Of a stretch of 64,000 nucleotides of DNA, positions 1-64,000 are shown in pieces. Position 1 is the first letter of the stretch, and each line of letters begins with the position of its first letter. The notes below the pieces were generated by a model, which was not told where the DNA came from, searched no databases, and saw nothing but the letters and a program-made list of their open reading frames with translations. Where the stretch lies: positions 450,682 through 514,681 of the forward strand of contig NZ_ML775959.1 in NCBI RefSeq assembly GCF_009769385.1. Reading direction: 5' to 3'. The position numbers and the translations under genes were made by a program. This DNA is from Saccharothrix deserti (GTDB lineage Bacteria > Actinomycetota > Actinomycetes > Mycobacteriales > Pseudonocardiaceae).

Positions 1-3000
1 ACCCGCGCCGTGCTGGGCGCGGGTGCCGACCTGTTCATCGAGGTCAGCCCTCATCCGGTGGTGCGGCTCGGGCTCCAGGAGACGATCGAGGCCGAGCGGT
101 CGGTCGCGACGACCGTCGGCACGCTGCGGCGCGGCGAGGGCGGCCTCGCCCGGTTCACCGAGTCGTTGGGCGAGGCTTACGCGCGGGGCGCGTCGGTGGA
201 CTGGGAGCCGTTCTTCCCGGACGCGGAGTTGGTGGACCTGCCCACCTACGCGTTCCAGCGTCGTCGGTACTGGGTCGACGCCGCTCCGGCGGCCGACGCC
301 GCCGGGTTGGGGCAGGCGTCTGCGGGGCACCCGTTGCTGGGTGCGGTCGTCGACCAGGCGGGCGCCGACGGGGCGCTGTTCACCAGCAGGTTGTCGCGGG
401 GCACGCACCCGTGGCTGGCCGATCACGCGGCGCTGGGCGAGGTGCTGCTCCCCGCGACCGCGTTCGTGGAACTGGCGCTGCGGGCGGGGGACCACGTCGG
501 CTGCCCGGTGGTCGAGGAGCTGACGCTCGCCGCGCCGTTGGTGCTGCCCGAGCGGGGCAGCGTGCAATTGCAGGTCACGGTCGGCGCTTTGGCGGAGTCG
601 GGCGCCCGCCCGATCACGGTGCACTCCCGCGAGGACGGCCCGTGGACGCTGCACGCCGAGGGCGTGCTCGGCCCGCCCGCCGCCGCACCGGCCTTCGACC
701 TCACCGCTTGGCCGCCGCGCGACGCCACGCCGATCGCGCTCGACGGCCTCTACGACCGCCTCGCTGTTCGGGGTTACGCCTACGGTCCGGTGTTCCAGGG
801 TTTACGCGCTGCCTGGCGGCGGGGCGCCGAGCTGTTCGCGGAAGTGGCCCTGCCCGAGCAGGCGCACGGCGACGCGGAGCGGTTCCTGGCGCACCCGGCG
901 TTGGTGGACGCGGCCATGCACGCGAGCCTGCTCGACGGTGACGGGACGGTGCTGCCGTTCGCTTGGACCGGTGTCGCGCTGCACGCCGCCGGGGCGAAGG
1001 GCCTGCGCGTGCGGCTGGGCCCGGACGGTGCCATCGAGGCGGCGGACCAGACCGGTCGACCGGTGCTGTCGGTGAGGTCCCTCGCGGCCCGGCCGGTGAC
1101 GGAGATCAGGCGGCCCGGCCCGACGCCGATGCGGATCGACCTGGTGCCGGTGGCCGTTCCGGAGATGTCCGAGGACATGCCGGTCTACACGTGCCAGAGT
1201 GGCTCGGGCGACGTGCTCGCGGACCTGCGAACCCTGCTCCACGACGCTTTGCGGGCGGTCCAGCAGGCCGATCGGCTCGCCGTGGTGACGCCGCCGGGCG
1301 ACCTCGCAGCAGCGGCCGTGCGCGGCCTGGTGCGCGCCGCTCAGCGCGAACACCCCGACCGGCTCGTGCTGGTCGATTCGGACGGCACCGCCGCCTCGGC
1401 CGAGGTGCTGCCCCGAGCGTTGGGGTCCGGTGAACCCGAGATCGTGCTGCGGGAGGGGCGTGTGTTCGCTCCTCGGTTGGTGGTCGGGTCTGGGCCGGGG
1501 GAGCCGTTGCCGCCGGGCGACACCGTGCTGATCACGGGCGGCACGGGTGGGTTGGGTGCGGTGGTGGCGCGGCACCTGGCCGCTGAGCACGGTGTGCGGC
1601 GTCTCGTGTTGACCAGCCGTCGCGGTCCGGAGGCTCCTGGTTGGTCGGAGTTGCGCGACGAGCTGGCTGCGTTGGGGGCTGAGGCGACCGCTGTCGTCTG
1701 CGACGTGTCCGACCGTGGTCAGCTGGCCGATGTGCTTGCGGCGCACCGGTTCACCGGTGTCGTGCACGCCGCCGGGGTGCTGGACGACGGGGTGGTCGAC
1801 TCGCTCACGTCGGAGCGGATCGACACCGTGCTGGGTCCCAAGGCCGACGCGGCTTGGCACCTGCACGAACTCACCGCGGACGCCGATCTCGGCATGTTCG
1901 TGCTGTTCTCGTCCGCCGCCGGGATGCTCGGCTCGGCAGGACAGGCCAACTACGCGGCGGCCAACGCCTTCCTGGACGCACTGGCCGAGCACCGGCGGGC
2001 GGCCGGCCTGCCCGGCATCGCCATGGCCTGGGGCATGTGGGCGGAGGACACCGGCATGACCGCCCACCTCGCCGAGGCCGACCGGCGTCAGGTGGGTTTC
2101 CCGGCGCTGTCCCGCGCTGAGGGCCTCGATCTGTTCGACGCGGCGCTGACCGCCGACCAGGCCGTCAGCGTCCTGCTGCGCCTGGACCTGCCCGCGTTGC
2201 GTGCCGGCTCCGGGGCCGTGCCGCCCGCATTGCGGACGCTTGTTCCGCCCAGGATCAGAACGGCCTCGGATGCCGAGCTGTCCTTTGCGGACAGCCTGGT
2301 CCGACTTCCCGTTGACGAGCGGCAGGCGGCGTTGCTCGACCTCGTGCGCGGTCGGGTGGCGGACGTGTTGGGCCACGCCGAGGACGCGGACGCCGTCTCG
2401 GCGGACCGGGCCTTCAAGGAGTTGGGTTTCGACTCCCTGACGGCCGTGGAGCTGCGCAACCGGCTCAACAGCGCGACCGGCCTCCGGCTGCCGGCGACTC
2501 TCGTCTTCGACCACCCGAACGTCCGCGCGGTCGCCCGGCACATCGACTCACTGCTCTCCGGCACCGACCAGGCGGTGCACGTCCGGTCGGTCGCGGGGGC
2601 CGACGAGCCGATCGCGATCGTCGCCATGGCGTGCCGGTTCCCCGGCGGGGTGGCGTCGCCGGAGGACCTGTGGCGGATCGTCGAGCAGGGCGTGGACACC
2701 GTCGACGGCTTCCCGACCGATCGCGGCTGGCCCGACGACCTCTACGACCCGCGGCCCGCGACCCCCGGCCGCACCTACACCCGGCACGGCGGCTTCCTGT
2801 ACGACGCGGCGGCGTTCGACGCCGACTTCTTCGGCATCAGCCCGCGTGAGGCGTTGGGGATGGATCCGCAGCAGCGGTTGTTGTTGGAGACATCGTGGGA
2901 GGTTTTCGAGCGGGCCGGTATCGACCCGGACACGCTCAAGGGCAGCCCGACCGGCGTGTTCGTCGGGGCGATGTACCACGACTACGCGTTCAGCACGGCG

Positions 3001-5688
3001 ACCGGTTCGATCCTGTCCGGCCGGCTCGCCTACCAGTACGGCCTGGAAGGTCCGGCGGCCACAGTGGACACCGCGTGTTCGTCGTCGCTGGTGGCGATGC
3101 ACTTGGCGGTGCAATCGCTGCGCAGCGGCGAGTCGGAGCTGGCGCTGGCCGGCGGTGTCACGGTGATGGCGACGCCCGAGGTGCTGGTCGAGTTCGGCAC
3201 CCAGCGCGGCCTGGCACCGGACGGCAGGTGCAAGTCGTTCGCCGCGACGGCCGACGGCACGGGCTTCGGTGAGGGTGTTGGTTTGTTGTTGTTGGAGCGG
3301 TTGTCGGATGCGCGGCGTTGTGGGCATCCGGTGTTGGCGGTGGTTCGTGGTTCGGCGGTGAATCAGGATGGTGCGTCGAATGGTTTGACGGCGCCGAATG
3401 GTCCGTCGCAGCAGCGGGTGATCGGTCTGGCGTTGGCCAATGCCCGGTTGTCGGCGGATGAGGTCGATGTGGTGGAGGCCCACGGGACCGGTACGACGTT
3501 GGGTGATCCGATTGAGGCGCAGGCGTTGTTGGCGACTTATGGTCGGGATCGTGATCGTCCGGTGTGGTTGGGGTCGGTGAAGTCGAACATCGGTCATACG
3601 CAGGCTGCTGCGGGTGTGGCGGGTGTGATCAAGATGGTGCAGGCGATGCGGCATGGTGTGCTGCCTCGTACGTTGCACGTGGACGAGCCGTCGTCGGAGG
3701 TGGATTGGTCGGCGGGTGCGGTGCGGTTGTTGACGGAGTCTCTGCCGTGGCCGGAGGTGGACAGGGCGCGGAGGGCGGCGGTGTCGTCGTTCGGGATCAG
3801 CGGCACCAACGCCCACCTGATCCTGGAGGCCGTCGAGCAGCCCGCGCCCGTGGAACGGACCCCGCGTGACGTCGTGCTGCCCTTCCTCCTGTCGGCCCGC
3901 ACCGTCGAGGCGTTGCGCGCCCAGGCGGCGCGGATCGACACCGGTGAGAACCTGATCGACCTGGCCTACTCCCTGGCCACGACCCGCACCGCGCTGGACG
4001 AGCGCGCGGCGGTGATCGCCGGGGACGCAGAGGAACTGGCGAAGGCCCTGGCCGGTCTCGCGAGCGGCGACGTGGACCCCGATGTGCCGAGGGGCCACGC
4101 CCGACCGGGTGCGACCGCCTTCCTGTTCCCCGGCCAGGGGTGCCAGCGGATCGGCATGGGCCGCGAGCTGCACGGGAGGTTCCCGGTGTTCGCGCAGGCG
4201 TTCGACGCCGCCGTGTCCGAACTCGACAAGCACCTGGACCGGCCCTTGCGCGACGTCGTCTGGGGCGACGACCAGCAGCCCCTCGACCGGACCGGCTACA
4301 CGCAGCCCGCGCTGTTCGCCCTGGGCGTCGCGCTGTACCGGCTGGTCGAGTCCTGGGGAATGCGCCCGGATCACCTCGCCGGGCACTCCATCGGTGAACT
4401 CGCCGCCGCACATGTCGCGGGCGTGCTCTCCCTGACCGACGCGTCGAAGCTGGTGGCGGCACGCGGCAGACTGATGCAGGCGTTGCCGGAGGGCGGTGCG
4501 ATGGTCGCCGTGCGCGCGACCGAGGACGAGGTCCTGCCGCTGCTGTCCGACGGGGTCGGCATCGCCGCGATCAACGGCCCCGACTCGGTGGTGCTGTCCG
4601 GTGTCGAGGACGCCGTCCTCGCGCTGGTCGACCGGTTGGGCCGCAAGTCCACCCGGCTCAAGGTGAGTCACGCGTTCCACTCGCCGCTGGTGGAGCCGAT
4701 GCTCGCGGAGTTCGGCGCGATCGCCGCGTCGCTGACCTACCACGCCCCGGAGATCCCGGTGGTGTCCAACGTGACCGGGGGACCGGCCGACCTGACCGAT
4801 CCCGGCTACTGGGTGCGCCACGTCCGGGAGGCCGTGCGGTTCCGCGACGGCCTCGACCACCTCGCCGGACGCGGTGTCCGCACGTTCGTCGAACTCGGCC
4901 CGGACGCCGTGCTGTCCGCGTTGGGCGAGCAGTGCGTGGAGGCGGACTTCATCCCCGTCCTGCACCGGACCGGCGGCGAGGAACGTGCCGTCGTGACGGC
5001 GGTCGCCACGGCCCACGTGCGCGGCGTGACCGTGGACTGGGAGGCGTTCTACGACGGGTTGGAGCCCCGCGTGGTCCCGCTGCCGACCTACGCCTTCCAG
5101 CGCGGCACGTACTGGCTCGTCTCCACCGGCGCCACCGGTCCCGCCACGTCGCTGGTGTCGGCTCCCGCCCAGGTGGACACCGGGCTCCTCGCCCGGCTGG
5201 CCGAGCTGCCGCCGGACGAACGCGACCGGGAGGTGCTGGAGCTGGTGCGCACGCACGTCGCCGTCGTGCTGGGGCACGCCTCGGCCGAAGCGGTCGACCC
5301 GGACCGGCCGTTCCTGGAACTGGGCTTCGACTCGCCGGGCGCGGTCGAGCTGCGCGGGCGGCTCACCACCGCCACCGGTCTCGACCTGCCCGCGACGCTG
5401 GTGTTCGACCACCCGACGACGCGGGACGTGGCCGCCAGGCTGACCGCGGAGCTGGCACCGCGCGAGGACGACCCGACGAACGCGGTGCTGGTCGAGGTGG
5501 ACCGGTTGGACGCCACGATCGCCCGACTGCCCGTCCTCACCGACAAGGTGACCACCCGGCTGGAGGCCCTGCTGCGCAAGCTGCGCGACACCGGCGCCGT
5601 CCCGGCGGACGACAGCGCGGACGACAGCTACGAGACGGCCAGCGACGAGGAACTGTTCGAGGTCCTGGACAACCTCGAGATTGGGTGA
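1..5688 (+). CDS. Modular type I polyketide synthase, 5'-truncated by the window: AT(end)-DH-KR-ACP then KS-AT-ACP
   Basis: The frame is open from base 1, so the gene starts upstream. The first visible module has the end of an AT and its linker (about 1-280). Its DH (about 325-1100) has an intact HxxxGxxxxP motif with His at 424 and the second-half Asp in LVDAAMH near 907. Its KR (about 1516-2100) has TGGTGGLG and an LDD motif, so it is B-type. The ACP serine is at 2434. The second module has a KS with Cys codon 3076 and both active histidines, an AT with GHSIGE (4381) and HAFH (4669) typical of malonyl-CoA specificity, then directly an ACP (GFDSPG near 5323). It has no KR, DH or ER, so it should leave a beta-ketone. 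The acidic C-terminal tail after 5470 looks like a docking domain for the next protein, whose start lies 6 bp downstream. Confidence 0.95.
3349..3653 (+). repeat. KS-coding segment identical to 16343-16647
   Basis: This 305-bp stretch inside the KS of the second module is base-for-base identical, by eye, to 16343-16647 in the third PKS gene. Both copies use T-rich codons (ggt, gtt, ttg, gat, cat) that stand out from the C/G-ending codons around them, and similarity falls off outside the block. This is what gene conversion or recombination between modules leaves behind. Confidence 0.85.
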
Positions 5689-5694
5689 TGCGGG

Positions 5695-8600
5695 ATGAGC
5701 AACGACGGCAAGCTGCGCGACTACCTCCGGCGTGCCACCGCCGACTTGCAGCAGACGCGCCGCCGGCTGCGCGAGGTGGAGGCCCGCGACCACGAGCCGA
5801 TCGCGATCGTGGCGATGGCCTGCCGTTACCCCGGTGGCGTCGACTCGCCGGAGGCGCTGTGGGACCTGGTCGCCTCGGGCGGTGACGCGATCACCCCGTT
5901 CCCGGTCAACCGCGGGTGGAGCACCGAGGAGCTGTACGACCACCGGCCCGCCACCCCCGGCAAGACGTACTCGACGTTGGGCGGGTTCCTGCACGACGCG
6001 GGGGAGTTCGACGCGGACTTCTTCCGGATCAGCCCCCGTGAGGCGCGGGAGAGCGATCCCCAGCAACGGCTGCTGCTGGAGCTGGCGTGGGAGGTCGTGG
6101 AACGCGCCGGCATCGACCCGACGTCGCTGAAGGGCAGCCGGACGGGCGTGTTCGCCGGTGTGGCCTACCACGACTACAACGCGCCGGGCGCGCACAACCT
6201 GGCCAGCGTCGTGTCCGGCCGGATCGCCTACGTGCTGGGGCTGGAAGGCCCGGCGATCACCGTGGACACCGCGTGCTCGTCGTCGCTGGTGGCCCTGCAC
6301 CTCGCCGTGCAGGCGCTGCGGTCCGGCGAGTGCGAGCTGGCGCTGGCGGGCGGTGTGACCGTGATGGCGACCCCGGACTCGTTCGTGGGTTTCAGCCAGG
6401 AACGCGGGCTCGCGCCGGACGGCCGGTGCAAGTCCTTCGCCGCGACGGCCGACGGCACTGGGTGGGGCGAGGGCGCGGGTCTCCTGCTGGTCGAGCGGTT
6501 GTCCGACGCCCAGCGGCTCGGGCACCCGGTGCTGGCCGTCGTCCGGGGCAGCGGGGTGAACCAGGACGGCGCGAGCAACGGGTTGTCCGCCCCGAACGGC
6601 CCGGCGCAGCAGCGGGTGATCGAGCAGGCGCTGGCCAACGCCCAGTTGACCGCGTCCGAGGTGGACGCCGTCGACGGGCACGGCACCGGCACGGTCCTCG
6701 GTGACCCGATCGAGCTCCAGGCGCTCATCGCGACCTACGGCCAGGGACGGGAGCACCCGCTGTGGCTCGGCTCGCTGAAGTCGAACATCGGCCACACGCA
6801 GGCCGCCGCCGGCGTCGGCGGCGTGATCAAGATGGTGCTGGCCCTCCAGCACGGCGAACTGCCCCGCACCCTGCACGTGGACGAGCCGACCCCGCAGGTG
6901 GACTGGTCGGCGGGCGGCGTCCGACTGCTCACCGAGGCACGGCCCTGGCCCGAGGTCGACCGGCCGCGGCGGGCGGGCGTCTCGTCGTTCGGGCTCAGCG
7001 GCACCAACGCGCACGTGATCATCGAGGAGGCGGGTCCACCGGTCGAGCCGGACGTCAGCGTGGCCGAGATGGTCACCCTGGTGGCCTCCGGCCGGGGCGG
7101 CGACCTGCTGCGTGCCAAAGCACACGAGCTGTGGTCCAAAGTGGAGTCCGCTGCCGCGTCGGTGCTGCCACCGGACCTGCGGTGGCCGGATCCGGGCGCC
7201 GGTGGCCGTCCGGTGCCCGTGCTCGTGTCCGCCCGCACCGAGGACGCGTTGCGCGCGCAGGGACGGCGACTGCTGGAGCACGTGCGGCGGCACGGCGAGC
7301 ACCGCGTGCACGACCTGGCGTTCTCGCTGGCGACCAGCCGGGCGGGGCTGGAGCACCGGGCCGCGATTGTGGCGAGTGACCACGACGAGCTGGTCCGCGG
7401 GCTGACCGCGTTGGCCGAGAACCGCACCGAGGCCGGGTTGACGCTCGGCGTGGTGCCCACCGAGGGGCGCACCGCCTTCGTGTTCACCGGTCAGGGCACG
7501 CAGCGGATCGGGATGGGCCGCCAGCTCCACGACCGGTTCCCGGTGTTCGCGGAGGCGTTCGACGCGGTCGTCGCGGAACTGGACGTGCACCTGGACCGGC
7601 CGCTGCGCGACGTGGTGTGGGGCGAGGACCCGGAGACGCTGGACCGCACCGGGTACGCGCAGCCCGCGCTGTTCGCCTTCGAGGTCGCGCTGTACCGGCT
7701 GCTGGAGTCCTGGGGCATCCGACCCGACTACCTGATGGGGCACTCGATCGGTGAGCTGTCGGCCGCGCACGTGGCCGGGGTGCTGTCGCTGACGGACGCG
7801 GCGACGCTCGTGGCGTGGCGCGGCCTGCTCATGCAGGAGTTGCCGGACAGCGGGGCGATGGTCGCGGTGCAGGCGAGCGAGGAGGAGGTCCGGCCGCTGC
7901 TGGACGGGCACGCCGACATCGCGGCGGTCAACGGGCCGCAGTCGGTCGTGGTGTCCGGTGAGCTCGACGTCGTCCTGGCGCTGGCCGACCACTTCGCCGC
8001 ACTCGGCCGCAAGACCAAGCGGCTGAAGACGTCGCACGCGTTCCACTCGCCGTTGATGGAGCCGGTGCTCGCGCGGTTCGGGGCGATCGCGGCGGGGCTG
8101 ACCTATCACGCGCCGGACATCGCGGTCGTGTCGAACGTGACCGGCGAACTGGCGGCGGCCGGTGACCTGACCTCGCCGGAGTACTGGCGGCGGCACGTCC
8201 GGCAGGCCGTGCGGTTCGGGTCCGGGGTGCGGTGGCTGGAAGGCCGGGGTGTGACGACGTTCGTCGAGATCGGCCCGGACGCCGCGCTGTCGGCCCTCGG
8301 ACCGGACTGCCTGACCGGCGACCGGGACGTGGCGTTCGTCCCGGTGGCCCGGCGTGGGCGCGGCGAGGAGCGGGAGTTGGCCACCGCGGTCGCGCGGGTG
8401 GCGACTCGGGGTGTGTCGGTGGACTGGCGCGCGTTCCACGACACCACTGACGCGCGTCGGGTCGACCTGCCGACCTACCCGTTCCAGCGCCGGTGGTACT
8501 GGTGGGAGGAGCCGACCAGGGTGGACGGGGATGGCGCCGACGCGGCGTTCTGGGACGCGGTGGAACGGCTGGACCTGTCGGGGCTGGGCGGGGAGGTGGA

Positions 8601-10578
8601 CGCCCGTGCGCTGGAACAGGTCGTGCCCGCGATCTCCGCGTGGCGGCGTCGGTTCCGGGAGCAGTCCATTGTGGATGGGTGGCGGTACCGGGTTTCCTGG
8701 GAACCGTTGGACGACCCGGTGCCCGCGAGGCTTGCAGGTGCGTGGCTGGTGGCCGTGCCCGACGGGTACGCGGACGACCCGCGGGTGACGGCGACGATCG
8801 CCGGGCTGGTCGCGCACGGTGCGGAGGTGGTGCGCGTCGACGTCGGCGACCGATCGGGGCTGGAGGCTCGGCTTGCCGCCGAACGCGATGCCCGTGGCGA
8901 CATCGCGGGCGTGCTGTCCCTCCTTGCGTGGAACGACCGGGACCATCCGTTGCACCCGGAGCTGTCCTGGGGCACTGCCGCGACCGTGACGCTCATGCAG
9001 GTGTTGGCGGCGTCCGGGCTGCAGACCCGCTTGTGGTGCGTCACGGCGGGGGCCGTTGGAACCGCCCGTGCCGAGGTCACCGAACCTGGCCAGGCGTGCG
9101 TGTGGGGACTCGGCATCAGTGCGGGCCTGGACCGGCCGGACGCCTGGGGAGGTCTGGTCGACCTGCCCCGGTCCGTGGACGAGGAGGCCGTGCGCAGGTT
9201 GTGCGCGGTGCTGTCCGGGACCGAGGACCAGGTGGCCGTCCGGCCGAACGGGATGTTCGCCCGGCGGCTCGTCCGGGCGTCCTCCCCGGAGAAGGCGGGC
9301 TGGCAGCCGCGCGGGACCGTGCTGATCACGGGCGGCACCGGGGCGTTGGGGGTGCACGTGGCACGGGTGCTGGCCGAACACGGCGCCGAGCACCTGGTGC
9401 TCACCAGTCGGCGCGGCGCGGCTTCCCCCGGCGCGGAAGAGCTGGCCGCCGAGCTGACCGCGCGCGGCACCCGGGTCACCCTCGCCGCCTGCGACGTCAC
9501 CGACCGGGAGGCGGTGCGCCAGGTGCTCGCGGACGTGCCGGGGTTGACCGCCGTCGTGCACGCAGCCGGCGTCATGCAGCGGATCGTGCCGTTGACGGAC
9601 CTCGACCTCGACGAGGTGGCGGAGGTGGTGCGCGCCAAGACCACCGGAGCGGCCAACCTGGACGAACTGCTCGGCGACCGTCCCCTGGACGCGTTCGTGC
9701 TGTTCTCGTCGGGCGCGTCGGTGTGGGGCAGCATGGGCCAGGCGGCCTACTCGGCGGCGAACGCCTACCTCGACGCGCTGGCCCACCGCCGCCGTGCCCG
9801 CGGCCTGACCGCCACCGCGATCGCCTGGGGCTCTTGGGACGCCGGCATGGTCGGTGACGACCTGGGCCGGGAGATGCGGCGGATCGGCGTGACCCCGATG
9901 GACCCCCGGCTCGCCGCCGGGGTGGTGCTGCAGGCGGCCGACGACCTCGTGGTGGCCGACATCGACTGGGCCCGGTTCACCCCGATCTACGCGCTGGCCC
10001 GGCCGAGGCCGCTGCTGGGCTCGTTGCCCGAGGCACGGGCGGCGCTCGACGACGAGCCCGGCGGCGGCAGCCGACTGCTCGACCAACTGGCCGGGATGCC
10101 GACCGCCGGGCAGCAGCGCGCCTTGCTGGAGCTGGTGCGCACGGAGGTGGCCGCGCTGCTCGGGTACGCCGACCCGACCGAGCTGGAGGCCGCCAGGACG
10201 TTCACCGACCTCGGTTTCGACTCCGTGGCGGCGACCGACCTGCGCGGCAGGCTGACCCGCGCGACCGGTCGGAAACTGCCCGCCACCATGGTGTTCGACC
10301 ACGTGACGCCGACCGCGCTCGCCGGGTTCCTGCACCGGGAGCTGTTCGGGGGAGGACAACCGGCCGAGGCGGCGGTGCTGGTGGAACTGGACCGGCTGGA
10401 GGAGGCGCTGACCGCGCTGCCACCGGAGGAGATCCAGCGCAACCGGGTCACCGCACGCCTGCGGGCGATCGCGGACCGGTTGGGCACGACCTCGGACACG
10501 CCGGACCCGGCGATCGGCGCGGACGCGACCGCCGACGACCTCTTCGACTTCATCGACCGCGAACTCGGCATGGCCTGA
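5695..10578 (+). CDS. Modular type I polyketide synthase, one module: KS-AT(malonyl)-KR(A-type)-ACP
   Basis: This 1627-residue single-module protein begins with a coiled docking segment (residues 1-35). The KS has Cys194 in [13 protein letters not shown] (preceded by VDG rather than the usual VEA) and NIGHTQ. The AT has Ser684 in GHSIGE and a HAFH motif, predicting malonyl-CoA. No DH follows: the AT linker (PTYPFQRR) runs straight into the KR structural half. The KR has its NADPH motif near residue 1213, Trp1344 before catalytic Tyr1352, and no LDD, which marks an A-type ketoreductase giving an L-configured hydroxyl. The ACP Ser is 1510 and an acidic C-terminal docking tail follows. The start lies 6 bp after the previous stop and the stop lies 10 bp before the next start, so the genes are co-transcribed. 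The predicted product is a free hydroxyl at C13 of the finished chain. Confidence 0.95.
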
Positions 10579-10588
10579 AAGGCTTCTC

Positions 10589-13500
10589 ATGGCGGACGAC
10601 CGGAAGCTCCTGGACTACCTCAAGCGGGTCACCACCGAGCTGGCGGACACCCGGCGGCGGCTGCAGGAGGCGCAGTCGGACGACCCGATCGCGATCGTCG
10701 CGATGAGCTGCCGCTACCCCGGTGGCGTCGAGTCGCCGGAGGACCTGTGGCGGCTCGTCGCGGACGGCGTGGACGCGATCGGCGACGTGCCGCGCGACCG
10801 GAGCTGGGACATGGCCGGCAGTTCCGTGCGGTCGGGCGGCTTCCTGCACGGGGCGGGCGATTTCGATCCCCAGTTCTTCGGCATCTCGCCCCGTGAGGCG
10901 CTGGCCATGGACCCGCAGCAGCGGTTGGTCCTCGAACTGGCGTGGGAGGCGTTCGAGCGGGCCGGGATCGACCCGCACAGCAGCCGTGGCGCGCCGGTCG
11001 GCGTGTTCGTCGGCACGGGTGCGCAGGACTACGAGATGCTGCACGCGGCCAACCCGGAGGTCGCCGCCGCGTACGGGGCCACGGCGACCGCCGCGTCCGT
11101 GCTCTCGGGCCGGATCTCGTACACGTTCGGCTTCGAGGGCCCGTCGATCAGCCTCGACACGGCGTGCTCGTCGTCGCTGGTGGCCCTGCACCTGGCGGCG
11201 CAGGCGCTGCGGCAGCGGGAGTGCGACCTCGCGCTGGCCGGCGGGGTCACGGTCATCTCGACACCGGGCGTGTTCATCGCGTTCGGCGACCAGGGCGCGC
11301 TGGCTCCGGACGGCCGCTGCAAGGCGTTCTCCGACACCGCCGATGGGACGGGCTGGGGCGAGGGCGCCGGGTTGCTGCTGCTCGAACGGCTGTCCGACGC
11401 CCAGCGCAACGGTCACCGGGTGCTCGCGGTGCTCGCCGGCACGGCGGTGAACTCCGACGGTGCGTCGAACGGCCTGACGGCGCCTAACGGGCCGTCCCAG
11501 CAGCGGGTGATCCGGCAGGCGCTGGCGAACGCGAGCCTGTCCGCGGCGCACGTGGATGTTGTCGAGGCGCATGGCACCGGCACGACGTTGGGCGATCCGA
11601 TCGAGGCACAGGCGGTGCTCGCGACCTACGGCCAGGGACGCGAGCGGCCCCTGTTGCTGGGTTCGCTGAAGTCGAACATCGGCCACACGCAGGCCGCGGC
11701 GGGCGTCGGCGGTGTCATCAAGGTGGTCATGTCCATCCGCAACGGGATGGTGCCCCGGACGCTCCACGTTACGGAGCCGTCGTCCCACGTGGACTGGTCG
11801 ACCGGCGACGTGCGGCTGGTGACGCAGCCCGAGCCGTGGCCGGAGACGGGCCGCCCGCGCCGTGCCGGCGTGTCGTCGTTCGGCGTGAGCGGGACCAACG
11901 CGCACGCGATCATCGAACAGGGCCCCGACATTCCAGTAGGCACCCCAGTAGACATCCCAGTCGACGCCGGCTCGTTGGTCAACACCCCGGTTGCTGACAA
12001 CCCGTCCACGACGCACCCGGTCCTGGCGTGGCCCGTGTCCGCTCGCACGGCTCCGGCGCTCCGCGACCACGCGAAGCGGCTGGCGGCGGCGGTGGGTGGG
12101 TTGGATCCGGCGGATGTCGGCTACTCGTTGGCGTCTCGCGCGGCGTTGGAGCGGCGGGCGGTCGTGCTCGGCGCTGACCGCGAGGAGCTGTTGCGCGGGT
12201 TGGTCGCGCTCGCGGAGGACGCGTCCCCCGGCACATCGGTGAGCGGTTCGGCCCCTGTGGTGTTCGTGTTCCCTGGTCAGGGCTCGCAGTGGCGGGGGAT
12301 GGCGGTGGAGTTGCTGGACTCCTCGCCGGTGTTCGCCGAACGCATGGCGGAGTGCGCGGAGGCGCTGCGGCCGTTCGTCGACTGGGACCTGTTCGAGGTC
12401 CTGCGGGGCGAGCCGGACGCGGTGGACGTCGTGCAGCCGGTGTTGTGGGCGGTCATGGTGTCGCTCGCTGGGTTGTGGCGTGCGTGTGGCGTGGAGCCGG
12501 CGGCGGTGGTCGGGCACTCGCAGGGGGAGATCGCGGCTGCGTGTGTGGCCGGTGCCTTGTCGTTGGAGGACGGCGCGCGGGTGGTTGCGTTGCGCAGTCG
12601 GGTCATCGCCACCGAACTCGCCGGGCTCGGCGGGATGATGTCGGTGGCCATGCCCGCCGACGAGGTCCGCGAGCGGCTGTCCGGCAGGGAAGACCGGCTG
12701 TCCCTCGCGGCCGTGAACGGCCCTGGTTCGGTGGTGGTGTGCGGGCACGTCGACGCGTTGGACGAACTGCGCGCCGAGCTGACCGCCGAGGACGTCCGGG
12801 TGCGCGTCATCCCCGTCGACTACGCGTCGCACTCGGTGTTCGTGGAGGGCATCCGGGACCGGCTGCTCGACGTGCTCGCCCCGGTCCGGCCCCGGTCGGC
12901 CGGGATCGCGTTCTACTCCAGCGTCACCGGCGGTCTGATCGACACCGCCGGGCTGGACGCCGAGTACTGGTACACCAACCTGCGGCGGACCGTCCTGTTC
13001 GAGGACGCCACCCGGGCGCTGCTGGCCGACGGGCACCGGCTGTTCATCGAGACCGGCCCGCACCCGGTGCTGCACGTCGGAATGGCCGAGACCTTCGCGG
13101 ACGCCGGTTCCGACGCGGCGGCGGTCGGCTCCCTGCGGCGCGACGAAGGCGGGCTGCGCCGGTTCGCGGAGTCCCTCGCGGAGGCGCACGTCCACGGCGC
13201 GAACGTCGACTGGGCCCGGCTGACCCCCGGTCGCCAGGTGGACCTGCCGACGTACCCGTTCCAGCGCAAGAGGTTCTGGCTGCGGCCGGCCGAGGTCTCG
13301 ACCGTGGTGGCGGACCCGGAAGGCGACGGCGTCACGGTCACCGGACAGCTGTCCCTGGCGACGCACCCGTGGCTCGCCGACCACGTCGTGCTGGGCGAGG
13401 TGCTGTTCCCCGGCACCGGGTTCGTCGAGCTGGCGATCCGCGCGGGTGACCACGTCGGCCGTGACGTGGTCACCGAGCTGACGATCGAGACATCGCTGCG

Positions 13501-16500
13501 CCTGCCCGAGCACGGCGCGGTGGACGTCCAGGTCGTGGTCAGCGGCGCGGACGTGCGGATCTACTCGCGCGCCGACGACGAGTGGACCCGCCACGCCACC
13601 GGCGTCCTCGGTCGGGGCGCTGGGCGGGCACAGTTCGACCTCACCGAGTGGCCGCCACGCGACGCCACCGCCGTGCACGGCCTCTACGACGAACTGGCCG
13701 AGGTGGGTCTGGCCTACGGGCCCGCGTTCCGGGGCGCGCGGGCGGTGTGGCGGCGCGGTGCGGAGGTGTTCGCCGAGGTCGCCCTCCCGGACGGGACCGA
13801 CCCCGCGCACTACTCGATCCACCCGGCCCTGCTGGACGCGGCACTGCACCCGATCGCGGTGAGCGCGGTCGCGGGCCACGCGGCGGCCCTGCCGTTCGCG
13901 TGGTCGAACGTGGCCCTGCACGCGACGGGCGCGACGGTGCTGCGCGTCCGGCTCGCCCCCGACGGGGAGCACGCCGTGTCGGTCCAGGTGGCCGACGCGG
14001 CGGGGCAGCCGGTCGCCACCGTGGGGTCGCTGGCGCTGCGACCGGCGGCCGGCGGGCCGAAGCGCGACCCGCTGTTCGCCGTGCGCTGGTCGGAGGTCTC
14101 GGCCGGACCGGGGACGCCGGTGGACGTCACCACCTGGGACGACCTGGACGATGTCGTGCCTGGGGCCGTCGTGTCCGAGGCCGTCCTGTCTGGGGCGGTC
14201 GTGCTGCCGGCTCACGACGTGCACCGGGTTCTCGACGTGCTCCAGACCTGGCTGTCGGACCCCCGGTTCGACGCCGCACGACTGGTGGTCGTCACGCGTG
14301 GCGCGGTCGCCCTGCCCGGCGAGGACGTCACCGACCCGCCCGCCGCCGCCGTGTGGGGCCTGGTGCGGTCGGCGCAGACCGAACACCCCGACCGGTTCGT
14401 GCTGGCCGACGTCGACGCCGAGCCCGATGTCGCCGCGATCCTGGCCACGGGCGAACCGCAGGTCGTGGTGCGCGGCGGAACGCTGCACGGCGCACGGCTG
14501 GAACGACTGCGGGCACAACCCGCCGAACCCGCGCCCCTCACCTTCGACGGCACCACCCTGATCACGGGCGGCACCGGCACGCTGGGCCGTGCGCTGGCAC
14601 GGCACCTGGTCACCGAGCACGGTGCCAGGCGCCTGCTGCTGCTGTCGCGCAGCGGCACCGACGACGGGATCGTGGCGGAACTCGCCGCACTGGGCGCCAC
14701 CGCCGACGTGGTGGCGTGCGACGTGGCGGACCGCGCGGCGCTGGCGGACGTGCTGGCCGCGATCCCGGCTGACAGCCCGTTGACCACCGTGGTGCACGCC
14801 GCCGGTGTGCTGGACGACGGCGTGATCACCTCGCTCACCCCCGAACGCCTGGACCGGGTGCTGCGGCCGAAGGTGGGCGCCGCGCTCGCCCTGCACGACG
14901 CGACCCGCGACCTGCCGGTCGAGAGGTTCGTGCTGTTCTCGTCCACCGCCGGCGTCCTCGGCGCGCCCGGTCAGGGCAACTACGCCGCCGCGAACGCCTT
15001 CCTCGACGCGCTGGCGTGCCACCGACGGGCGAACGGGCTGCCCGCGCAGTCCCTGGCGTGGGGTTTCTGGGCCGAGGGCACCGGCATGACCGGCGGCCTC
15101 GACAACGCCGACCGCGCCCGCATCGCACGAGGCGGCGTGCTGGGCCTGGAGACCGACGAGGGCCTCGCGCTGTTCGACGCCGCCCTGGCGCACGGTGAGC
15201 CCGCGCTCGTTCCGGCCAAGTTCGACCGCGCTGCGGCCCACCACCTCTTCCTGCCACGCACCTCGGGTCGCCGCGACGCCGCCGAGGTCCCCGACGCGAG
15301 CCCGTCCGCCGACCTGCCCGCCGTGCTGGACGTGGTGCTGGACCGCGTCGCGGTCGTCCTGGGCTACGACTCGGCGGCCGAGGTCGACCCGGACCGCGCC
15401 TTCCGCGAACTGGGTTTCGACTCGCTGACCGCCGTGGAGTACCGCAACCGCCTGAACGAGGCGCTGGGCCTGCGGCTGCCGGTGACCCTGGTGTTCGACT
15501 ACCCGTCACCCGTGGTCCTGGCCCGCCACCTGCACGGCCTGCTGTCCGGTTCGGACGTGCCCGGCTCCGCTGTCGCGGTGGTGGCACGGGACGACGACCC
15601 GATCGCCATCGTGTCGATGGCGTGCCGGTTCCCCGGCGGGGTGACCTCGCCGGAGGACCTGTGGCGGCTGGTGGCCGACGGGGTCGACGCGATCTCGGGG
15701 TTCCCGACCGACCGCGGTTGGAACGTGGAGTCGCTGTACGACTCGGAGGCCGGCACACCGGGCACCAGCTACGCCCGTGAGGGCGGCTTCCTGTACGACG
15801 CGGCGGAGTTCGACGCGGGGTTCTTCGGGATCAGCCCGAACGAAGCGTTGGGGATGGATCCGCAGCAGCGGTTGTTGTTGGAGACGTCGTGGGAGGTGTT
15901 CGAGCGGGCGGGTATCGATCCCGGCACGCTCAAGGGCAGCCCGACCGGTGTGTTCGTCGGCCTGATGTACCACGACTACGCGGGCAACAGCGGCACCGGA
16001 GCCATCGCGTCCGGTCGTCTGTCCTATGTGTACGGGTTCGAGGGGCCGTCGGTGACGGTGGACACCGCGTGCTCGTCGTCGCTGGTGGGTCTGCACCTGG
16101 CCGTGCAGGCGTTGCGGTCGGGTGAGTGCTCGATGGCGTTGGCCGGCGGCGTCACGGTGATGGCGACGCCCGAGCTGTTCGTGGAGTTCACCCGACAGCG
16201 GGGTCTGGCGCGGGACGGCAGGTGCAAGTCGTTCAGCGCCGGGGCCGATGGTGCCGGTTTCGGTGAGGGTGTTGGTTTGTTGTTGTTGGAGCGGTTGTCG
16301 GATGCGCGTCGCAACGGGCATTCGGTGTTGGCGGTCATCAGGGGTTCGGCGGTGAATCAGGATGGTGCGTCGAATGGTTTGACGGCGCCGAATGGTCCGT
16401 CGCAGCAGCGGGTGATCGGTCTGGCGTTGGCCAATGCCCGGTTGTCGGCGGATGAGGTCGATGTGGTGGAGGCCCACGGGACCGGTACGACGTTGGGTGA

Positions 16501-19500
16501 TCCGATTGAGGCGCAGGCGTTGTTGGCGACTTATGGTCGGGATCGTGATCGTCCGGTGTGGTTGGGGTCGGTGAAGTCGAACATCGGTCATACGCAGGCT
16601 GCTGCGGGTGTGGCGGGTGTGATCAAGATGGTGCAGGCGATGCGGCACGGCGTGTTGCCGCAAACGCTGCACGTCGACGAACCGACGTCGGAGGTGGATT
16701 GGTCGGCGGGTGCGGTCCGGCTCCTGACCGAGTCCGTGCCGTGGCCGGAGGTGGACAGGGCGCGTCGGGCGGCGGTGTCGTCGTTCGGGATCAGCGGCAC
16801 CAACGCCCACCTGATCCTGGAGGGTGTCCCCGCCGAACCGGAGCCGGCACCGGTGTCGAACACGGTCGTGCCCTGGGTGCTCTCCGCGAAGTCCGCGGAC
16901 GGCGTGCGGGCCCAGGCGGCGCGGCTGGCGGCGTTCGTGCGCGACAACCCCGACCTGCGTCCCGTGGACGTCGCGCTGTCCTTGGCGACCGAGCGCCTGG
17001 CGTGGCAGCACCGGGCCGTCGCGGTCGGTGCTGGGTGTGACGAACTGCTGGCCGGCCTCGACCGGATCGCCGATGGCAGCGAGCCGGTGAGCACCGCCGT
17101 GCCGGGCCGACCGGTGATGGTGTTCCCCGGCCAGGGCTCGCAGTGGCGCGGCATGGCGGTCGAGTTGCTGGAGACCTCGCCGGTGTTCGCCGCCACGATG
17201 ACCGAGTGCGCGGACGCCCTGCGGCCCCACGTGGACTGGGACCCGGTCGAGGCGTTGCACACCGAGATGGAACGGGTGGACGTCGTCCAGCCGATGCTGT
17301 GGGCGGTGATGGTCTCGCTCGCCGCGTTGTGGCGGTCCTACGGCGTCGAGCCGGCGGCTGTGGTGGGGCACTCGCAGGGGGAGATCGCGGCGGCTTGCGT
17401 TGCCGGAGGTCTGTCCCTTGAGGACGGCGCGCGCGTGGTCGCCCTGCGCAGCAAGCTGATCGCCGCGGAACTCGCCGGGCTCGGCGGGATGATGGCGGTG
17501 TCCCTGCCCGAGTTGGACCTCACCCGCTGGGCCGGGCGGCTGTCGACGGCCGCGGTCAACAGCCCGTCGTCGATCGTCGTCGCCGGCGAGGTCGACGCGC
17601 TCGCGGAACTGCGTGCCGACCTGGAGGCGCGGGGCGTGCGGTTCCGGGTCATCCCGGTGGACTACGCCTCGCACACCCCGTACGTGGAACAGTTGCGCGA
17701 ATCGCTCCTCGACGTGCTCGCGCCGATCCGGCCGCGGTCGGGTGACGTCGACTTCTACTCCACGGTGACGGCCGAGCCGGTCGACACCGCCGGGCTCGAC
17801 GCGGAGTACTGGTACACGAACCTGCGTCACACGGTGCGGTTCGAGGAGACCGTGCGGGCACTCTTGGCGCAGGGGCGGACGCACTTCGTGGAGTGCAGCC
17901 CGCACCCGGCGTTGACCCACGGGTTGGAGGAGTTCGACTCCGTCGTCGCGGTCGGATCGCTCCGTCGCGGTGAGGGTGGGCCGGCGCGGTTCGTCGCCTC
18001 CCTCGCGGATGCCCACGTCCGGGGTGTCGCGGTCGACTGGGCCGCGTTCTTCGCCGGGACCGGCGCGCGGCGCGTCGAGCTGCCCACGTACGCGTTCCAG
18101 CGCAGCCGCTACTGGCTGGACAGCCTGGACTACTGGAGCACCGCCTGGGCCGCGGGTTCGGGTCCGATCACCGCCGCCGGTCTCGACGAGGTCGAGCACC
18201 CGATGCTGATCGCGGCGGTGCCATCTGCAGAGTCCGACGAGCGCGTGTTCACCGGGCAGCTGTCCGCGCGCACCCACCCGTGGATCACGGACCACGAGGC
18301 GCTGGGCACGGTGCTCCTGCCCGGCACCGGTTTCGTGGAGGTGGCGTTGCGCGCGGGCGACCAGGTGGGCTGCCCGGTGGTGGAGGACCTGACCCTGCGC
18401 GCACCGCTGGTGCTGTCCGGTCCGGGTGCCGTTCAACTCCAGGTGCACGTCGGTGCACCCGGTGCCGATGGGACCAGGTCGGTGAGGGTGCACGGCAGGC
18501 CGGAGGGTGGGTCCTGGACGCTGCACGCCGAGGGTGTGCTCGCCCCGGCTCGGGCGCACGACCCGGCGGATTACGACTTCACGGCCTGGCCGCCGGCGGA
18601 CGCGACGGCGGTGGACGTCGAGGACGCGTACGAACGCCTGCTCGACATGGGGTACCGCTACGACGGGGCGTTCCGGGGACTGCGGGCCGCCTGGCGGCGG
18701 GGTGACGAGGTCTTCGCCGAGGTGGCCCTGCCGCAGGACGTCCACGCCGAGGCGACCCGTTACGGCGTCCACCCGGCCTTGCTGGACGCCGCGCTGCACG
18801 CCGGTCTGCTGGGTGAGGACGACGGGCGGCCGACGGTGCCGTTCGCGTGGACCGGGGTCGCCCTGCACGCGGTCGGCGCCACCGAACTCCGCGTGCGACT
18901 GCGGCCTTCGGGCGAGGACGGCACGCGGATCGACGCCGCCGACACCACGGGGGGCTTGGTGCTGTCGGTCGAGTCCCTGGTCGCCCGGCCGGTGTCGGCC
19001 GAGCAGCTGCGGACGGCACGCCGAGAACAGCCGCTGCGCGTGGAGTGGACCGCCGTGCCGGCAGTTGTCGACGAGGTGCCCGACTACGTCGTGTGGTCGC
19101 CGCCGACCGGAACCGGTGACGTGCCGACCGACGTCCGGACCGCCGCCCTGGCCACGCTCGACGTGGTGCGGGACTGGCTGGCCGAATCGCGCCCGGAGCG
19201 CTTGGTGATCAAGCTCGGGGACGACCTGGCCATGACCGGTGTCCGCGGCCTGGTCCGGGCCGCCCAGGCAGAGCACCCGGACCGGTTCGTCCTCGTAGAC
19301 ACAGACATGGCCACCACCACCGCTCCCGACACTGCCACCGGCTCCGGCTCCGGCTTGGGCTCGGGCATGGGCAGCGGCTCCGACATCGAGGATGCGGTCC
19401 GCGTTGCGCTGCGCACTGGCGAGCCCGAAGTGCGGGTGCGTGACGGCGTGGCGTTCGCGCCCCGGCTGGCTCGGGTCGCGGCCTCGGATAGTCGGGTCGA

Positions 19501-22500
19501 GTTGGACCCGGACGGCACGGTCCTGATCACCGGCGGGACCGGCGGTCTGGGTGGTCTGATCGCCCGGCACCTGGTCACTGCCCACGGCGCGCGGAACCTG
19601 TTGCTCGTCAGCCGTCGGGGCATGGCGGCACCGGGCGCCGCCCAGTTGCGGGACGAGATCGAGGCGCTCGGGGCGACCGTGACCGTGGCGGCGTGCGACA
19701 TCACCGACCGGGACGCGTTGGCGAGTTTGGTCGAGTCGGTGACCCTGACCGGGGTCGTGCACGCGGCGGGAGCGCTGGACGACGGCGTGGTCGAAGCCCT
19801 CACCGCCGACCGGTTCGAGACCGTGCTGGCACCCAAGGTCGACCCGGCCTGGTGGTTGCACGAGTTGACCGACGACCTGCGCCTGTTCGTGCTGTTCTCC
19901 TCGGCCGCCGGCGTCCTCGGCGCGGCCGGGCAGGCGAACTACGCCACGGCGAACGTCTTCCTGGACGCGCTGGCCGCCCACCGCCGCGACCTGGGCCTGC
20001 CGGGCATCTCCCTGGCGTGGGGCCTGTGGGACGTGGGCACCGGCATGACCGGCCACCTCGACGAGGACGACCTCCACCGGCTGCGCAGGCAGGGCTTCGC
20101 GGCGATGTCCACCGACGACGTGCTGGCGCAGTTCGACGCCGCACTGTCCGGCGACGCCGCATTGCGCGTCCTGATGCGCCTGGACATGTCGGCCCTGCGC
20201 GCCCGCGAGTCGGTTCCGCACGTCCTGCGCGGCCTGGTCCGGGCGCCCGTGCGGCGCGCGGCAGCGGCCACCCGGCTGGACGCGGTGCCGCAGAAGGACC
20301 GCGAACGTGTGCTGCTCGACCTGGTCCGCGCACGGGTGGCCGACGTGCTCGGGCACTCGTCCGTGGCGGCGGTCGAACCCGACCGGGCCTTCACCGAGCT
20401 GGGCTTCGACTCGCTGACCGCCGTGGAACTGCGCAACAGGCTGAGCGCCGAGACCGGTGTCCGGCTGCCCGCCACGCTGGTGTTCGACCACCCCACGGCA
20501 CGCGACGTGGCCAGGTTGCTCGCCGGCGGCGCCACCTCGGACGCGCCGAGCACAGCGGCGCCCCGGGACGACGAGCCGATCGCGATCGTGGCGATGGCCT
20601 GCCGCTACCCGGGCGGCGTCACGTCCCCGGAGGACCTGTGGCGGGTGGTGGCCGAAGGTCTCGACGTGATCTCCGAGTTCCCGGCCGACCGCGGCTGGGA
20701 CGAATCCGCGCGGACCTCCGTGCGCCGGGGCGGTTTCCTGCACGACGCGGCGGAGTTCGACGCGGGGTTCTTCGGGATCAGCCCGAACGAGGCGTTGGGC
20801 ATGGACCCGCAGCAGCGGCTGCTGCTGGAGACGTCGTGGGAGCTGTTCGAACGGGCCGGGATCGACCCCACCGGATTGCGCGGCACCGACGTCGGCGTCT
20901 TCGCGGGCATGATGCACCACGACTACGCGGACAACAACAACACCGGCTCCATCGCATCCGGCCGTCTGTCCTATGTGTACGGATTCGAAGGGCCGTCGGT
21001 GACGGTGGACACCGCGTGCTCGTCCTCGCTCGTGGGTCTGCACCTGGCGGTCCGGGCACTGCGGTCCGGGGAGTGCTCGATGGCGCTCGCCGGCGGCGTG
21101 AGCGTCATGGCCACACCGGACGTCTTCGCGGAGTTCAGCCGTCAAGGGGGTTTGGCCTCGGACGGGCGCTGCAAGGCGTTCGCCGGTTCCTCGGACGGGA
21201 CCGTGCTGTCCGAAGGCGTCGGCCTGCTGCTGGTCGAGCGGCTGTCCGACGCGCGGCGCAACGGGCACCCGGTGGTGGCGGTGGTGCGCGGGTCGGCGGT
21301 GAACTCCGACGGCGCGAGCAACGGTCTGACGGCTCCGAACGGTCCGGCGCAGCAGCGGGTCATCGGCCGGGCGTTGGCGGACGCGGGGTTGTCGGCCTCG
21401 GACGTGGACGTCGTGGAAGCCCACGGGACCGGTACGACGCTGGGCGACCCGATCGAGGCGCAGGCGGTGCTGGCGACCTACGGCCAGGACCGGGACCGGC
21501 CGCTGTGGCTGGGGTCGCTGAAGTCGAACCTGGGGCACACGCAGGCCGCGGCGGGTGTGGCCGGGGTGATCAAGGTCGTGATGGCGATGCGGCACGGCGT
21601 GCTGCCCCGCACGCTGCACGTGGACGTGCCAACGCCGAACGTGGACTGGTCGGCGGGGGACGTGCGGTTGCTGACCGAGCCCGTGGACTGGCCGCAGCCG
21701 GGGCGGGCCGGGGTGTCGTCGTTCGGCATCAGCGGCACGAACGCGCACGTGATCCTGGAGGCGGTGCCGGCCGAACCGGAGCCCGCCGCGCCCGAACCCG
21801 CGCCCGGTGTGGTGGTGCCGTGGGTGCTGTCCGCCAAGTCTCCGGAGGGCGTGCGGGGCCAGGTCGCGCGGCTGACGGCGTTCGTGCGGGACAACCCGGA
21901 CGTGCGCCCGCTCGACATCGCCTACTCGCTGACCCGGCGTGCGGCGCTCGACCACCGTGTCGTCGCAGTGGGCAGTGAGCCCGACGAACTCGTCGCCTCC
22001 CTCGAAGCTCCAGCCACCCGTGCGGGCACCGATCACCGGGTCGCGGTGCTGTTCACCGGCCAGGGCTCGCAACGCATCGGGATGGGACGCGAGCTGTACG
22101 ACAGGTTCCCGGTGTTCGCGCAGGCGTTCGACGCCGCCGTCACGGAACTGGACAAGCACCTCGACCGGCCGCTGCGGGACGTCGTCTGGGGCGACGACCA
22201 GGACCTGCTGAACCGGACTTCGTACGCCCAGCCGGCGCTGTTCGCGGTGGAGATGGCGTTGTTCCGGCTGGTCGAGTCGTGGGGGGTCGAACCGGATTTC
22301 GTGGTCGGCCACTCGGTGGGCGAGATCGTCGCGGCACGCGCGGCAGGCGTGCTGTCCCTGCCGGACGCGGCGACCTTGGTGGCCGCCAGGGGTCGGCTGA
22401 TGCAGGCGTTGCCCGCCACCGGGGCCATGTTCGCGGTCCAGGCGACCGAGGACGAGGTCGCGCCGCTGCTCACCGACGAGGTGAGCCTGGCCGCGGTGAA

Positions 22501-25500
22501 CGGGCCGGACGCCGTCGTGGTGTCCGGCGCGGAGCACGTCGCCGCCGGGATCGCCGCCCGGTTCGCCGCCGACGGGCGCAAGACCCGCCGCCTCGCGGTC
22601 AGCCACGCCTTCCACTCGCCGCTGATGGAGCCGATGCTGGACGAGTTCCGGAGGGTCGCGGAGGGCCTGACCTACCGGCAGCCGCGCCTGGCCGTGGTGT
22701 CGAACGTGACCGGACGCCTGGCCGAGGAGCTGACCGACCCGGAGTACTGGGTGCGGCACGTCCGGTCGGCCGTGCGGTTCGCGGACGGCGTCCGCACGTT
22801 GGCCGACGAAGGCGTCGGCGTCTACCTGGAACTGGGGCCGGACGGGGTGCTCAGCGCGCTCGTGCCGGACGGCGAGCGGATCACCGCCCTGCGCGGGAAG
22901 CGGCCGGAGGTGGCGTCGATCGTCACGGCACTCGGCCGCCTGCACGCCCACGGCGTGCCGGTGGACTGGTCCGCGTTCTTCGCCGACACCGACGCCCGCC
23001 GCGTCGAGCTGCCGACCTACGCGTTCCGCCGCAGGCGGTACTGGATGCCCACCGTGTCCGCCGCCGACCCGGCCTCCCTCGGGCTCGGCGCCGCCGGGCA
23101 CCCGCTGCTCGGCGCCGCGGTGCCGGTGCCCGGAACGGGTTCGGTGGTGCTCACCGGCCGCCTGTCCACGGCGACCCAGCCGTGGCTGGCCGACCACGTG
23201 GTGCACGGCGAGATCGTGTTCCCCGGCGCCGGTTTCGTGGAGCTGGCGTGCCGGGCCGGGGACGAGGTCGGCTGCCCGGCACTGCGCGAACTGGTCCTGC
23301 ACGAACCGCTCGTGCTGCCCGAGCAGGGCGGCGTCGCCGTGCAGGTGGTCGTGTCGGCCGCCGACGAGTCCGGCGCACGCGAGGTCGCCGTCTACTCCGG
23401 TGACGAGACCCGCCACGCCTCGGGTGTGCTCGTCGCCGCTGTCGGTCCGGGTGAAGGGTCGGAGCAGTGGCCGCCGGCCGACGCGGTGGAGGTCGACGTC
23501 GAGACGCTCTACGACGACCTGGCCGATCTCGGGCTGCGGTACGGGCCGGCGTTCCAGGGCCTGCACGCCGCCTGGGTGCGGGGTGACGAGGTCTTTGCCG
23601 AGGTGACACTGCCCTCTGGGACGCTGCCGACCGGTCAGGTGGAGGGGTTCGGCGTGCACCCGGCACTGCTCGACGCCTGCCTGCACGCCATCGGGCTGCG
23701 CGCGGGCGGCGGGGGAACGGCCCGGCTGCCGTTCGCCTGGACCGGCGTGACGACGCACGCCGCCGGCGCCACCTCGGTCAGGGTGCGCGTGTCGCAGTCG
23801 GGCGCGATCACCGTCGCGGACGGGGAAGGACGGCCGGTCGTGTCGGTGGAGTCCTTGGCGCTGCGGGAGGTCTCGCGGGCCGGCGATTCCCTGTACCGGG
23901 TGGAGTGGCAACCGGTGCCCTTGCCCGGGGAACCGGTGGCCGAGGACGTGCTCGTGCACCGCAGTGAACCGGGCGGCGACGTGCACTCCCGCACGGCCGA
24001 GGTCCTGGCCGTGCTTCAGGCCGAGCCGGACAGGCTCCTCGTGGTGACCAGCGGCGCGGTGGCGTTGGACGGCGAGGACGTCACGGACCTGGCCGGTGCC
24101 GCCGTGTGGGGCCTCGTCCGCTCGGCGCAGGCGGAGTACCCGGACCGGATCGTGCTCGCCGACACCGACGGGTCGGTGGACGTCGCCGCGATCCTCGGTG
24201 CGGGTGAACCGCAGGTCGTCGTCCGGGAGGGCACGGTGCACGCGGCGAGGCTGGTGCGTGCCGTCACCCGTGCCGATGCCGGCGAGCCCAGCCCTCGGTA
24301 CGACCGGGGGACGGTGCTGATCACCGGCGGCACGGGGACGATCGGGCGCCTGCTGGCCAGGCACCTGGTCGACGTGCACGGCGCGCGCAGGCTGCTGCTG
24401 CTCAGCCGGAGCGGCGGGTCGGTGGACATCCCCGGCGCCCACGTCGACGTGGTGGCGTGCGACGCGGCGGACCGGGACGCCGTCGCCTCGGTGTTGGCCG
24501 ACATCCCCGTCGAGCACCCGTTGTCCGCGGTGGTGCACGTGGCGGGTGTGCTCGACGACGGGGTGATCGGGGCCCTGACGCCGCAGCGCCTCACGACCGC
24601 GTTGAGGCCCAAGGTGGGTGCGGCGCTCGTGCTGCACGACCTCACCCGCGACCTGCCGCTGGACGCGTTCGTGCTGTTCTCCTCGGCGGCCGGGGTCATC
24701 GGTACCGGTGGCCAGGGCAACTACGCCGCTGCCAACGCCTTCCTGGACGCGCTCGCCGCGCACCGCCGCGCCAACGGGCTGCCCGCGCAGTCGCTGGCGT
24801 GGGGGCGGTGGGCGGACGACGCGGGTATGGCGGGCCGCCTCGACGCGGCCGACCGTGGCCGCCTCGACCGCACCGGCGCCCGTGCGCTGTCCGCCGAGGA
24901 CGCCCTGGCGCTGTTCGACCGGTCGGCCGCGGTGGACTACCCGGTGGTGGTCCCGATGTCGGTCGATCTCGCCGCTCTGACCGAGGTGCCGCCGCTGTTC
25001 GGTGCGCTCGTGCGCCGCCCGGCACGTCGGGTGCGCGGCGACGTGACCGCGATCCGGCGTCGGCTGGCGTCGCTGTCCGGCGAGGAGCGCGAGGAGGCGT
25101 TGCTGGAGCTGGTCCGGACGCAGGCCGCGGTCACCCTCGGGCACGCCGACCCGACCGCCGTCGACCCGGACCTCGCGTTCCGCGAGTTGGGCTTCGACTC
25201 GTTGAGCGCGGTGGAGTTCCGCAACCTCGTCAACGCCGCGACCGGCCTGCGGCTCGCGCCGACCCTGGTGTTCGACTACCCGAACGCGCGGGTGCTGGCT
25301 TCCCACCTGGGCAAGGAGCTGGACGGGCCCGCCGACGAAGCGGACGCCGACGCCGCCGCCGACGCCGCCGACGACAGGATCCGCCGGGTCCTGCACGCGA
25401 TCCCGATCGAACGGCTGCGGGAAGCGGGGCTGCTGGACAGCCTGCTGGAGCTGGGCGGCTCGATCACGCCCGCCGTCGTGGATACCCCACCGGACGACGG

Positions 25501-25576
25501 TGCCGACGGCATCGACGACATGGACGCCGACGATCTGATCAACATGGCCCTCGGCCTGGAGACGGGAGAACGGTGA
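10589..25576 (+). CDS. Modular type I polyketide synthase, three KS-AT-DH-KR-ACP modules
   Basis: This 4995-residue protein starts at an ATG preceded by GAAAGG. Module 1: KS Cys193, AT Ser644 in GHSQGE with YASH (methylmalonyl-CoA), DH His932, KR Tyr1465 with LDD, ACP Ser1612. Module 2: KS Cys1828, AT Ser2262 in GHSQGE with YASH (methylmalonyl), DH His2569, KR Tyr3118 with LDD, ACP Ser3275. Module 3: KS Cys3477, AT Ser3909 in GHSVGE with HAFH (malonyl), DH His4203, KR Tyr4712 with LDD, ACP Ser4871. All DH domains keep HxxxGxxxxP and the second-half Asp, so three conjugated double bonds are expected, two of them methyl-branched. No ER is present. The C-terminal docking helix ([13 protein letters not shown]) differs from those of the two upstream proteins. 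A Gly/Ser-rich insert sits in the second KR near 19330-19390. The stop overlaps the next start. Confidence 0.95.
16343..16647 (+). repeat. KS-coding segment identical to 3349-3653
   Basis: This is the second copy of the 305-bp identical, T-rich KS segment, here in module 2 of the three-module protein. Flanking DNA stays similar (for example 15843-15960 against 2846-2960) but carries scattered differences. Confidence 0.85.
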
Positions 25577-28500
25577 TGCCCGGACAGGACCAGCTCGTCG
25601 AGGCTCTGCGGACGGCGCTCAAGGAGACCGAGCGGCTGCGCACGCAGAACCGCACGATCACCGCGGCGGCCGCGGAACCCATCGCGATCGTCGGCATGGC
25701 GTGCCGGTATCCCGGCGGCGTGGCGTCGCCCGACGACCTGTGGCGGTTGGTGGCAGACGGTGTCGACGCGGTCGGCCCGTTCCCCGCAGACCGGGAGTGG
25801 GACCTCGACGCCCTCCACGACCCGACCGGGGAGGCGCCGAACACCAGCTACGTCCGGGAAGGCGGCTTCCTCGACCGGGTTGCGGAGTTCGACCCGGACT
25901 TCTTCGGCATCAGCCCGAACGAGGCGCTGATCATGGACCCGCAGCAGCGGTTGCTGTTGGAGACCGCGTGGGAGGCCGTGGAGCGTGCCGGGATCGACCC
26001 GGCGGCGTTGCGGGGCAGCGACACGGGCGTGTTCGCCGGGATGATGTACCACGACTACCCGGGCAACGCGAACAACGGCTCGGTCGCGTCAGGGCGCGTG
26101 TCCTACGTGTTCGGTCTGGAAGGACCGTCGGTGACGGTCGACAGCGCGTGCTCGTCTTCGTTGGTGGCGCTGCACTTGGCGGCACAGGCCTTGCGCAACG
26201 GCGAGTGCTCGCTCGCGCTCGTCGGCGGCGTGGCGGTGATGTCGACTCCCGAACCGTTCATCGAGTTCAGCCGTCAGCGCGGGTTGTCGCGGGACGGCCG
26301 GTGCCGGTCCTTCGCGGCGTCGGCCGACGGCACCGGGTGGGGTGAGGGCGCGGGCGTGCTGCTGGTCGAGCGGCTGTCCGACGCGAAGCGCAACGGGCAC
26401 CCGGTGTTGGCGGTGGTGCGCGGGTCGGCGGTGAACTCGGACGGCGCTTCGAACGGCCTGACCGCACCCAACGGGCCGGCGCAGCAGCGCGTGATCCGGC
26501 AGGCGCTCGCCAACGCCCGGTTGTCGGCGTCGGACGTGGACGTCGTGGAGGCCCACGGCACCGGTACGACGCTGGGTGATCCGATCGAGGCGCAGGCGTT
26601 GCTGGCGACCTACGGCAAGGGGCGCGACCGGCCGCTGTGGCTGGGATCGCTGAAGTCCAACATCGGGCACACCCAGGCGGCGGCCGGTGTCGGCGGCATC
26701 ATCAAGATGGTCATGGCCATGCGACACGGCCTGCTGCCCCGCACGCTGCACGTGGACGAGTCCAGCCCACACGTCGACTGGACCGCGGGCAACGTGCAGC
26801 TGCTCACCGAGCCCCGCGAGTGGGGCGGGGGAACGCGGCGCGCGGCGGTGTCGTCGTTCGGCATCAGCGGCACGAACGCGCACGTGATCCTGGAACACGT
26901 GGCCCCGGAACCGATCGAGCCGGGCGCGGACGCCGCCGGGGTACCGGACCGATTCGCCGCACCGAACTCCACCGCCGCATCGAATACGGCCGCATCACCG
27001 GATCTCGCCGCATCATCGACCCCCATCACCGCACCGAACCCGACCACCGTGCCGAGCCTTGCCGCCGAGCCGGAGGTTGCTGCCGTGCCGCTGGTCCTGT
27101 CCGCTCGAAGCGCGCGGGCGTTGCGGGGACAGGCTGAGCGGTTGCGGTCGCACTTGGCCGCGAAGCCGGACCAACCGCTGGCCGACGTGGCGTTCTCGCT
27201 CATCGGGAAGCCGCTGTTCGACCACCGGGCCGTGCTGGTCGGCCGTGACCGCGACGAGCTGATCGGCGCACTCGCCGAACCCCCGGGCCTGGTCCGCACC
27301 GGCGGCCGGACCGCGTTCCTGTTCACCGGGCAGGGCGCGCAGCGGTTCGGGATGGGACGCGAGCTCGCGCGGGCGTACCCGGTGTTCGCCGCCGCGCTCG
27401 ACGAGGTGCTGGCCGAACTCGACCCCGCGCTGCGCCGCGTCATGTGGGAGGAGGACGACGGCGCGCTCGACCGCACGGTGCACACCCAGCCCGCGCTGTT
27501 CGCCGTCGAGGTCGCGCTCCACCGACTGCTCGCGTCCTGGGGACTGCGGCCGGACTTCGTCGCCGGTCACTCGATCGGGGAACTCGCGGCCGCGCACGTC
27601 GCCGGCGTCTTCTCGTTGCGCGATGCCGCGACGCTGGTCACCGCCCGTGCCGAGTTGATGCAGGCGTTGCCCGCCGGCGGGGCGATGGTCGCCGTCGAGG
27701 CGACCGAGGACGAAGTTCTCCCGCTCCTGTCGGACGAGGTCGGCCTGGCCGCCGTGAACGCGCCCGACTCGGTGGTGCTGTCCGGGACGGAGGAGGCGGT
27801 GCTGGCGGCGGTGGGTCGCCTGGCCGGCCGCCGGACCACCCGGCTCAAGGTCAGCCACGCGTTCCACTCTCCGCTGATGGAGCCGATGCTCGACGACTTC
27901 GCCGCCGTGGTCGGCCGGATCGCGTTCGGCACGCCCGACATCCCGGTGCCCGAGGAGTTCCGCGATCCGGACTACTGGGTGCGGCAGGTCCGGCAGCCCG
28001 TGCGGTTCGCGGATCGGGTGCGCGAGCTGGTCGACCAAGGCGTCACGCGGTTCCTGGAGGTCGGCCCGGACGCCATCCTGGCCGAGATGGTGCGGCGGAC
28101 GGCGCAGTCGGACGTCGTCGTGGCGTCCGTGCTGCGCCGCAACCGCCCGGAGGCTCCCACCCTGCTGTCCGCCGTCGGCCGGATGCACTCCGCAGGTGCC
28201 GTGGTCGACTGGCGGGCGTTGCTGAACGGCGGCCGGCGGGTCGAGCTGCCGACGTACGCGTTCGACCGGCAGCGGTACTGGCTGTCCACGATGGACTACG
28301 TCACCGAGTCGTGGATCGGGGCGGGCCTGGCGGGCAACCCCGAGGCGATGGGTCTGGAGGTCGTCGGGCACCCGCTGCTCGCGGCCGCCGTCACGCTGCC
28401 CGGCTCCGATCGGGTCGTGTTCACCGGACGGCTCGCGCAGAGCTGGCTCGCCGACCACGAGGTGCTGGGCACGGCCATCCTGCCGGGCACGGCGTTCGTG

Positions 28501-31500
28501 GAGATGGCGTTGCGCGCCGGCGAGCACACCGGTTGCCCGGTGGTCGAGGAACTCGCGATCCAGGCGCCCGTCGTGGTCACCGAACCGGTGGACCTGCGCG
28601 TCGTGGTCACCGAACCGGACGACGGCGGGCGGCGGGCCATCACGATCCACTCCCGCGTCGGGGACGCGCCATGGGCGCTGCACGCCGAGGGCGTCCTCGC
28701 ACCCGGTGAGGCGACGCCGTCCGGATTGGCCGAGTGGCCGCCGAAGGATGCGGTCGTGGTCGAGACGGATGGCGCGTACGACCGGCTGCGCGATCGTGGT
28801 TACCACTACGGGCCGGTCTTCCAAGGTCTGCGCGCCGCCTGGGTGCGCGGCGACGAGGTCTTCGCGGAAGTGGAGCTGCCCCGCGAGGCGCACGACGACG
28901 CCGAGCGGTTCGGCCTGCACCCGGCGCTGCTGGACGCCGCCATGCACGCCACGCTGCTCGACGACAGTGGCGACGCGGAAACCCTCCTGCCGTTCCTGTG
29001 GCGTGGTGTGGCGCTGCACGCCGTGGGCGCGACGCGGCTGCGGATGCGGATGAGCCCCGCCGGTCCGGGCAGCGTCCGGGTCGTCGTGGCGGACGGCACC
29101 GGCCAACCCGTGCTGTCGGTAGAGGCGGTGGTGTCCCGCCCGGTGTCGATCGGAAAGGCGGCCACCGGACCCGACTTCCTGTACGTGGTCGCCTGGCGCC
29201 CCCTGACCACGACGGCCACTACGACGGACTTCGAGGTCGTAGAGGTGGCGTCGGGCCAGTTGCGCCCGGTGGCCGAGCAGGTGGTCGACGCCCTCCAAAC
29301 CGCCAACGGCCGCCTCACTGCCGGCTCCCGCCTGGCCGTGGTCACCCGAGGCGCAGTCACTCGGGGTGCAGCCGCTGGGACCCCGGCCACCGGCAGCTCG
29401 GCCACCGGCAGCCCGGCCGGCGAGGGCGCAGTCAGTGCGGGCCCAGCCACCGGGAGCGCCGTCGCCGGGGGTTCGGCCGGCGGGAACGTGGTCGTCGACC
29501 CGGTTCAGGCTGCGGTGTGGGGGCTGGTTCGAGCCGCTGAGGCCGAGAACCCCGGCCGGTTCGTGCTCCTGGACCTGGAACCCGGCGAGGCCGTGCCCGG
29601 CTCGCTACCTGAGGGTGAGCCGGAACTCGCGTTGCGCTCCGGCCAGTTCCACGTGCCCCGCCTGGCGCGAGCGACCGCGACGCCCGGCGCCTTCCCCACG
29701 AACGGCACGGTGCTGGTCACCGGCGGCACCGGCGGGATCGGTGCGGCCATCGCCCGTCACCTGGTGACGCGGCACGGCGTCCGTTCCCTGGTGTTGGCGG
29801 GCAGGCGCGGGCTCGCCGCGCCCGGAGCCGAACGGTTGCACGCCGACCTGACAGGTCTCGGGGCCGAGGTGACGATCGCCGCCTGCGACGTGTCCGACCG
29901 GGACGACCTCGCCGCCCTGCTCGCCGCCCATCCCGTCACCGCCGTAGTGCACGCGGCAGGCGTGCCCGACAGCGGACTGGTCGACTCGGTGACCTCGGAG
30001 CGGCTGGACGCGGTCCTCGGGCCGAAGGCCGACGCGGCGTGGCACCTGCACGAACTCACCAAAGACACCGATCTCGACGCCTTCGTCCTGGTGTCCTCCG
30101 CCGGCGGTCTGCTGCTGCCGGCGGGACAGGCGTGCTACGCGGCGGCGAACGTCTTCCTCGACGCCCTCGCCGAGCACCGCAGGGCGCTCGGCCTGCCCGC
30201 GATCTCGCTGGCGTACGGGCTGTGGGACATGGCGGCCGGTCTCGGGGCCGAGTTGACCGAGGACGACCTGGCCCGCATGGCACGGCGTGGTTTCCCGGCG
30301 CTCACCGCCGAACAGGGCTTGGCCGCGTTCGACGCCGCCCTCAACGCGAACACCGCCACCGTGGTCCCGGTGCGGCTGGACCGGACGGCGCTGCGGACCG
30401 GGGGAGAGGTGCCGGCGCTGCTCCGCGCCCTGGTCCGCGTCCCCCGGCGAGCGGCGAAGGCGCTCGCCCCGACTGCCGATCCGCTGGACCTGGTGCGCTC
30501 GACCGTCGCCGCCGTACTGGGCCACACCTCCGGTGAGGCGATCGACCCCGACCGGTCGTTCCACGAACTGGGCTTCGACTCGCTGTCCGCCGTGGAACTG
30601 CGCAACCTGCTGGCCGACGCGACCGGCCTGCGGCTGCCCGCCACCCTGGTCTTCGACTTCCCGACCGCCAGGGACGTCGCCGCCCACCTCTCCGGAGCCG
30701 GGGCCGGAGCCGGAGCCGGAGCCGGGGCCGGGGCCGGGGAGACGCCGGCACCACCAACCATCACCCCGACCAGGGCGGACGACGATCCGATCGCGATCGT
30801 GGCGATGGCCTGCCGGTACCCCGGCGGCGTCACCGCACCGGAAGACCTGTGGCGCGTGGTCTCCGACGGGCTGGACGTCGTGTCGGACTTCCCGACCGAC
30901 CGCGGCTGGCCGAGTGACCTGTACGACCCGTCGCCCGGAAAACAAGGCAAGTGCTACGCCAAAAACGGCTCCTTCCTGTACGACGCCGGGGCGTTCGACG
31001 CCGGGTTCTTCGGCATCAGCCCGAACGAGGCGTTGGCGATGGACCCGCAGCAGCGCCTGGTGCTGGAGACGTCCTGGGAGGCGTTCGAACGCGCGGGCAT
31101 CGACCCGACGACGCTGAAGGGCACCCCCACCGGCGTCTTCGTCGGCGTCATGTACCACGACTACGGACAGGGCACCGGGGCGCCGACCAGCGCCGGGAGC
31201 GTCGTCTCCGGCCGGGTGGCCTACACCTTCGGCCTCGAAGGGCCCGCGGTCACCGTCGACACCGCCTGCTCGTCGTCCCTGGTGGCCCTGCACTGGGCCG
31301 CGCACGCCCTGCGGTCCGGTGAGTGCTCGATGGCGCTCGCCGGCGGCGCGGCGGTGATGGCCACCCCGGAGATCCTGGTCGAGTTCTCCCGCCAGCGCGG
31401 GCTCTCCCCGGACGGCCGGTGCAAGGCGTTCGCCGCCGCGGCCGACGGCACGGGCTGGGCCGAGGGCGTCGGCATGGTGCTGCTCGAACGGCTGTCCGAC

Positions 31501-34500
31501 GCGCGCCGCAACGGCCACCCCGTGCTGGCGCTGGTGCGGGGCAGCGCGATCAACCAGGACGGCGCGAGCAACGGCTTCTTCGCCCCGAACGGCCCCGCCC
31601 AGCAACGCGTCATCCGCCGCGCGCTCGCCGACGCCGGACTCGAACCGTCCGAAGTGGACGCCGTGGAGGCGCACGGCACCGGCACCACGCTCGGCGACCC
31701 GATCGAGGCGCAGGCGTTGCTGGCGACCTACGGCCAGGACCGCGAACGCCCCCTGTGGCTGGGCTCGATCAAGTCGAACATGGGCCACGCCCAGGCCGCC
31801 GCCGGCGTGGCGGGCGTGATCAAGGTGGTGGAAGCGCTGCGGCACGGTGAACTGCCGCGGACCCTGCACGTGGACCAGCCGACACCGCAGGTCGACTGGT
31901 CGGCGGGCGCGGTGCGGCTGCTGACCGAAGAACAGCCGTGGCCGGAGACCGGCCGTCCGCGCCGCGCGGGCGTGTCGTCGTTCGGCCTCAGCGGCACGAA
32001 CGCGCACGTCATCCTCGAACAGGCACCACCGGTCGACGCGCCCGCGGAGCCGGCCGACGCGCCCGCCGTGCCCCTGGTGCTGTCCGGCGCGTCCCCGGAG
32101 GCGTTGCGGGCCCAGGCCGCGCGGCTGCGGGACGGCCTGTCCGGGCGGTTGGCCGACATCGGCTACACGCTGGCCACCGGCCGGGCGGCGCTGGAACACC
32201 GGGCGGTCGTGGTGGCCACCGCGCACGACGACGCCGTGCGCGGCCTCACCGCCCTGGCCGAGGGCGGGCGCCGGACGGGATCGGCCCGCACGAAGGGCGA
32301 CACCGCGTTCGTCTTCACCGGGCAGGGCGCGCAGCGGTTGGGCATGGGACGGGACCTCTACGCGGCGTTCCCGGCTTTCGCGTCCGCGTTCGACGCGGTG
32401 ATCGCCGAGCTGGGCGACGACGTGCGGGACGTGATGTGGGGTGCGGACCGGGCGCGGCTCGACCGGACCGAGTACGCCCAACCAGCGCTGTTCGCGCTGG
32501 AAGTGGCCCTGTTCCGGTTGTTCGAGTCGTGGGGTGTGCGGCCGGCGTTCCTCGCCGGGCACTCGCTCGGTGAACTGACCGCCGCGCACGTGGCCGGCGT
32601 GCTGTCCCTGCCCGATGCCGCCCGACTGGTGCTGGCCAGGGGCAGGTTGATGCAGGCGCTGCCCGAGGGCGGCGCCATGGTCGCCGTGCAGGCGGGTGAA
32701 GCGGAGATCACGCCGACCGGCGGCGTCGCCATCGCTTCGGTGAACGGTCCGTCGGCCGTGGTCCTGTCCGGTGCGGAGGAGGAAGTGCTCGCGTTCGCGG
32801 CGCGGACCGGCCGCAAGACGCGCCGGCTCGCGGTCAGCCACGCGTTCCACTCGCCGCTGATGGAGCCGATGCTCGACCGGTTCCGGGCCGTGCTCGGGGA
32901 GATCACCTTCGCCGAGCCGCGCATCCCGGTGGTGTCGAACGTGACGGGCACCTGGGCGGAAGAGCTCGGCGATCCGGAGTACTGGGTGCGGCACGTGCGC
33001 GAGACCGTGCGGTTCGCGGACGGCGTGCGGACCCTCGCCGCCGCTGGTGTCAGCCGGTTCGTCGAGCTGGGGCCGGACGGCGTGCTGACCGCGATGATCC
33101 AGCAGTGCGTGGACGACGAACCCGCCGTGCTGACGCCCGCGTTGCGGGAGAACCAACCGGAGGCGGTGGCCGTCCTCACGGCCGCCGGGCACCTGCACGC
33201 GACCGGCGTCGCGGTGGACTGGCGGCCGGTGTTCGAGGGCGCCCGCCGGGTCGACCTGCCGACGTACGCGTTCCAGCGCACCGACTACTGGCTGCGCGCG
33301 ACCGCACCCGCCGGCGATCCGTCCGCACTCGGGCTCGCCCCGGCCGGTCACCCGTTGCTGGCCGTCGCGGCACCCGCGCCGGACGGTCTGCTGTGGACGG
33401 GTCGGCTGTCGCTGGACACCCAGCCGTGGGTGGCCGACCACCGGGTGCTCGGCACCGTTCTGCTGCCCGGCACGGCGTTCGTGGACCTGGCGTGCTGGGC
33501 GGCAGGGCAGGCCGGGTGCCGTTCGGTGGACGAGCTGACCCTGCACGCCCCGCTGGTGCTGGGAGCCGAGGACGCGGTGTCGTTGCGGGTGGCTGTGACC
33601 GAACGGGTCGTCACCGTTCACTCGCGGGCCGACGCCGACGGTCCGTGGATCCTGCACGCGGAGGGCGCGATCGGTGACGAGCCTGTGGCGCCGGCGTTCG
33701 ACTTCGCGCAGTGGCCGCCTGTGGACAGCACGCCCTTGGACGTCGCGGGACTGTACGACGAACTGTCCGACCGGGGGTACGAGTACGGGGAGGTGTTCCG
33801 CGGGCTGCGGGCGGCTTGGCGTCGCGGTGACGAGCTGTTCGCGGACGTGCGGCTGCCCGAGCAGGCGAGCGGGGACTTCCCGGTGCACCCGGCCCTGCTC
33901 GACGCCGCCATGCACGCGCTCGGTCTGGGCGAGTCGGACGCCACCGTGCTGCCGTTCTCCTGGCAGGGCGTGACGCTGCACGCGGGCGGTGCGCGTGCGC
34001 TCCGGGTGCGGATCGCGTCCACCGGACCGCGGGCGCTGTCGTTGGACTTGGCGGACGCCTCCGGCGCTCCGGTGGCGTCGGTGGCCGGTCTGGCGTTGCG
34101 CGAGGTCGCCGCCGGACAACTCGCCGCCGCCAACCGCTCGCTGTTCCGGATCGGAACGGCCCTGCTGCCGCCCGTCTCCGCCGACCGGTCCGAGGTCCGG
34201 ATCGTCCGGCTCGACCCCGGTCCGGGTGACGTGCCCTCGGCCGTGCGTGCGGTCACCGGCCAGGCCCTGGACCTCGTGCGGTCCGGCGGGTCGCTGGTTG
34301 CCGGGTCGCGGGTCGCCGTGGTGACTCGCCGTGCGCTCGCCGTGGAGCCGGGCGAGGAGGTGGACCCCGCTGCCGCGCCGGTCTGGGGACTGGTGCGGGC
34401 CGCGCAGGCCGAACAGCCCGGCCGGTTCGTGCTGATCGACACCGACGGTCCGGTGGCCGACGAAGCGCTGGCCGCCGCCGCGTCGAGCGGCGAACCGGAG

Positions 34501-36477
34501 ATCGTGTTCCGCGACGGCACGCCCGCCGTGCCCCGCCTCGTGCGGATCACCGATGCCGGCCCGGCCGACCAGCCGTGGGGCGGGACCGTCCTGGTCACCG
34601 GCGGCACCGGCGGTCTCGGGGCCATCATCGCCCGGCACCTGGTCACCGAGCACGGTGTGCGCCGCCTGGTGCTCACCAGCCGGCGCGGGCTCGACGCGCC
34701 CGGTGCGGCGGACCTGCGTGCCGAACTGACGGCGGCGGGCGCGGACGTGGTCGTGGCCGCGTGCGACGTCTCCGACCGGGCCGCGCTCGCCGCGCTGCTC
34801 GACGAGGTCGGGGAGCTCGGCGGCGTCGTGCACGCGGCGGGCGTCGCCGACAACGGACTCGTCGAGACCCTCACCCCGGAGCGGGTGAACGCGGTGCTCA
34901 CCCCCAAGGCGGACGGCGCGTGGCACCTGCACGAGCTGACCCGCGCCATGCCGCTCACGGCCTTCGTGCTGCTGTCCTCGGCCGGTGGCCTGGTGCTGCC
35001 CGCCGGACAGGGTGGTTACGCCGCCGCCAACGTCTTCCTCGACGCCCTCGCCGCCCACCGCCGTTCGCTCGGCCTGCCCGCGACGTCCCTGGCGTACGGG
35101 TTGTGGCAGGTCGACACGGGACTGAGCCAGTGGTTGGGCGAAGCCGACCTGCACCGCATGCGGCGTCAAGGACTGCCCGCGTTGTCCGCCGAGGAAGGCC
35201 TGGCGCTGTTCGACGCCTCCCTCACCGCCGGCGTGCCGAACGTGGTGCCGCTGCGGGTCAGCCTGCCCGATCTGCGTGCCCGGACCGACCAGGTGCCCGC
35301 GCTGCTGCGCGGACTGGCCGGGGGAGCGGCACGACCAGCCGCCGTGCGTGACTTCGCCGCACTGTCCGGGGACGAACGCGACCAGGCCGTCCGCGAGCTG
35401 GTGCTGGCGCAGGTTGCGGACGTGCTCGGGCACGGTTCCGCCGCCGACGTCGACCCGGAGCGCGACTTCCTGGAGCTGGGCTTCGACTCGCTCGGCGCCG
35501 TCGAGCTGCGCAACAGCCTGAACGCGGCGACCGGCCTGCACCTCGCCGCGACCGTGGTGTTCGACTGCAAGAACCCCGCCGAGCTGGCCCGTCGGATCTG
35601 CGAGGAACTCGGCGTCCAGCGCCCGGCGGCTGCCCGGACCGGGGACGACACGGTGGCCCGGCTGTTCAGCTCGGCGGTGCTGTCGGGGCAGGTCCTGCGC
35701 GGGTTCGACCTGCTGCGCGCGGTCGGCGCGCTGCGCCCGAGGTTCGACGCGGCGGCCGACTTCACCCGCGAGGCGCCCGCCGTGAGGCTCGCCGACGGCC
35801 CCGCCCGGCCGGTGGTGATCGGTGTGAGCACGCCGATGGCGACCGGTGGCCCGCGCCAGCACGCGCGCCTCTCGGCGGCGTTGCGCGGCATCCGGCCGGT
35901 GCACTCGTTGGCACTGCCCGGCTTCGACGGAGACGAGCCCCTGCCCGCGTCCGTCGAAGCCGTGCTGTCGGTGCTGGCCGAGGACGTGCTGCGGGCGGCG
36001 GAAGGCGACCCGTTCGTGCTGCTCGGCTACTCCGGTGGCGGCACGCTGGCGTACTCGCTGGCCGGTCACCTGGAGCGGGTGACGGGCGTGCGACCGGCCG
36101 GGGTGGTGCTGCTGGACACCTACGCGGTCGATCCGGAGGACGACGGCCAGGCGAAGCTGATGGAACGGCTGGCGCACGGCATGGTGGCCAAGGACGCCGA
36201 GTTCGGCCTGTTCCACAGCGGTGTGCTGTCCGCGATGACCTGCTACTTCGACCTGATGCCGCACTTCGGCCTCGCGGATGTCGAGGCACCGGTGCTCTTC
36301 GTGGGCGCGGAGCGTTCGTTCGACCCGTCGGACACCGGGGACGGCTGGCGGGCGCGGCCGTGGCACCCCGCGCACAGCCACCGCACCGTGGCCGCCGACC
36401 ACTTCACGATCATCGAGCAGGACGCGGCGGCGACGGCCGCCGTGGTGGAGGAGTGGATCAGCTCGACGCTGACGTGA
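25576..36477 (+). CDS. Modular type I polyketide synthase, two KS-AT-DH-KR-ACP modules plus terminal thioesterase
   Basis: The start ATG overlaps the upstream stop (TGATG), giving 3633 residues. A docking helix ([15 protein letters not shown]) begins the protein. Module 1: KS Cys192 in the variant [10 protein letters not shown] Ser666 in GHSIGE with HAFH (malonyl), DH His961, KR Tyr1521, ACP Ser1669. Module 2: KS Cys1898, AT Ser2330 in GHSLGE with HAFH (malonyl), DH His2622, KR Tyr3148, ACP Ser3305. Both KRs have PDS or ADN where B-type enzymes carry LDD. A type I thioesterase ends the chain: Ser3486 in GYSGG, His3609 in ADHF, and an Asp in LLDTY. The first AT lacks a short segment (VSNVTG) present in the others. 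Low-complexity inserts occur in the KS-AT linker (about 26930-27070), the first KR (about 29365-29500) and the ACP-KS linker. The TE releases the chain, here most likely by macrolactam formation. Confidence 0.95.
30694..30735 (+). repeat. In-frame hexamer repeat encoding an Ala-Gly linker
   Basis: Seven tandem copies of GGAGCC or GGGGCC lie between an ACP and the following KS. They encode a run of alternating Gly and Ala followed by a Pro/Thr-rich stretch. The array probably acts as a flexible inter-module tether and is prone to slippage. Confidence 0.8.
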
Positions 36478-36480
36478 CGG

Positions 36481-36530
36481 CACGCCGACCTGACCGATGC
36501 CGACCCGACCCATGCCGACCCATGCCGACC
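36481..36530 (+). repeat. Short direct repeats CATGCCGACC between PKS and aminopeptidase genes
   Basis: Four copies of a 10-bp unit (CACGCCGACC at 36481, GATGCCGACC at 36496, CATGCCGACC at 36511 and 36521) fill most of the 80-bp gap after the thioesterase stop. No hairpin terminator is seen here, so read-through into the next gene is likely. Confidence 0.6.
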
Positions 36531-36557
36531 TGGCGGACGTCGACCCCGAGGAGAACC

Positions 36558-37469
36558 GTGCCCACCGTCGCTTTCGGCCCCTACCGGACGTGGTACCGCG
36601 TCACCGGTGACCTGCGTTCCGGCCGTCCGCCCGTCGTCGTCGTGCACGGCGGCCCCGGCAGCACCCACGACTACCTGCTGCCGCTGACCGTGTTGGCCGA
36701 GGACGGCTGGCCGGTGGTGCACTACGACCAGCTCGGCAACGGCGGGTCCACCCACCTGCCCGACCGCGGGGCCGACTTCTGGACGGTGGACCTCTTCCTG
36801 GACGAACTCGACAACCTGCTGGACCGCCTCGACATCGCCGACGACTACGTCCTGTTCGGGCAGTCGTGGGGCGGGCTGCTCTCGGCGGCGCACGCGGCCG
36901 AACGCCCCGCCGGCCTGCGCGGACTCGTCGTCGCCAACGCGCCCGCGTCCTACCCGTTGTGGCTGCGGGAGATGAAGGTGCTGCGGGACGCCCTGCCACC
37001 CGGCATCGACGACGTGCTGCGGCGGCACGAGGCCGCGGGCACCACGGACAGTGACGAGTACCAGCAGGCCGCCCGGGAGTTCTACCGGCGGCACGTGTGC
37101 CGGCTCGACCCGCTTCCCCAGGAGTTCCAGGCCTCGCTGTACGAGCTCGACAACGACCCCACCGTCTACCACACCATGAACGGCCCCAACGAGTTCCACG
37201 TCGTCGGCACGCTGGCCGAGTGGGGCGTGGAGGACCTGCTGCCCGACGTCGAGGTACCCACCCTCGTCCTCTCGGGTCGCCACGACGAGGCCACCCCGGT
37301 CACCGTGCGGCCCTACCTGGACCTGATCCCGGACGCCCGGTGGGAGATCTTCGAGGAGTCCAGCCACGTGCCCCACCTCGAGGAACCGCAACGGTTCCGC
37401 GAGGTGGTCGTCGGTTACCTCAGCGGTCTGCCATCCGCGTCAACCGCGAGCGGTCGATCTTCCGGTTGA
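36558..37469 (+). CDS. Alpha/beta-hydrolase aminopeptidase, proline iminopeptidase family, VinJ-like
   Basis: The GTG start is chosen because a strong ribosome site GAGGAGAA (36548-36555) lies just before it; the protein is then 303 residues, normal for the family. Residues 30-35 form the HGGPGS oxyanion-hole motif. Ser103 lies in GQSWGG, and Asp243 (GRHDE) and His270 (SSHVP) complete the triad. In vicenistatin biosynthesis the family member VinJ removes a protecting alanine from the N-terminus of the finished polyketide so that the thioesterase can close the lactam. Its place directly after the TE gene and beside ligase, ACP and acyltransferase genes supports that role here, which is inference from family and context. 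It overlaps the convergent ligase gene by 50 bp. A general prolyl aminopeptidase is the alternative. Confidence 0.85.
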   Translation: MPTVAFGPYRTWYRVTGDLRSGRPPVVVVHGGPGSTHDYLLPLTVLAEDGWPVVHYDQLGNGGSTHLPDRGADFWTVDLFLDELDNLLDRLDIADDYVLFGQSWGGLLSAAHAAERPAGLRGLVVANAPASYPLWLREMKVLRDALPPGIDDVLRRHEAAGTTDSDEYQQAAREFYRRHVCRLDPLPQEFQASLYELDNDPTVYHTMNGPNEFHVVGTLAEWGVEDLLPDVEVPTLVLSGRHDEATPVTVRPYLDLIPDARWEIFEESSHVPHLEEPQRFREVVVGYLSGLPSASTASGRSSG

Positions 37470-38883
37470 AGTTCAGCGGGAACCCGTCCACGTGCCGGTA
37501 CTCGCGCGGCAGCATCCCGGGTGGCAGCACCTGTCGCATCCAGCGCGCCAGCTGCGGCGCCGGTGTCACGGCCCCGGTGTAGAAGGCGACCAGCTCGGTG
37601 CCGTCCGGCCCGGAACGGGCCACCGCGACCGCCTCCCGCACGCCGGGGCAGCTCCGCAGCGCGTGCTCGACCTCGGCCAGCTCCACCCGCCACCCGTGCA
37701 CCTGCACCTGCGAGTCGAGCCGGCCGAGGTAGACCAGCTCGTCGTCGGGCAGCCGCCGGACCCGGTCCCCGGTGCGGTACCAGCGCTTCCCTGCGCGGTC
37801 GAGGAACCGGCCGTCGCCGTCCGCCGGGTCGAGGTAGCCCGGCGTGAGCTGCGGGCCGGCGATGCACAACTCGCCCTCGGTCTCCGCGTCACCGCCGTCC
37901 TCGTCCAGCAGCAGGTAATCGTGTCCATCGTGGACGGTCCCGATCGGGACCAGCCCGTTGACGCACCGCGCCGGAGAGGTGAGCGGGTCCCAGCGGTGCC
38001 CGGTGACGGTCACCGTCAGCTCGGTCGGCCCGTAGATGTTCTCCAGCGCGGACCCGTTCGCCGCCGCCTGCCAGTCGGTCGCGTCCGCCGCGTGCAGCGC
38101 CTCGCCCGCGAACAGGCTCCACCGCAGCGACGGCATGGCGCCCGGACCGAGCCCGCCCATCCTGCGCACCAGGGCGATCGCGCTCGGCGTGGAGAACCAG
38201 ACCGTCAACCGCCGTTCCGCGACGAACGCGGGCAGGTCGCGATAGGCCGTCGGCGGGACCGCGTGCACGCTCGCACCGGCGCCCCACCCGCAGAACAGGT
38301 CGAACATCGCGCAGTCGAAGTTCAGGTCGAACGTCTGCGAGAAGACGTCTTCCGGCGTGAAGTCGTACCGCCGGTCCAGCAGCCGGAAGTAGTGGTCAGT
38401 GTTGGCGTGGGTGATCGGCACCCCCTTCGGGCGACCGGTGGACCCGGACGTGAACAGCACGTAGGCCGTATCGGAAGGGGCGACGGGACGCGGTTCGGTG
38501 AGCGCCCGGCGCGGGTCGGGTTCGGTGAGCACCGTGACGCCGAGGTCCGCGGCGGGGGAGTCGGAGACCACCACCGACACACCGGCGGCGGCCAGCATGC
38601 CGCGGGTCCGCTCCAACGGGAAGTCGACGTGCAGCGGAACCACCGTCACGCCCGCGTACAGGCAGGCGAGAACGCCCACATAGGACTCGACGCTCTTGGC
38701 CCCCAGCACACCCACGGCCCGTGGCGGCTCGTCGGTCGCCGACAGCAGCGTGCCCGCCCACACCAGCGCGCGTTCGTGGAGTTCGGAGTAGGTGAGGCAG
38801 TCCCGGCCCACCCGCAGCGCGACCCGGTCCGGCGCCACGGCGAGCCCGCGCAGGAAACGCGCGTGCAGGGCGTGCTCGGTCAT
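37420..38883 (-). CDS. ATP-dependent amino acid adenylating ligase, VinM-like
   Basis: This 487-residue stand-alone member of the ANL superfamily has the phosphate loop TSGSTGRPKG (residues 145-154), the YGPTE motif, the YRTGD motif, a GRLD hinge and the catalytic C-terminal Lys475 in NRKIDR. No carrier or condensation domain is attached. It resembles DltA-type alanine ligases. In macrolactam pathways VinM attaches L-alanine to the amino group of the beta-aminoacyl group on a free ACP, protecting it during chain growth. Alanine as substrate is inference from family and neighbours. The start ATG has GGGAG five bases upstream. The gene is divergent from the ACP gene and converges on the aminopeptidase gene. 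Confidence 0.85.
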   Translation of the reverse strand: MTEHALHARFLRGLAVAPDRVALRVGRDCLTYSELHERALVWAGTLLSATDEPPRAVGVLGAKSVESYVGVLACLYAGVTVVPLHVDFPLERTRGMLAAAGVSVVVSDSPAADLGVTVLTEPDPRRALTEPRPVAPSDTAYVLFTSGSTGRPKGVPITHANTDHYFRLLDRRYDFTPEDVFSQTFDLNFDCAMFDLFCGWGAGASVHAVPPTAYRDLPAFVAERRLTVWFSTPSAIALVRRMGGLGPGAMPSLRWSLFAGEALHAADATDWQAAANGSALENIYGPTELTVTVTGHRWDPLTSPARCVNGLVPIGTVHDGHDYLLLDEDGGDAETEGELCIAGPQLTPGYLDPADGDGRFLDRAGKRWYRTGDRVRRLPDDELVYLGRLDSQVQVHGWRVELAEVEHALRSCPGVREAVAVARSGPDGTELVAFYTGAVTPAPQLARWMRQVLPPGMLPREYRHVDGFPLNFNRKIDRSRLTRMADR

Positions 38884-38892
38884 CTCTGCTCC

Positions 38893-38940
38893 CGGCGGTA
38901 GTGGTTTGCGGCGGTAGGGGTCTGCGGCAGTAGGGGTTTA
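38893..38940. repeat. Three 16-bp tandem repeats in the ligase-ACP divergent promoter region
   Basis: Copies begin at 38893, 38909 and 38925 with consensus CGGCGGTAGGGGTYTG, and a partial fourth starts at 38941. They occupy almost half of the 117-bp gap between the divergent ligase and ACP starts, beginning only 10 bp from the ligase ATG. They could be regulator half-sites spaced 16 bp apart or slippage products. Confidence 0.7.
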
Positions 38941-39000
38941 CGGCGGTGTCGCGATCGGCTTTCTTCGAGTGCGTAGGAATCACGAGGATTCGGAGTCGCC

Positions 39001-39249
39001 ATGTGGGATCAGCAGTTCGAGGACATGCTTCGCACCTACCTGCCGTTCATCGCGGCCGACGAGCCCCTGGCCGAGGACGCCGACCTGCGCGACCTCGGGC
39101 TGGACTCGCTCGGCGCGGTGGAACTGCTGGCATCGCTGGAGAACGCGTACGGCGTGCGGTTCGTCGACGACATGCTGACGATGGACAACTTCGCCACGCC
39201 CGGCGTCCTGTGGGGCACGCTGGACAAGGCCAGGGAAGTCGCGGCCTGA
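39001..39249 (+). CDS. Free-standing acyl carrier protein, VinL-like
   Basis: This 82-residue protein has the phosphopantetheine site LGLDSL with Ser36. A GGAG ribosome site (38992-38995) precedes the ATG. In the vicenistatin system the equivalent protein VinL carries the beta-amino acid starter while it is decarboxylated and capped with alanine, and then hands the dipeptidyl unit to the PKS loading ACP through VinK. It lies between the ligase and acyltransferase genes that would act on it. It could in principle serve another acyl pathway, but the neighbours make the starter role most likely. Confidence 0.88.
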
Positions 39250-39263
39250 GTGCCCCGGGGCCG

Positions 39264-39330
39264 GGTGCCGTCGCCGTCGGGTCCGTCGCCGTCGGTCCGG
39301 TGCCGTCGGGTTGCGGTGCCGTCGGGTTTC
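39264..39330. repeat. Degenerate GCCGTCGG repeats between convergent ACP and acyltransferase genes
   Basis: About six imperfect copies of a GCCGTCG(G) core fill the 104-bp gap between the two convergent stops. No stable hairpin was recognised, so no terminator is called. Confidence 0.5.
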
Positions 39331-39353
39331 CGGGCAAAGCCTCCCGCCCGGCA

Positions 39354-40268
39354 TCAGGCCACCGGCACCGGGCGCCGGGGACGCAGAGCCGTCCTCGGGT
39401 CCACCAGGGTCACCGATGAGAACGACTCCCGCACCCGTCGCACCCGACCGAAGAGCCGGTCCGGCCCGGCGACGTGCAAGTGCTCGATCCCGTTGTCACG
39501 CAAGCTGTCCACCACCGCGGGCCACCGAACCGCCCGCACGTACCCGTCCAGCAGCCGCGTCCGGACGTCTTCGCCGGTACGCAGCACGGCACCGTCCTGA
39601 TCGGCGACAACAGGGATGACCGGATCCACGAAGGGAATTCCGGCGAGCACTTCGCGTTCCACCACGTCACGCAGCGGGCCGAACACACTGGCGTGCAACG
39701 GCGGTCGCATGGTGTAGAGCGGCATACCGCCCACCGACCGGATCCGGCGCTGCAACCACTCCAGCCGGTCCTCCCGCAGGGTGACCATGTAGAGGTCCTC
39801 GTCCACCTCGCACGAGACCTCGTACCAGTCCAGTTCGGTCAGGATCTCGTCCAACCGCTCACGCGGCGTCCGCGCGAACGACTCGGTCACCACGTCACTG
39901 TGGTGCAGAGCGAAGTACTCGCGCTCGCACCGCGCCATGCCCACCGTCACGCGCACCGCGTCCTCGAACCCGAGGGCGCCGGAGTAGACGGCGGCGGCCT
40001 TGCCCCCGAAACTCGCACCCGCGCACAGCTCGGCCTCCTGCCCCGACCACTGGGCCAAGGCCAGACACGTGACCAGGAACGCGACCTGCGCCGCCTCCGA
40101 GTAGTCCCCCTCCTCGACCTCGTACCGGTCGAACAAGGAGTACCCCAACACCTCGTCCGCCCGCCCGGTCAACTCCCGGGCGAACGGGTTCACCACCATC
40201 AGCCTGGCAACGTCCTGGAACCGCACGGGCCCCATCCCGGGAAAGGCGATCGCGGTACCCGCCACCAT
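39354..40268 (-). CDS. Stand-alone acyltransferase, VinK-like
   Basis: The ATG at 40268 is chosen over an upstream in-frame start because AAGGGG precedes it by a few bases and the protein then opens with the usual AT sequence (AIAFPGMG). It has 304 residues. The nucleophile is Ser86 in GASFGG, a variant of the GHSxG motif of PKS acyltransferases, consistent with a non-malonyl substrate. In the vicenistatin pathway VinK moves an alanyl-beta-aminoacyl unit from the free ACP VinL to the loading ACP of the PKS. The nearby ACP and ligase genes support the same job here. A malonyl transferase acting in trans is less likely because every visible PKS module has its own AT. Confidence 0.82.
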   Translation of the reverse strand: MVAGTAIAFPGMGPVRFQDVARLMVVNPFARELTGRADEVLGYSLFDRYEVEEGDYSEAAQVAFLVTCLALAQWSGQEAELCAGASFGGKAAAVYSGALGFEDAVRVTVGMARCEREYFALHHSDVVTESFARTPRERLDEILTELDWYEVSCEVDEDLYMVTLREDRLEWLQRRIRSVGGMPLYTMRPPLHASVFGPLRDVVEREVLAGIPFVDPVIPVVADQDGAVLRTGEDVRTRLLDGYVRAVRWPAVVDSLRDNGIEHLHVAGPDRLFGRVRRVRESFSSVTLVDPRTALRPRRPVPVA

Positions 40269-40543
40269 TGAACCCCTTGCGAGAAAGTGCACGGCCACCG
40301 CCAGTCTGCCGCCCACCCCCGCCCGCCCCGTACCCCCTAACCTCCCCTAACTATCACAAAGCCACAACGGTGAGAACGATGCCCGACACCAGAATCAAAC
40401 CCGGCAGATCGCGGCGGCCGAGGTCTGGGGGTCCGGACTCGGCGTGCACGGCGTGCTGGGCGCTGCTTTCGGCAAGCCCGGAAAGCGCTAGCCTTTCGAG
40501 TGATACACAGCGTTCTTCCGGTAGCATTCGCCGTGCCGTGGTA

Positions 40544-40576
40544 ACGCTGCGTGTTCAAATTGCGATATCGCAGCGT
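40544..40576. promoter_or_regulatory. Nested dyad symmetry upstream of the VWA cassette
   Basis: ACGCTGCG (40544-40551) and CGCAGCGT (40569-40576) are perfect inverted repeats. They overlap a second, 12-bp perfect palindrome TGCGATATCGCA at 40561-40572. The two dyads share bases, so either form could be a regulator site 70-100 bp before the VWA start. Confidence 0.55.
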
Positions 40577-40592
40577 AGTGCCTGTCGAATCA

Positions 40593-40627
40593 GCGCGATC
40601 ACGCCGTGCCACAGCGGGTGATCGCGC
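40593..40627. promoter_or_regulatory. Inverted repeat GCGCGATCAC / GTGATCGCGC just before the VWA gene
   Basis: Two perfect 10-bp arms (40593-40602 and 40618-40627) flank a 15-base spacer and end 18 bp before the GTG start. The site could be an operator or a hairpin in the 5' leader that affects translation. Confidence 0.5.
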
Positions 40628-40645
40628 GAGAAGTGGACCTCTTAC

Positions 40646-41482
40646 GTGACTTACGCAGCCGAGATCAGTCGCGCCAACCCCTCCTGCTTCGTGTTCCTGG
40701 TCGACCAGTCGGCGTCGATGAGCGACCCGATCGGGGGCGGTGCGCGGCAGCGCAAGGCGGACGTGGTCGCCGACGCCATCAACCGGCTGCTCGCCGAGCT
40801 GAGCGTGAAGTGCGCGAAGGAGGAAGGCGTCCGCGACTACTTCCACATCGCCGTCATCGGGTACGGGCACACGGTCGGCTCGGCGTTCACCGGGCCGCTC
40901 GCGGGACGTGACCTCGTGCCGCTCAGCCAGGTCGCGGACAAGCCCGCGCGGGTGGAGAAGCGGGTCAAGAAGGTCCCCGACGGCGCGGGCGGGCTCGTGG
41001 AGACGACCACCCGCTTCCCCGTCTGGGTGGACCCGGTCGCCAACGGCGCGACGCCGATGTGCCGGGCGCTGTCCCGGGCCGAGGCACTGGTGTCGGACTG
41101 GGTTGCCCGGCACCCGGACTGCTTCCCGCCGATCGTGCTCAACCTGACCGACGGCGAGTCAACCGACGGCGACCCGGCCAGTGCCGCGTGGGCCGTGCAG
41201 ACGCACGTGAGCGCCGACGGCGCGGCGTTGCTGTTCAACCTGCACGTCTCCGCCGCCAACGCCGTCCCGGTGACGTTCCCCGACACCGACTCCGCGCTCC
41301 CCGACGCCTACGCGCGCACCCTGTTCGACATGTCCAGCCTCCTGCCGCCGCACATGCGGTTCTACGCGATGCAGCAGGGCGTGATGGCGAGCGACAAGAC
41401 GCGCGGCTTCGTCTACAACGCGGACATCACCTCGCTCGTCCAGTTCCTGGACATCGGAACGCGTGCGACGGACCTGCGCTGA
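40646..41482 (+). CDS. VWA-domain protein, TerY/YegL-like
   Basis: This 278-residue protein is one von Willebrand factor A domain. It has a complete metal-ion-dependent adhesion site: Asp20, Ser22 and Ser24 in DQSAS, Thr136 in NGATP and Asp169 in TDGES. It has no signal peptide or membrane segment, so it should be cytosolic. The start is a GTG with only weak ribosome-site complementarity. It is the first gene of a three-gene cassette with a PP2C phosphatase 8 bp downstream and a kinase overlapping that. VWA proteins of this type are the TerY part of the TerY-phosphorylation triad (YegL in E. coli), where they are thought to act as a scaffold. The family assignment is from motifs and context. 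Confidence 0.85.
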   Translation: MTYAAEISRANPSCFVFLVDQSASMSDPIGGGARQRKADVVADAINRLLAELSVKCAKEEGVRDYFHIAVIGYGHTVGSAFTGPLAGRDLVPLSQVADKPARVEKRVKKVPDGAGGLVETTTRFPVWVDPVANGATPMCRALSRAEALVSDWVARHPDCFPPIVLNLTDGESTDGDPASAAWAVQTHVSADGAALLFNLHVSAANAVPVTFPDTDSALPDAYARTLFDMSSLLPPHMRFYAMQQGVMASDKTRGFVYNADITSLVQFLDIGTRATDLR

Positions 41483-41490
41483 GCAGCGGC

Positions 41491-42294
41491 ATGTTCACCT
41501 CCTCCCTCCGCGTGCCCAAACAGGGCAACACACTGCGGGAATGCGAGGACGCCGCCCGCGTCCTGCCCGCTTCCGACCCGGGGACCTGGCTCGCCGAACC
41601 GGTGTTCGCGGCCGTGGCCGACGGTGCGTCGGAGAGCCTGCTCGCGGGTGAGTGGGCCGACCTGCTGGCGAAAACCGTCATCGACGCCGTGCGGGACGAC
41701 GAGTGCGTGCTCCAGGACGTGGACCGCTTCGCCACCGCGCTGATCAGCGCAGGGGCGGCGTGGGGCGAGTGGCTCGCCGACTACGTGGCGGAGCGCGAGG
41801 CCAACGGACGCCCGATCGCCTGGTACGAGCAACCCGGGCTGGACCGCGGTCCGCACGCCACCGTGCTCGCCGCGCGGTTCGAGACCGATTCGTCGCAGGT
41901 CACCCGGTGGGATGTCGCCGCGTTGGGTGACAGCTGCCTGTTCCACACCCGCGACGACCGGCTGCTGCGCGCGTTCCCGGTGGAGTCGCCGGAGGCGTTC
42001 GACAACTCGCCGGGCCTGGTCAACGCGTTCAACCGCGACCACGCGCTGCTGGCGCGCCACGTGCGGACGGTGTCGGGCGGCGCGGAGCAGGGCGACCAGT
42101 TCTTCCTCTGCACCGACGCGCTCGCCGAGTGGTTCCTCCGCGAGACCGCACGCGGTGGCCAACCGTGGCACGTGCTGTGCGAGTTCACGCGATCCGGTGA
42201 TCACGACGAGTTCGCGGCGTGGTTGGAGAAGACGCGGGGGGAGGGGTTGATGCGCAATGACGACGTCACCGTCGTTCACGTGGACCTCGGATGA
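41491..42294 (+). CDS. PP2C-type Ser/Thr protein phosphatase, YegK-like
   Basis: This 267-residue protein shows metal-binding PP2C signatures: Asp44-Gly45 in VADGASE, LGDS in the middle, and RNDDVT at the C-terminus. An ATG 8 bp after the upstream VWA stop is chosen because the conserved part starts soon after it. It would remove phosphates placed by the kinase encoded next, whose start overlaps this gene's end by 38 bp, implying translational coupling. No membrane segment is seen. It is the phosphatase of the VWA-phosphatase-kinase triad. Confidence 0.85.
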   Translation: MFTSSLRVPKQGNTLRECEDAARVLPASDPGTWLAEPVFAAVADGASESLLAGEWADLLAKTVIDAVRDDECVLQDVDRFATALISAGAAWGEWLADYVAEREANGRPIAWYEQPGLDRGPHATVLAARFETDSSQVTRWDVAALGDSCLFHTRDDRLLRAFPVESPEAFDNSPGLVNAFNRDHALLARHVRTVSGGAEQGDQFFLCTDALAEWFLRETARGGQPWHVLCEFTRSGDHDEFAAWLEKTRGEGLMRNDDVTVVHVDLG

Positions 42295-44404
42295 CGAGCC
42301 CGTCCGCGCGTTCCCGTCCGGCGCCGCCTACGTCGAGGCGCTGCAGAACACCGCGCTGTGCTTCCGCGGCACCGACCTCGCCGGGGCCGAGGTGCGCGTC
42401 GACGCGCTGGGCCGGCCACGGGCGATCTCGGGCAACTTCGCCGGCGTCTTCTCGCTGACCGTCTCCGACGGCACCCGTTACGCGATCAAGTGCTTCACCC
42501 GGGAGGCACGGGAGCAGGCGGCCCGCTACCGCGCTGTCGGCGAGCACCTCGCGCGCCTGGACGACGACTGGACGGTCGGCTTCGACTACGTGAGCCAGGG
42601 CATCCTCGTGGAGGGCGCCTGGTACCCCGTGCTGCGGATGGAGTGGGTGGAGGCCGTCAGCCTCATCCGCTGGATCGAGCAGAACACCGACGACCCCGCG
42701 GCCGTGTCCCACGTCGCCGCGCGGTTCGCGCGCCTGGTCGCGGAACTCGCGGCGGCGGGCGTCGGGCACGGCGACCTCCAGCACGGCAACCTCCTGATCG
42801 GCGCCGACGGCTCGGTGAAGCTGGTCGACTACGACGGCATGTACGTCCCCGCGCTCGCCGGACTGCCCGCGGCCGAGACCGGGCACCGCAACTACCAGTC
42901 GCCCGACCGCACGGCGTCCGACTTCGGCCCGGAGATCGACCGGTTCTCCTCGTGGGTCGTCTACCTGTCGCTCGTGGCCCTGGCGACCGACCCCTCGCTG
43001 TGGCGGCAGTTGCGCGACGAGGACGCCGAGCACCTGCTCCTCGCCGAGCCCGATTTCGCCGACCCGGCGGCCTCGTTCCGGCTGGCCACCCTGACCAGCC
43101 ACCCGGACGCGCGCCTGCGCGGACTGGCCGAGCGCTTCCAGGAGATCCTGCTCCACCACCGCGCCGCGCCCCCGCCGCTGGAACCAGTCGAACCGCTGGA
43201 ACCGCTCGACACCGTGAGGACGGTCATGGCCCCGGCCCCGGTCAACGCCGCGCTGCCGTCGTGGATGGCGGAACGCGTCCAGCCGCACGTGCCCGCCCCA
43301 CCGCCCTTGGTGCGGTTCAACCGGCGCGCGCCGGCTCTGGCCGTGCTGACGTGGGCGTTGTCGGTGCTGTTGCCGTTAGGCGTGCCGGCGGCGATCTTCG
43401 TGGAAGAGGCGATCGCGGTCGCCGACGTGTCGGCGCTGCTGGCGTGGACCGCGATCACGACGTTGGGCTACCGCCGCCAACCCGAGCGATCACGGGCCCG
43501 CGACGCGCGTGCCGAGCGCAAACGGCTCCACCGCGCCCGACTGGCCGCCGCCGCCCGCGCCACCCGGCTCGACAAGGAGACCCGGAAGATCACCCAAGAG
43601 GCCGAGAAGTCCAAGGAGGTGCACGACTACAAGCGGCGGCTCCTCCAACAGCGGCACAACGCGCGCCTCGGGGCGCACCAGCAGGCCGTCAAGCAGCACC
43701 TCGACCGGATCGACCGCGACCGGCAGACGTCGTTGGCCCGGATGCACCTGGAGGAACAGCGGCTCCTGGCCGTGCGGCAGAAGGAACACCTGCGCGCGCA
43801 CCTGGCGGAGTTCCCGGTCAAGACCGCCGGTGTCGAAGGCGTCGGGCCGGCGCTGACCACCAACCTCGAAGCGGTCGGCATCCGCACCGCCGCGGACTTC
43901 GTCGGCGTCCGCTACGACGTGCAGGGACCCAACCGCGTGGCGATCTTCGTCCTGGTCGACGGCCGCGGCGTGCGCGTCGCCGGGATCGGCGAGGTGAAGG
44001 CGGGGCGCATCGACCAGTGGCGTGCACGCCTGACCGTCAAGGCCGCGAACAACCGGCCGACGTCGCTCACGCCCGCCGAGCACCAGCCGATCAAGGACCG
44101 GTTCGCCGCCGCGAAGGGCCGGCTCGACGCCCAGTACAAACAGGTGCTGGACGAGGCCGCGACGACGACCCGCGAGCTGCAGGCGGCCCTGCGCGCCGAG
44201 CAAGCCGTCCTGGCCGACGAGATGAAAGCCGCCAACACCGCGACCGCCCGGATCCGCGTCGACCACGACCGCGCGGTCGCCGAAGCCACCGTCGTCCTCG
44301 AACGCGCCCGACAAGCCGCCGCCGACGGCAACACGCGGGCCGACGCGTTCCGCACCATCACCTACCGCCGCTACCTCCGCTTCACCCTCACCGGCAAGGG
44401 CTGA
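42257..44404 (+). CDS. Protein kinase with transmembrane segments, coiled coils and helix-hairpin-helix region, YegI-like
   Basis: This 715-residue protein has an N-terminal kinase-like domain: Lys78 (YAIKCF), catalytic loop HGDLQHGN with Asp173 and Asn178, and DYD at 191-193 in place of DFG. A Pro-rich linker follows, then two hydrophobic segments at about 356-405. Charged coiled coils (about 415-520 and 625-690) flank a helix-hairpin-helix-like segment near 525-550 (GVEGVGPALTTNL), a fold usually linked to DNA binding. E. coli YegI has a similar kinase plus HhH layout. The start overlaps the phosphatase gene. The protein probably sits in the membrane with kinase and HhH parts in the cytosol. 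Its stop lies just before a strong hairpin. The triad has been proposed as a stress or antiphage system; function here is inferred. Confidence 0.85.
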   Translation: MTTSPSFTWTSDDEPVRAFPSGAAYVEALQNTALCFRGTDLAGAEVRVDALGRPRAISGNFAGVFSLTVSDGTRYAIKCFTREAREQAARYRAVGEHLARLDDDWTVGFDYVSQGILVEGAWYPVLRMEWVEAVSLIRWIEQNTDDPAAVSHVAARFARLVAELAAAGVGHGDLQHGNLLIGADGSVKLVDYDGMYVPALAGLPAAETGHRNYQSPDRTASDFGPEIDRFSSWVVYLSLVALATDPSLWRQLRDEDAEHLLLAEPDFADPAASFRLATLTSHPDARLRGLAERFQEILLHHRAAPPPLEPVEPLEPLDTVRTVMAPAPVNAALPSWMAERVQPHVPAPPPLVRFNRRAPALAVLTWALSVLLPLGVPAAIFVEEAIAVADVSALLAWTAITTLGYRRQPERSRARDARAERKRLHRARLAAAARATRLDKETRKITQEAEKSKEVHDYKRRLLQQRHNARLGAHQQAVKQHLDRIDRDRQTSLARMHLEEQRLLAVRQKEHLRAHLAEFPVKTAGVEGVGPALTTNLEAVGIRTAADFVGVRYDVQGPNRVAIFVLVDGRGVRVAGIGEVKAGRIDQWRARLTVKAANNRPTSLTPAEHQPIKDRFAAAKGRLDAQYKQVLDEAATTTRELQAALRAEQAVLADEMKAANTATARIRVDHDRAVAEATVVLERARQAAADGNTRADAFRTITYRRYLRFTLTGKG

Positions 44405-44435
44405 CCGCCGGCGTCGGTTCACCCGACGCCGGCGG
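44405..44435. terminator. Strong hairpin between convergent operons
   Basis: Arms CCGCCGGCGTCGG (44405-44417) and CCGACGCCGGCGG (44423-44435) pair perfectly around a TTCAC loop, starting immediately after the kinase stop. There is no T-tract, as usual in GC-rich actinomycetes. It likely serves both the kinase operon and the convergent cupin operon ending at 44455. Confidence 0.8.
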
Positions 44436-44454
44436 CCGCGGAGGTCGGCGGAGG

Positions 44455-45690
44455 TCAGTCGTAGCCGCCGAACATGAACAGCGAGATCTGGTGGTCCGAC
44501 GGGTTGGCCAGGCCGTGCAGGTTGCCGCCCTTCAGGAACGCCATGTGCCCCGCCCGCAGCAGGCGCACCTCGAAGCAGCGGGTGCGGGTGTCGGGCTCGG
44601 CCCAGTCGCCGATCACCATCCAGCCCTCGCCGTCCAGCATCAGGAACACCTCGGAGTTGTCCCGGTGGCGGTGCAGGCCGATACCGCACCCGGCGTCCAT
44701 GACGTGCAGGTCCATGTAGTCGACGGCCAGGAACGGCTCCTTCGCGCCCGGCGCGGCCTTGCGGCCGAACGCGTCGAGGTTGTACGGCTCCAGGCTCCGG
44801 CCCAGTTCATCCGAACCGGTGAACCGGAAGTAGTTCGACAGCAGGTTGCGGTACTCCAGGAAACCGATGCCACCGTGCGGGTTCGGGCTGCGGCCGACCT
44901 CCAGGAACGCGTCCCAGCCGCGCACCACCATCTGGAACGCGATGGTGACGGGCCCGACCTCGGCGGTGCGGTCCGTGCTGCGCCACCGCAGCACGACGCG
45001 CAGCGGCCGAACCGGGTGCAGCAGGTGGTCGGGCGCCACCTCGCGGACGTCCCGACCGTCCAGCTCCGCGCGGCTGAACGCGTTCGGCGCTCCCCTCGCG
45101 ATGTCCGGGCGGGCCTGCAGGACGCCGAGCTTGAGCGACTGCCGGCCACGCGCCCCGAGGCGGGACTCCAGGTCGTCGCCGCCGTAACCCCACAGTTCGG
45201 CGACGTAACGGTCGCTTTCGGGGTCGTAGGGCGCCTCCAACTCGGCACGCCCACCGCCCTCGACCTCGACGTCGACCAGCACCCGATCGCCCAGGGAACC
45301 GTTGTGCGCCTGGGCGAGCGCGCTGTCGGGCCCCGCGCGGTACGACAGGTGCAGGAACGGGCCGGTCCAGTCACCGGCCAGCGCCCAGCCGCGCACCGCC
45401 CTCGTGTCGCCCAGCCGGAAGTCGGCGACGTTCTGCTTCTGGAAGTCGGTCTTGAAGTCCTGCGCGGCCGGGTCGAGGACGTCGGTGTTCGGGCTGCTCG
45501 GCCCGTACAGCGCGAGCCATTCGTGGGGTAGCAGGTACTGCAGCGACGGCGTGGCGTAGCACTCCAGCTCGGCGGCGAGCCGGGTTTGCTGCACCACCGT
45601 GAGCAGTCGCTCCAGCGGGTTGTCGGACGAGTAGTTCGGCACCGTGCCGGGGTCGACGCGGTGGACGGCGTCACCTTGCGGGATCCGCAC
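44455..45690 (-). CDS. Large cupin-domain protein of unknown function (last gene of GMC operon)
   Basis: This 411-residue protein has a C-terminal cupin. Motif 1 reads HRHRDNSE and motif 2 KGGNLHGLAN, together providing two His, one Glu and one His as metal ligands, so an iron- or manganese-dependent oxygenase or isomerase is possible. The N-terminal 270 residues resemble those of the upstream cupin protein: YRAG, LGDxV and a YxxExW pattern recur in the same order. It is the fourth gene of an apparent operon, 49 bp after the previous gene. It carries no signal peptide. I do not recognise a specific substrate or pathway. Confidence 0.75.
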   Translation of the reverse strand: MRIPQGDAVHRVDPGTVPNYSSDNPLERLLTVVQQTRLAAELECYATPSLQYLLPHEWLALYGPSSPNTDVLDPAAQDFKTDFQKQNVADFRLGDTRAVRGWALAGDWTGPFLHLSYRAGPDSALAQAHNGSLGDRVLVDVEVEGGGRAELEAPYDPESDRYVAELWGYGGDDLESRLGARGRQSLKLGVLQARPDIARGAPNAFSRAELDGRDVREVAPDHLLHPVRPLRVVLRWRSTDRTAEVGPVTIAFQMVVRGWDAFLEVGRSPNPHGGIGFLEYRNLLSNYFRFTGSDELGRSLEPYNLDAFGRKAAPGAKEPFLAVDYMDLHVMDAGCGIGLHRHRDNSEVFLMLDGEGWMVIGDWAEPDTRTRCFEVRLLRAGHMAFLKGGNLHGLANPSDHQISLFMFGGYD

Positions 45691-45739
45691 GGGGCACCTC
45701 CCTTTCAGGGGGTTGGTCTCCGCTCAGGGATGGCAAAGG

Positions 45740-46882
45740 TCAGGGATGGTAGAGGAATGCCACGAACTTCAACGGCTCGTCGCCGTCGGCGCGGATGCCG
45801 TGGATGCCCCCGCTCTTGGTGAACAGGGTGCTGCCGGGGCCCACGGCGACCTCCCGGCACGGCTTGGGGCCGATGCCGTACACATGGCGTTCGACGACCG
45901 GCTGCTGTGCCGCGGCCGGGTCGTCGTCCACCCCGAGGTAGGCCCGACCACGGCCGGACACCACGTAGTACAGCTCCTCGGAGCCGATGTGGCGGTGCGT
46001 GCCCTCCACGACGCCCGGCGGGATGGTCACCTCGTGGAAGAACACCAGGTCGCCGCCCAGCTCGCGCTGCACGAGCCACCGCATGTCCAGCACGTTGCCG
46101 TCGCCGGGCTTCGCCTCCGGGTTGTCCGGGTCCATCATGGCGTTGCGGTAGCGCACCGGCGGCACCTGCGCCGAGTCCGGGATGAACCACGCGCGCTGGT
46201 AGTCCAGCAGGTAGTTCAAGTCCCGCACGGTGTTCTGGTCCGAGGACGGCTGCGGGTCGCGCGGCTCCTGGTGGGAGCGCAGGAAGTTGTTGTCCCACTG
46301 GACGTCCGGCACCGGGTGGCCGGTGGGCGTCGTCATCGCCACCTCGCTGAACGCCACTTCCAGGCGGCGCAGGGCCTTGATGTCGACCAGCGCGGGCGCG
46401 AGCGACGGCGGGCGGGTGATCGGGGCGTTGGCACCCATCAGCGGGATCACCCGGTAGTCGTGGTCGGTGTTCTCGGGCGGCTCCAGGGTGTCCCACATCT
46501 CCACCGCGTACGCGTCCACCGACTTGTCGTAGCGCAACGTCACCGTCGCGTCGGCGGTCAGCGACTCGTCGTTCGGCAGCACGCGCACCCACGCGTTCAC
46601 CGAGTCGCCGAGGCGGCGTCCGCGTTCCCGCACCAGCTCGGTGAGGCGCCCGGCGCGGTACTCCAGGCGCAGCACGCTGCACAGCCGCGTGCCGTCGAGG
46701 TAGACGCTGCCCTTCATCGCCGTGACGTCCGGGCCGTTGCGGACCTCGTCCACGTCGTACCGGTAGCGGGGGCTGCGCGCGGCCAGCAGGTACCGCGAGT
46801 GGTAGATCCGGTCGGGGAAGAACACGACGCGGAAGATCTCGTTCTCCGGCTGGGTGAAGATGTCGTCGAACGCCGGGTCCAT
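45740..46882 (-). CDS. Large cupin-domain protein of unknown function
   Basis: The ATG at 46882 is preferred to an upstream in-frame start because it lies 5 bp after the stop of the GMC oxidoreductase gene, with GAGGG in that gene's last codons as ribosome site. The protein has 380 residues. The C-terminal cupin has HRHIGSEE as motif 1 and a KSGGIHG motif 2, with all expected metal ligands. The N-terminal part shares ordered motifs (YRAG, LGDSV, YAVEMW) with the neighbouring cupin, suggesting an old duplication. Presence beside a flavin oxidoreductase suggests action on an oxidised substrate, but the reaction is unknown. Confidence 0.78.
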   Translation of the reverse strand: MDPAFDDIFTQPENEIFRVVFFPDRIYHSRYLLAARSPRYRYDVDEVRNGPDVTAMKGSVYLDGTRLCSVLRLEYRAGRLTELVRERGRRLGDSVNAWVRVLPNDESLTADATVTLRYDKSVDAYAVEMWDTLEPPENTDHDYRVIPLMGANAPITRPPSLAPALVDIKALRRLEVAFSEVAMTTPTGHPVPDVQWDNNFLRSHQEPRDPQPSSDQNTVRDLNYLLDYQRAWFIPDSAQVPPVRYRNAMMDPDNPEAKPGDGNVLDMRWLVQRELGGDLVFFHEVTIPPGVVEGTHRHIGSEELYYVVSGRGRAYLGVDDDPAAAQQPVVERHVYGIGPKPCREVAVGPGSTLFTKSGGIHGIRADGDEPLKFVAFLYHP

Positions 46883-46887
46883 GGACG

Positions 46888-48681
46888 TCACACCCTCGTG
46901 GTGAGCAGTTCGCCGACGCGGAAGGCGTTGGCCTGGATGGTCAGGGTCGGGTTGGCGCCGCCGGAGGTCGGCATGAACGACCCGTCGGTGACGTAGAGGT
47001 TGTCGAACCGCCACGCGCGGCAGTCCGGGTCGAGCACCGAGTCGGCCGGGTCGGTGCCGAAGCGCGCGCCGCCGAGGACGTGGTTGGCGATGCGCCGCAC
47101 GTCGTTGCCGACGTGGCCGAAGCCGATCAGCTGCACGCCGTCACCGCCGCGGGCGAGGATCTCCCGGCAGCGGTCGGCCAGCACGTCCATCACCGCGCGG
47201 TCGTGGCTGTGCCAGCCCTTGTCGATGTGCGCCACCGGGCGGTTCCACTTGTCGCGCACCGACGGGTGCAGCGTGATCCGGTTGGTGGGCAGCGGGAGTT
47301 GGTTCGCCATGAACGCCACCGACAGCTGCCGGCCGAAGTTCTCGGTCAGGTAGCCGTCGAACTGGTCGCCGCGCATGTCCAGGTCGTAGAGGTAGCCCTT
47401 CCACATCGTGTCCATGTCGTTGGCGGCCCACGTGCGCGCCATGCTGATCGGCAGCGCCGAGTCCGACGTGTTGTTGTAGATCGCGCCGCCCGCCCACAGC
47501 CCGTTGGCGCGCACGAACTCCGGCGTGGCACACGCGTCGGTGGCCCAGTCCGAGTCGAGCGTGCGGGACTTGTCGTGACGGCCGGGTACGCGGGCCGACG
47601 CGCCGCCGAAGCAGTGCGTCAGGAAGTAGCGGCCCAGCAGGCCGTTGCCGTTGATCCGGTCCGCGAAGCCGGCGTCCCGCTCGGCGGACAGCTGCAACAG
47701 CCGCACCGACTCGATCGCGCTGCACGCCACCACCACGACCGTGCCGCCCACCGTCCGCTCGCGTCCCAGCGGATCGCGGTAGTGCACGTCCGTCACCCGC
47801 CCGTTCGTCGCCGACAGGTGCGTCACGACGCAGTTGGCGCGCAAGGCGAACCCCGGCTGGGTGGAGATCGGGTGCAGCAGCGACACCCACGTGTTGGACT
47901 TCAGGCCCAACGGGTCGCCGTAGCGGTTGACGAACGCGGTCTTGATCGACTCGCGGTCGGTCGGCACCGTGCGGCCGCTCGGCGCGTGGTCCTCGGTGAT
48001 GACCGCCAGCGGGGTGCGGTAGCGCCGGAAGCCCAGCGCGTCCATCCCGGCGGCGACGTGCGCGCTGATGTCGTTGGGCTCCAGCGGCTTCTGGTAGTTG
48101 TCCACGCTCGCGGGCTTGAGCTGGCCGTCCCTGGTGCCGTTGATGCCGACCAGCTCCTCGGCCCGGCAGTACCACGGTTCCAGGTCGTCGTAGCCGAACG
48201 GCCAGTCGCGGGCCTCCCGGGCGACATCGCCGCCGGGGTCGGCGCGCAGGTCGTCCCGCCCCTGGTTGGCCGAGCGCAGCCGGAAGTCGTCCGGGGCGAA
48301 CCGCAGCGACACCCCGCCGTAGAGCTGCGTGCCGCCGCCCACGACCTGCGCGGTGTACCCCTCGATCGTGACCCTGTCCTGGCCGTCGGTGTCGCGGTAG
48401 ACGTGCGGCTCGTCGTTCAGGTCCGGCTCGACGTGGCTGGAGTAGAACGACACGCCGGTGTTCGCGACACCCTGCACCTGCAGCACCTTCTCGGCGCCGG
48501 TGGCGAACTCCTCGTCGCGCTTGAAGTCCGACAGCCCGTCGGGACTGGTGTGCTGTGAGTGGAACAGCGGCCCCTTCTCCAGCACCAGCACGCGTTTGCC
48601 CGCCCGCACGAGCGCGTGCGCGACGGGCGCGCCGCCCGCGCCGCTGCCGATGATCACCGCGTCGAACGTCTCGTCGGCCAT
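46888..48681 (-). CDS. GMC-family FAD-dependent oxidoreductase
   Basis: This 597-residue protein starts with the FAD-binding motif IIGSGAGG and ends with the GMC C-terminal signature: HVLGGARFG, then NLYVTDGSFMPTSGG and NPTLTIQANAFR. GMC enzymes oxidise alcohols or sugars using FAD. It lacks a signal peptide, so it works in the cytosol unless exported with a partner. The gene upstream, 4 bp away, encodes a protein with a gluconate-2-dehydrogenase subunit-3-like region, the usual small partner of such flavoproteins; the cytochrome subunit typical of membrane gluconate dehydrogenases is not encoded here. Two cupin genes follow. The substrate is unknown. Confidence 0.88.
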   Translation of the reverse strand: MADETFDAVIIGSGAGGAPVAHALVRAGKRVLVLEKGPLFHSQHTSPDGLSDFKRDEEFATGAEKVLQVQGVANTGVSFYSSHVEPDLNDEPHVYRDTDGQDRVTIEGYTAQVVGGGTQLYGGVSLRFAPDDFRLRSANQGRDDLRADPGGDVAREARDWPFGYDDLEPWYCRAEELVGINGTRDGQLKPASVDNYQKPLEPNDISAHVAAGMDALGFRRYRTPLAVITEDHAPSGRTVPTDRESIKTAFVNRYGDPLGLKSNTWVSLLHPISTQPGFALRANCVVTHLSATNGRVTDVHYRDPLGRERTVGGTVVVVACSAIESVRLLQLSAERDAGFADRINGNGLLGRYFLTHCFGGASARVPGRHDKSRTLDSDWATDACATPEFVRANGLWAGGAIYNNTSDSALPISMARTWAANDMDTMWKGYLYDLDMRGDQFDGYLTENFGRQLSVAFMANQLPLPTNRITLHPSVRDKWNRPVAHIDKGWHSHDRAVMDVLADRCREILARGGDGVQLIGFGHVGNDVRRIANHVLGGARFGTDPADSVLDPDCRAWRFDNLYVTDGSFMPTSGGANPTLTIQANAFRVGELLTTRV

Positions 48682-48685
48682 GGTC

Positions 48686-49681
48686 TCACCCCCGGTAGTC
48701 GGTGTTGCGGCCCAGCGGCGCCTCGACCGCCGCGCGCCAGTCGAACTCGAAGCGCTCGGCGAGGTACGCCCACGCCGCCGCGCCGTGGTTGCCGCCGTGC
48801 TTGGGGTGCGCGAACGCGCCCGTCATGGCGTGGCGGCGCAGCAGGAGCAGGAAGTACCGCGGCTCGCCGTACCGGCCGTGGTCCCAGCCGGGCACCTGGT
48901 TGGCGGCGAGCTCGTCGTAGAGGTCCATGAACGCCTGCCTGCCCAGCTCCGCCGGTTCCCGACCGGGGAAGCGGGCGCGCAGCACGTCGTCGATCAGCCG
49001 CAGGCAGATCTTGTAGTCGTCGAGGTTGTGCCGTTCCTCGCGTGCGAGGAGCTTGTCGATGAAGTTGACGACCCCGACCGACTCGTCCATCAGGAACGCC
49101 AACGGGAACTGCCGGTCGCGCTCGGACCGGCTGAGCTTGTGGTAGAAGTCGGCGAGGAACCGCCGGTTCTCGGCGAGTTGGAAGGGCAGCACCTGCGTGA
49201 CGAGTCGCTCCAGCAGCCGCAGCTCCCACCGGTCGAAGCTGACCGGGACCGCGCAGCCGTGGGTGAAGAACCGCGACCACTCCTGCCCGTTGTCCGTCCG
49301 CTGCCGCTGCGGGTTGACGGGGTCGAGCACCGACCTGCCGTCCACGGTGAACCGGTAGCGGTGCACCTGGCCCTTGCCGACCCGCACGGTGGCCGCCCAG
49401 AGGCCGGTCGGCTCGTCGAGGAACCGGACCTCCCGCAGCGGGACCGGGGTGTGGAGTTCACCGAAGGTGCCCACCACGCCGACCTCGCGTGCCTCGTCGT
49501 CGCGGTGCACGAACGTGACGTCGTTGAACTGGTAGGACGTTTCCGCCGATGCGCCGTCCCAGTGCGTGTCGACCACCGGCAGGTGGAACGGCTCGGACAC
49601 CGTGCCGGTGTCGCGGGCGATGAAGCGCGTGGTGTGGTTGAGCACGTATTGGTCGTCTCGCGCGATGAGCACGACGGGCAT
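48686..49681 (-). CDS. Gluconate 2-dehydrogenase subunit-3-like protein with N-terminal Ig-fold (CBM48/E-set-like) region
   Basis: This 331-residue protein has two parts. Residues about 45-125 look like an immunoglobulin-fold E-set or CBM48 domain (EVGVVGTFG, then VHRYRFTVDG), a fold known from glycogen-acting enzymes. Residues about 160-325 match the gluconate 2-dehydrogenase subunit 3 pattern (VPGW, RYGEPRYF, KHGGNHG). Members of that family pair with a GMC flavoprotein, encoded here 4 bp downstream. Subunit 3 proteins usually have a Tat signal; this one has none, so a cytosolic complex is likely. It is the first gene of the operon. GAAGG lies close upstream of the ATG. The fusion with an E-set domain is unusual and may help bind a carbohydrate. 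Confidence 0.7.
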   Translation of the reverse strand: MPVVLIARDDQYVLNHTTRFIARDTGTVSEPFHLPVVDTHWDGASAETSYQFNDVTFVHRDDEAREVGVVGTFGELHTPVPLREVRFLDEPTGLWAATVRVGKGQVHRYRFTVDGRSVLDPVNPQRQRTDNGQEWSRFFTHGCAVPVSFDRWELRLLERLVTQVLPFQLAENRRFLADFYHKLSRSERDRQFPLAFLMDESVGVVNFIDKLLAREERHNLDDYKICLRLIDDVLRARFPGREPAELGRQAFMDLYDELAANQVPGWDHGRYGEPRYFLLLLRRHAMTGAFAHPKHGGNHGAAAWAYLAERFEFDWRAAVEAPLGRNTDYRG

Positions 49682-50243
49682 GGGCCTTCACCCACCTGAT
49701 GAGCACGGGGCCGCAGAGCCGGCCCGGTCGTGAACGGACGTGCCGAGCAGCGCTCCGCACACGGGGGAAGTCGCGACCCGCCGGAGCCGGGTTAGCCGGT
49801 TGCCGCCGGTTTCAACGGTCCGGGTGAAATGCGGGAATCACCGTAACGAATATCTTTCACACATCCCGGGCGTGGCGGCGGTCCGGTCCGCTCGGCCGGG
49901 GCATCGGCCCTTCGTGGCCTGGGCGTCATCGGGTCGACCGCCCGCGCGGTGAGGTCGTCGGGTCCGGCCTCCGGGCGCGGCAACTCGAACGGGTGTACCA
50001 GGTCGGGTGGCCTGTCGGCCCCTGTGGAGGGGGAGGGCATCGGTGCCGGTCAGGGGTGCCCGGAACTCTTGTCACCCGTGTGACAAATCGACCGTCCCTT
50101 TCTGTCGGGGTTGCCGAAAAATGCGGAAAATGCGTAGTGAAACTTGTTCGCGATTGCCTGTCCGCGCTACATTACTCACGGGTAGACAGGTGACCCGGCC
50201 GCCGCGATCGCGTTTCCACACAATCTCAACGAGGAGATTCTCC
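49682..50243. promoter_or_regulatory. Divergent intergenic region between GMC operon and secreted-protein gene
   Basis: This 562-bp stretch has no convincing gene. It holds an inverted repeat TTGTCAC-CCGT-GTGACAA at 50069-50086, and a possible promoter for the rightward gene with TTGTTC (50144) and TACATT (50168) spaced 18 bp. The area around 49820-49860 is relatively AT-rich and could hold the leftward promoter, but no clear boxes were found there. Confidence 0.5.
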
Positions 50244-50861
50244 ATGCTCAAACTGAATTCCATGTCACGGAGGCTGTTCGGCGGACTCGCGGTAGGAGCC
50301 GCCATCGCGGGCACTGTCGTGTTCGGTGGGGCGGGCGTGGGCCAGGCGGCGACGGCGTCGTTGACGCTCGTGTACAACTGCCCGTTCCCGTTGATCGGCG
50401 CGCAGGACATGAGCGTGAAGATCGTCGCCGAGGACCTGCCGGACTCGGCCGTGGTCGGCCGGCCGATCCCGGCGACGAAGGTGACCGCGACGGCGACCGT
50501 GCCCGCCAACGCGACCATGGGCTTGTCGCTGGTCGGCGCGAAGACCGTGGAGGGCACGGCGACGTCGCAGACGCGCATCGACAACGCCGGCACGCCGGTG
50601 GACGTGGTGGCGAACCTGACCGTGGTGAAGACGAACGTGCCTTCGTCCGGCACGTTCGACACGGTCGCGAGCGGCGGCACGCCGCCCGTCACGCTGGCGA
50701 ACCCGGGCAGGACGACCATCACGGTCGGCAACTTCACCACCACGCTCACCCCGCGTCGCGCCGACGGCTCGACCACCGGCCTGGGCACGTTCACGGTCAA
50801 TTGCACGCTCAAGCCGGGGCAGGTGACCAAGCTCTACGAGTTCACCGTCGCCGCGGCGTAG
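50244..50861 (+). CDS. Small secreted protein, DUF6801-like
   Basis: The ATG after the ribosome site GAGGAGA (50231-50237) gives 205 residues. A Sec signal peptide is clear: a basic start, a hydrophobic core, and cleavage near AGVGQAATA. The mature part begins LVYNCPFPLIG and has one more Cys in VNCTLKPG near the end, so a single disulfide is likely. The beta-rich, Thr/Val-rich sequence resembles the actinobacterial DUF6801 family, which has no assigned activity. It is followed by a very strong terminator hairpin, so it is probably transcribed alone. Confidence 0.75.
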   Translation: MLKLNSMSRRLFGGLAVGAAIAGTVVFGGAGVGQAATASLTLVYNCPFPLIGAQDMSVKIVAEDLPDSAVVGRPIPATKVTATATVPANATMGLSLVGAKTVEGTATSQTRIDNAGTPVDVVANLTVVKTNVPSSGTFDTVASGGTPPVTLANPGRTTITVGNFTTTLTPRRADGSTTGLGTFTVNCTLKPGQVTKLYEFTVAAA

Positions 50862-50888
50862 CCGCGACGGCAATTCGCCACACCGATT

Positions 50889-50933
50889 CCGCGCCGAGGC
50901 GGGCCGTTTCCCGAACGGCCCGCCTCGGCGCGG
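50889..50933. terminator. Perfect 20-bp hairpin terminator
   Basis: CCGCGCCGAGGCGGGCCGTT (50889-50908) pairs fully with 50914-50933 around a 5-base loop. It lies 28 bp after the stop of the secreted-protein gene. No T-tract follows. Confidence 0.85.
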
Positions 50934-51177
50934 GTATACCCGGGTCTCGGTCGGGTCCGGGCGGCCGGGAGTGCGCGATCACCACGTCGCCGTGTGTGGA
51001 GCGGGCAGTCGAATGCCCGGTCGAATGGGGCGATCGAACCGATCGAATGCCGGGAATTTCCGCCGGGGATGTCCGTCTCATTCGGTCGGCGCCGGCGCGG
51101 GCGTTGACCTGCGACCCATTGGGCTGCGATAGTTCCGGCATACCGCCGCCACATCATGGGATGTTCCGCGCCCCTCC

Positions 51178-51195
51178 AGTCGAAGCGCTTCGACT
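51178..51195. promoter_or_regulatory. 18-bp perfect palindrome, LacI-type operator candidate upstream of GH12 gene
   Basis: AGTCGAAGCGCTTCGACT is a perfect even palindrome with a central GCGC, the form of LacI-family operators, 47 bp before the glucanase start. It differs from the CebR consensus but shares the AGCGCT core with the site at 55545. Confidence 0.6.
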
Positions 51196-51241
51196 CCAAG
51201 GGCGCGGCGACTTTGGGCAACGTCGCCCGGGAAGAAGTGTC

Positions 51242-51928
51242 ATGAACAGGATGCGTTCGGCCGCGATCGCGGTCGCGTTGGTGGGATTGCTCCTCGGCAC
51301 CGGCGGGGTCGCGCAGGCCGCGACCTGGTCGTCCACTGACAAGTGGGGCACGTGGTCCAACGGTGGGTACACCGTGCGCAACAACGTCTGGGGATCCGGT
51401 GTCGGTCCGCAGTCGATCTGGGCGAACTCCTACAGCAACTGGGGTGTGTGGGCCAATCACCCGAACACCGGCGGCGTCAAGTCCTACCCCCACTCGGCGA
51501 AGATGGTCAACCGCACGCTCGGTTCGCTGGGCAGGCTCTCCAGTTCGTTCAACGTGTCCCGGCCCGGTAGCGGCGCGTACGCGACGGCCTACGACATCTG
51601 GGCGAACAACCACGCCTACGAGATCATGATCTGGGTGAACAAGCAGGGCGCGGTCGGGCCGATCGGCTCCAGGGAGGCCACGGCGACCGTCGGCGGCCAC
51701 ACGTGGGACGTGTACCGGGGCTCGAACGGCTCCAACGCCGTGTTCTCGTTCGTGCGCACGAGCAACACCAATGCCGGCACGGTCGACGTGCTGGCGGTGC
51801 TGAAGTGGATCCAGGCACGCGGGTGGTACGGCGACGTCACGGTCGGCGACGTGCAGTTCGGGTTCGAGATCACCTCCGCGTCGGGTGGCATGGACTTCGT
51901 CTCCAACAGCTTCTCGATCACCACGTGA
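51242..51928 (+). CDS. Secreted glycoside hydrolase family 12 endoglucanase
   Basis: This 228-residue protein has a Sec signal (cleavage near VAQAA) followed by a single GH12 catalytic domain. The NNVWG motif lies near the mature start. Glu127 in YEIMIW matches the GH12 nucleophile and Glu209 in FGFEIT the acid/base; their spacing of 82 residues fits the family. GH12 enzymes cut beta-1,4-glucan or xyloglucan with retention. No carbohydrate-binding module is attached. A palindromic operator candidate lies just upstream and a terminator hairpin at 52054-52086 follows, so it is likely a single-gene unit induced by cellulose or xyloglucan breakdown products. Confidence 0.88.
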   Translation: MNRMRSAAIAVALVGLLLGTGGVAQAATWSSTDKWGTWSNGGYTVRNNVWGSGVGPQSIWANSYSNWGVWANHPNTGGVKSYPHSAKMVNRTLGSLGRLSSSFNVSRPGSGAYATAYDIWANNHAYEIMIWVNKQGAVGPIGSREATATVGGHTWDVYRGSNGSNAVFSFVRTSNTNAGTVDVLAVLKWIQARGWYGDVTVGDVQFGFEITSASGGMDFVSNSFSITT

Positions 51929-52053
51929 CGGCACGGATCACCGTCGTCGCCACCGCCCGCAAGTACCTCGCGGGCTCGGACGGCCGGAACCCGGTCGGCT
52001 GAGCTCTCGGGTCGCGCGGTAGGACGACGGCCGTGTCATCGGCCGGCTGGTCC

Positions 52054-52086
52054 GACCCCACGTGCCGTTGTCCGGCACGTGGGGTC
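52054..52086. terminator. Hairpin terminator between convergent genes
   Basis: GACCCCACGTGCCG (52054-52067) pairs perfectly with CGGCACGTGGGGTC (52073-52086) around TTGTC. It lies between the GH12 gene and the leftward AhpD-like gene and could serve both. Confidence 0.8.
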
Positions 52087-52104
52087 TCGTCGTTCGAGGG
52101 TGGG

Positions 52105-52638
52105 TCAGGCGAAGGCGGCGAGTTGCTCGTCGACGGGCGCCCCGGTCATGCGGTTGGCCAGGGTGGACAGGGTGTAGGTGCCGATGCCCATGACGACCTC
52201 CAGCGCGTTTTGTGGCGTGTAGCCGTGCGCGGTGAAGGAGTCCAGTGCTTCGCTGTCGACCGCGCCCGCGGTGGCGAGCACTTCGAGGGTGAACAGCCGG
52301 ACCGCTTCCAGTCGGTCCTCGTGCAGTGGCAGCTGTTCACGCAGCGCCGTGATCAGCTCCGGCTCGGCGCCGAGCGCGGTCAGCTTGGCGGTGTGCATCG
52401 CCACGCACACGTGGCAGCCGTTGCGCGTCGCCATGGTCATGATGACGACTTCGCGGGCCACGGGGTCGAGCGTGGTCTGCTCGAACATGGCGCTGAGTTT
52501 CAGGAATCCCTCCAGCAGGTGGGGTGAGGAGGCGAGCCGTGCGACGCCCGCGGGCAGGTACCCGAGCTTGGCGACGGTGGCCTGCATGGACCGGCGGGCG
52601 GCGGCGGGTGCGGACTCGGGGGTGTGCTCGATGAACAT
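52105..52638 (-). CDS. Carboxymuconolactone decarboxylase/AhpD-family protein
   Basis: The ATG at 52638 is chosen because GAGAGGA lies five bases upstream; the longer frame would run through the operator region. The 177-residue protein has the redox pair Cys75 and Cys78 in GCHVC followed by His82, the signature of AhpD-like alkylhydroperoxidases. Such proteins reduce peroxides or quinone-like compounds using the dithiol. It is divergent from a MarR-type regulator that probably controls it through the inverted repeat between them. The electron donor is unknown. Confidence 0.85.
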   Translation of the reverse strand: MFIEHTPESAPAAARRSMQATVAKLGYLPAGVARLASSPHLLEGFLKLSAMFEQTTLDPVAREVVIMTMATRNGCHVCVAMHTAKLTALGAEPELITALREQLPLHEDRLEAVRLFTLEVLATAGAVDSEALDSFTAHGYTPQNALEVVMGIGTYTLSTLANRMTGAPVDEQLAAFA

Positions 52639-52657
52639 GCGGTCCTCTCGCGGGGTA

Positions 52658-52703
52658 AACTCGACAACGTGGTTGACCAAACCGTAAACCAGGTTGTCGA
52701 GTT
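52658..52703. promoter_or_regulatory. 15-bp inverted repeat, probable MarR operator
   Basis: AACTCGACAACGTGG (52658-52672) and CCAGGTTGTCGAGTT (52689-52703) are inverted repeats with one mismatch and a 16-base spacer, centred between the divergent AhpD-like and MarR genes. The position and arm length fit autoregulation by the MarR protein. Confidence 0.65.
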
Positions 52704-52708
52704 CGGCA

Positions 52709-53188
52709 ATGGCTTCGGCAATGGCTGAGGACACGTCCGGCTTCGAGCTGCCGTTGCTGCTGTTCGCGGGTTTCCGCACGATCATCGACCGCCTGCACGC
52801 CGAGCTGGCCCGCCAGGGACATCCCGACGTGCGGCCCGCTTACGGCTTCGCGATGCAGGCCATCGGCAGGGGCGGGGCCACCGCCAGCGAGGTGGGCCGG
52901 CGGCTGGGCGTGTCCAAACAGGCGGCGGGCAAGACGGTGGACCGGCTGGAGGTCCTGGGTTACGTCGAGCGAGTCGACGACCCGGCCGACGCCAGGCGCA
53001 AGCTGGTCCGCCTCACCTCCCACGGGATCGACGCCCTCGACCGCTCGGCGGCGATCTTCGAGGAACTGCGGGCGGAATGGGCGAAGGCGCTCGGCGTGGA
53101 GCGACTGCGCGCACTCGAAGTCGACCTGCGCACCGTGGTCCCGCCCGGCCTCTTCCGGCTCGACGTGGCCGGCTGGTTCGGCTCCTGA
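52709..53188 (+). CDS. MarR-family transcriptional regulator
   Basis: The protein is a winged-helix regulator of about 159 residues. TASEVGRRLGVSKQAAGKTVDRLEVLGYVER is cited here only by its ends: the recognition helix lies in SKQAAGKTVDRLE and the wing in DPADARRKLV. The ATG at 52709 is preferred to a TTG at 52694 because the TTG lies within the inverted repeat; a further ATG at 52721 is also possible. MarR proteins bind palindromes as dimers and release on binding a ligand or on oxidation. The divergent AhpD-like gene is its likely target. No Cys is seen in the N-terminal region, so direct thiol sensing is not obvious. Confidence 0.88.
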   Translation: MASAMAEDTSGFELPLLLFAGFRTIIDRLHAELARQGHPDVRPAYGFAMQAIGRGGATASEVGRRLGVSKQAAGKTVDRLEVLGYVERVDDPADARRKLVRLTSHGIDALDRSAAIFEELRAEWAKALGVERLRALEVDLRTVVPPGLFRLDVAGWFGS

Positions 53189-53239
53189 CCGGTAGGCCGG
53201 CTTCGATCGCGGCGCGCGTGCAAGAGACCGTCAGCGGCT

Positions 53240-53339
53240 GGCGACGGCGGCCGGCGGCCGGCGATGACGGCCGGCGCTTGGCGATGGTGGCCGGTGGTTG
53301 GCGATCGCGGCTGGTGGCTGGTGATGGCGGGTGGTGGTC
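53240..53339. repeat. Five tandem 20-bp repeats
   Basis: Five consecutive 20-bp units start at 53240, 53260, 53280, 53300 and 53320; the third reads GGCGATGGTGGCCGGTGGTT and the others differ at a few positions. The array fills more than half of the gap between the convergent MarR and glycosidase genes. No coding function is apparent. Confidence 0.75.
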
Positions 53340-53378
53340 CGCGCGCGTTGGTTGGGACGACGCGCGCGGACCGGGCTG

Positions 53379-55517
53379 TCATCGAGTGGTGCAGAGGGTG
53401 CCGTTCAGCCTGTAGGTCGTCGGCCGGACGTTGGGGCCCTGGTAGGCGCCGACGAAACCGGCCGTGGTCGTGGTGCCGGGGGTGAGGCGGGTCGTGCTCG
53501 ACACGCGCACCTCGGTGCCGGTCTGGGTCCACGTGGCGTTCCAGCCGCTGGAGACCTGCTGCCACGTGGTCGGCCACGTGTAGCTCAGCGTCCAGCCGTC
53601 GAGGGTTTCGGCGCCGGTGTTGGCGATCTCGATGTCGGCGACGTAACCGCTGCCCCAGTTGGTGGTCTCGCGGAACGTGACGGCGCAGGTGGACGTGGCG
53701 GGTGTGCCCGTGGTGAACGTCAGCGGCGGGGAGGACCAGGAGACGCGGCCGGCGTTGTCGCGGGCCACCAGGTTCACCGTGTAGCGCGTGCCGGGCGTGA
53801 GGTTGGCCGCGGTGAACGAGGTGCCGGTCGTCTCGCCCCACTGCTCGTCGCCGACGCCCGCGTGCCGGTGGACCTCGTACTTCACGCCCGCGGGCGGTGC
53901 GGGCCACGTGAGGGTGGCGGTGGTGTCGGTGACGGCGCCGGCGGCGGGGCGTGGCGGCGCCGCGGGACCGGCGGTGGAGCCGGCCGGGCGCAGCAGGAGG
54001 GTGGTGATCGAGTACGGCGGGAGCGTGGCGGCCGACGGGGGTCCGGACGTCGTGTGGTTGGTCGCGGTCCTCATTGTTTCAACCGACGTTTCACCTCCTG
54101 ATATAACAGCGTTTCCGGAGGTCGTCGGACCATGATCACCCGATCGTGTGTCCAGGCCCGGTGCGGGGAGGTCGGTGATGCCCGTGTCGCCGTTGGCGAA
54201 CGTCAGCACCTGCGCGTCGGCGGCCGGCACGTAGCCCGCGTAACGCAGCGACACGGTCTTGGCCGCGTCGGGGGCCTGGTTCACCAGCATCACCGCCAGG
54301 CCGCCGTCGGCACGGCGGGCGGCGTGGGCGCGGACCAGCGGATCGGTGGCCGAAGCCGCCACGAACTGGTCGCCGGGGCGGGCGAAGCGGGAGACCATCG
54401 AGATCGCGTGGTACGGCGCGAACGGCGTGTTGAGCGCGGGCTGGCACGTCGTGCCGTCCGGGGTGCAGGTCGCGCTGGACAGCAGGCCGTAGTCGTCGTA
54501 GTCGGTGTGACCGGCCACTGTGGACACCCGGCCGATTCCGTTGTGGACGTTCCACCAGTCCACGGTGAACACGCCGTTCGCCATGAGCGTCGCGTACGCG
54601 TCGGCGGCGAACAGCGCGCCGGGCTGGGTGTTGCGACCGAACGACGTGTTGATCTCCGTCATGGCGATGCCGAGCTCCTTGCCCGCGAGACGGCGGGACT
54701 GCTCGCGCACGAGGCGGACCGCGTCGGCGATCCGGTCGGTCTTGGTCAGCACCTGCGCGGCCGTGTCCCCGCTCGGGTACCAGTGCAGGATCGCGAAGTC
54801 CACGACCGGCCCGGCGACGGACAGCACGGCCTGGTTCCACGGCCCGGCGTCGCCCGAAGCGGTGATGCCGTCGGGCCACTCGCCCGGGGTGGTGAGCACC
54901 GCGCCGACCTTGATGGTCGGGTCCACGGCCTTCATCGCGAGCGCGTAGTCCCTGACCAGGGTCGCGTAGCCGGTGGGGCTCTTGTCCGGGTGGTCGTCGG
55001 CTTCCCAGCCGGAGCCGTAGTGGCCGTTGCCGTACAGCTCGTTGCCGATCTCCCAGTACTTGACGCCGTAGCCCTTCTCCACGTTGGCGTAGCGCACCCA
55101 CTCGGCGGCCTCGGCGGGCGTGCCCGTGCCGTAGTTCGCGGTGACGACGGCCTGCGCGCCCGCCCGCCGCACACCGGCCATGAAGTGGTCGAAGTCCGTG
55201 TTCGGCGCGACGTAGCCGCCGGGCGCGGTGTGGTCGCGCCAGTGGTAGATGTCGGAGTAGGAGCCGCCGGGGTAGCGCATGGCGCGCACCCCGGCGTCCT
55301 TCATCAGGTCGGCGACGGCGTCCGTGCCGAGTTGGGCGTCCCAGATGGCGTGGTTGACGCCGATCGCGGCCTCGTCGACGGTCTCCAGTCCCGCCTGCGC
55401 GTTGACGGTGACCGTGACGGCGGGGTCGGCCTGCGCGGAAGGGACGGTGAGCGGGACGGCGATCAGTCCGGCGAGCAGTGCGGAGAGCGCGGGTAACACG
55501 GCAGGGCGCGGTCTCAT
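53379..55517 (-). CDS. Secreted glycoside hydrolase (clan GH-A, GH51-like) with FN3 and CBM2 domains
   Basis: The ATG at 55517 has GAGGA seven bases upstream and gives 712 residues; a longer frame would enter the operator. Residues 1-30 are a Sec signal. The catalytic part (about 35-450) has RYPGGSYSDIYHW, the probable acid/base Glu160 in WEIGNE and nucleophile Glu289 in MTEIN, like secreted alpha-L-arabinofuranosidase-type enzymes. A beta-rich region, a fibronectin type III domain (about 521-605) and a cellulose-binding CBM2 (about 612-712, framed by Cys) follow. Residues about 456-490 are encoded by unusually AT-rich DNA. A perfect CebR-type operator lies 27 bp upstream of the start codon. 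The exact GH family and substrate are uncertain; binding to cellulose is well supported. Confidence 0.82.
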   Translation of the reverse strand: MRPRPAVLPALSALLAGLIAVPLTVPSAQADPAVTVTVNAQAGLETVDEAAIGVNHAIWDAQLGTDAVADLMKDAGVRAMRYPGGSYSDIYHWRDHTAPGGYVAPNTDFDHFMAGVRRAGAQAVVTANYGTGTPAEAAEWVRYANVEKGYGVKYWEIGNELYGNGHYGSGWEADDHPDKSPTGYATLVRDYALAMKAVDPTIKVGAVLTTPGEWPDGITASGDAGPWNQAVLSVAGPVVDFAILHWYPSGDTAAQVLTKTDRIADAVRLVREQSRRLAGKELGIAMTEINTSFGRNTQPGALFAADAYATLMANGVFTVDWWNVHNGIGRVSTVAGHTDYDDYGLLSSATCTPDGTTCQPALNTPFAPYHAISMVSRFARPGDQFVAASATDPLVRAHAARRADGGLAVMLVNQAPDAAKTVSLRYAGYVPAADAQVLTFANGDTGITDLPAPGLDTRSGDHGPTTSGNAVISGGETSVETMRTATNHTTSGPPSAATLPPYSITTLLLRPAGSTAGPAAPPRPAAGAVTDTTATLTWPAPPAGVKYEVHRHAGVGDEQWGETTGTSFTAANLTPGTRYTVNLVARDNAGRVSWSSPPLTFTTGTPATSTCAVTFRETTNWGSGYVADIEIANTGAETLDGWTLSYTWPTTWQQVSSGWNATWTQTGTEVRVSSTTRLTPGTTTTAGFVGAYQGPNVRPTTYRLNGTLCTTR

Positions 55518-55544
55518 GGCGGTGTCCTCATCGACGATGATGAT

Positions 55545-55558
55545 TGGGAGCGCTCCCA
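55545..55558. promoter_or_regulatory. CebR-type operator TGGGAGCGCTCCCA
   Basis: This 14-bp perfect palindrome equals the published consensus for CebR, the LacI-family cello-oligosaccharide sensor of Streptomyces and Thermobifida. It lies 27 bp upstream of the CBM2-linked glycosidase start, where a repressor would block transcription. No CebR gene is in the window. Confidence 0.85.
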
Positions 55559-55729
55559 GATTCGGTGTGGTCGCGATCTTTGTCAATCGGCCCGTCAGCC
55601 GTCATGCCGGCCGACCGCCACCCGCCGTCACCCGGATGAGCGACCCACCGCGCGGAACGCGACCGCCGAACGGACGATTCCCCTGTTAGGCGGTCGTCGC
55701 ACCCGGTGCGGCAGTGAGGAGGGTCGACG

Positions 55730-56326
55730 ATGACCAACCAGCTCCGGGCGGGTGTCGGCGACAACCGCCCGAACCACCCCGAGGACGTCGCCCTGGTCCA
55801 GCTGTTCCTCAACGGCAACCCGAACGCGAAGATCGCGGTGGACGGCCGTTTCGGGCCGGCGACCCGGGCGGCGGTGGAGAAGTTCCAGAAGGCGCAGTTC
55901 GGGTTCGGCGACGGCATCGTCGACCCCGGTGACATCACGTTCCACCGGCTGCGCGGCAACGGTGAGGTGGAGTTCCGCACGTCCGCGCTGCTGCGCGCAT
56001 TCGCGGTGCACAAGAGCGAGAGCACCGAACCGGACAGCGGCACGCTCAGCGACGAGCGCTTCACCGCGGACAGGCAGGGCGCGGTGTTCCGGTGGATCAG
56101 CCCGAACGGGGTCGCGCACATCTACACCCACCCCGTGCTCGGCACGTGGGAGGTGCGCGGGCTGATCCTGGTCCGCTACCAGGAGTTGGGGGAGGAGAGC
56201 AGCGGGCTGGGCCTCCCGATATCGGGTGAACGCGGTGCGCCGCCGGGCCGCGTGAGCTGGTTCGAGCACGGCCACATCGCGTTCTCCACCGCCGACGGCA
56301 CCGTCCGCGAAACCATCCTCCCCTGA
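55730..56326 (+). CDS. Peptidoglycan-binding domain protein with C-terminal LGFP repeat
   Basis: This 198-residue protein follows a strong ribosome site (GAGGAGGG). Residues about 8-70 form a PG_binding_1 domain (VDGRFGPATRAAVEKFQ). The C-terminal 60 residues match the LGFP cell-wall repeat (GLGLPISGE and a WFEHGHIAFS segment). Both domains associate with cell-wall polymers, yet no signal peptide is seen, so export would need another route or the start may be misjudged. No catalytic motif is visible. It lies just upstream of the CBM2-tipped kinase, in the same direction, with a 155-bp gap. Confidence 0.8.
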   Translation: MTNQLRAGVGDNRPNHPEDVALVQLFLNGNPNAKIAVDGRFGPATRAAVEKFQKAQFGFGDGIVDPGDITFHRLRGNGEVEFRTSALLRAFAVHKSESTEPDSGTLSDERFTADRQGAVFRWISPNGVAHIYTHPVLGTWEVRGLILVRYQELGEESSGLGLPISGERGAPPGRVSWFEHGHIAFSTADGTVRETILP

Positions 56327-56481
56327 TTGGGCACGTTCGGCCTGGTAGGAGGGCAGCCGTGCCGGTTGGGGCGGCCGGTCGGGCGTGACTGCCGATCGGG
56401 TTGGACAGTGCCGCGGATGTGCGAAAACTCCGGGGTCGTCGAAGGTGGCCAGTGGGCGGTTCGGCGCAGTAGCGTCGGCTT

Positions 56482-57789
56482 GTGCCGGAACAGGACGAGG
56501 TCATCGCCGGGCGTTACCGGCTGGTGTCGCTGGTCGGGCGTGGGTCGATGGGGGTCGTCTGGCAGGCGCGTGACGAGCGCCTCGACCGCGTGGTGGCGGT
56601 CAAGTTCATCGAAGCGGCCGTCGACTCCCCGGACGCCGTGGAGCGGATCGTGCGCGAGGGGCGGGTTGCCGCGCGGTTGCGGCACCCGCACGCGATCAGC
56701 GTGCACGACGTCGTCGAGCACGGCGGGAAGCCGTGTCTGGTGTTGGAGTACCTGCCGTCACGCAGCCTGCAGCAGTTGATCGCCGAACGCGGTCCGTTGC
56801 CGGAGGCGCTGGTGGCCGCCATCGGCAGCCAGGTGGCGTCGGCGCTGGCGGCGGCGCACGCCGAGGGCATCGTGCACCGGGACGTCTCCTCGTTCAACGT
56901 CCTGCTCGCCGAGGACGGCACCGCGAAGATCGCGGACTTCGGCATCGCCCGCGCCGTCGGCGAAGGCACGGTGAGCGATCCCCGTGCCATCGTCGGCACA
57001 CCGGCGTTCCTGGCGCCGGAGGTGGCGGCGGGGGAGCAGGCGACGTTCGCCTCCGACGTCTTCTCCCTGGGCGCGACGCTGTACGCGGTGCTGGAGGGCA
57101 GCCCGCCGTTCGGGACGGTCGACAACCCCTACGCGTTGCTGCGGCGCGTGTCGAGCGGGGAGATCACGCCACCGCGGTCGACCGGCCCGTTGGCCGAGGT
57201 GCTGCTGCGGATCCTGCGGCGTGACGCGGCGCAGCGACCGACGATGGCCGAGGCCCACGCTCTGCTGGCCGCGGTCGCGCAAGGACGGCCGGTCCCGGAC
57301 GCGACCCGGGCGTTCGGTGGCACGAAGCTGCTCCCCGCACCTCGCCGCGTGCGAGGGCGGACGATCGCGATGGCCGCCGGCGCCGTGGCGTTGGTCGCCG
57401 GTGGCGTGCTGATCGGCACCGCGCTGAAGGACGACGAGCAGGCCAGCGCCCAACCCTCGCCCTCGACGAGCACCACCGCGTCGACGCGCGGCTGCGACGC
57501 CCACTTCGAGGTGATCAACTCCTGGCCGGGCGGCTACCAGGCCCAGGTGACCGTGCGCAACGCCGGCCGGCGCGAACTCGCCGACTGGACGGTGACCTGG
57601 TCACAACCCGCCGGCCACAGCATCGGCAACCTGTGGGACGGCACGCTCACCCAGGACGCCACCTCCGTGACCGTCACCAACGCGCACTACAACGCCGTGC
57701 TGCCCGCGGAAGGCTCCACCACCTTCGGCTTCACCGCCAACGGCTCCCACCCACCGCGACCGGAAGTGACCTGCACGTCCGGCGGGTAG
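56482..57789 (+). CDS. Membrane Ser/Thr protein kinase with extracellular CBM2
   Basis: This 435-residue Hanks-type kinase begins at a GTG. The kinase domain (about 12-265) has the glycine loop GRGSMG, Lys41, the catalytic loop with Asp134 and Asn139, DFG and an APE-like motif. Ser136 replaces the usual catalytic-loop Lys (HRDVSS instead of HRDVKP). A single transmembrane helix lies near 297-320, then a Ser/Thr-rich stalk and a C-terminal cellulose-binding CBM2 (about 343-433, Cys at both ends). The topology puts the kinase inside and the CBM2 outside, so it may sense cellulose or the bound state of the wall. Typical actinobacterial kinases carry PASTA or NHL sensors instead. Targets are unknown. 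Confidence 0.88.
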   Translation: MPEQDEVIAGRYRLVSLVGRGSMGVVWQARDERLDRVVAVKFIEAAVDSPDAVERIVREGRVAARLRHPHAISVHDVVEHGGKPCLVLEYLPSRSLQQLIAERGPLPEALVAAIGSQVASALAAAHAEGIVHRDVSSFNVLLAEDGTAKIADFGIARAVGEGTVSDPRAIVGTPAFLAPEVAAGEQATFASDVFSLGATLYAVLEGSPPFGTVDNPYALLRRVSSGEITPPRSTGPLAEVLLRILRRDAAQRPTMAEAHALLAAVAQGRPVPDATRAFGGTKLLPAPRRVRGRTIAMAAGAVALVAGGVLIGTALKDDEQASAQPSPSTSTTASTRGCDAHFEVINSWPGGYQAQVTVRNAGRRELADWTVTWSQPAGHSIGNLWDGTLTQDATSVTVTNAHYNAVLPAEGSTTFGFTANGSHPPRPEVTCTSGG

Positions 57790-57840
57790 CGGTCAGTCGA
57801 CGTGAGGAGGGCCACGTCGCGCTCCGGCCCGGTGCGGCTG

Positions 57841-58188
57841 TCAGACCTCGGCGACGAGTTCCCCGACCTGGACGCGGAAGTGGAAAGTGGACGTGCGGCC
57901 GTTCGCGATCACCACGTAGGAGCCGTCCGCCAGGCGCAGCACCTGACGGGAGCGGACCGACCACGGGTAGGCCGGGACGTATTCGCGGGCGAGCCGCAAC
58001 GCCTCGGCCCGAGCCGCCTCGTGATCGCCGACGGCCTGGGAGTGGGAGAGCTTCCACTCGCGCCCGTCTCCCATGCCGCGGTTCTCCTCGACGACAACCC
58101 ACCACTGTCCGGTGCCCATGTGGTTGGGACGATCGGCATCCGCCCGCGGTTCCGCCGGCCGGGCGCCGTCGGCAGCCGAGGGGTTCAC
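57841..58188 (-). CDS. Small conserved hypothetical protein
   Basis: This protein has up to 115 residues from a GTG at 58188, or 93 from an ATG at 58119 (MGTGQWW); neither start has a clear ribosome site, and the conserved-looking part begins at the second. It is rich in Trp and Tyr (WWVVVEEN, EWKLSH, YPWSVRSRQV) and ends with TFHFRVQVGELV. The pattern resembles short cytosolic actinomycete proteins of unknown role. It has no membrane segment and converges on the CBM2 kinase gene. Confidence 0.6.
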   Translation of the reverse strand: MNPSAADGARPAEPRADADRPNHMGTGQWWVVVEENRGMGDGREWKLSHSQAVGDHEAARAEALRLAREYVPAYPWSVRSRQVLRLADGSYVVIANGRTSTFHFRVQVGELVAEV

Positions 58189-58280
58189 CCGGCGAAGTGC
58201 GGCTCGGGGTGTTTGTTCTCGCCCTTTCGCCGGCGCCTGGTACTACGGTGGTGATCGGCCGGACGCGGGAGGCGACGACG

Positions 58281-58673
58281 GTGACCACCTGGACCGATGT
58301 GATCAACTACGTCCGCACGCGGTACGAGGTGCTGGAGGAGACCGACAGCTGGCTGCGTTTCCGGCTCGACACGGACGGCAGCCGCACCCAGCAGGTCGCG
58401 GTGCACCACGTGCCCGACGTCGGCGGCCGGGCGTGGCTCGAGATCTCGTCGGCGGTCGGCCGGGCCGACGCGATCGACCAGGGGCGGCTGCTCGAACTCG
58501 CCGGCACGTCACTCGTCGGCGGAGCGGCGGTGGTGGACGGCGTCGCACTGCTCAAGCACACCGTGCCGTTGGAGGACCTGAGCGTCCAAGAGGAGTTCGA
58601 GCGCCCGCTCACGATGCTCGTCGCCAGCGCGGACGCCTTCGAGCACGAGCTGACGGAGAAGGACCACTTCTGA
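58281..58673 (+). CDS. Hypothetical protein, possibly YbjN/CesT-like
   Basis: A GTG at 58281 with GGGAGG eight bases upstream gives 130 residues. The protein is acidic, with alternating beta and helix-forming stretches (WLRFRLDTDG, then LEISSAVG, then LLELAGTSL) reminiscent of the YbjN or type III chaperone-like fold. It has no signal or membrane segment. I do not recognise a specific family, and the resemblance is weak. Confidence 0.6.
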   Translation: MTTWTDVINYVRTRYEVLEETDSWLRFRLDTDGSRTQQVAVHHVPDVGGRAWLEISSAVGRADAIDQGRLLELAGTSLVGGAAVVDGVALLKHTVPLEDLSVQEEFERPLTMLVASADAFEHELTEKDHF

Positions 58674-58709
58674 CATCGGTCCCCCATGCGGTGGCGGGAG
58701 GTCCGGGTC

Positions 58710-59264
58710 TCAGCGACACCAGACCTGCGCCACCAGCTGCGTGCGGTCCTTGCAGTCGAACTTCCGCAGCAGGTTGGAGACGTGGTACTTCACCGCGCTG
58801 ACGGTGATGAACATCGCCGCGGCGATCTCGGCGTTCTCCCGGCCGTCGGCGAGCAGCCGCAGCGCCTCCCGCTCGCGGGCGGTCAGCGCGGGACCGGCCG
58901 GGCGGAGCACCGGCAGCATCCCGAACACCAGTCCGGTGAGCCGCGGCGAGATCCACCCGCCGAAGCGGTGCACGTCCCGCACCGCCCTGGCGAAGTCCTC
59001 GACCGGGTCGTCGGCGAGCACGAGCCCACTCACCCCGGCGTGGACGAGGGACTCGAGCAGCGAGCCGTCCGGTGAGTCGAGCACGGCGACCGTGGCCGAC
59101 CGGGGCACGACGCGGACGGCGGCACGCGCGTCCAGCACCGTGACGCCCGCAGTGAGGTCCCTGGGCGAGCAGACCTCCGCCCATCCGGTGTTCCCGAGCA
59201 AGTCGTTGATCTTGTCCCGCAGCACCGGGCTCTCCAACGACAGAGTGACGCGAATCGTGTGCAT
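58710..59264 (-). CDS. LuxR-type response-regulator-like transcription factor
   Basis: This 184-residue protein starts at an ATG preceded by GGGGAGGGG. The C-terminal 60 residues are a LuxR helix-turn-helix (LTAREREALRLLADG, NAEIAAAMFITVSAVKYHV). The N-terminal part is the size of a receiver domain but lacks an obvious acidic pocket and the phosphoacceptor Asp-Gly setting; VLDSPDGS is the nearest match. It may respond to ligand or protein binding, not phosphorylation. No histidine kinase is next to it. It is divergent from the SARP-type regulator, with 99 bp between the starts. Confidence 0.85.
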   Translation of the reverse strand: MHTIRVTLSLESPVLRDKINDLLGNTGWAEVCSPRDLTAGVTVLDARAAVRVVPRSATVAVLDSPDGSLLESLVHAGVSGLVLADDPVEDFARAVRDVHRFGGWISPRLTGLVFGMLPVLRPAGPALTAREREALRLLADGRENAEIAAAMFITVSAVKYHVSNLLRKFDCKDRTQLVAQVWCR

Positions 59265-59363
59265 GACCCCTCCCCGTCTCACGGCGAGAAGGCTGGGCAC
59301 GGGCTGTTGTCCGCGCGTATGCCGGACGTATAACGCCTGGTTGGGCTATCGTGCGGCGGACTC

Positions 59364-62316
59364 GTGGGGGGTGCTGCGGTGGAGTTCCAGGTGCTTGGCC
59401 CGCTCGTGGTCACCGCCGACGGCGGGGTGCTGCCGTTGCGCTCGGCGAAGCAGCGGATCCTGCTGGCGGTACTGCTGCGGTACGCGAACGCGCCGGTGTC
59501 CCAGCACCGGTTGATGGAGGCGCTGTGGGAGGTGCCGCCCGCCTCGGCGGCGGAGAACCTGCGGCTGTACGTCTACCAGCTGCGACGGGCGCTGAACCTC
59601 GGCGACCGGATCAGCCGCCACCCGACCGGGTACGCGCTCACGGTGCGTGCCGGCGAGTTGGACTCGGACCGGTTCTCCGACCTCGCCGCGGACGGTGAGC
59701 GGGCGCTCGCCGAGGGCGACCCGGAAAAGGCGGGAGAGCTGCTCGCCGACGGACTCGCCCTGTGGCGCGGTCCCGCCTACGCCGACCTCGCGGACACGCC
59801 GGTCATCCGCCAGATCGCGCTGCGGCTGGAGGAGACCAGGCTGCACGCGGTGGAGGCGCGGATCACCGCCGACCTCGCGCTCGGCAGGCACGCCGCGGTC
59901 GTGGGCGAGCTGATCTCGCTCGCCGACGCCCACCCGTACCGGGAATCGTTGCGCGCCAAGCTGATGATCGCGCTGTACGGCTCAGGGCGGCAGGCCGAGG
60001 CGCTGGAGGTGTACCGGCGCACCAGGGAGCTCCTGGCCGAGGAACTGGGCATCGAGCCGGGTGCGGAACTGCGCGGGCTGCACGAGACCGTGCTGCTCGG
60101 TGAGTCGCCCGCCCGGCTGGTCGACGTGCCGGTCAAGCGGCGATCGCCGCGCAACGACGCGGAGTGCCCGTACCGGGGCCTGATGGCGTTCCAGCCCGAG
60201 CACCGCGCCTGGTTCTTCGGCCGGGACCGGCTGATCGAGGTGCTGGAGCGGCGGGTCGACCAGCACCCGGTGGTCGGTGTCTTCGGCGCGTCCGGCAGCG
60301 GCAAGTCGTCGCTCTTGCGCGCCGGTCTCATCGGCAGGCTGGCCGACGACCCGCGTTGGCGGTCCGTGCTGCTGACGCCGACAGCGCGGCCGATGGACGC
60401 GCTCGCCGCCGCGCTGGCGGAGCTGACCGGCAAGGACCAGACCCGGCTGCGCGCCGAGCTGGCCGCCGATCCGGCGCACCTCGACATCGCGGTGCGCACC
60501 GAGCTCGCCGCGGGACCGGAGGACGTCCGGGCAGTGCTGGTCGTCGACCAGTTCGAGGAGCTGTTCACGTTGTGCGGCGACGACGGCGAGCGGACGCGGT
60601 TCGTCGGCGCGCTGCTCGACGCCGCGCGTGGCCCGCACCGGCGCACCAAGGTCGTACTGGGGATACGCGCGGACTTCCTCGCGCACATCACCCAGCACCC
60701 CGAGCTGGTCACCGCGCTGGCGGACGAGGCGACCGTGCTGGTCGGCCCGCCGTCGTCCACCGACCTGCGTGAGATCGTCCTGCGCCCGGCGACGATGACC
60801 GGGCAGAGCGTGGCGGCCGACCTGCTGGCGACGGTGCTCGCGGACGTGGAGTCCGAACCCGGCGCGTTGCCGCTGCTGTCGCACGCGCTGGTCGAGACGT
60901 GGCGGCGTCGTGATGGCGGGACGCTCACGTTGTCCGACTACCGGGCGGGCGGCGGCGTGCGCGGTGCGATCGCGCAGTCCGCCGAACGGGAGTACGACGA
61001 CCTCGACGCCGAGGGGCAGTCGGCGCTGCGCCGCATCGTGCTGCGGCTCACCGCGTTCGGTGACGGCACCGAGGACACCCGAAGACCCATCGACCGCGGT
61101 GAGCTCGCGGGTGTCGCCGCGCCGGCGGTGGTCGACCGCGTGCTGGACCGCCTGGTCACCGCCCGTCTCGTGGTGGTCGACGAGGACACCGTGGAGATCG
61201 CGCACGAGGTGCTGATCCGGGCGTGGCCCCGGCTGCAGCGCTGGCTCTCCGACGACCGCGCGAGGCTGTTGGTCCACCGCAGGCTCACCGCCGCCGCGCA
61301 CACCTGGGCCGAGCTCGACCGCGACGAAGGCGCGCTGTACCGGGGTTCGCAGCTCGCGACCGCGCTCGCCTGGGTCGACGACCACGCCGGTGAGCTCAAC
61401 GACGTCGAGGAGGCATTCCTGCGGGCGAGCCGGGAACGCGCCGAGGGCGAGCGGACCGCCACCCGACGTCGGACCCGGCTGCTCAAGCGGCTGGTTTCGA
61501 TCATGGGTGTGCTCCTGCTGCTCGCCGTGACCGGCCGGTGGGATCGCGGTGTGGCAGAGCCGGGAAGCCCAGCTCCGCCAACGCGTCGACCAGTCCCACC
61601 GGATGGCGCTGACCTCCCGGCAGCTGCTCGACACCGCGCCCGACCTGGCCGGCCTGCTCGCCGTCGCGGCTTCGCTCGGCCGGTTCCGCTGGAACCTGCC
61701 CGAGCTGACTTCGCAGCCGTTCTCCGGTGGGCCGATCGTGGCCGGCGCGGTCGAGTTCACCCCGGACGGCGGGATGCTGGTGTCCGCCGACCCGGCGGGC
61801 GGCGTGCTGATCTGGGACGCCGTCGGGGACCGCTTGGTGCGCAGGATCAAGACCGGCCAGGGCGACGTCCGTGACGTCGCGATCAGTCCCGACGGGGCGG
61901 TCGTGGCGACGGCGGGTGCGGACCGGACCGTCAAGTTGTGGCGCACCGAGTCCGGGGACGAGATCACCACGCTGGTCGGTCACACGGCACCGGTGCAGGT
62001 GCTGGCGTTCAGCCCGGACGGCGCCACGCTCGCATCCGGCGGCGAGGACCACTCGGTCGTCGTGTGGAACCCGGCCACCGGCGCGGGAACCGCGCTCGCC
62101 GGCCACACGGGTCCGGTGCAGGCGCTGGCCTTCACGCACGAAGGCGAGCTCGTCTCCGGCTCCGACGACAGCCGCGTCATCCGCTGGGCGCTGTCGCCCG
62201 CCGCGGCGGTGGTGAAGATCTGTGCGGAGACCGGACGCGATCTCACCGCCGCGGAACGGTCCGCCTACCTCCCGGACGGTCCCGACGAACCCGTTTGTCC
62301 CGCGGTGCGGCGCTGA
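59364..62316 (+). pseudogene. AfsR-like SARP regulator with STAND NTPase and WD40 repeats, frameshifted
   Basis: The N-terminal frame (from GTG 59364) encodes a winged-helix and bacterial activator domain (about 1-250), then an nSTAND1-type ATPase starting with PYRGLMAF and FGRDRL, with Walker A GASGSGKS (Lys314) and Walker B VLVVDQFEE, then a membrane helix near residue 710. There the frame is lost. The sense sequence continues in the +1 frame from about 61531 (GGIAVWQSREA) through four WD40 repeats to a stop at 62316. One extra G in GTGACCGGCC (61527-61536) would explain it. The original product would be about 983 residues. As given, the first frame runs on to 61874 with a nonsense tail. 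The change may be a sequencing error or a true mutation. SARP proteins activate antibiotic clusters; a link to the macrolactam genes is possible but unproven. Confidence 0.8.
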
Positions 62317-62371
62317 AGACTGGTCTCCGGACTAGGGCGCGAACGGGTGGTGCCGACGAAAGATCTCGGCC

Positions 62372-63176
62372 ATGGATGACCGTTCACGATCGGTGTCGCG
62401 CCGGGGAGTTCTCGCCGCGGCCGCAGCCGGGTCCGCAGCCGTTCTGCTCGGTGGTGGCAGGGCGCTCGCGGGCGAGGTATCGGCCCTCGCTCTGGTGACG
62501 CAGAGCGAAATCAACTCACAGCCCACCTACTACGAACCGACCGGCGCCGCCACGTCGTTCCGGTACGAGCCGGGTTTCCACTCGCGGTTGGAGACCCTGG
62601 CACCAGGCGTTCCGCGCCTGGACGCCGTACCACTGGACGGCGCCGCACCGCATCTACTCCTACGGCGCGTACGTCAACAAGCCGGGCATGCACGGTGAAG
62701 GGCGGGCGTTCGACCTCGGTCGGATGCTCGTCACCAACCGCAACACCGGCGCGTTGTTCACCGGCTTCAACGGCCGCTACGACCAGTGGAAGAGCTACAC
62801 CGGTGACGCGTTCACCATCGCCCGGACCCGGTACTGGGGCACCGCGGCGAGCCTGCACCACCACTTCCGGCACGTGATCTCGTACCTGGACAACACCGAG
62901 CACCACAACCACATCCACATCGACAACGCGGTGTCCGGCAGCGGGAACTCCAGCTTCAGCACGTCGTCGGTCACGCAGACCTACTACGTGCAGGCGGCCT
63001 GCCGCTACCTGTGGGGATACGACACCGGGATCGACGGCGACTGGGGTCCGCAAACCCAGAGCCACTCGTCCGCCGTGCTCACGCGGACCGGATCGGACGG
63101 CGTCATCACCACGCAGAGCCGCTGGCTGCACTTCTGCAAGCAGAGCGCGCTGCGCGCGTGGGCGCTCGCTCCGTGA
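62372..63176 (+). pseudogene. Tat-exported M15/extensin-like murein peptidase, frameshifted
   Basis: The start at 62372 begins a twin-arginine signal (VSRRGVLAA). The catalytic part has HGEGRAFD (His-x6-Asp) and HNHIHID (HxH), the zinc ligands of the M15 D-Ala-D-Ala peptidase and extensin-like families. The C-terminal part (GIDGDWGPQTQ) looks like a peptidoglycan-binding repeat. The signal is in one frame and the enzyme in the +1 frame. Dropping one C from the CCC at 62595-62597 would join them as ETWHQAFRAWTPYHW, with aromatic residues as expected. The full protein would be about 267 residues. It is either a broken gene or a one-base sequence error. Confidence 0.75.
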
Positions 63177-63208
63177 TCGACCCGAAAACCCGACTAGGAG
63201 GAATTGCC

Positions 63209-63663
63209 ATGCGCAAGGCACTGAAGGCAACGGTGGCGGCGGCCACGCTCGGTACCGCGCTGCTCGCCGGCGCCCCCGCGGCCCAGGCCGCGGAGGACAA
63301 CGGCGACGGCAGCGTGAGCTGCAACTACACCGAGATCTGCTTCCGGCGTGAGACCGGTTCCAACTCCCACATCAAGCAGTTCCACAACGGCGCCAACCAC
63401 TGGTCCGTCTCCGGGGTGCACAGCCCCTACCAGTGTGGTACGTCACGGCGACCGGCACGCGCACCGGATACCTCATGGACAGCGCGATCGAGTTCAGAAA
63501 CCGCGACTCCACGTGCACCGTGTACATCTGGGACGTCGACGGGGCGGGCAACTGGTACAAGTACGCGCACCAGCCCCGGAACTCGAGCTCCTGGTTCTAC
63601 TCCCTGGACCGCCGGAACAACGGGCACTCGCGGTGCAGTGAAGGTGCTCCGATCAACAAGTGA
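63209..63663 (+). pseudogene. Small secreted Cys-containing protein, frameshifted
   Basis: AGGAGGA precedes the ATG. A Sec signal (cleavage near AAQAAE) leads to a mature region with CNYTEICFRRE, which resembles small secreted proteins of the I36 peptidase-inhibitor type; that match is weak. After SPYQC (about 63433) the frame breaks. The sensible continuation WYVTATGTRTGYL lies in the -1 frame and runs to a stop at 63663 with further Cys residues. One missing base near 63434-63436 would restore about 151 residues. Confidence 0.65.
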
Positions 63664-63728
63664 GACCTCGGTGACGGGCCGGTGGGCAGCGGCACCGGTC
63701 CGTCACCCCGGACAGGAAGGGGAGTCGG

Positions 63729-64000
63729 GTGCGACAGCGAGCGACGTCGGTGCTGGCGGCGTGCGGTCTGGCCGGGATCATCCTGACCGGCTGCACGGCC
63801 GAGTCGACGCCCGCGGTGGGAACGGTTCCGCCGGCGGACGAGGTCTCCGAACCGTCCGAACCCGGGCAGCCGTTCGACATCATCCTGGGCAGGCAGGTCG
63901 GGTTGATCGACCACACGCACATGAAGATCCGGGACCGGTGCATGGCCGAGGCCGGCTACCGGCAGAACATCGACACCGCGCCGACCCGGCCGGAGGACCC
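63729..64000 (+). CDS. Lipoprotein, 3'-truncated by the window
   Basis: A GTG start follows GGAAGGGGAG. The first 25 residues form a lipoprotein signal with lipobox LTGC, so the mature protein would be anchored by its Cys. A Pro/Glu-rich linker follows, then VGLIDHTHMKIRDRCMAEAGY, cited only as the start of a conserved-looking region that begins with DHTHMKIRDRCM. The gene runs past the window end. Function unknown. Confidence 0.7.
   Translation, partial: MRQRATSVLAACGLAGIILTGCTAESTPAVGTVPPADEVSEPSEPGQPFDIILGRQVGLIDHTHMKIRDRCMAEAGYRQNIDTAPTRPED

Follow-up and report, generated by a model that had tools for sequence, protein, structure and literature searches.

Genes within and to the left of the analyzed window (64,000 nucleotides of contig C3 of Saccharothrix deserti) support the prediction of a vicenistatin-type (3-aminoisobutyrate) macrolactam cluster that lies in two blocks on one contig. 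The cassette in the window is itself of a known kind. The unexpected part is module 4 of the PKS, whose KS forms a protein of its own in the left block, while its remaining domains open the right block. As a full explanation, a two-block 3-aminoisobutyrate-primed polyene macrolactam pathway with module 4 completed in trans is likely.

The VinJ/VinM/VinL/VinK-type cassette

All four open reading frames were found at the positions and on the strands given in the original prediction, and, as it had claimed, they directly follow a PKS gene whose product ends in a thioesterase domain. The VinJ-type amidohydrolase gene (36558-37469, plus strand, 303 aa), preceded by GAGGAG, would encode the enzyme that removes the protecting aminoacyl group. 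It overlaps tail to tail by 50 bases with the gene of the VinM-type ligase (37420-38883, minus strand, 487 aa), which would add the protecting amino acid to the beta-aminoacyl-ACP. The VinL-type free ACP (39001-39249, plus strand, 82 aa) and the VinK-type dipeptidyl acyltransferase (39354-40268, minus strand, frame extendable to 40316) complete the cassette.

Comparison with solved structures bore out the assignment of each protein. The VinJ-type protein matched 3wmr (E 7.2e-146), with 7a6g second (1.5e-110), and the VinM-type protein matched 8k4r_A (3.2e-192) and 6akd (3.3e-184). The best matches of the ACP were 5czd_B (7.9e-30), 8k4r_B (1.5e-29), and 6m01_B (7.1e-29), the rest being at 5e-5 or worse; the VinK-type protein matched 5czc at 6.9e-112, and its best match beyond the four VinK entries was at 6.2e-15. 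We take 3wmr to be VinJ, 8k4r to be VinM-VinL, 5czd_B to be VinL, and 5czc to be VinK. Catalytic motifs are present in the VinJ-type protein (GQSWG/GRHDE/SSHVPH), the ACP (GLDSL), and the VinK-type protein (GASFG/PPLHAS), as are the adenylation core and NRKID lysine in the ligase. The GASFG nucleophile motif, described as nonstandard in the prediction, is indeed there; 5 of 80 relatives share it (GPSFG in 72, GLSFG in 2, GVSFG in 1), and the solved VinK aligned with the window protein also reads GASFG. Within the source genome, the VinK-type protein has no second of its kind (710 bits versus 26 for the next match), and this is nearly true of the VinL type (172 bits, then 40 and 29). VinM (1,122 bits) has a weaker relative (392 bits, 49% identity) in another cluster on another contig (C6:131673-133118). 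That the cassette is a VinJ/M/L/K set and that the pathway is of the vicenistatin macrolactam type is, taken jointly and on sequence grounds, close to certain.

The alternating orientation had also been called unusual, rightly: all four genes could be located at 58 of 80 loci of relatives, and the order J+ M- L+ K- occurred at none of these. The commonest order, J+ K+ L- M+, was present in 31 of the 58, and inverting its K-L-M block yields exactly J+ M- L+ K-. The unusual orientation is therefore due to inversion of the K-L-M block.

A cluster in two blocks

The right block begins 20 bases past a FAD gene with an AT-first PKS subunit (plus strand, from about -989 [C3:449692] to 5688; TTG start after GAGGAGG). 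Its first part (KS-AT linker, AT with the methylmalonyl-type motif YASH, DH, KR, ACP) is the second half of module 4, and its second part (KS-AT-ACP) is module 5. Three further plus-strand genes encode module 6 (5695..10578; docking, KS-AT-KR-ACP), modules 7 to 9 (10589..25576; each KS-AT-DH-KR-ACP, with YASH in modules 7 and 8 and HAFH in module 9), and modules 10 and 11 with the thioesterase (25576..36477; modules KS-AT-DH-KR-ACP). The likely start of the last gene is ATG 25576, within a longer frame (24457-36477); a thioesterase on the last PKS is a feature of beta-amino-acid macrolactam clusters.

Directly left of the window lie genes for a glycosyltransferase, a C-A-T NRPS, two other ligases, and an HPPD/E1/FMN-oxidase set, and VinN is absent from this stretch. 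The three nearest ANL enzymes (C3:428524, NRPS 430207, and 434959) match VinN-type proteins at only 25 to 30%, and the best structures for the two free-standing ones belong to other families. The VinN-like ligase, PLP decarboxylase, and KS-less loading ACP predicted to the left thus do not adjoin the window, but all are present farther away: the starter genes (C3:322198-326878) lie 124 to 128 kb left of window base 1, in the left block (C3:322198-343586). Here, VinN-, VinO-, VinH-, and VinI-like genes are followed by the loading ACP. The VinN homologue (C3:322264-323751) scored 804 bits, the next of 103 matches scoring 340, and its best PDB match was 3wvn (E 1e-196). Also encoded are a PLP decarboxylase (Orn_DAP_Arg_deC), a B12-binding protein with a weak methylaspartate mutase S match (3.3e-18), and the only Met_asp_mut_E of the genome (C3:325543-326658). 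The decarboxylase and glutamate mutase S/E assignments exceed the Pfam cut-offs, with NCBIfam equivalog scores below theirs. The first PKS consists of the loading ACP and three KS-AT-DH-KR-ACP modules (modules 1 to 3). The loading ACP carries no KS, AT, or CoA ligase, in keeping with the prediction of a loading module free of its own KSQ-AT or CoA-ligase domain.

The two blocks are 106.1 kb apart across a 10-N scaffold gap (C3:388672-388681), and models built from the cluster's own KS, AT, DH, KR, ACP, and linker sequences detected no PKS domain between them at E < 0.01. Their gene sets are complementary and without overlap, together holding 11 KS and 11 AT domains, and the remaining genes of the set have open frames and retain their domains. 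Contiguity, typical of such clusters, is lacking here; it is not a function-defining feature. Repeats at the cuts, with each flank searched on its own, belonged only to short, chance-like families.

From these genes we infer the enzyme activities, the trans pairing, and the ring size of the following scheme. Glutamate mutase would supply 3-methylaspartate, VinN would place it on VinL, and the PLP decarboxylase would convert it to 3-aminoisobutyryl-VinL. VinM would cap this product with an amino acid, and VinK would move the dipeptidyl group onto the loading ACP of the first PKS. Chain extension through modules 1 to 3 would then cross to the free-standing KS, which would pair in trans with the KS-less linker-AT-DH-KR-ACP subunit as module 4. 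After modules 5 to 11, VinJ would uncap the chain and the thioesterase would close a ring predicted to be 26-membered.

It is scarcely credible that the blocks belong to two unrelated pathways, with the tail of the left block elsewhere and the cassette using an amino starter from the HPPD/E1/FMN-oxidase neighbours. Genes beside the window do resemble an aromatic amino acid set, and the second VinM-like ligase is accompanied by a weak VinL-like ACP (40 bits; C6:131646-133411 for the pair). However, only one protein of the VinK type and one of the GlmE type are encoded in the genome, and the runner-up to the VinN homologue scores far lower. The C6 ligase lacks a VinK match, with the nearest acyltransferase domain on that contig 49 kb off, and its neighbours appear from their sequences to be P450, 2OG-oxygenase-like, and other non-PKS genes. 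Furthermore, orthologues of both blocks are contiguous in four genomes (G064, G137, G154, and G223).

Division of module 4

KS and AT share one polypeptide, the canonical cis-AT arrangement, in 10 of the 11 modules, module 4 being the exception. The left block ends with a KS-only gene (C3:342285-343586; 433 aa) encoding its own N-terminal docking domain and a KS with the active-site and VMYH motifs kept, and the stop codon follows 7 residues past GTNAH. The right block opens without a KS. Both cuts lie in continuous sequence, with a clean KS stop and a strong ribosome site (GAGGAGG, TTG) at the AT-first start. No docking element was recognizable at either new end (KS-only C terminus, AT-first N terminus).

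The same anatomy, two complementary polypeptides for one module, was met in G137, a near-closed genome of another genus. Its KS-only gene (2332283-2333647; product 72% identical to ours, ending 9 residues past GTNAH) and AT-first gene (2349426) lie in a contiguous, N-free cluster with nine KS and nine ACP-ended modules, counting the two genes as a pair. Its AT-first half has an AT without the GHSxG serine motif, and this module may therefore be altered or dead. A search of 386 family and 394 class genomes with the KS-only protein (four candidates scored per genome) gave, among the matches listed, three KS frames below 650 aa: our own (447), that of G137 (572), and that of G073 (612), which is 291 bases away from the end of its contig. 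Eight genomes carry the FAD orthologue near the VinK gene, and the PKS that comes next starts with an AT in two of them (our own and G137) and with a KS in six. A ninth genome (G214) has the two genes on a single contig, separated by 94 kb, and no PKS domain lies closer than 1.5 kb to its FAD gene. The two KS-only proteins did not join in a wider KS tree: that of G137 groups with the whole module 4 of G154 (100/99) and ours with a KS of G341 (87/88). A single origin was not rejected (p-AU 0.336).

An assembly artefact, with KS and AT halves really fused or the 106-kb distance false, is very improbable. The assembly is a draft of 162 contigs with the 10-N gap between the blocks, and short reads are described as having fragmented the mte macrolactam cluster (PMC10662134). 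The cuts are nevertheless 45 kb and 61 kb away from the gap and are themselves continuous, with stop codon and ribosome site; the domain models found nothing between the blocks. As G137 has the same KS-only and AT-first pair without N, the split is not an assembly error and is very probably real in the DNA. Decay of the cluster after loss of a module, which would leave the stranded KS and the headless subunit as remnants and the strain without a macrolactam product, is unlikely but deserves more weight. The cut ends lack docking domains, the G137 AT looks dead, the blocks are far apart, and the KS-only branch is long (0.43). Against this, the remaining genes are open, the KS motifs are kept, the stop is clean and the ribosome site strong, and another genus has the same pair. 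Constraint on the KS-only protein (dN/dS 0.29 to 0.32, three own pairs) also resembles that on modules 1 to 3 (0.22 to 0.36, six pairs). That the KS-only and AT-first proteins function together in trans is reasonably probable.

As to its origin, S. luteola (G064:C59:142908-219942) shares the FAD gene, PKS series, VinK-L-M-N, glutamate mutase, loading PKS, and LLM monooxygenase. Its cluster differs in being contiguous and circularly permuted, with 13 modules, of which modules 4 and 5 are whole. The idea that 106 kb had inserted into a formerly fused module was set aside, because these whole modules stand at the S. luteola cluster ends beside the same FAD/LLM neighbours and the G137 split has other genes between its halves. 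Relative to S. luteola, the absent unit is one AT-to-KS block. There is a somewhat better than even chance that a cis-AT line was cut at the "updated" module boundary, into a KS with upstream docking only and a KS-less AT-DH-KR-ACP acting in trans 106 kb away, by loss of one AT-to-KS unit (AT4-DH4-KR4-ACP4 plus KS5) over a gene boundary, leaving the product one unit shorter and the line unbroken.

Known systems and the module boundary

The vicenistatin PKS has 8 modules, in contrast to the 11 described here, which lie in two distant blocks and in which module 4 has its KS and AT on separate proteins. Both pathways have all eight starter-handling genes (VinH, I, N, O, L, M, K, and J), a loading ACP opening the first PKS, and a thioesterase ending the last (VinP1-4; Kudo 2024, PMC11284099). 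The 3-Amp type Amycolatopsis clusters pac, asa, cir, and mte have the same starter set and overall architecture, mostly with six PKS genes and ten modules; the terms "split" and "KS domain" do not occur in the main text of that report (Seibel 2023, PMC10662134). One module on two polypeptides, as here, is also described for the barbamide, jamaicamide, and lyngbyapeptin PKSs, which are cyanobacterial and cut after the AT (KS-AT // MT-ACP; PMC10127204). Cremimycin, likewise a beta-amino acid macrolactam, has a split module in its starter-making PKS, cut inside the DH (CmiP3/CmiP2; PMC11284099), whereas the present cut lies between KS and AT. No natural KS/AT split was found in the open-access literature searched.

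The position of the break coincides with the updated module boundary that is used in PKS engineering. A study citing evidence that the KS comigrates with upstream domains set its own cuts 10 and 11 residues downstream of GTNAH (PMC10402262); the natural gene ends, in two genera, lie at 7 and 9. The split bears on the long argument in PKS engineering over cutting modules before or after the KS. Provided that the halves work, no covalent link between KS and AT is required, and the two proteins would be a ready system for measuring the KS:AT-linker interface. Cluster finders that consider short neighbourhoods may list this pathway as two broken fragments.

Cassette identity and gene order

Our own open reading frame check recovered the four genes of the original prediction at the coordinates (36558-40268) and on the strands claimed, and comparison with solved structures bore out their VinJ, VinM, VinL and VinK types. 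As molecule names in the PDB tables were generic only, identities of entries are our assumption. The product of 36558-37469 (+) best matched 3wmr (E = 7.2e-146; next relatives, 1.5e-110 and 1.8e-93), which we take to be VinJ, and that of 37420-38883 (-) matched 8k4r_A (3.2e-192), presumably from VinM-VinL, with 6akd (presumably IdnL7) second. The product of 39001-39249 (+) matched 5czd_B (7.9e-30; presumably VinL) and 8k4r_B (1.5e-29), while that of 39354-40268 (-; searched as 39354-40316) matched 5czc (6.9e-112), which we take to be VinK; the best match outside the group of 5czc was at 6.2e-15. Functions of cassette and pathway enzymes are assigned by homology. Structures of VinK-VinL, VinM-VinL and VinN exist, and their reactions have been described (PMC11284099).

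The mixed orientation had rightly been called unusual. J+ M- L+ K- occurred in 0 of the 58 relatives with all four genes in the stretch taken (80 compared; 22 loci incomplete). The commonest order was J+ K+ L- M+ (31/58), followed by J+ K+ L+ M+ (21/58), K+ M+ L+ J- (2/58) and four further orders, one each. If K-L-M is inverted as a block in the commonest arrangement, the order found here results.

Starter genes in a distant block

The VinN-like ligase anticipated to the left was absent from the 25 kb adjoining the PKS and lies on that side at 128 kb from window base 1. From 64 candidates beside VinK in the 80 relatives, 26 VinN-type proteins were made into a profile, which gave one clear match in the genome, C3:322264-323751 (contig NZ_ML775959.1; 804 bits, next 340), whose product best matched 3wvn (E = 1e-196), presumably VinN. 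This gene opens a left block (C3:322198-343586) that also holds the expected PLP decarboxylase, directly following, and a loading ACP without KS. After the decarboxylase come a B12-binding protein, glutamate mutase E (sole copy in the genome), a 5132-residue PKS (the loading ACP followed by three modules of KS-AT-DH-KR-ACP type) and, last, a 433-residue KS-only protein. No starter gene (VinN, decarboxylase, glutamate mutase, loading PKS) was found in the window or the stretch beside it, and the left block is without VinK, VinL, VinM and TE. Because each has genes the other is without, gene content argues that the left block and the window genes are one pathway of the type named 3-Amp by Seibel et al. 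(PMC10662134), linked across a 10-N gap.

Between the blocks, C3:425766-449671 (L003, L004) encodes a glycosyltransferase, fatty-acyl-type ligase, C-A-T NRPS, aminotransferase, HPPD-family enzyme (NCBIfam 4HPPD above cut-off), PhyH, E1 alpha/beta, a hydrolase, an FMN oxidase and an ABC transporter. It looks like a wedged-in aromatic amino acid cluster; its gene set presumably reflects phenylglycine-like amino acid chemistry. Past the right end of the macrolactam cluster, window positions 44455-49681 encode a GMC oxidoreductase, a gluconate 2-dehydrogenase subunit 3-like protein and two cupin proteins. An LLM-type flavin monooxygenase, perhaps a tailoring enzyme, adjoins the KS-only gene (C3:343697-344956), and a 67% identical homologue lies at the corresponding end of the Saccharothrix luteola cluster.

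A split module 4 and the predicted product

The KS-only gene encodes a PF08990 docking domain and a complete KS and stops 7 residues after GTNAH. The first PKS gene of the right block begins 20 bases downstream of an FAD-enzyme gene (GAGGAGG, TTG start) and runs straight into the KS-AT linker and then the AT. The position of this cut matches the updated module boundary as described in PMC10402262. Together the blocks hold 11 KS and 11 AT, and therefore pairing of the two halves would complete the assembly line.

The split is very probably real in the DNA rather than an assembly artefact, since G137, a genome of another genus (g10) assembled into 2 contigs (one of 10.3 Mb), carries the same KS-only and AT-first pair. 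Its order is VinN, decarboxylase, GlmS, GlmE, loading PKS, KS-only (454 residues, ending 9 residues after GTNAH), other genes, FAD gene and AT-first PKS, closing with VinJ, VinK, VinL and VinM. Front lies left and back right in both genomes, with cut ends 16 kb apart in G137 and 106 kb here. In six further genomes where the FAD gene is near VinK, the PKS gene at that place is KS-first.

Against function of the split module stand the new ends of both halves, where a docking element was not found, and the AT of the G137 AT-first half, which has lost its nucleophile motif. The KS-only protein gave dN/dS of 0.29-0.32 against three orthologues (modules 1-3, six pairs: 0.22-0.36); because distances are large, this shows only that the KS is still under constraint. 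It retains VMYH, a motif that PMC11321453 connects with the uptake of chains left unsaturated by an upstream DH, and module 3, directly upstream, has a DH. Also in G137 (C1:2335761-2358713; L188, L189), two modules have ATs lacking GHSxG (GIGVG, GTGPG, with shortened AT), each followed by a tandem KS-AT-AT module whose additional AT perhaps loads the preceding AT-dead module.

The predicted product is a 26-membered ring (starter C3, 11 C2 units and N). Modules 4, 7 and 8 would each contribute a methyl branch, module 5 (without KR) a keto group and module 6 (with a KR only) a hydroxyl, the remainder being polyene. Pretilactam, as described in PMC6631532, likewise has an 11-module PKS and a 26-membered product but a different beta-amino acid starter.

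Origin of the split and related loci

The orthologous S. luteola cluster is contiguous, with 13 modules rather than 11 in two blocks, and has a whole module 4 adjoining the LLM gene and a whole module 5 adjoining the FAD gene. In a first tree the S. deserti KS-only protein grouped with S. luteola KS4 (local support 0.95) and the AT-first AT with AT5 (pair support 0.70), the sole methylmalonyl-type AT there (clade of that type, 1.00); because of these groupings, the piece missing relative to S. luteola would be AT4-DH4-KR4-ACP4 plus KS5. The second module of the difference lies in the next-but-one PKS (four modules versus three).

In a wider tree of 29 KS, the G137 KS-only protein joined the whole module-4 KS of one comparison genome (G154; support 100/99) and that of S. 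deserti a KS of another (G341; 87/88); a constraint joining both was not rejected (p-AU 0.336). A tree built on 19 DH-KR-ACP regions placed both AT-first halves (support 100/97) with S. luteola module 5 and S. deserti module 8; for these two halves by themselves p-AU was 0.335. These groupings and p-AU values indicate that the second halves are related, and exchange or independent cuts may lie behind the first halves.

One finding tells against uniqueness: contig C6 encodes another VinM-like ligase (392 bits, 49% identity) adjoined by a weak VinL-like ACP (40 bits; G000:C6:131646-133411), and the VinK search of the genome gave no match in that cluster. The second-best VinN-profile match (340 bits) lies 15 kb away beside another ACP-like frame, in surroundings that include a P450 and further genes not of PKS type; the locus perhaps encodes a related chemistry, free of a PKS, that caps amino acids or handles them on a carrier. 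Five Streptomyces loci (L036, L037, L042, L056, L059) hold a VinK-like AT (59-61% identity to that of the window), with VinJ, VinM and VinL not above thresholds in the stretch taken, perhaps a different use of this acyltransferase type. VinK homologues also occur on nine plasmid records (seven from Streptomyces and one each from Kitasatospora and Thermomicrobium; among eight matches listed, seven are annotated ACP S-malonyltransferase and one record is unannotated), and clusters of this kind may travel on large plasmids as well.
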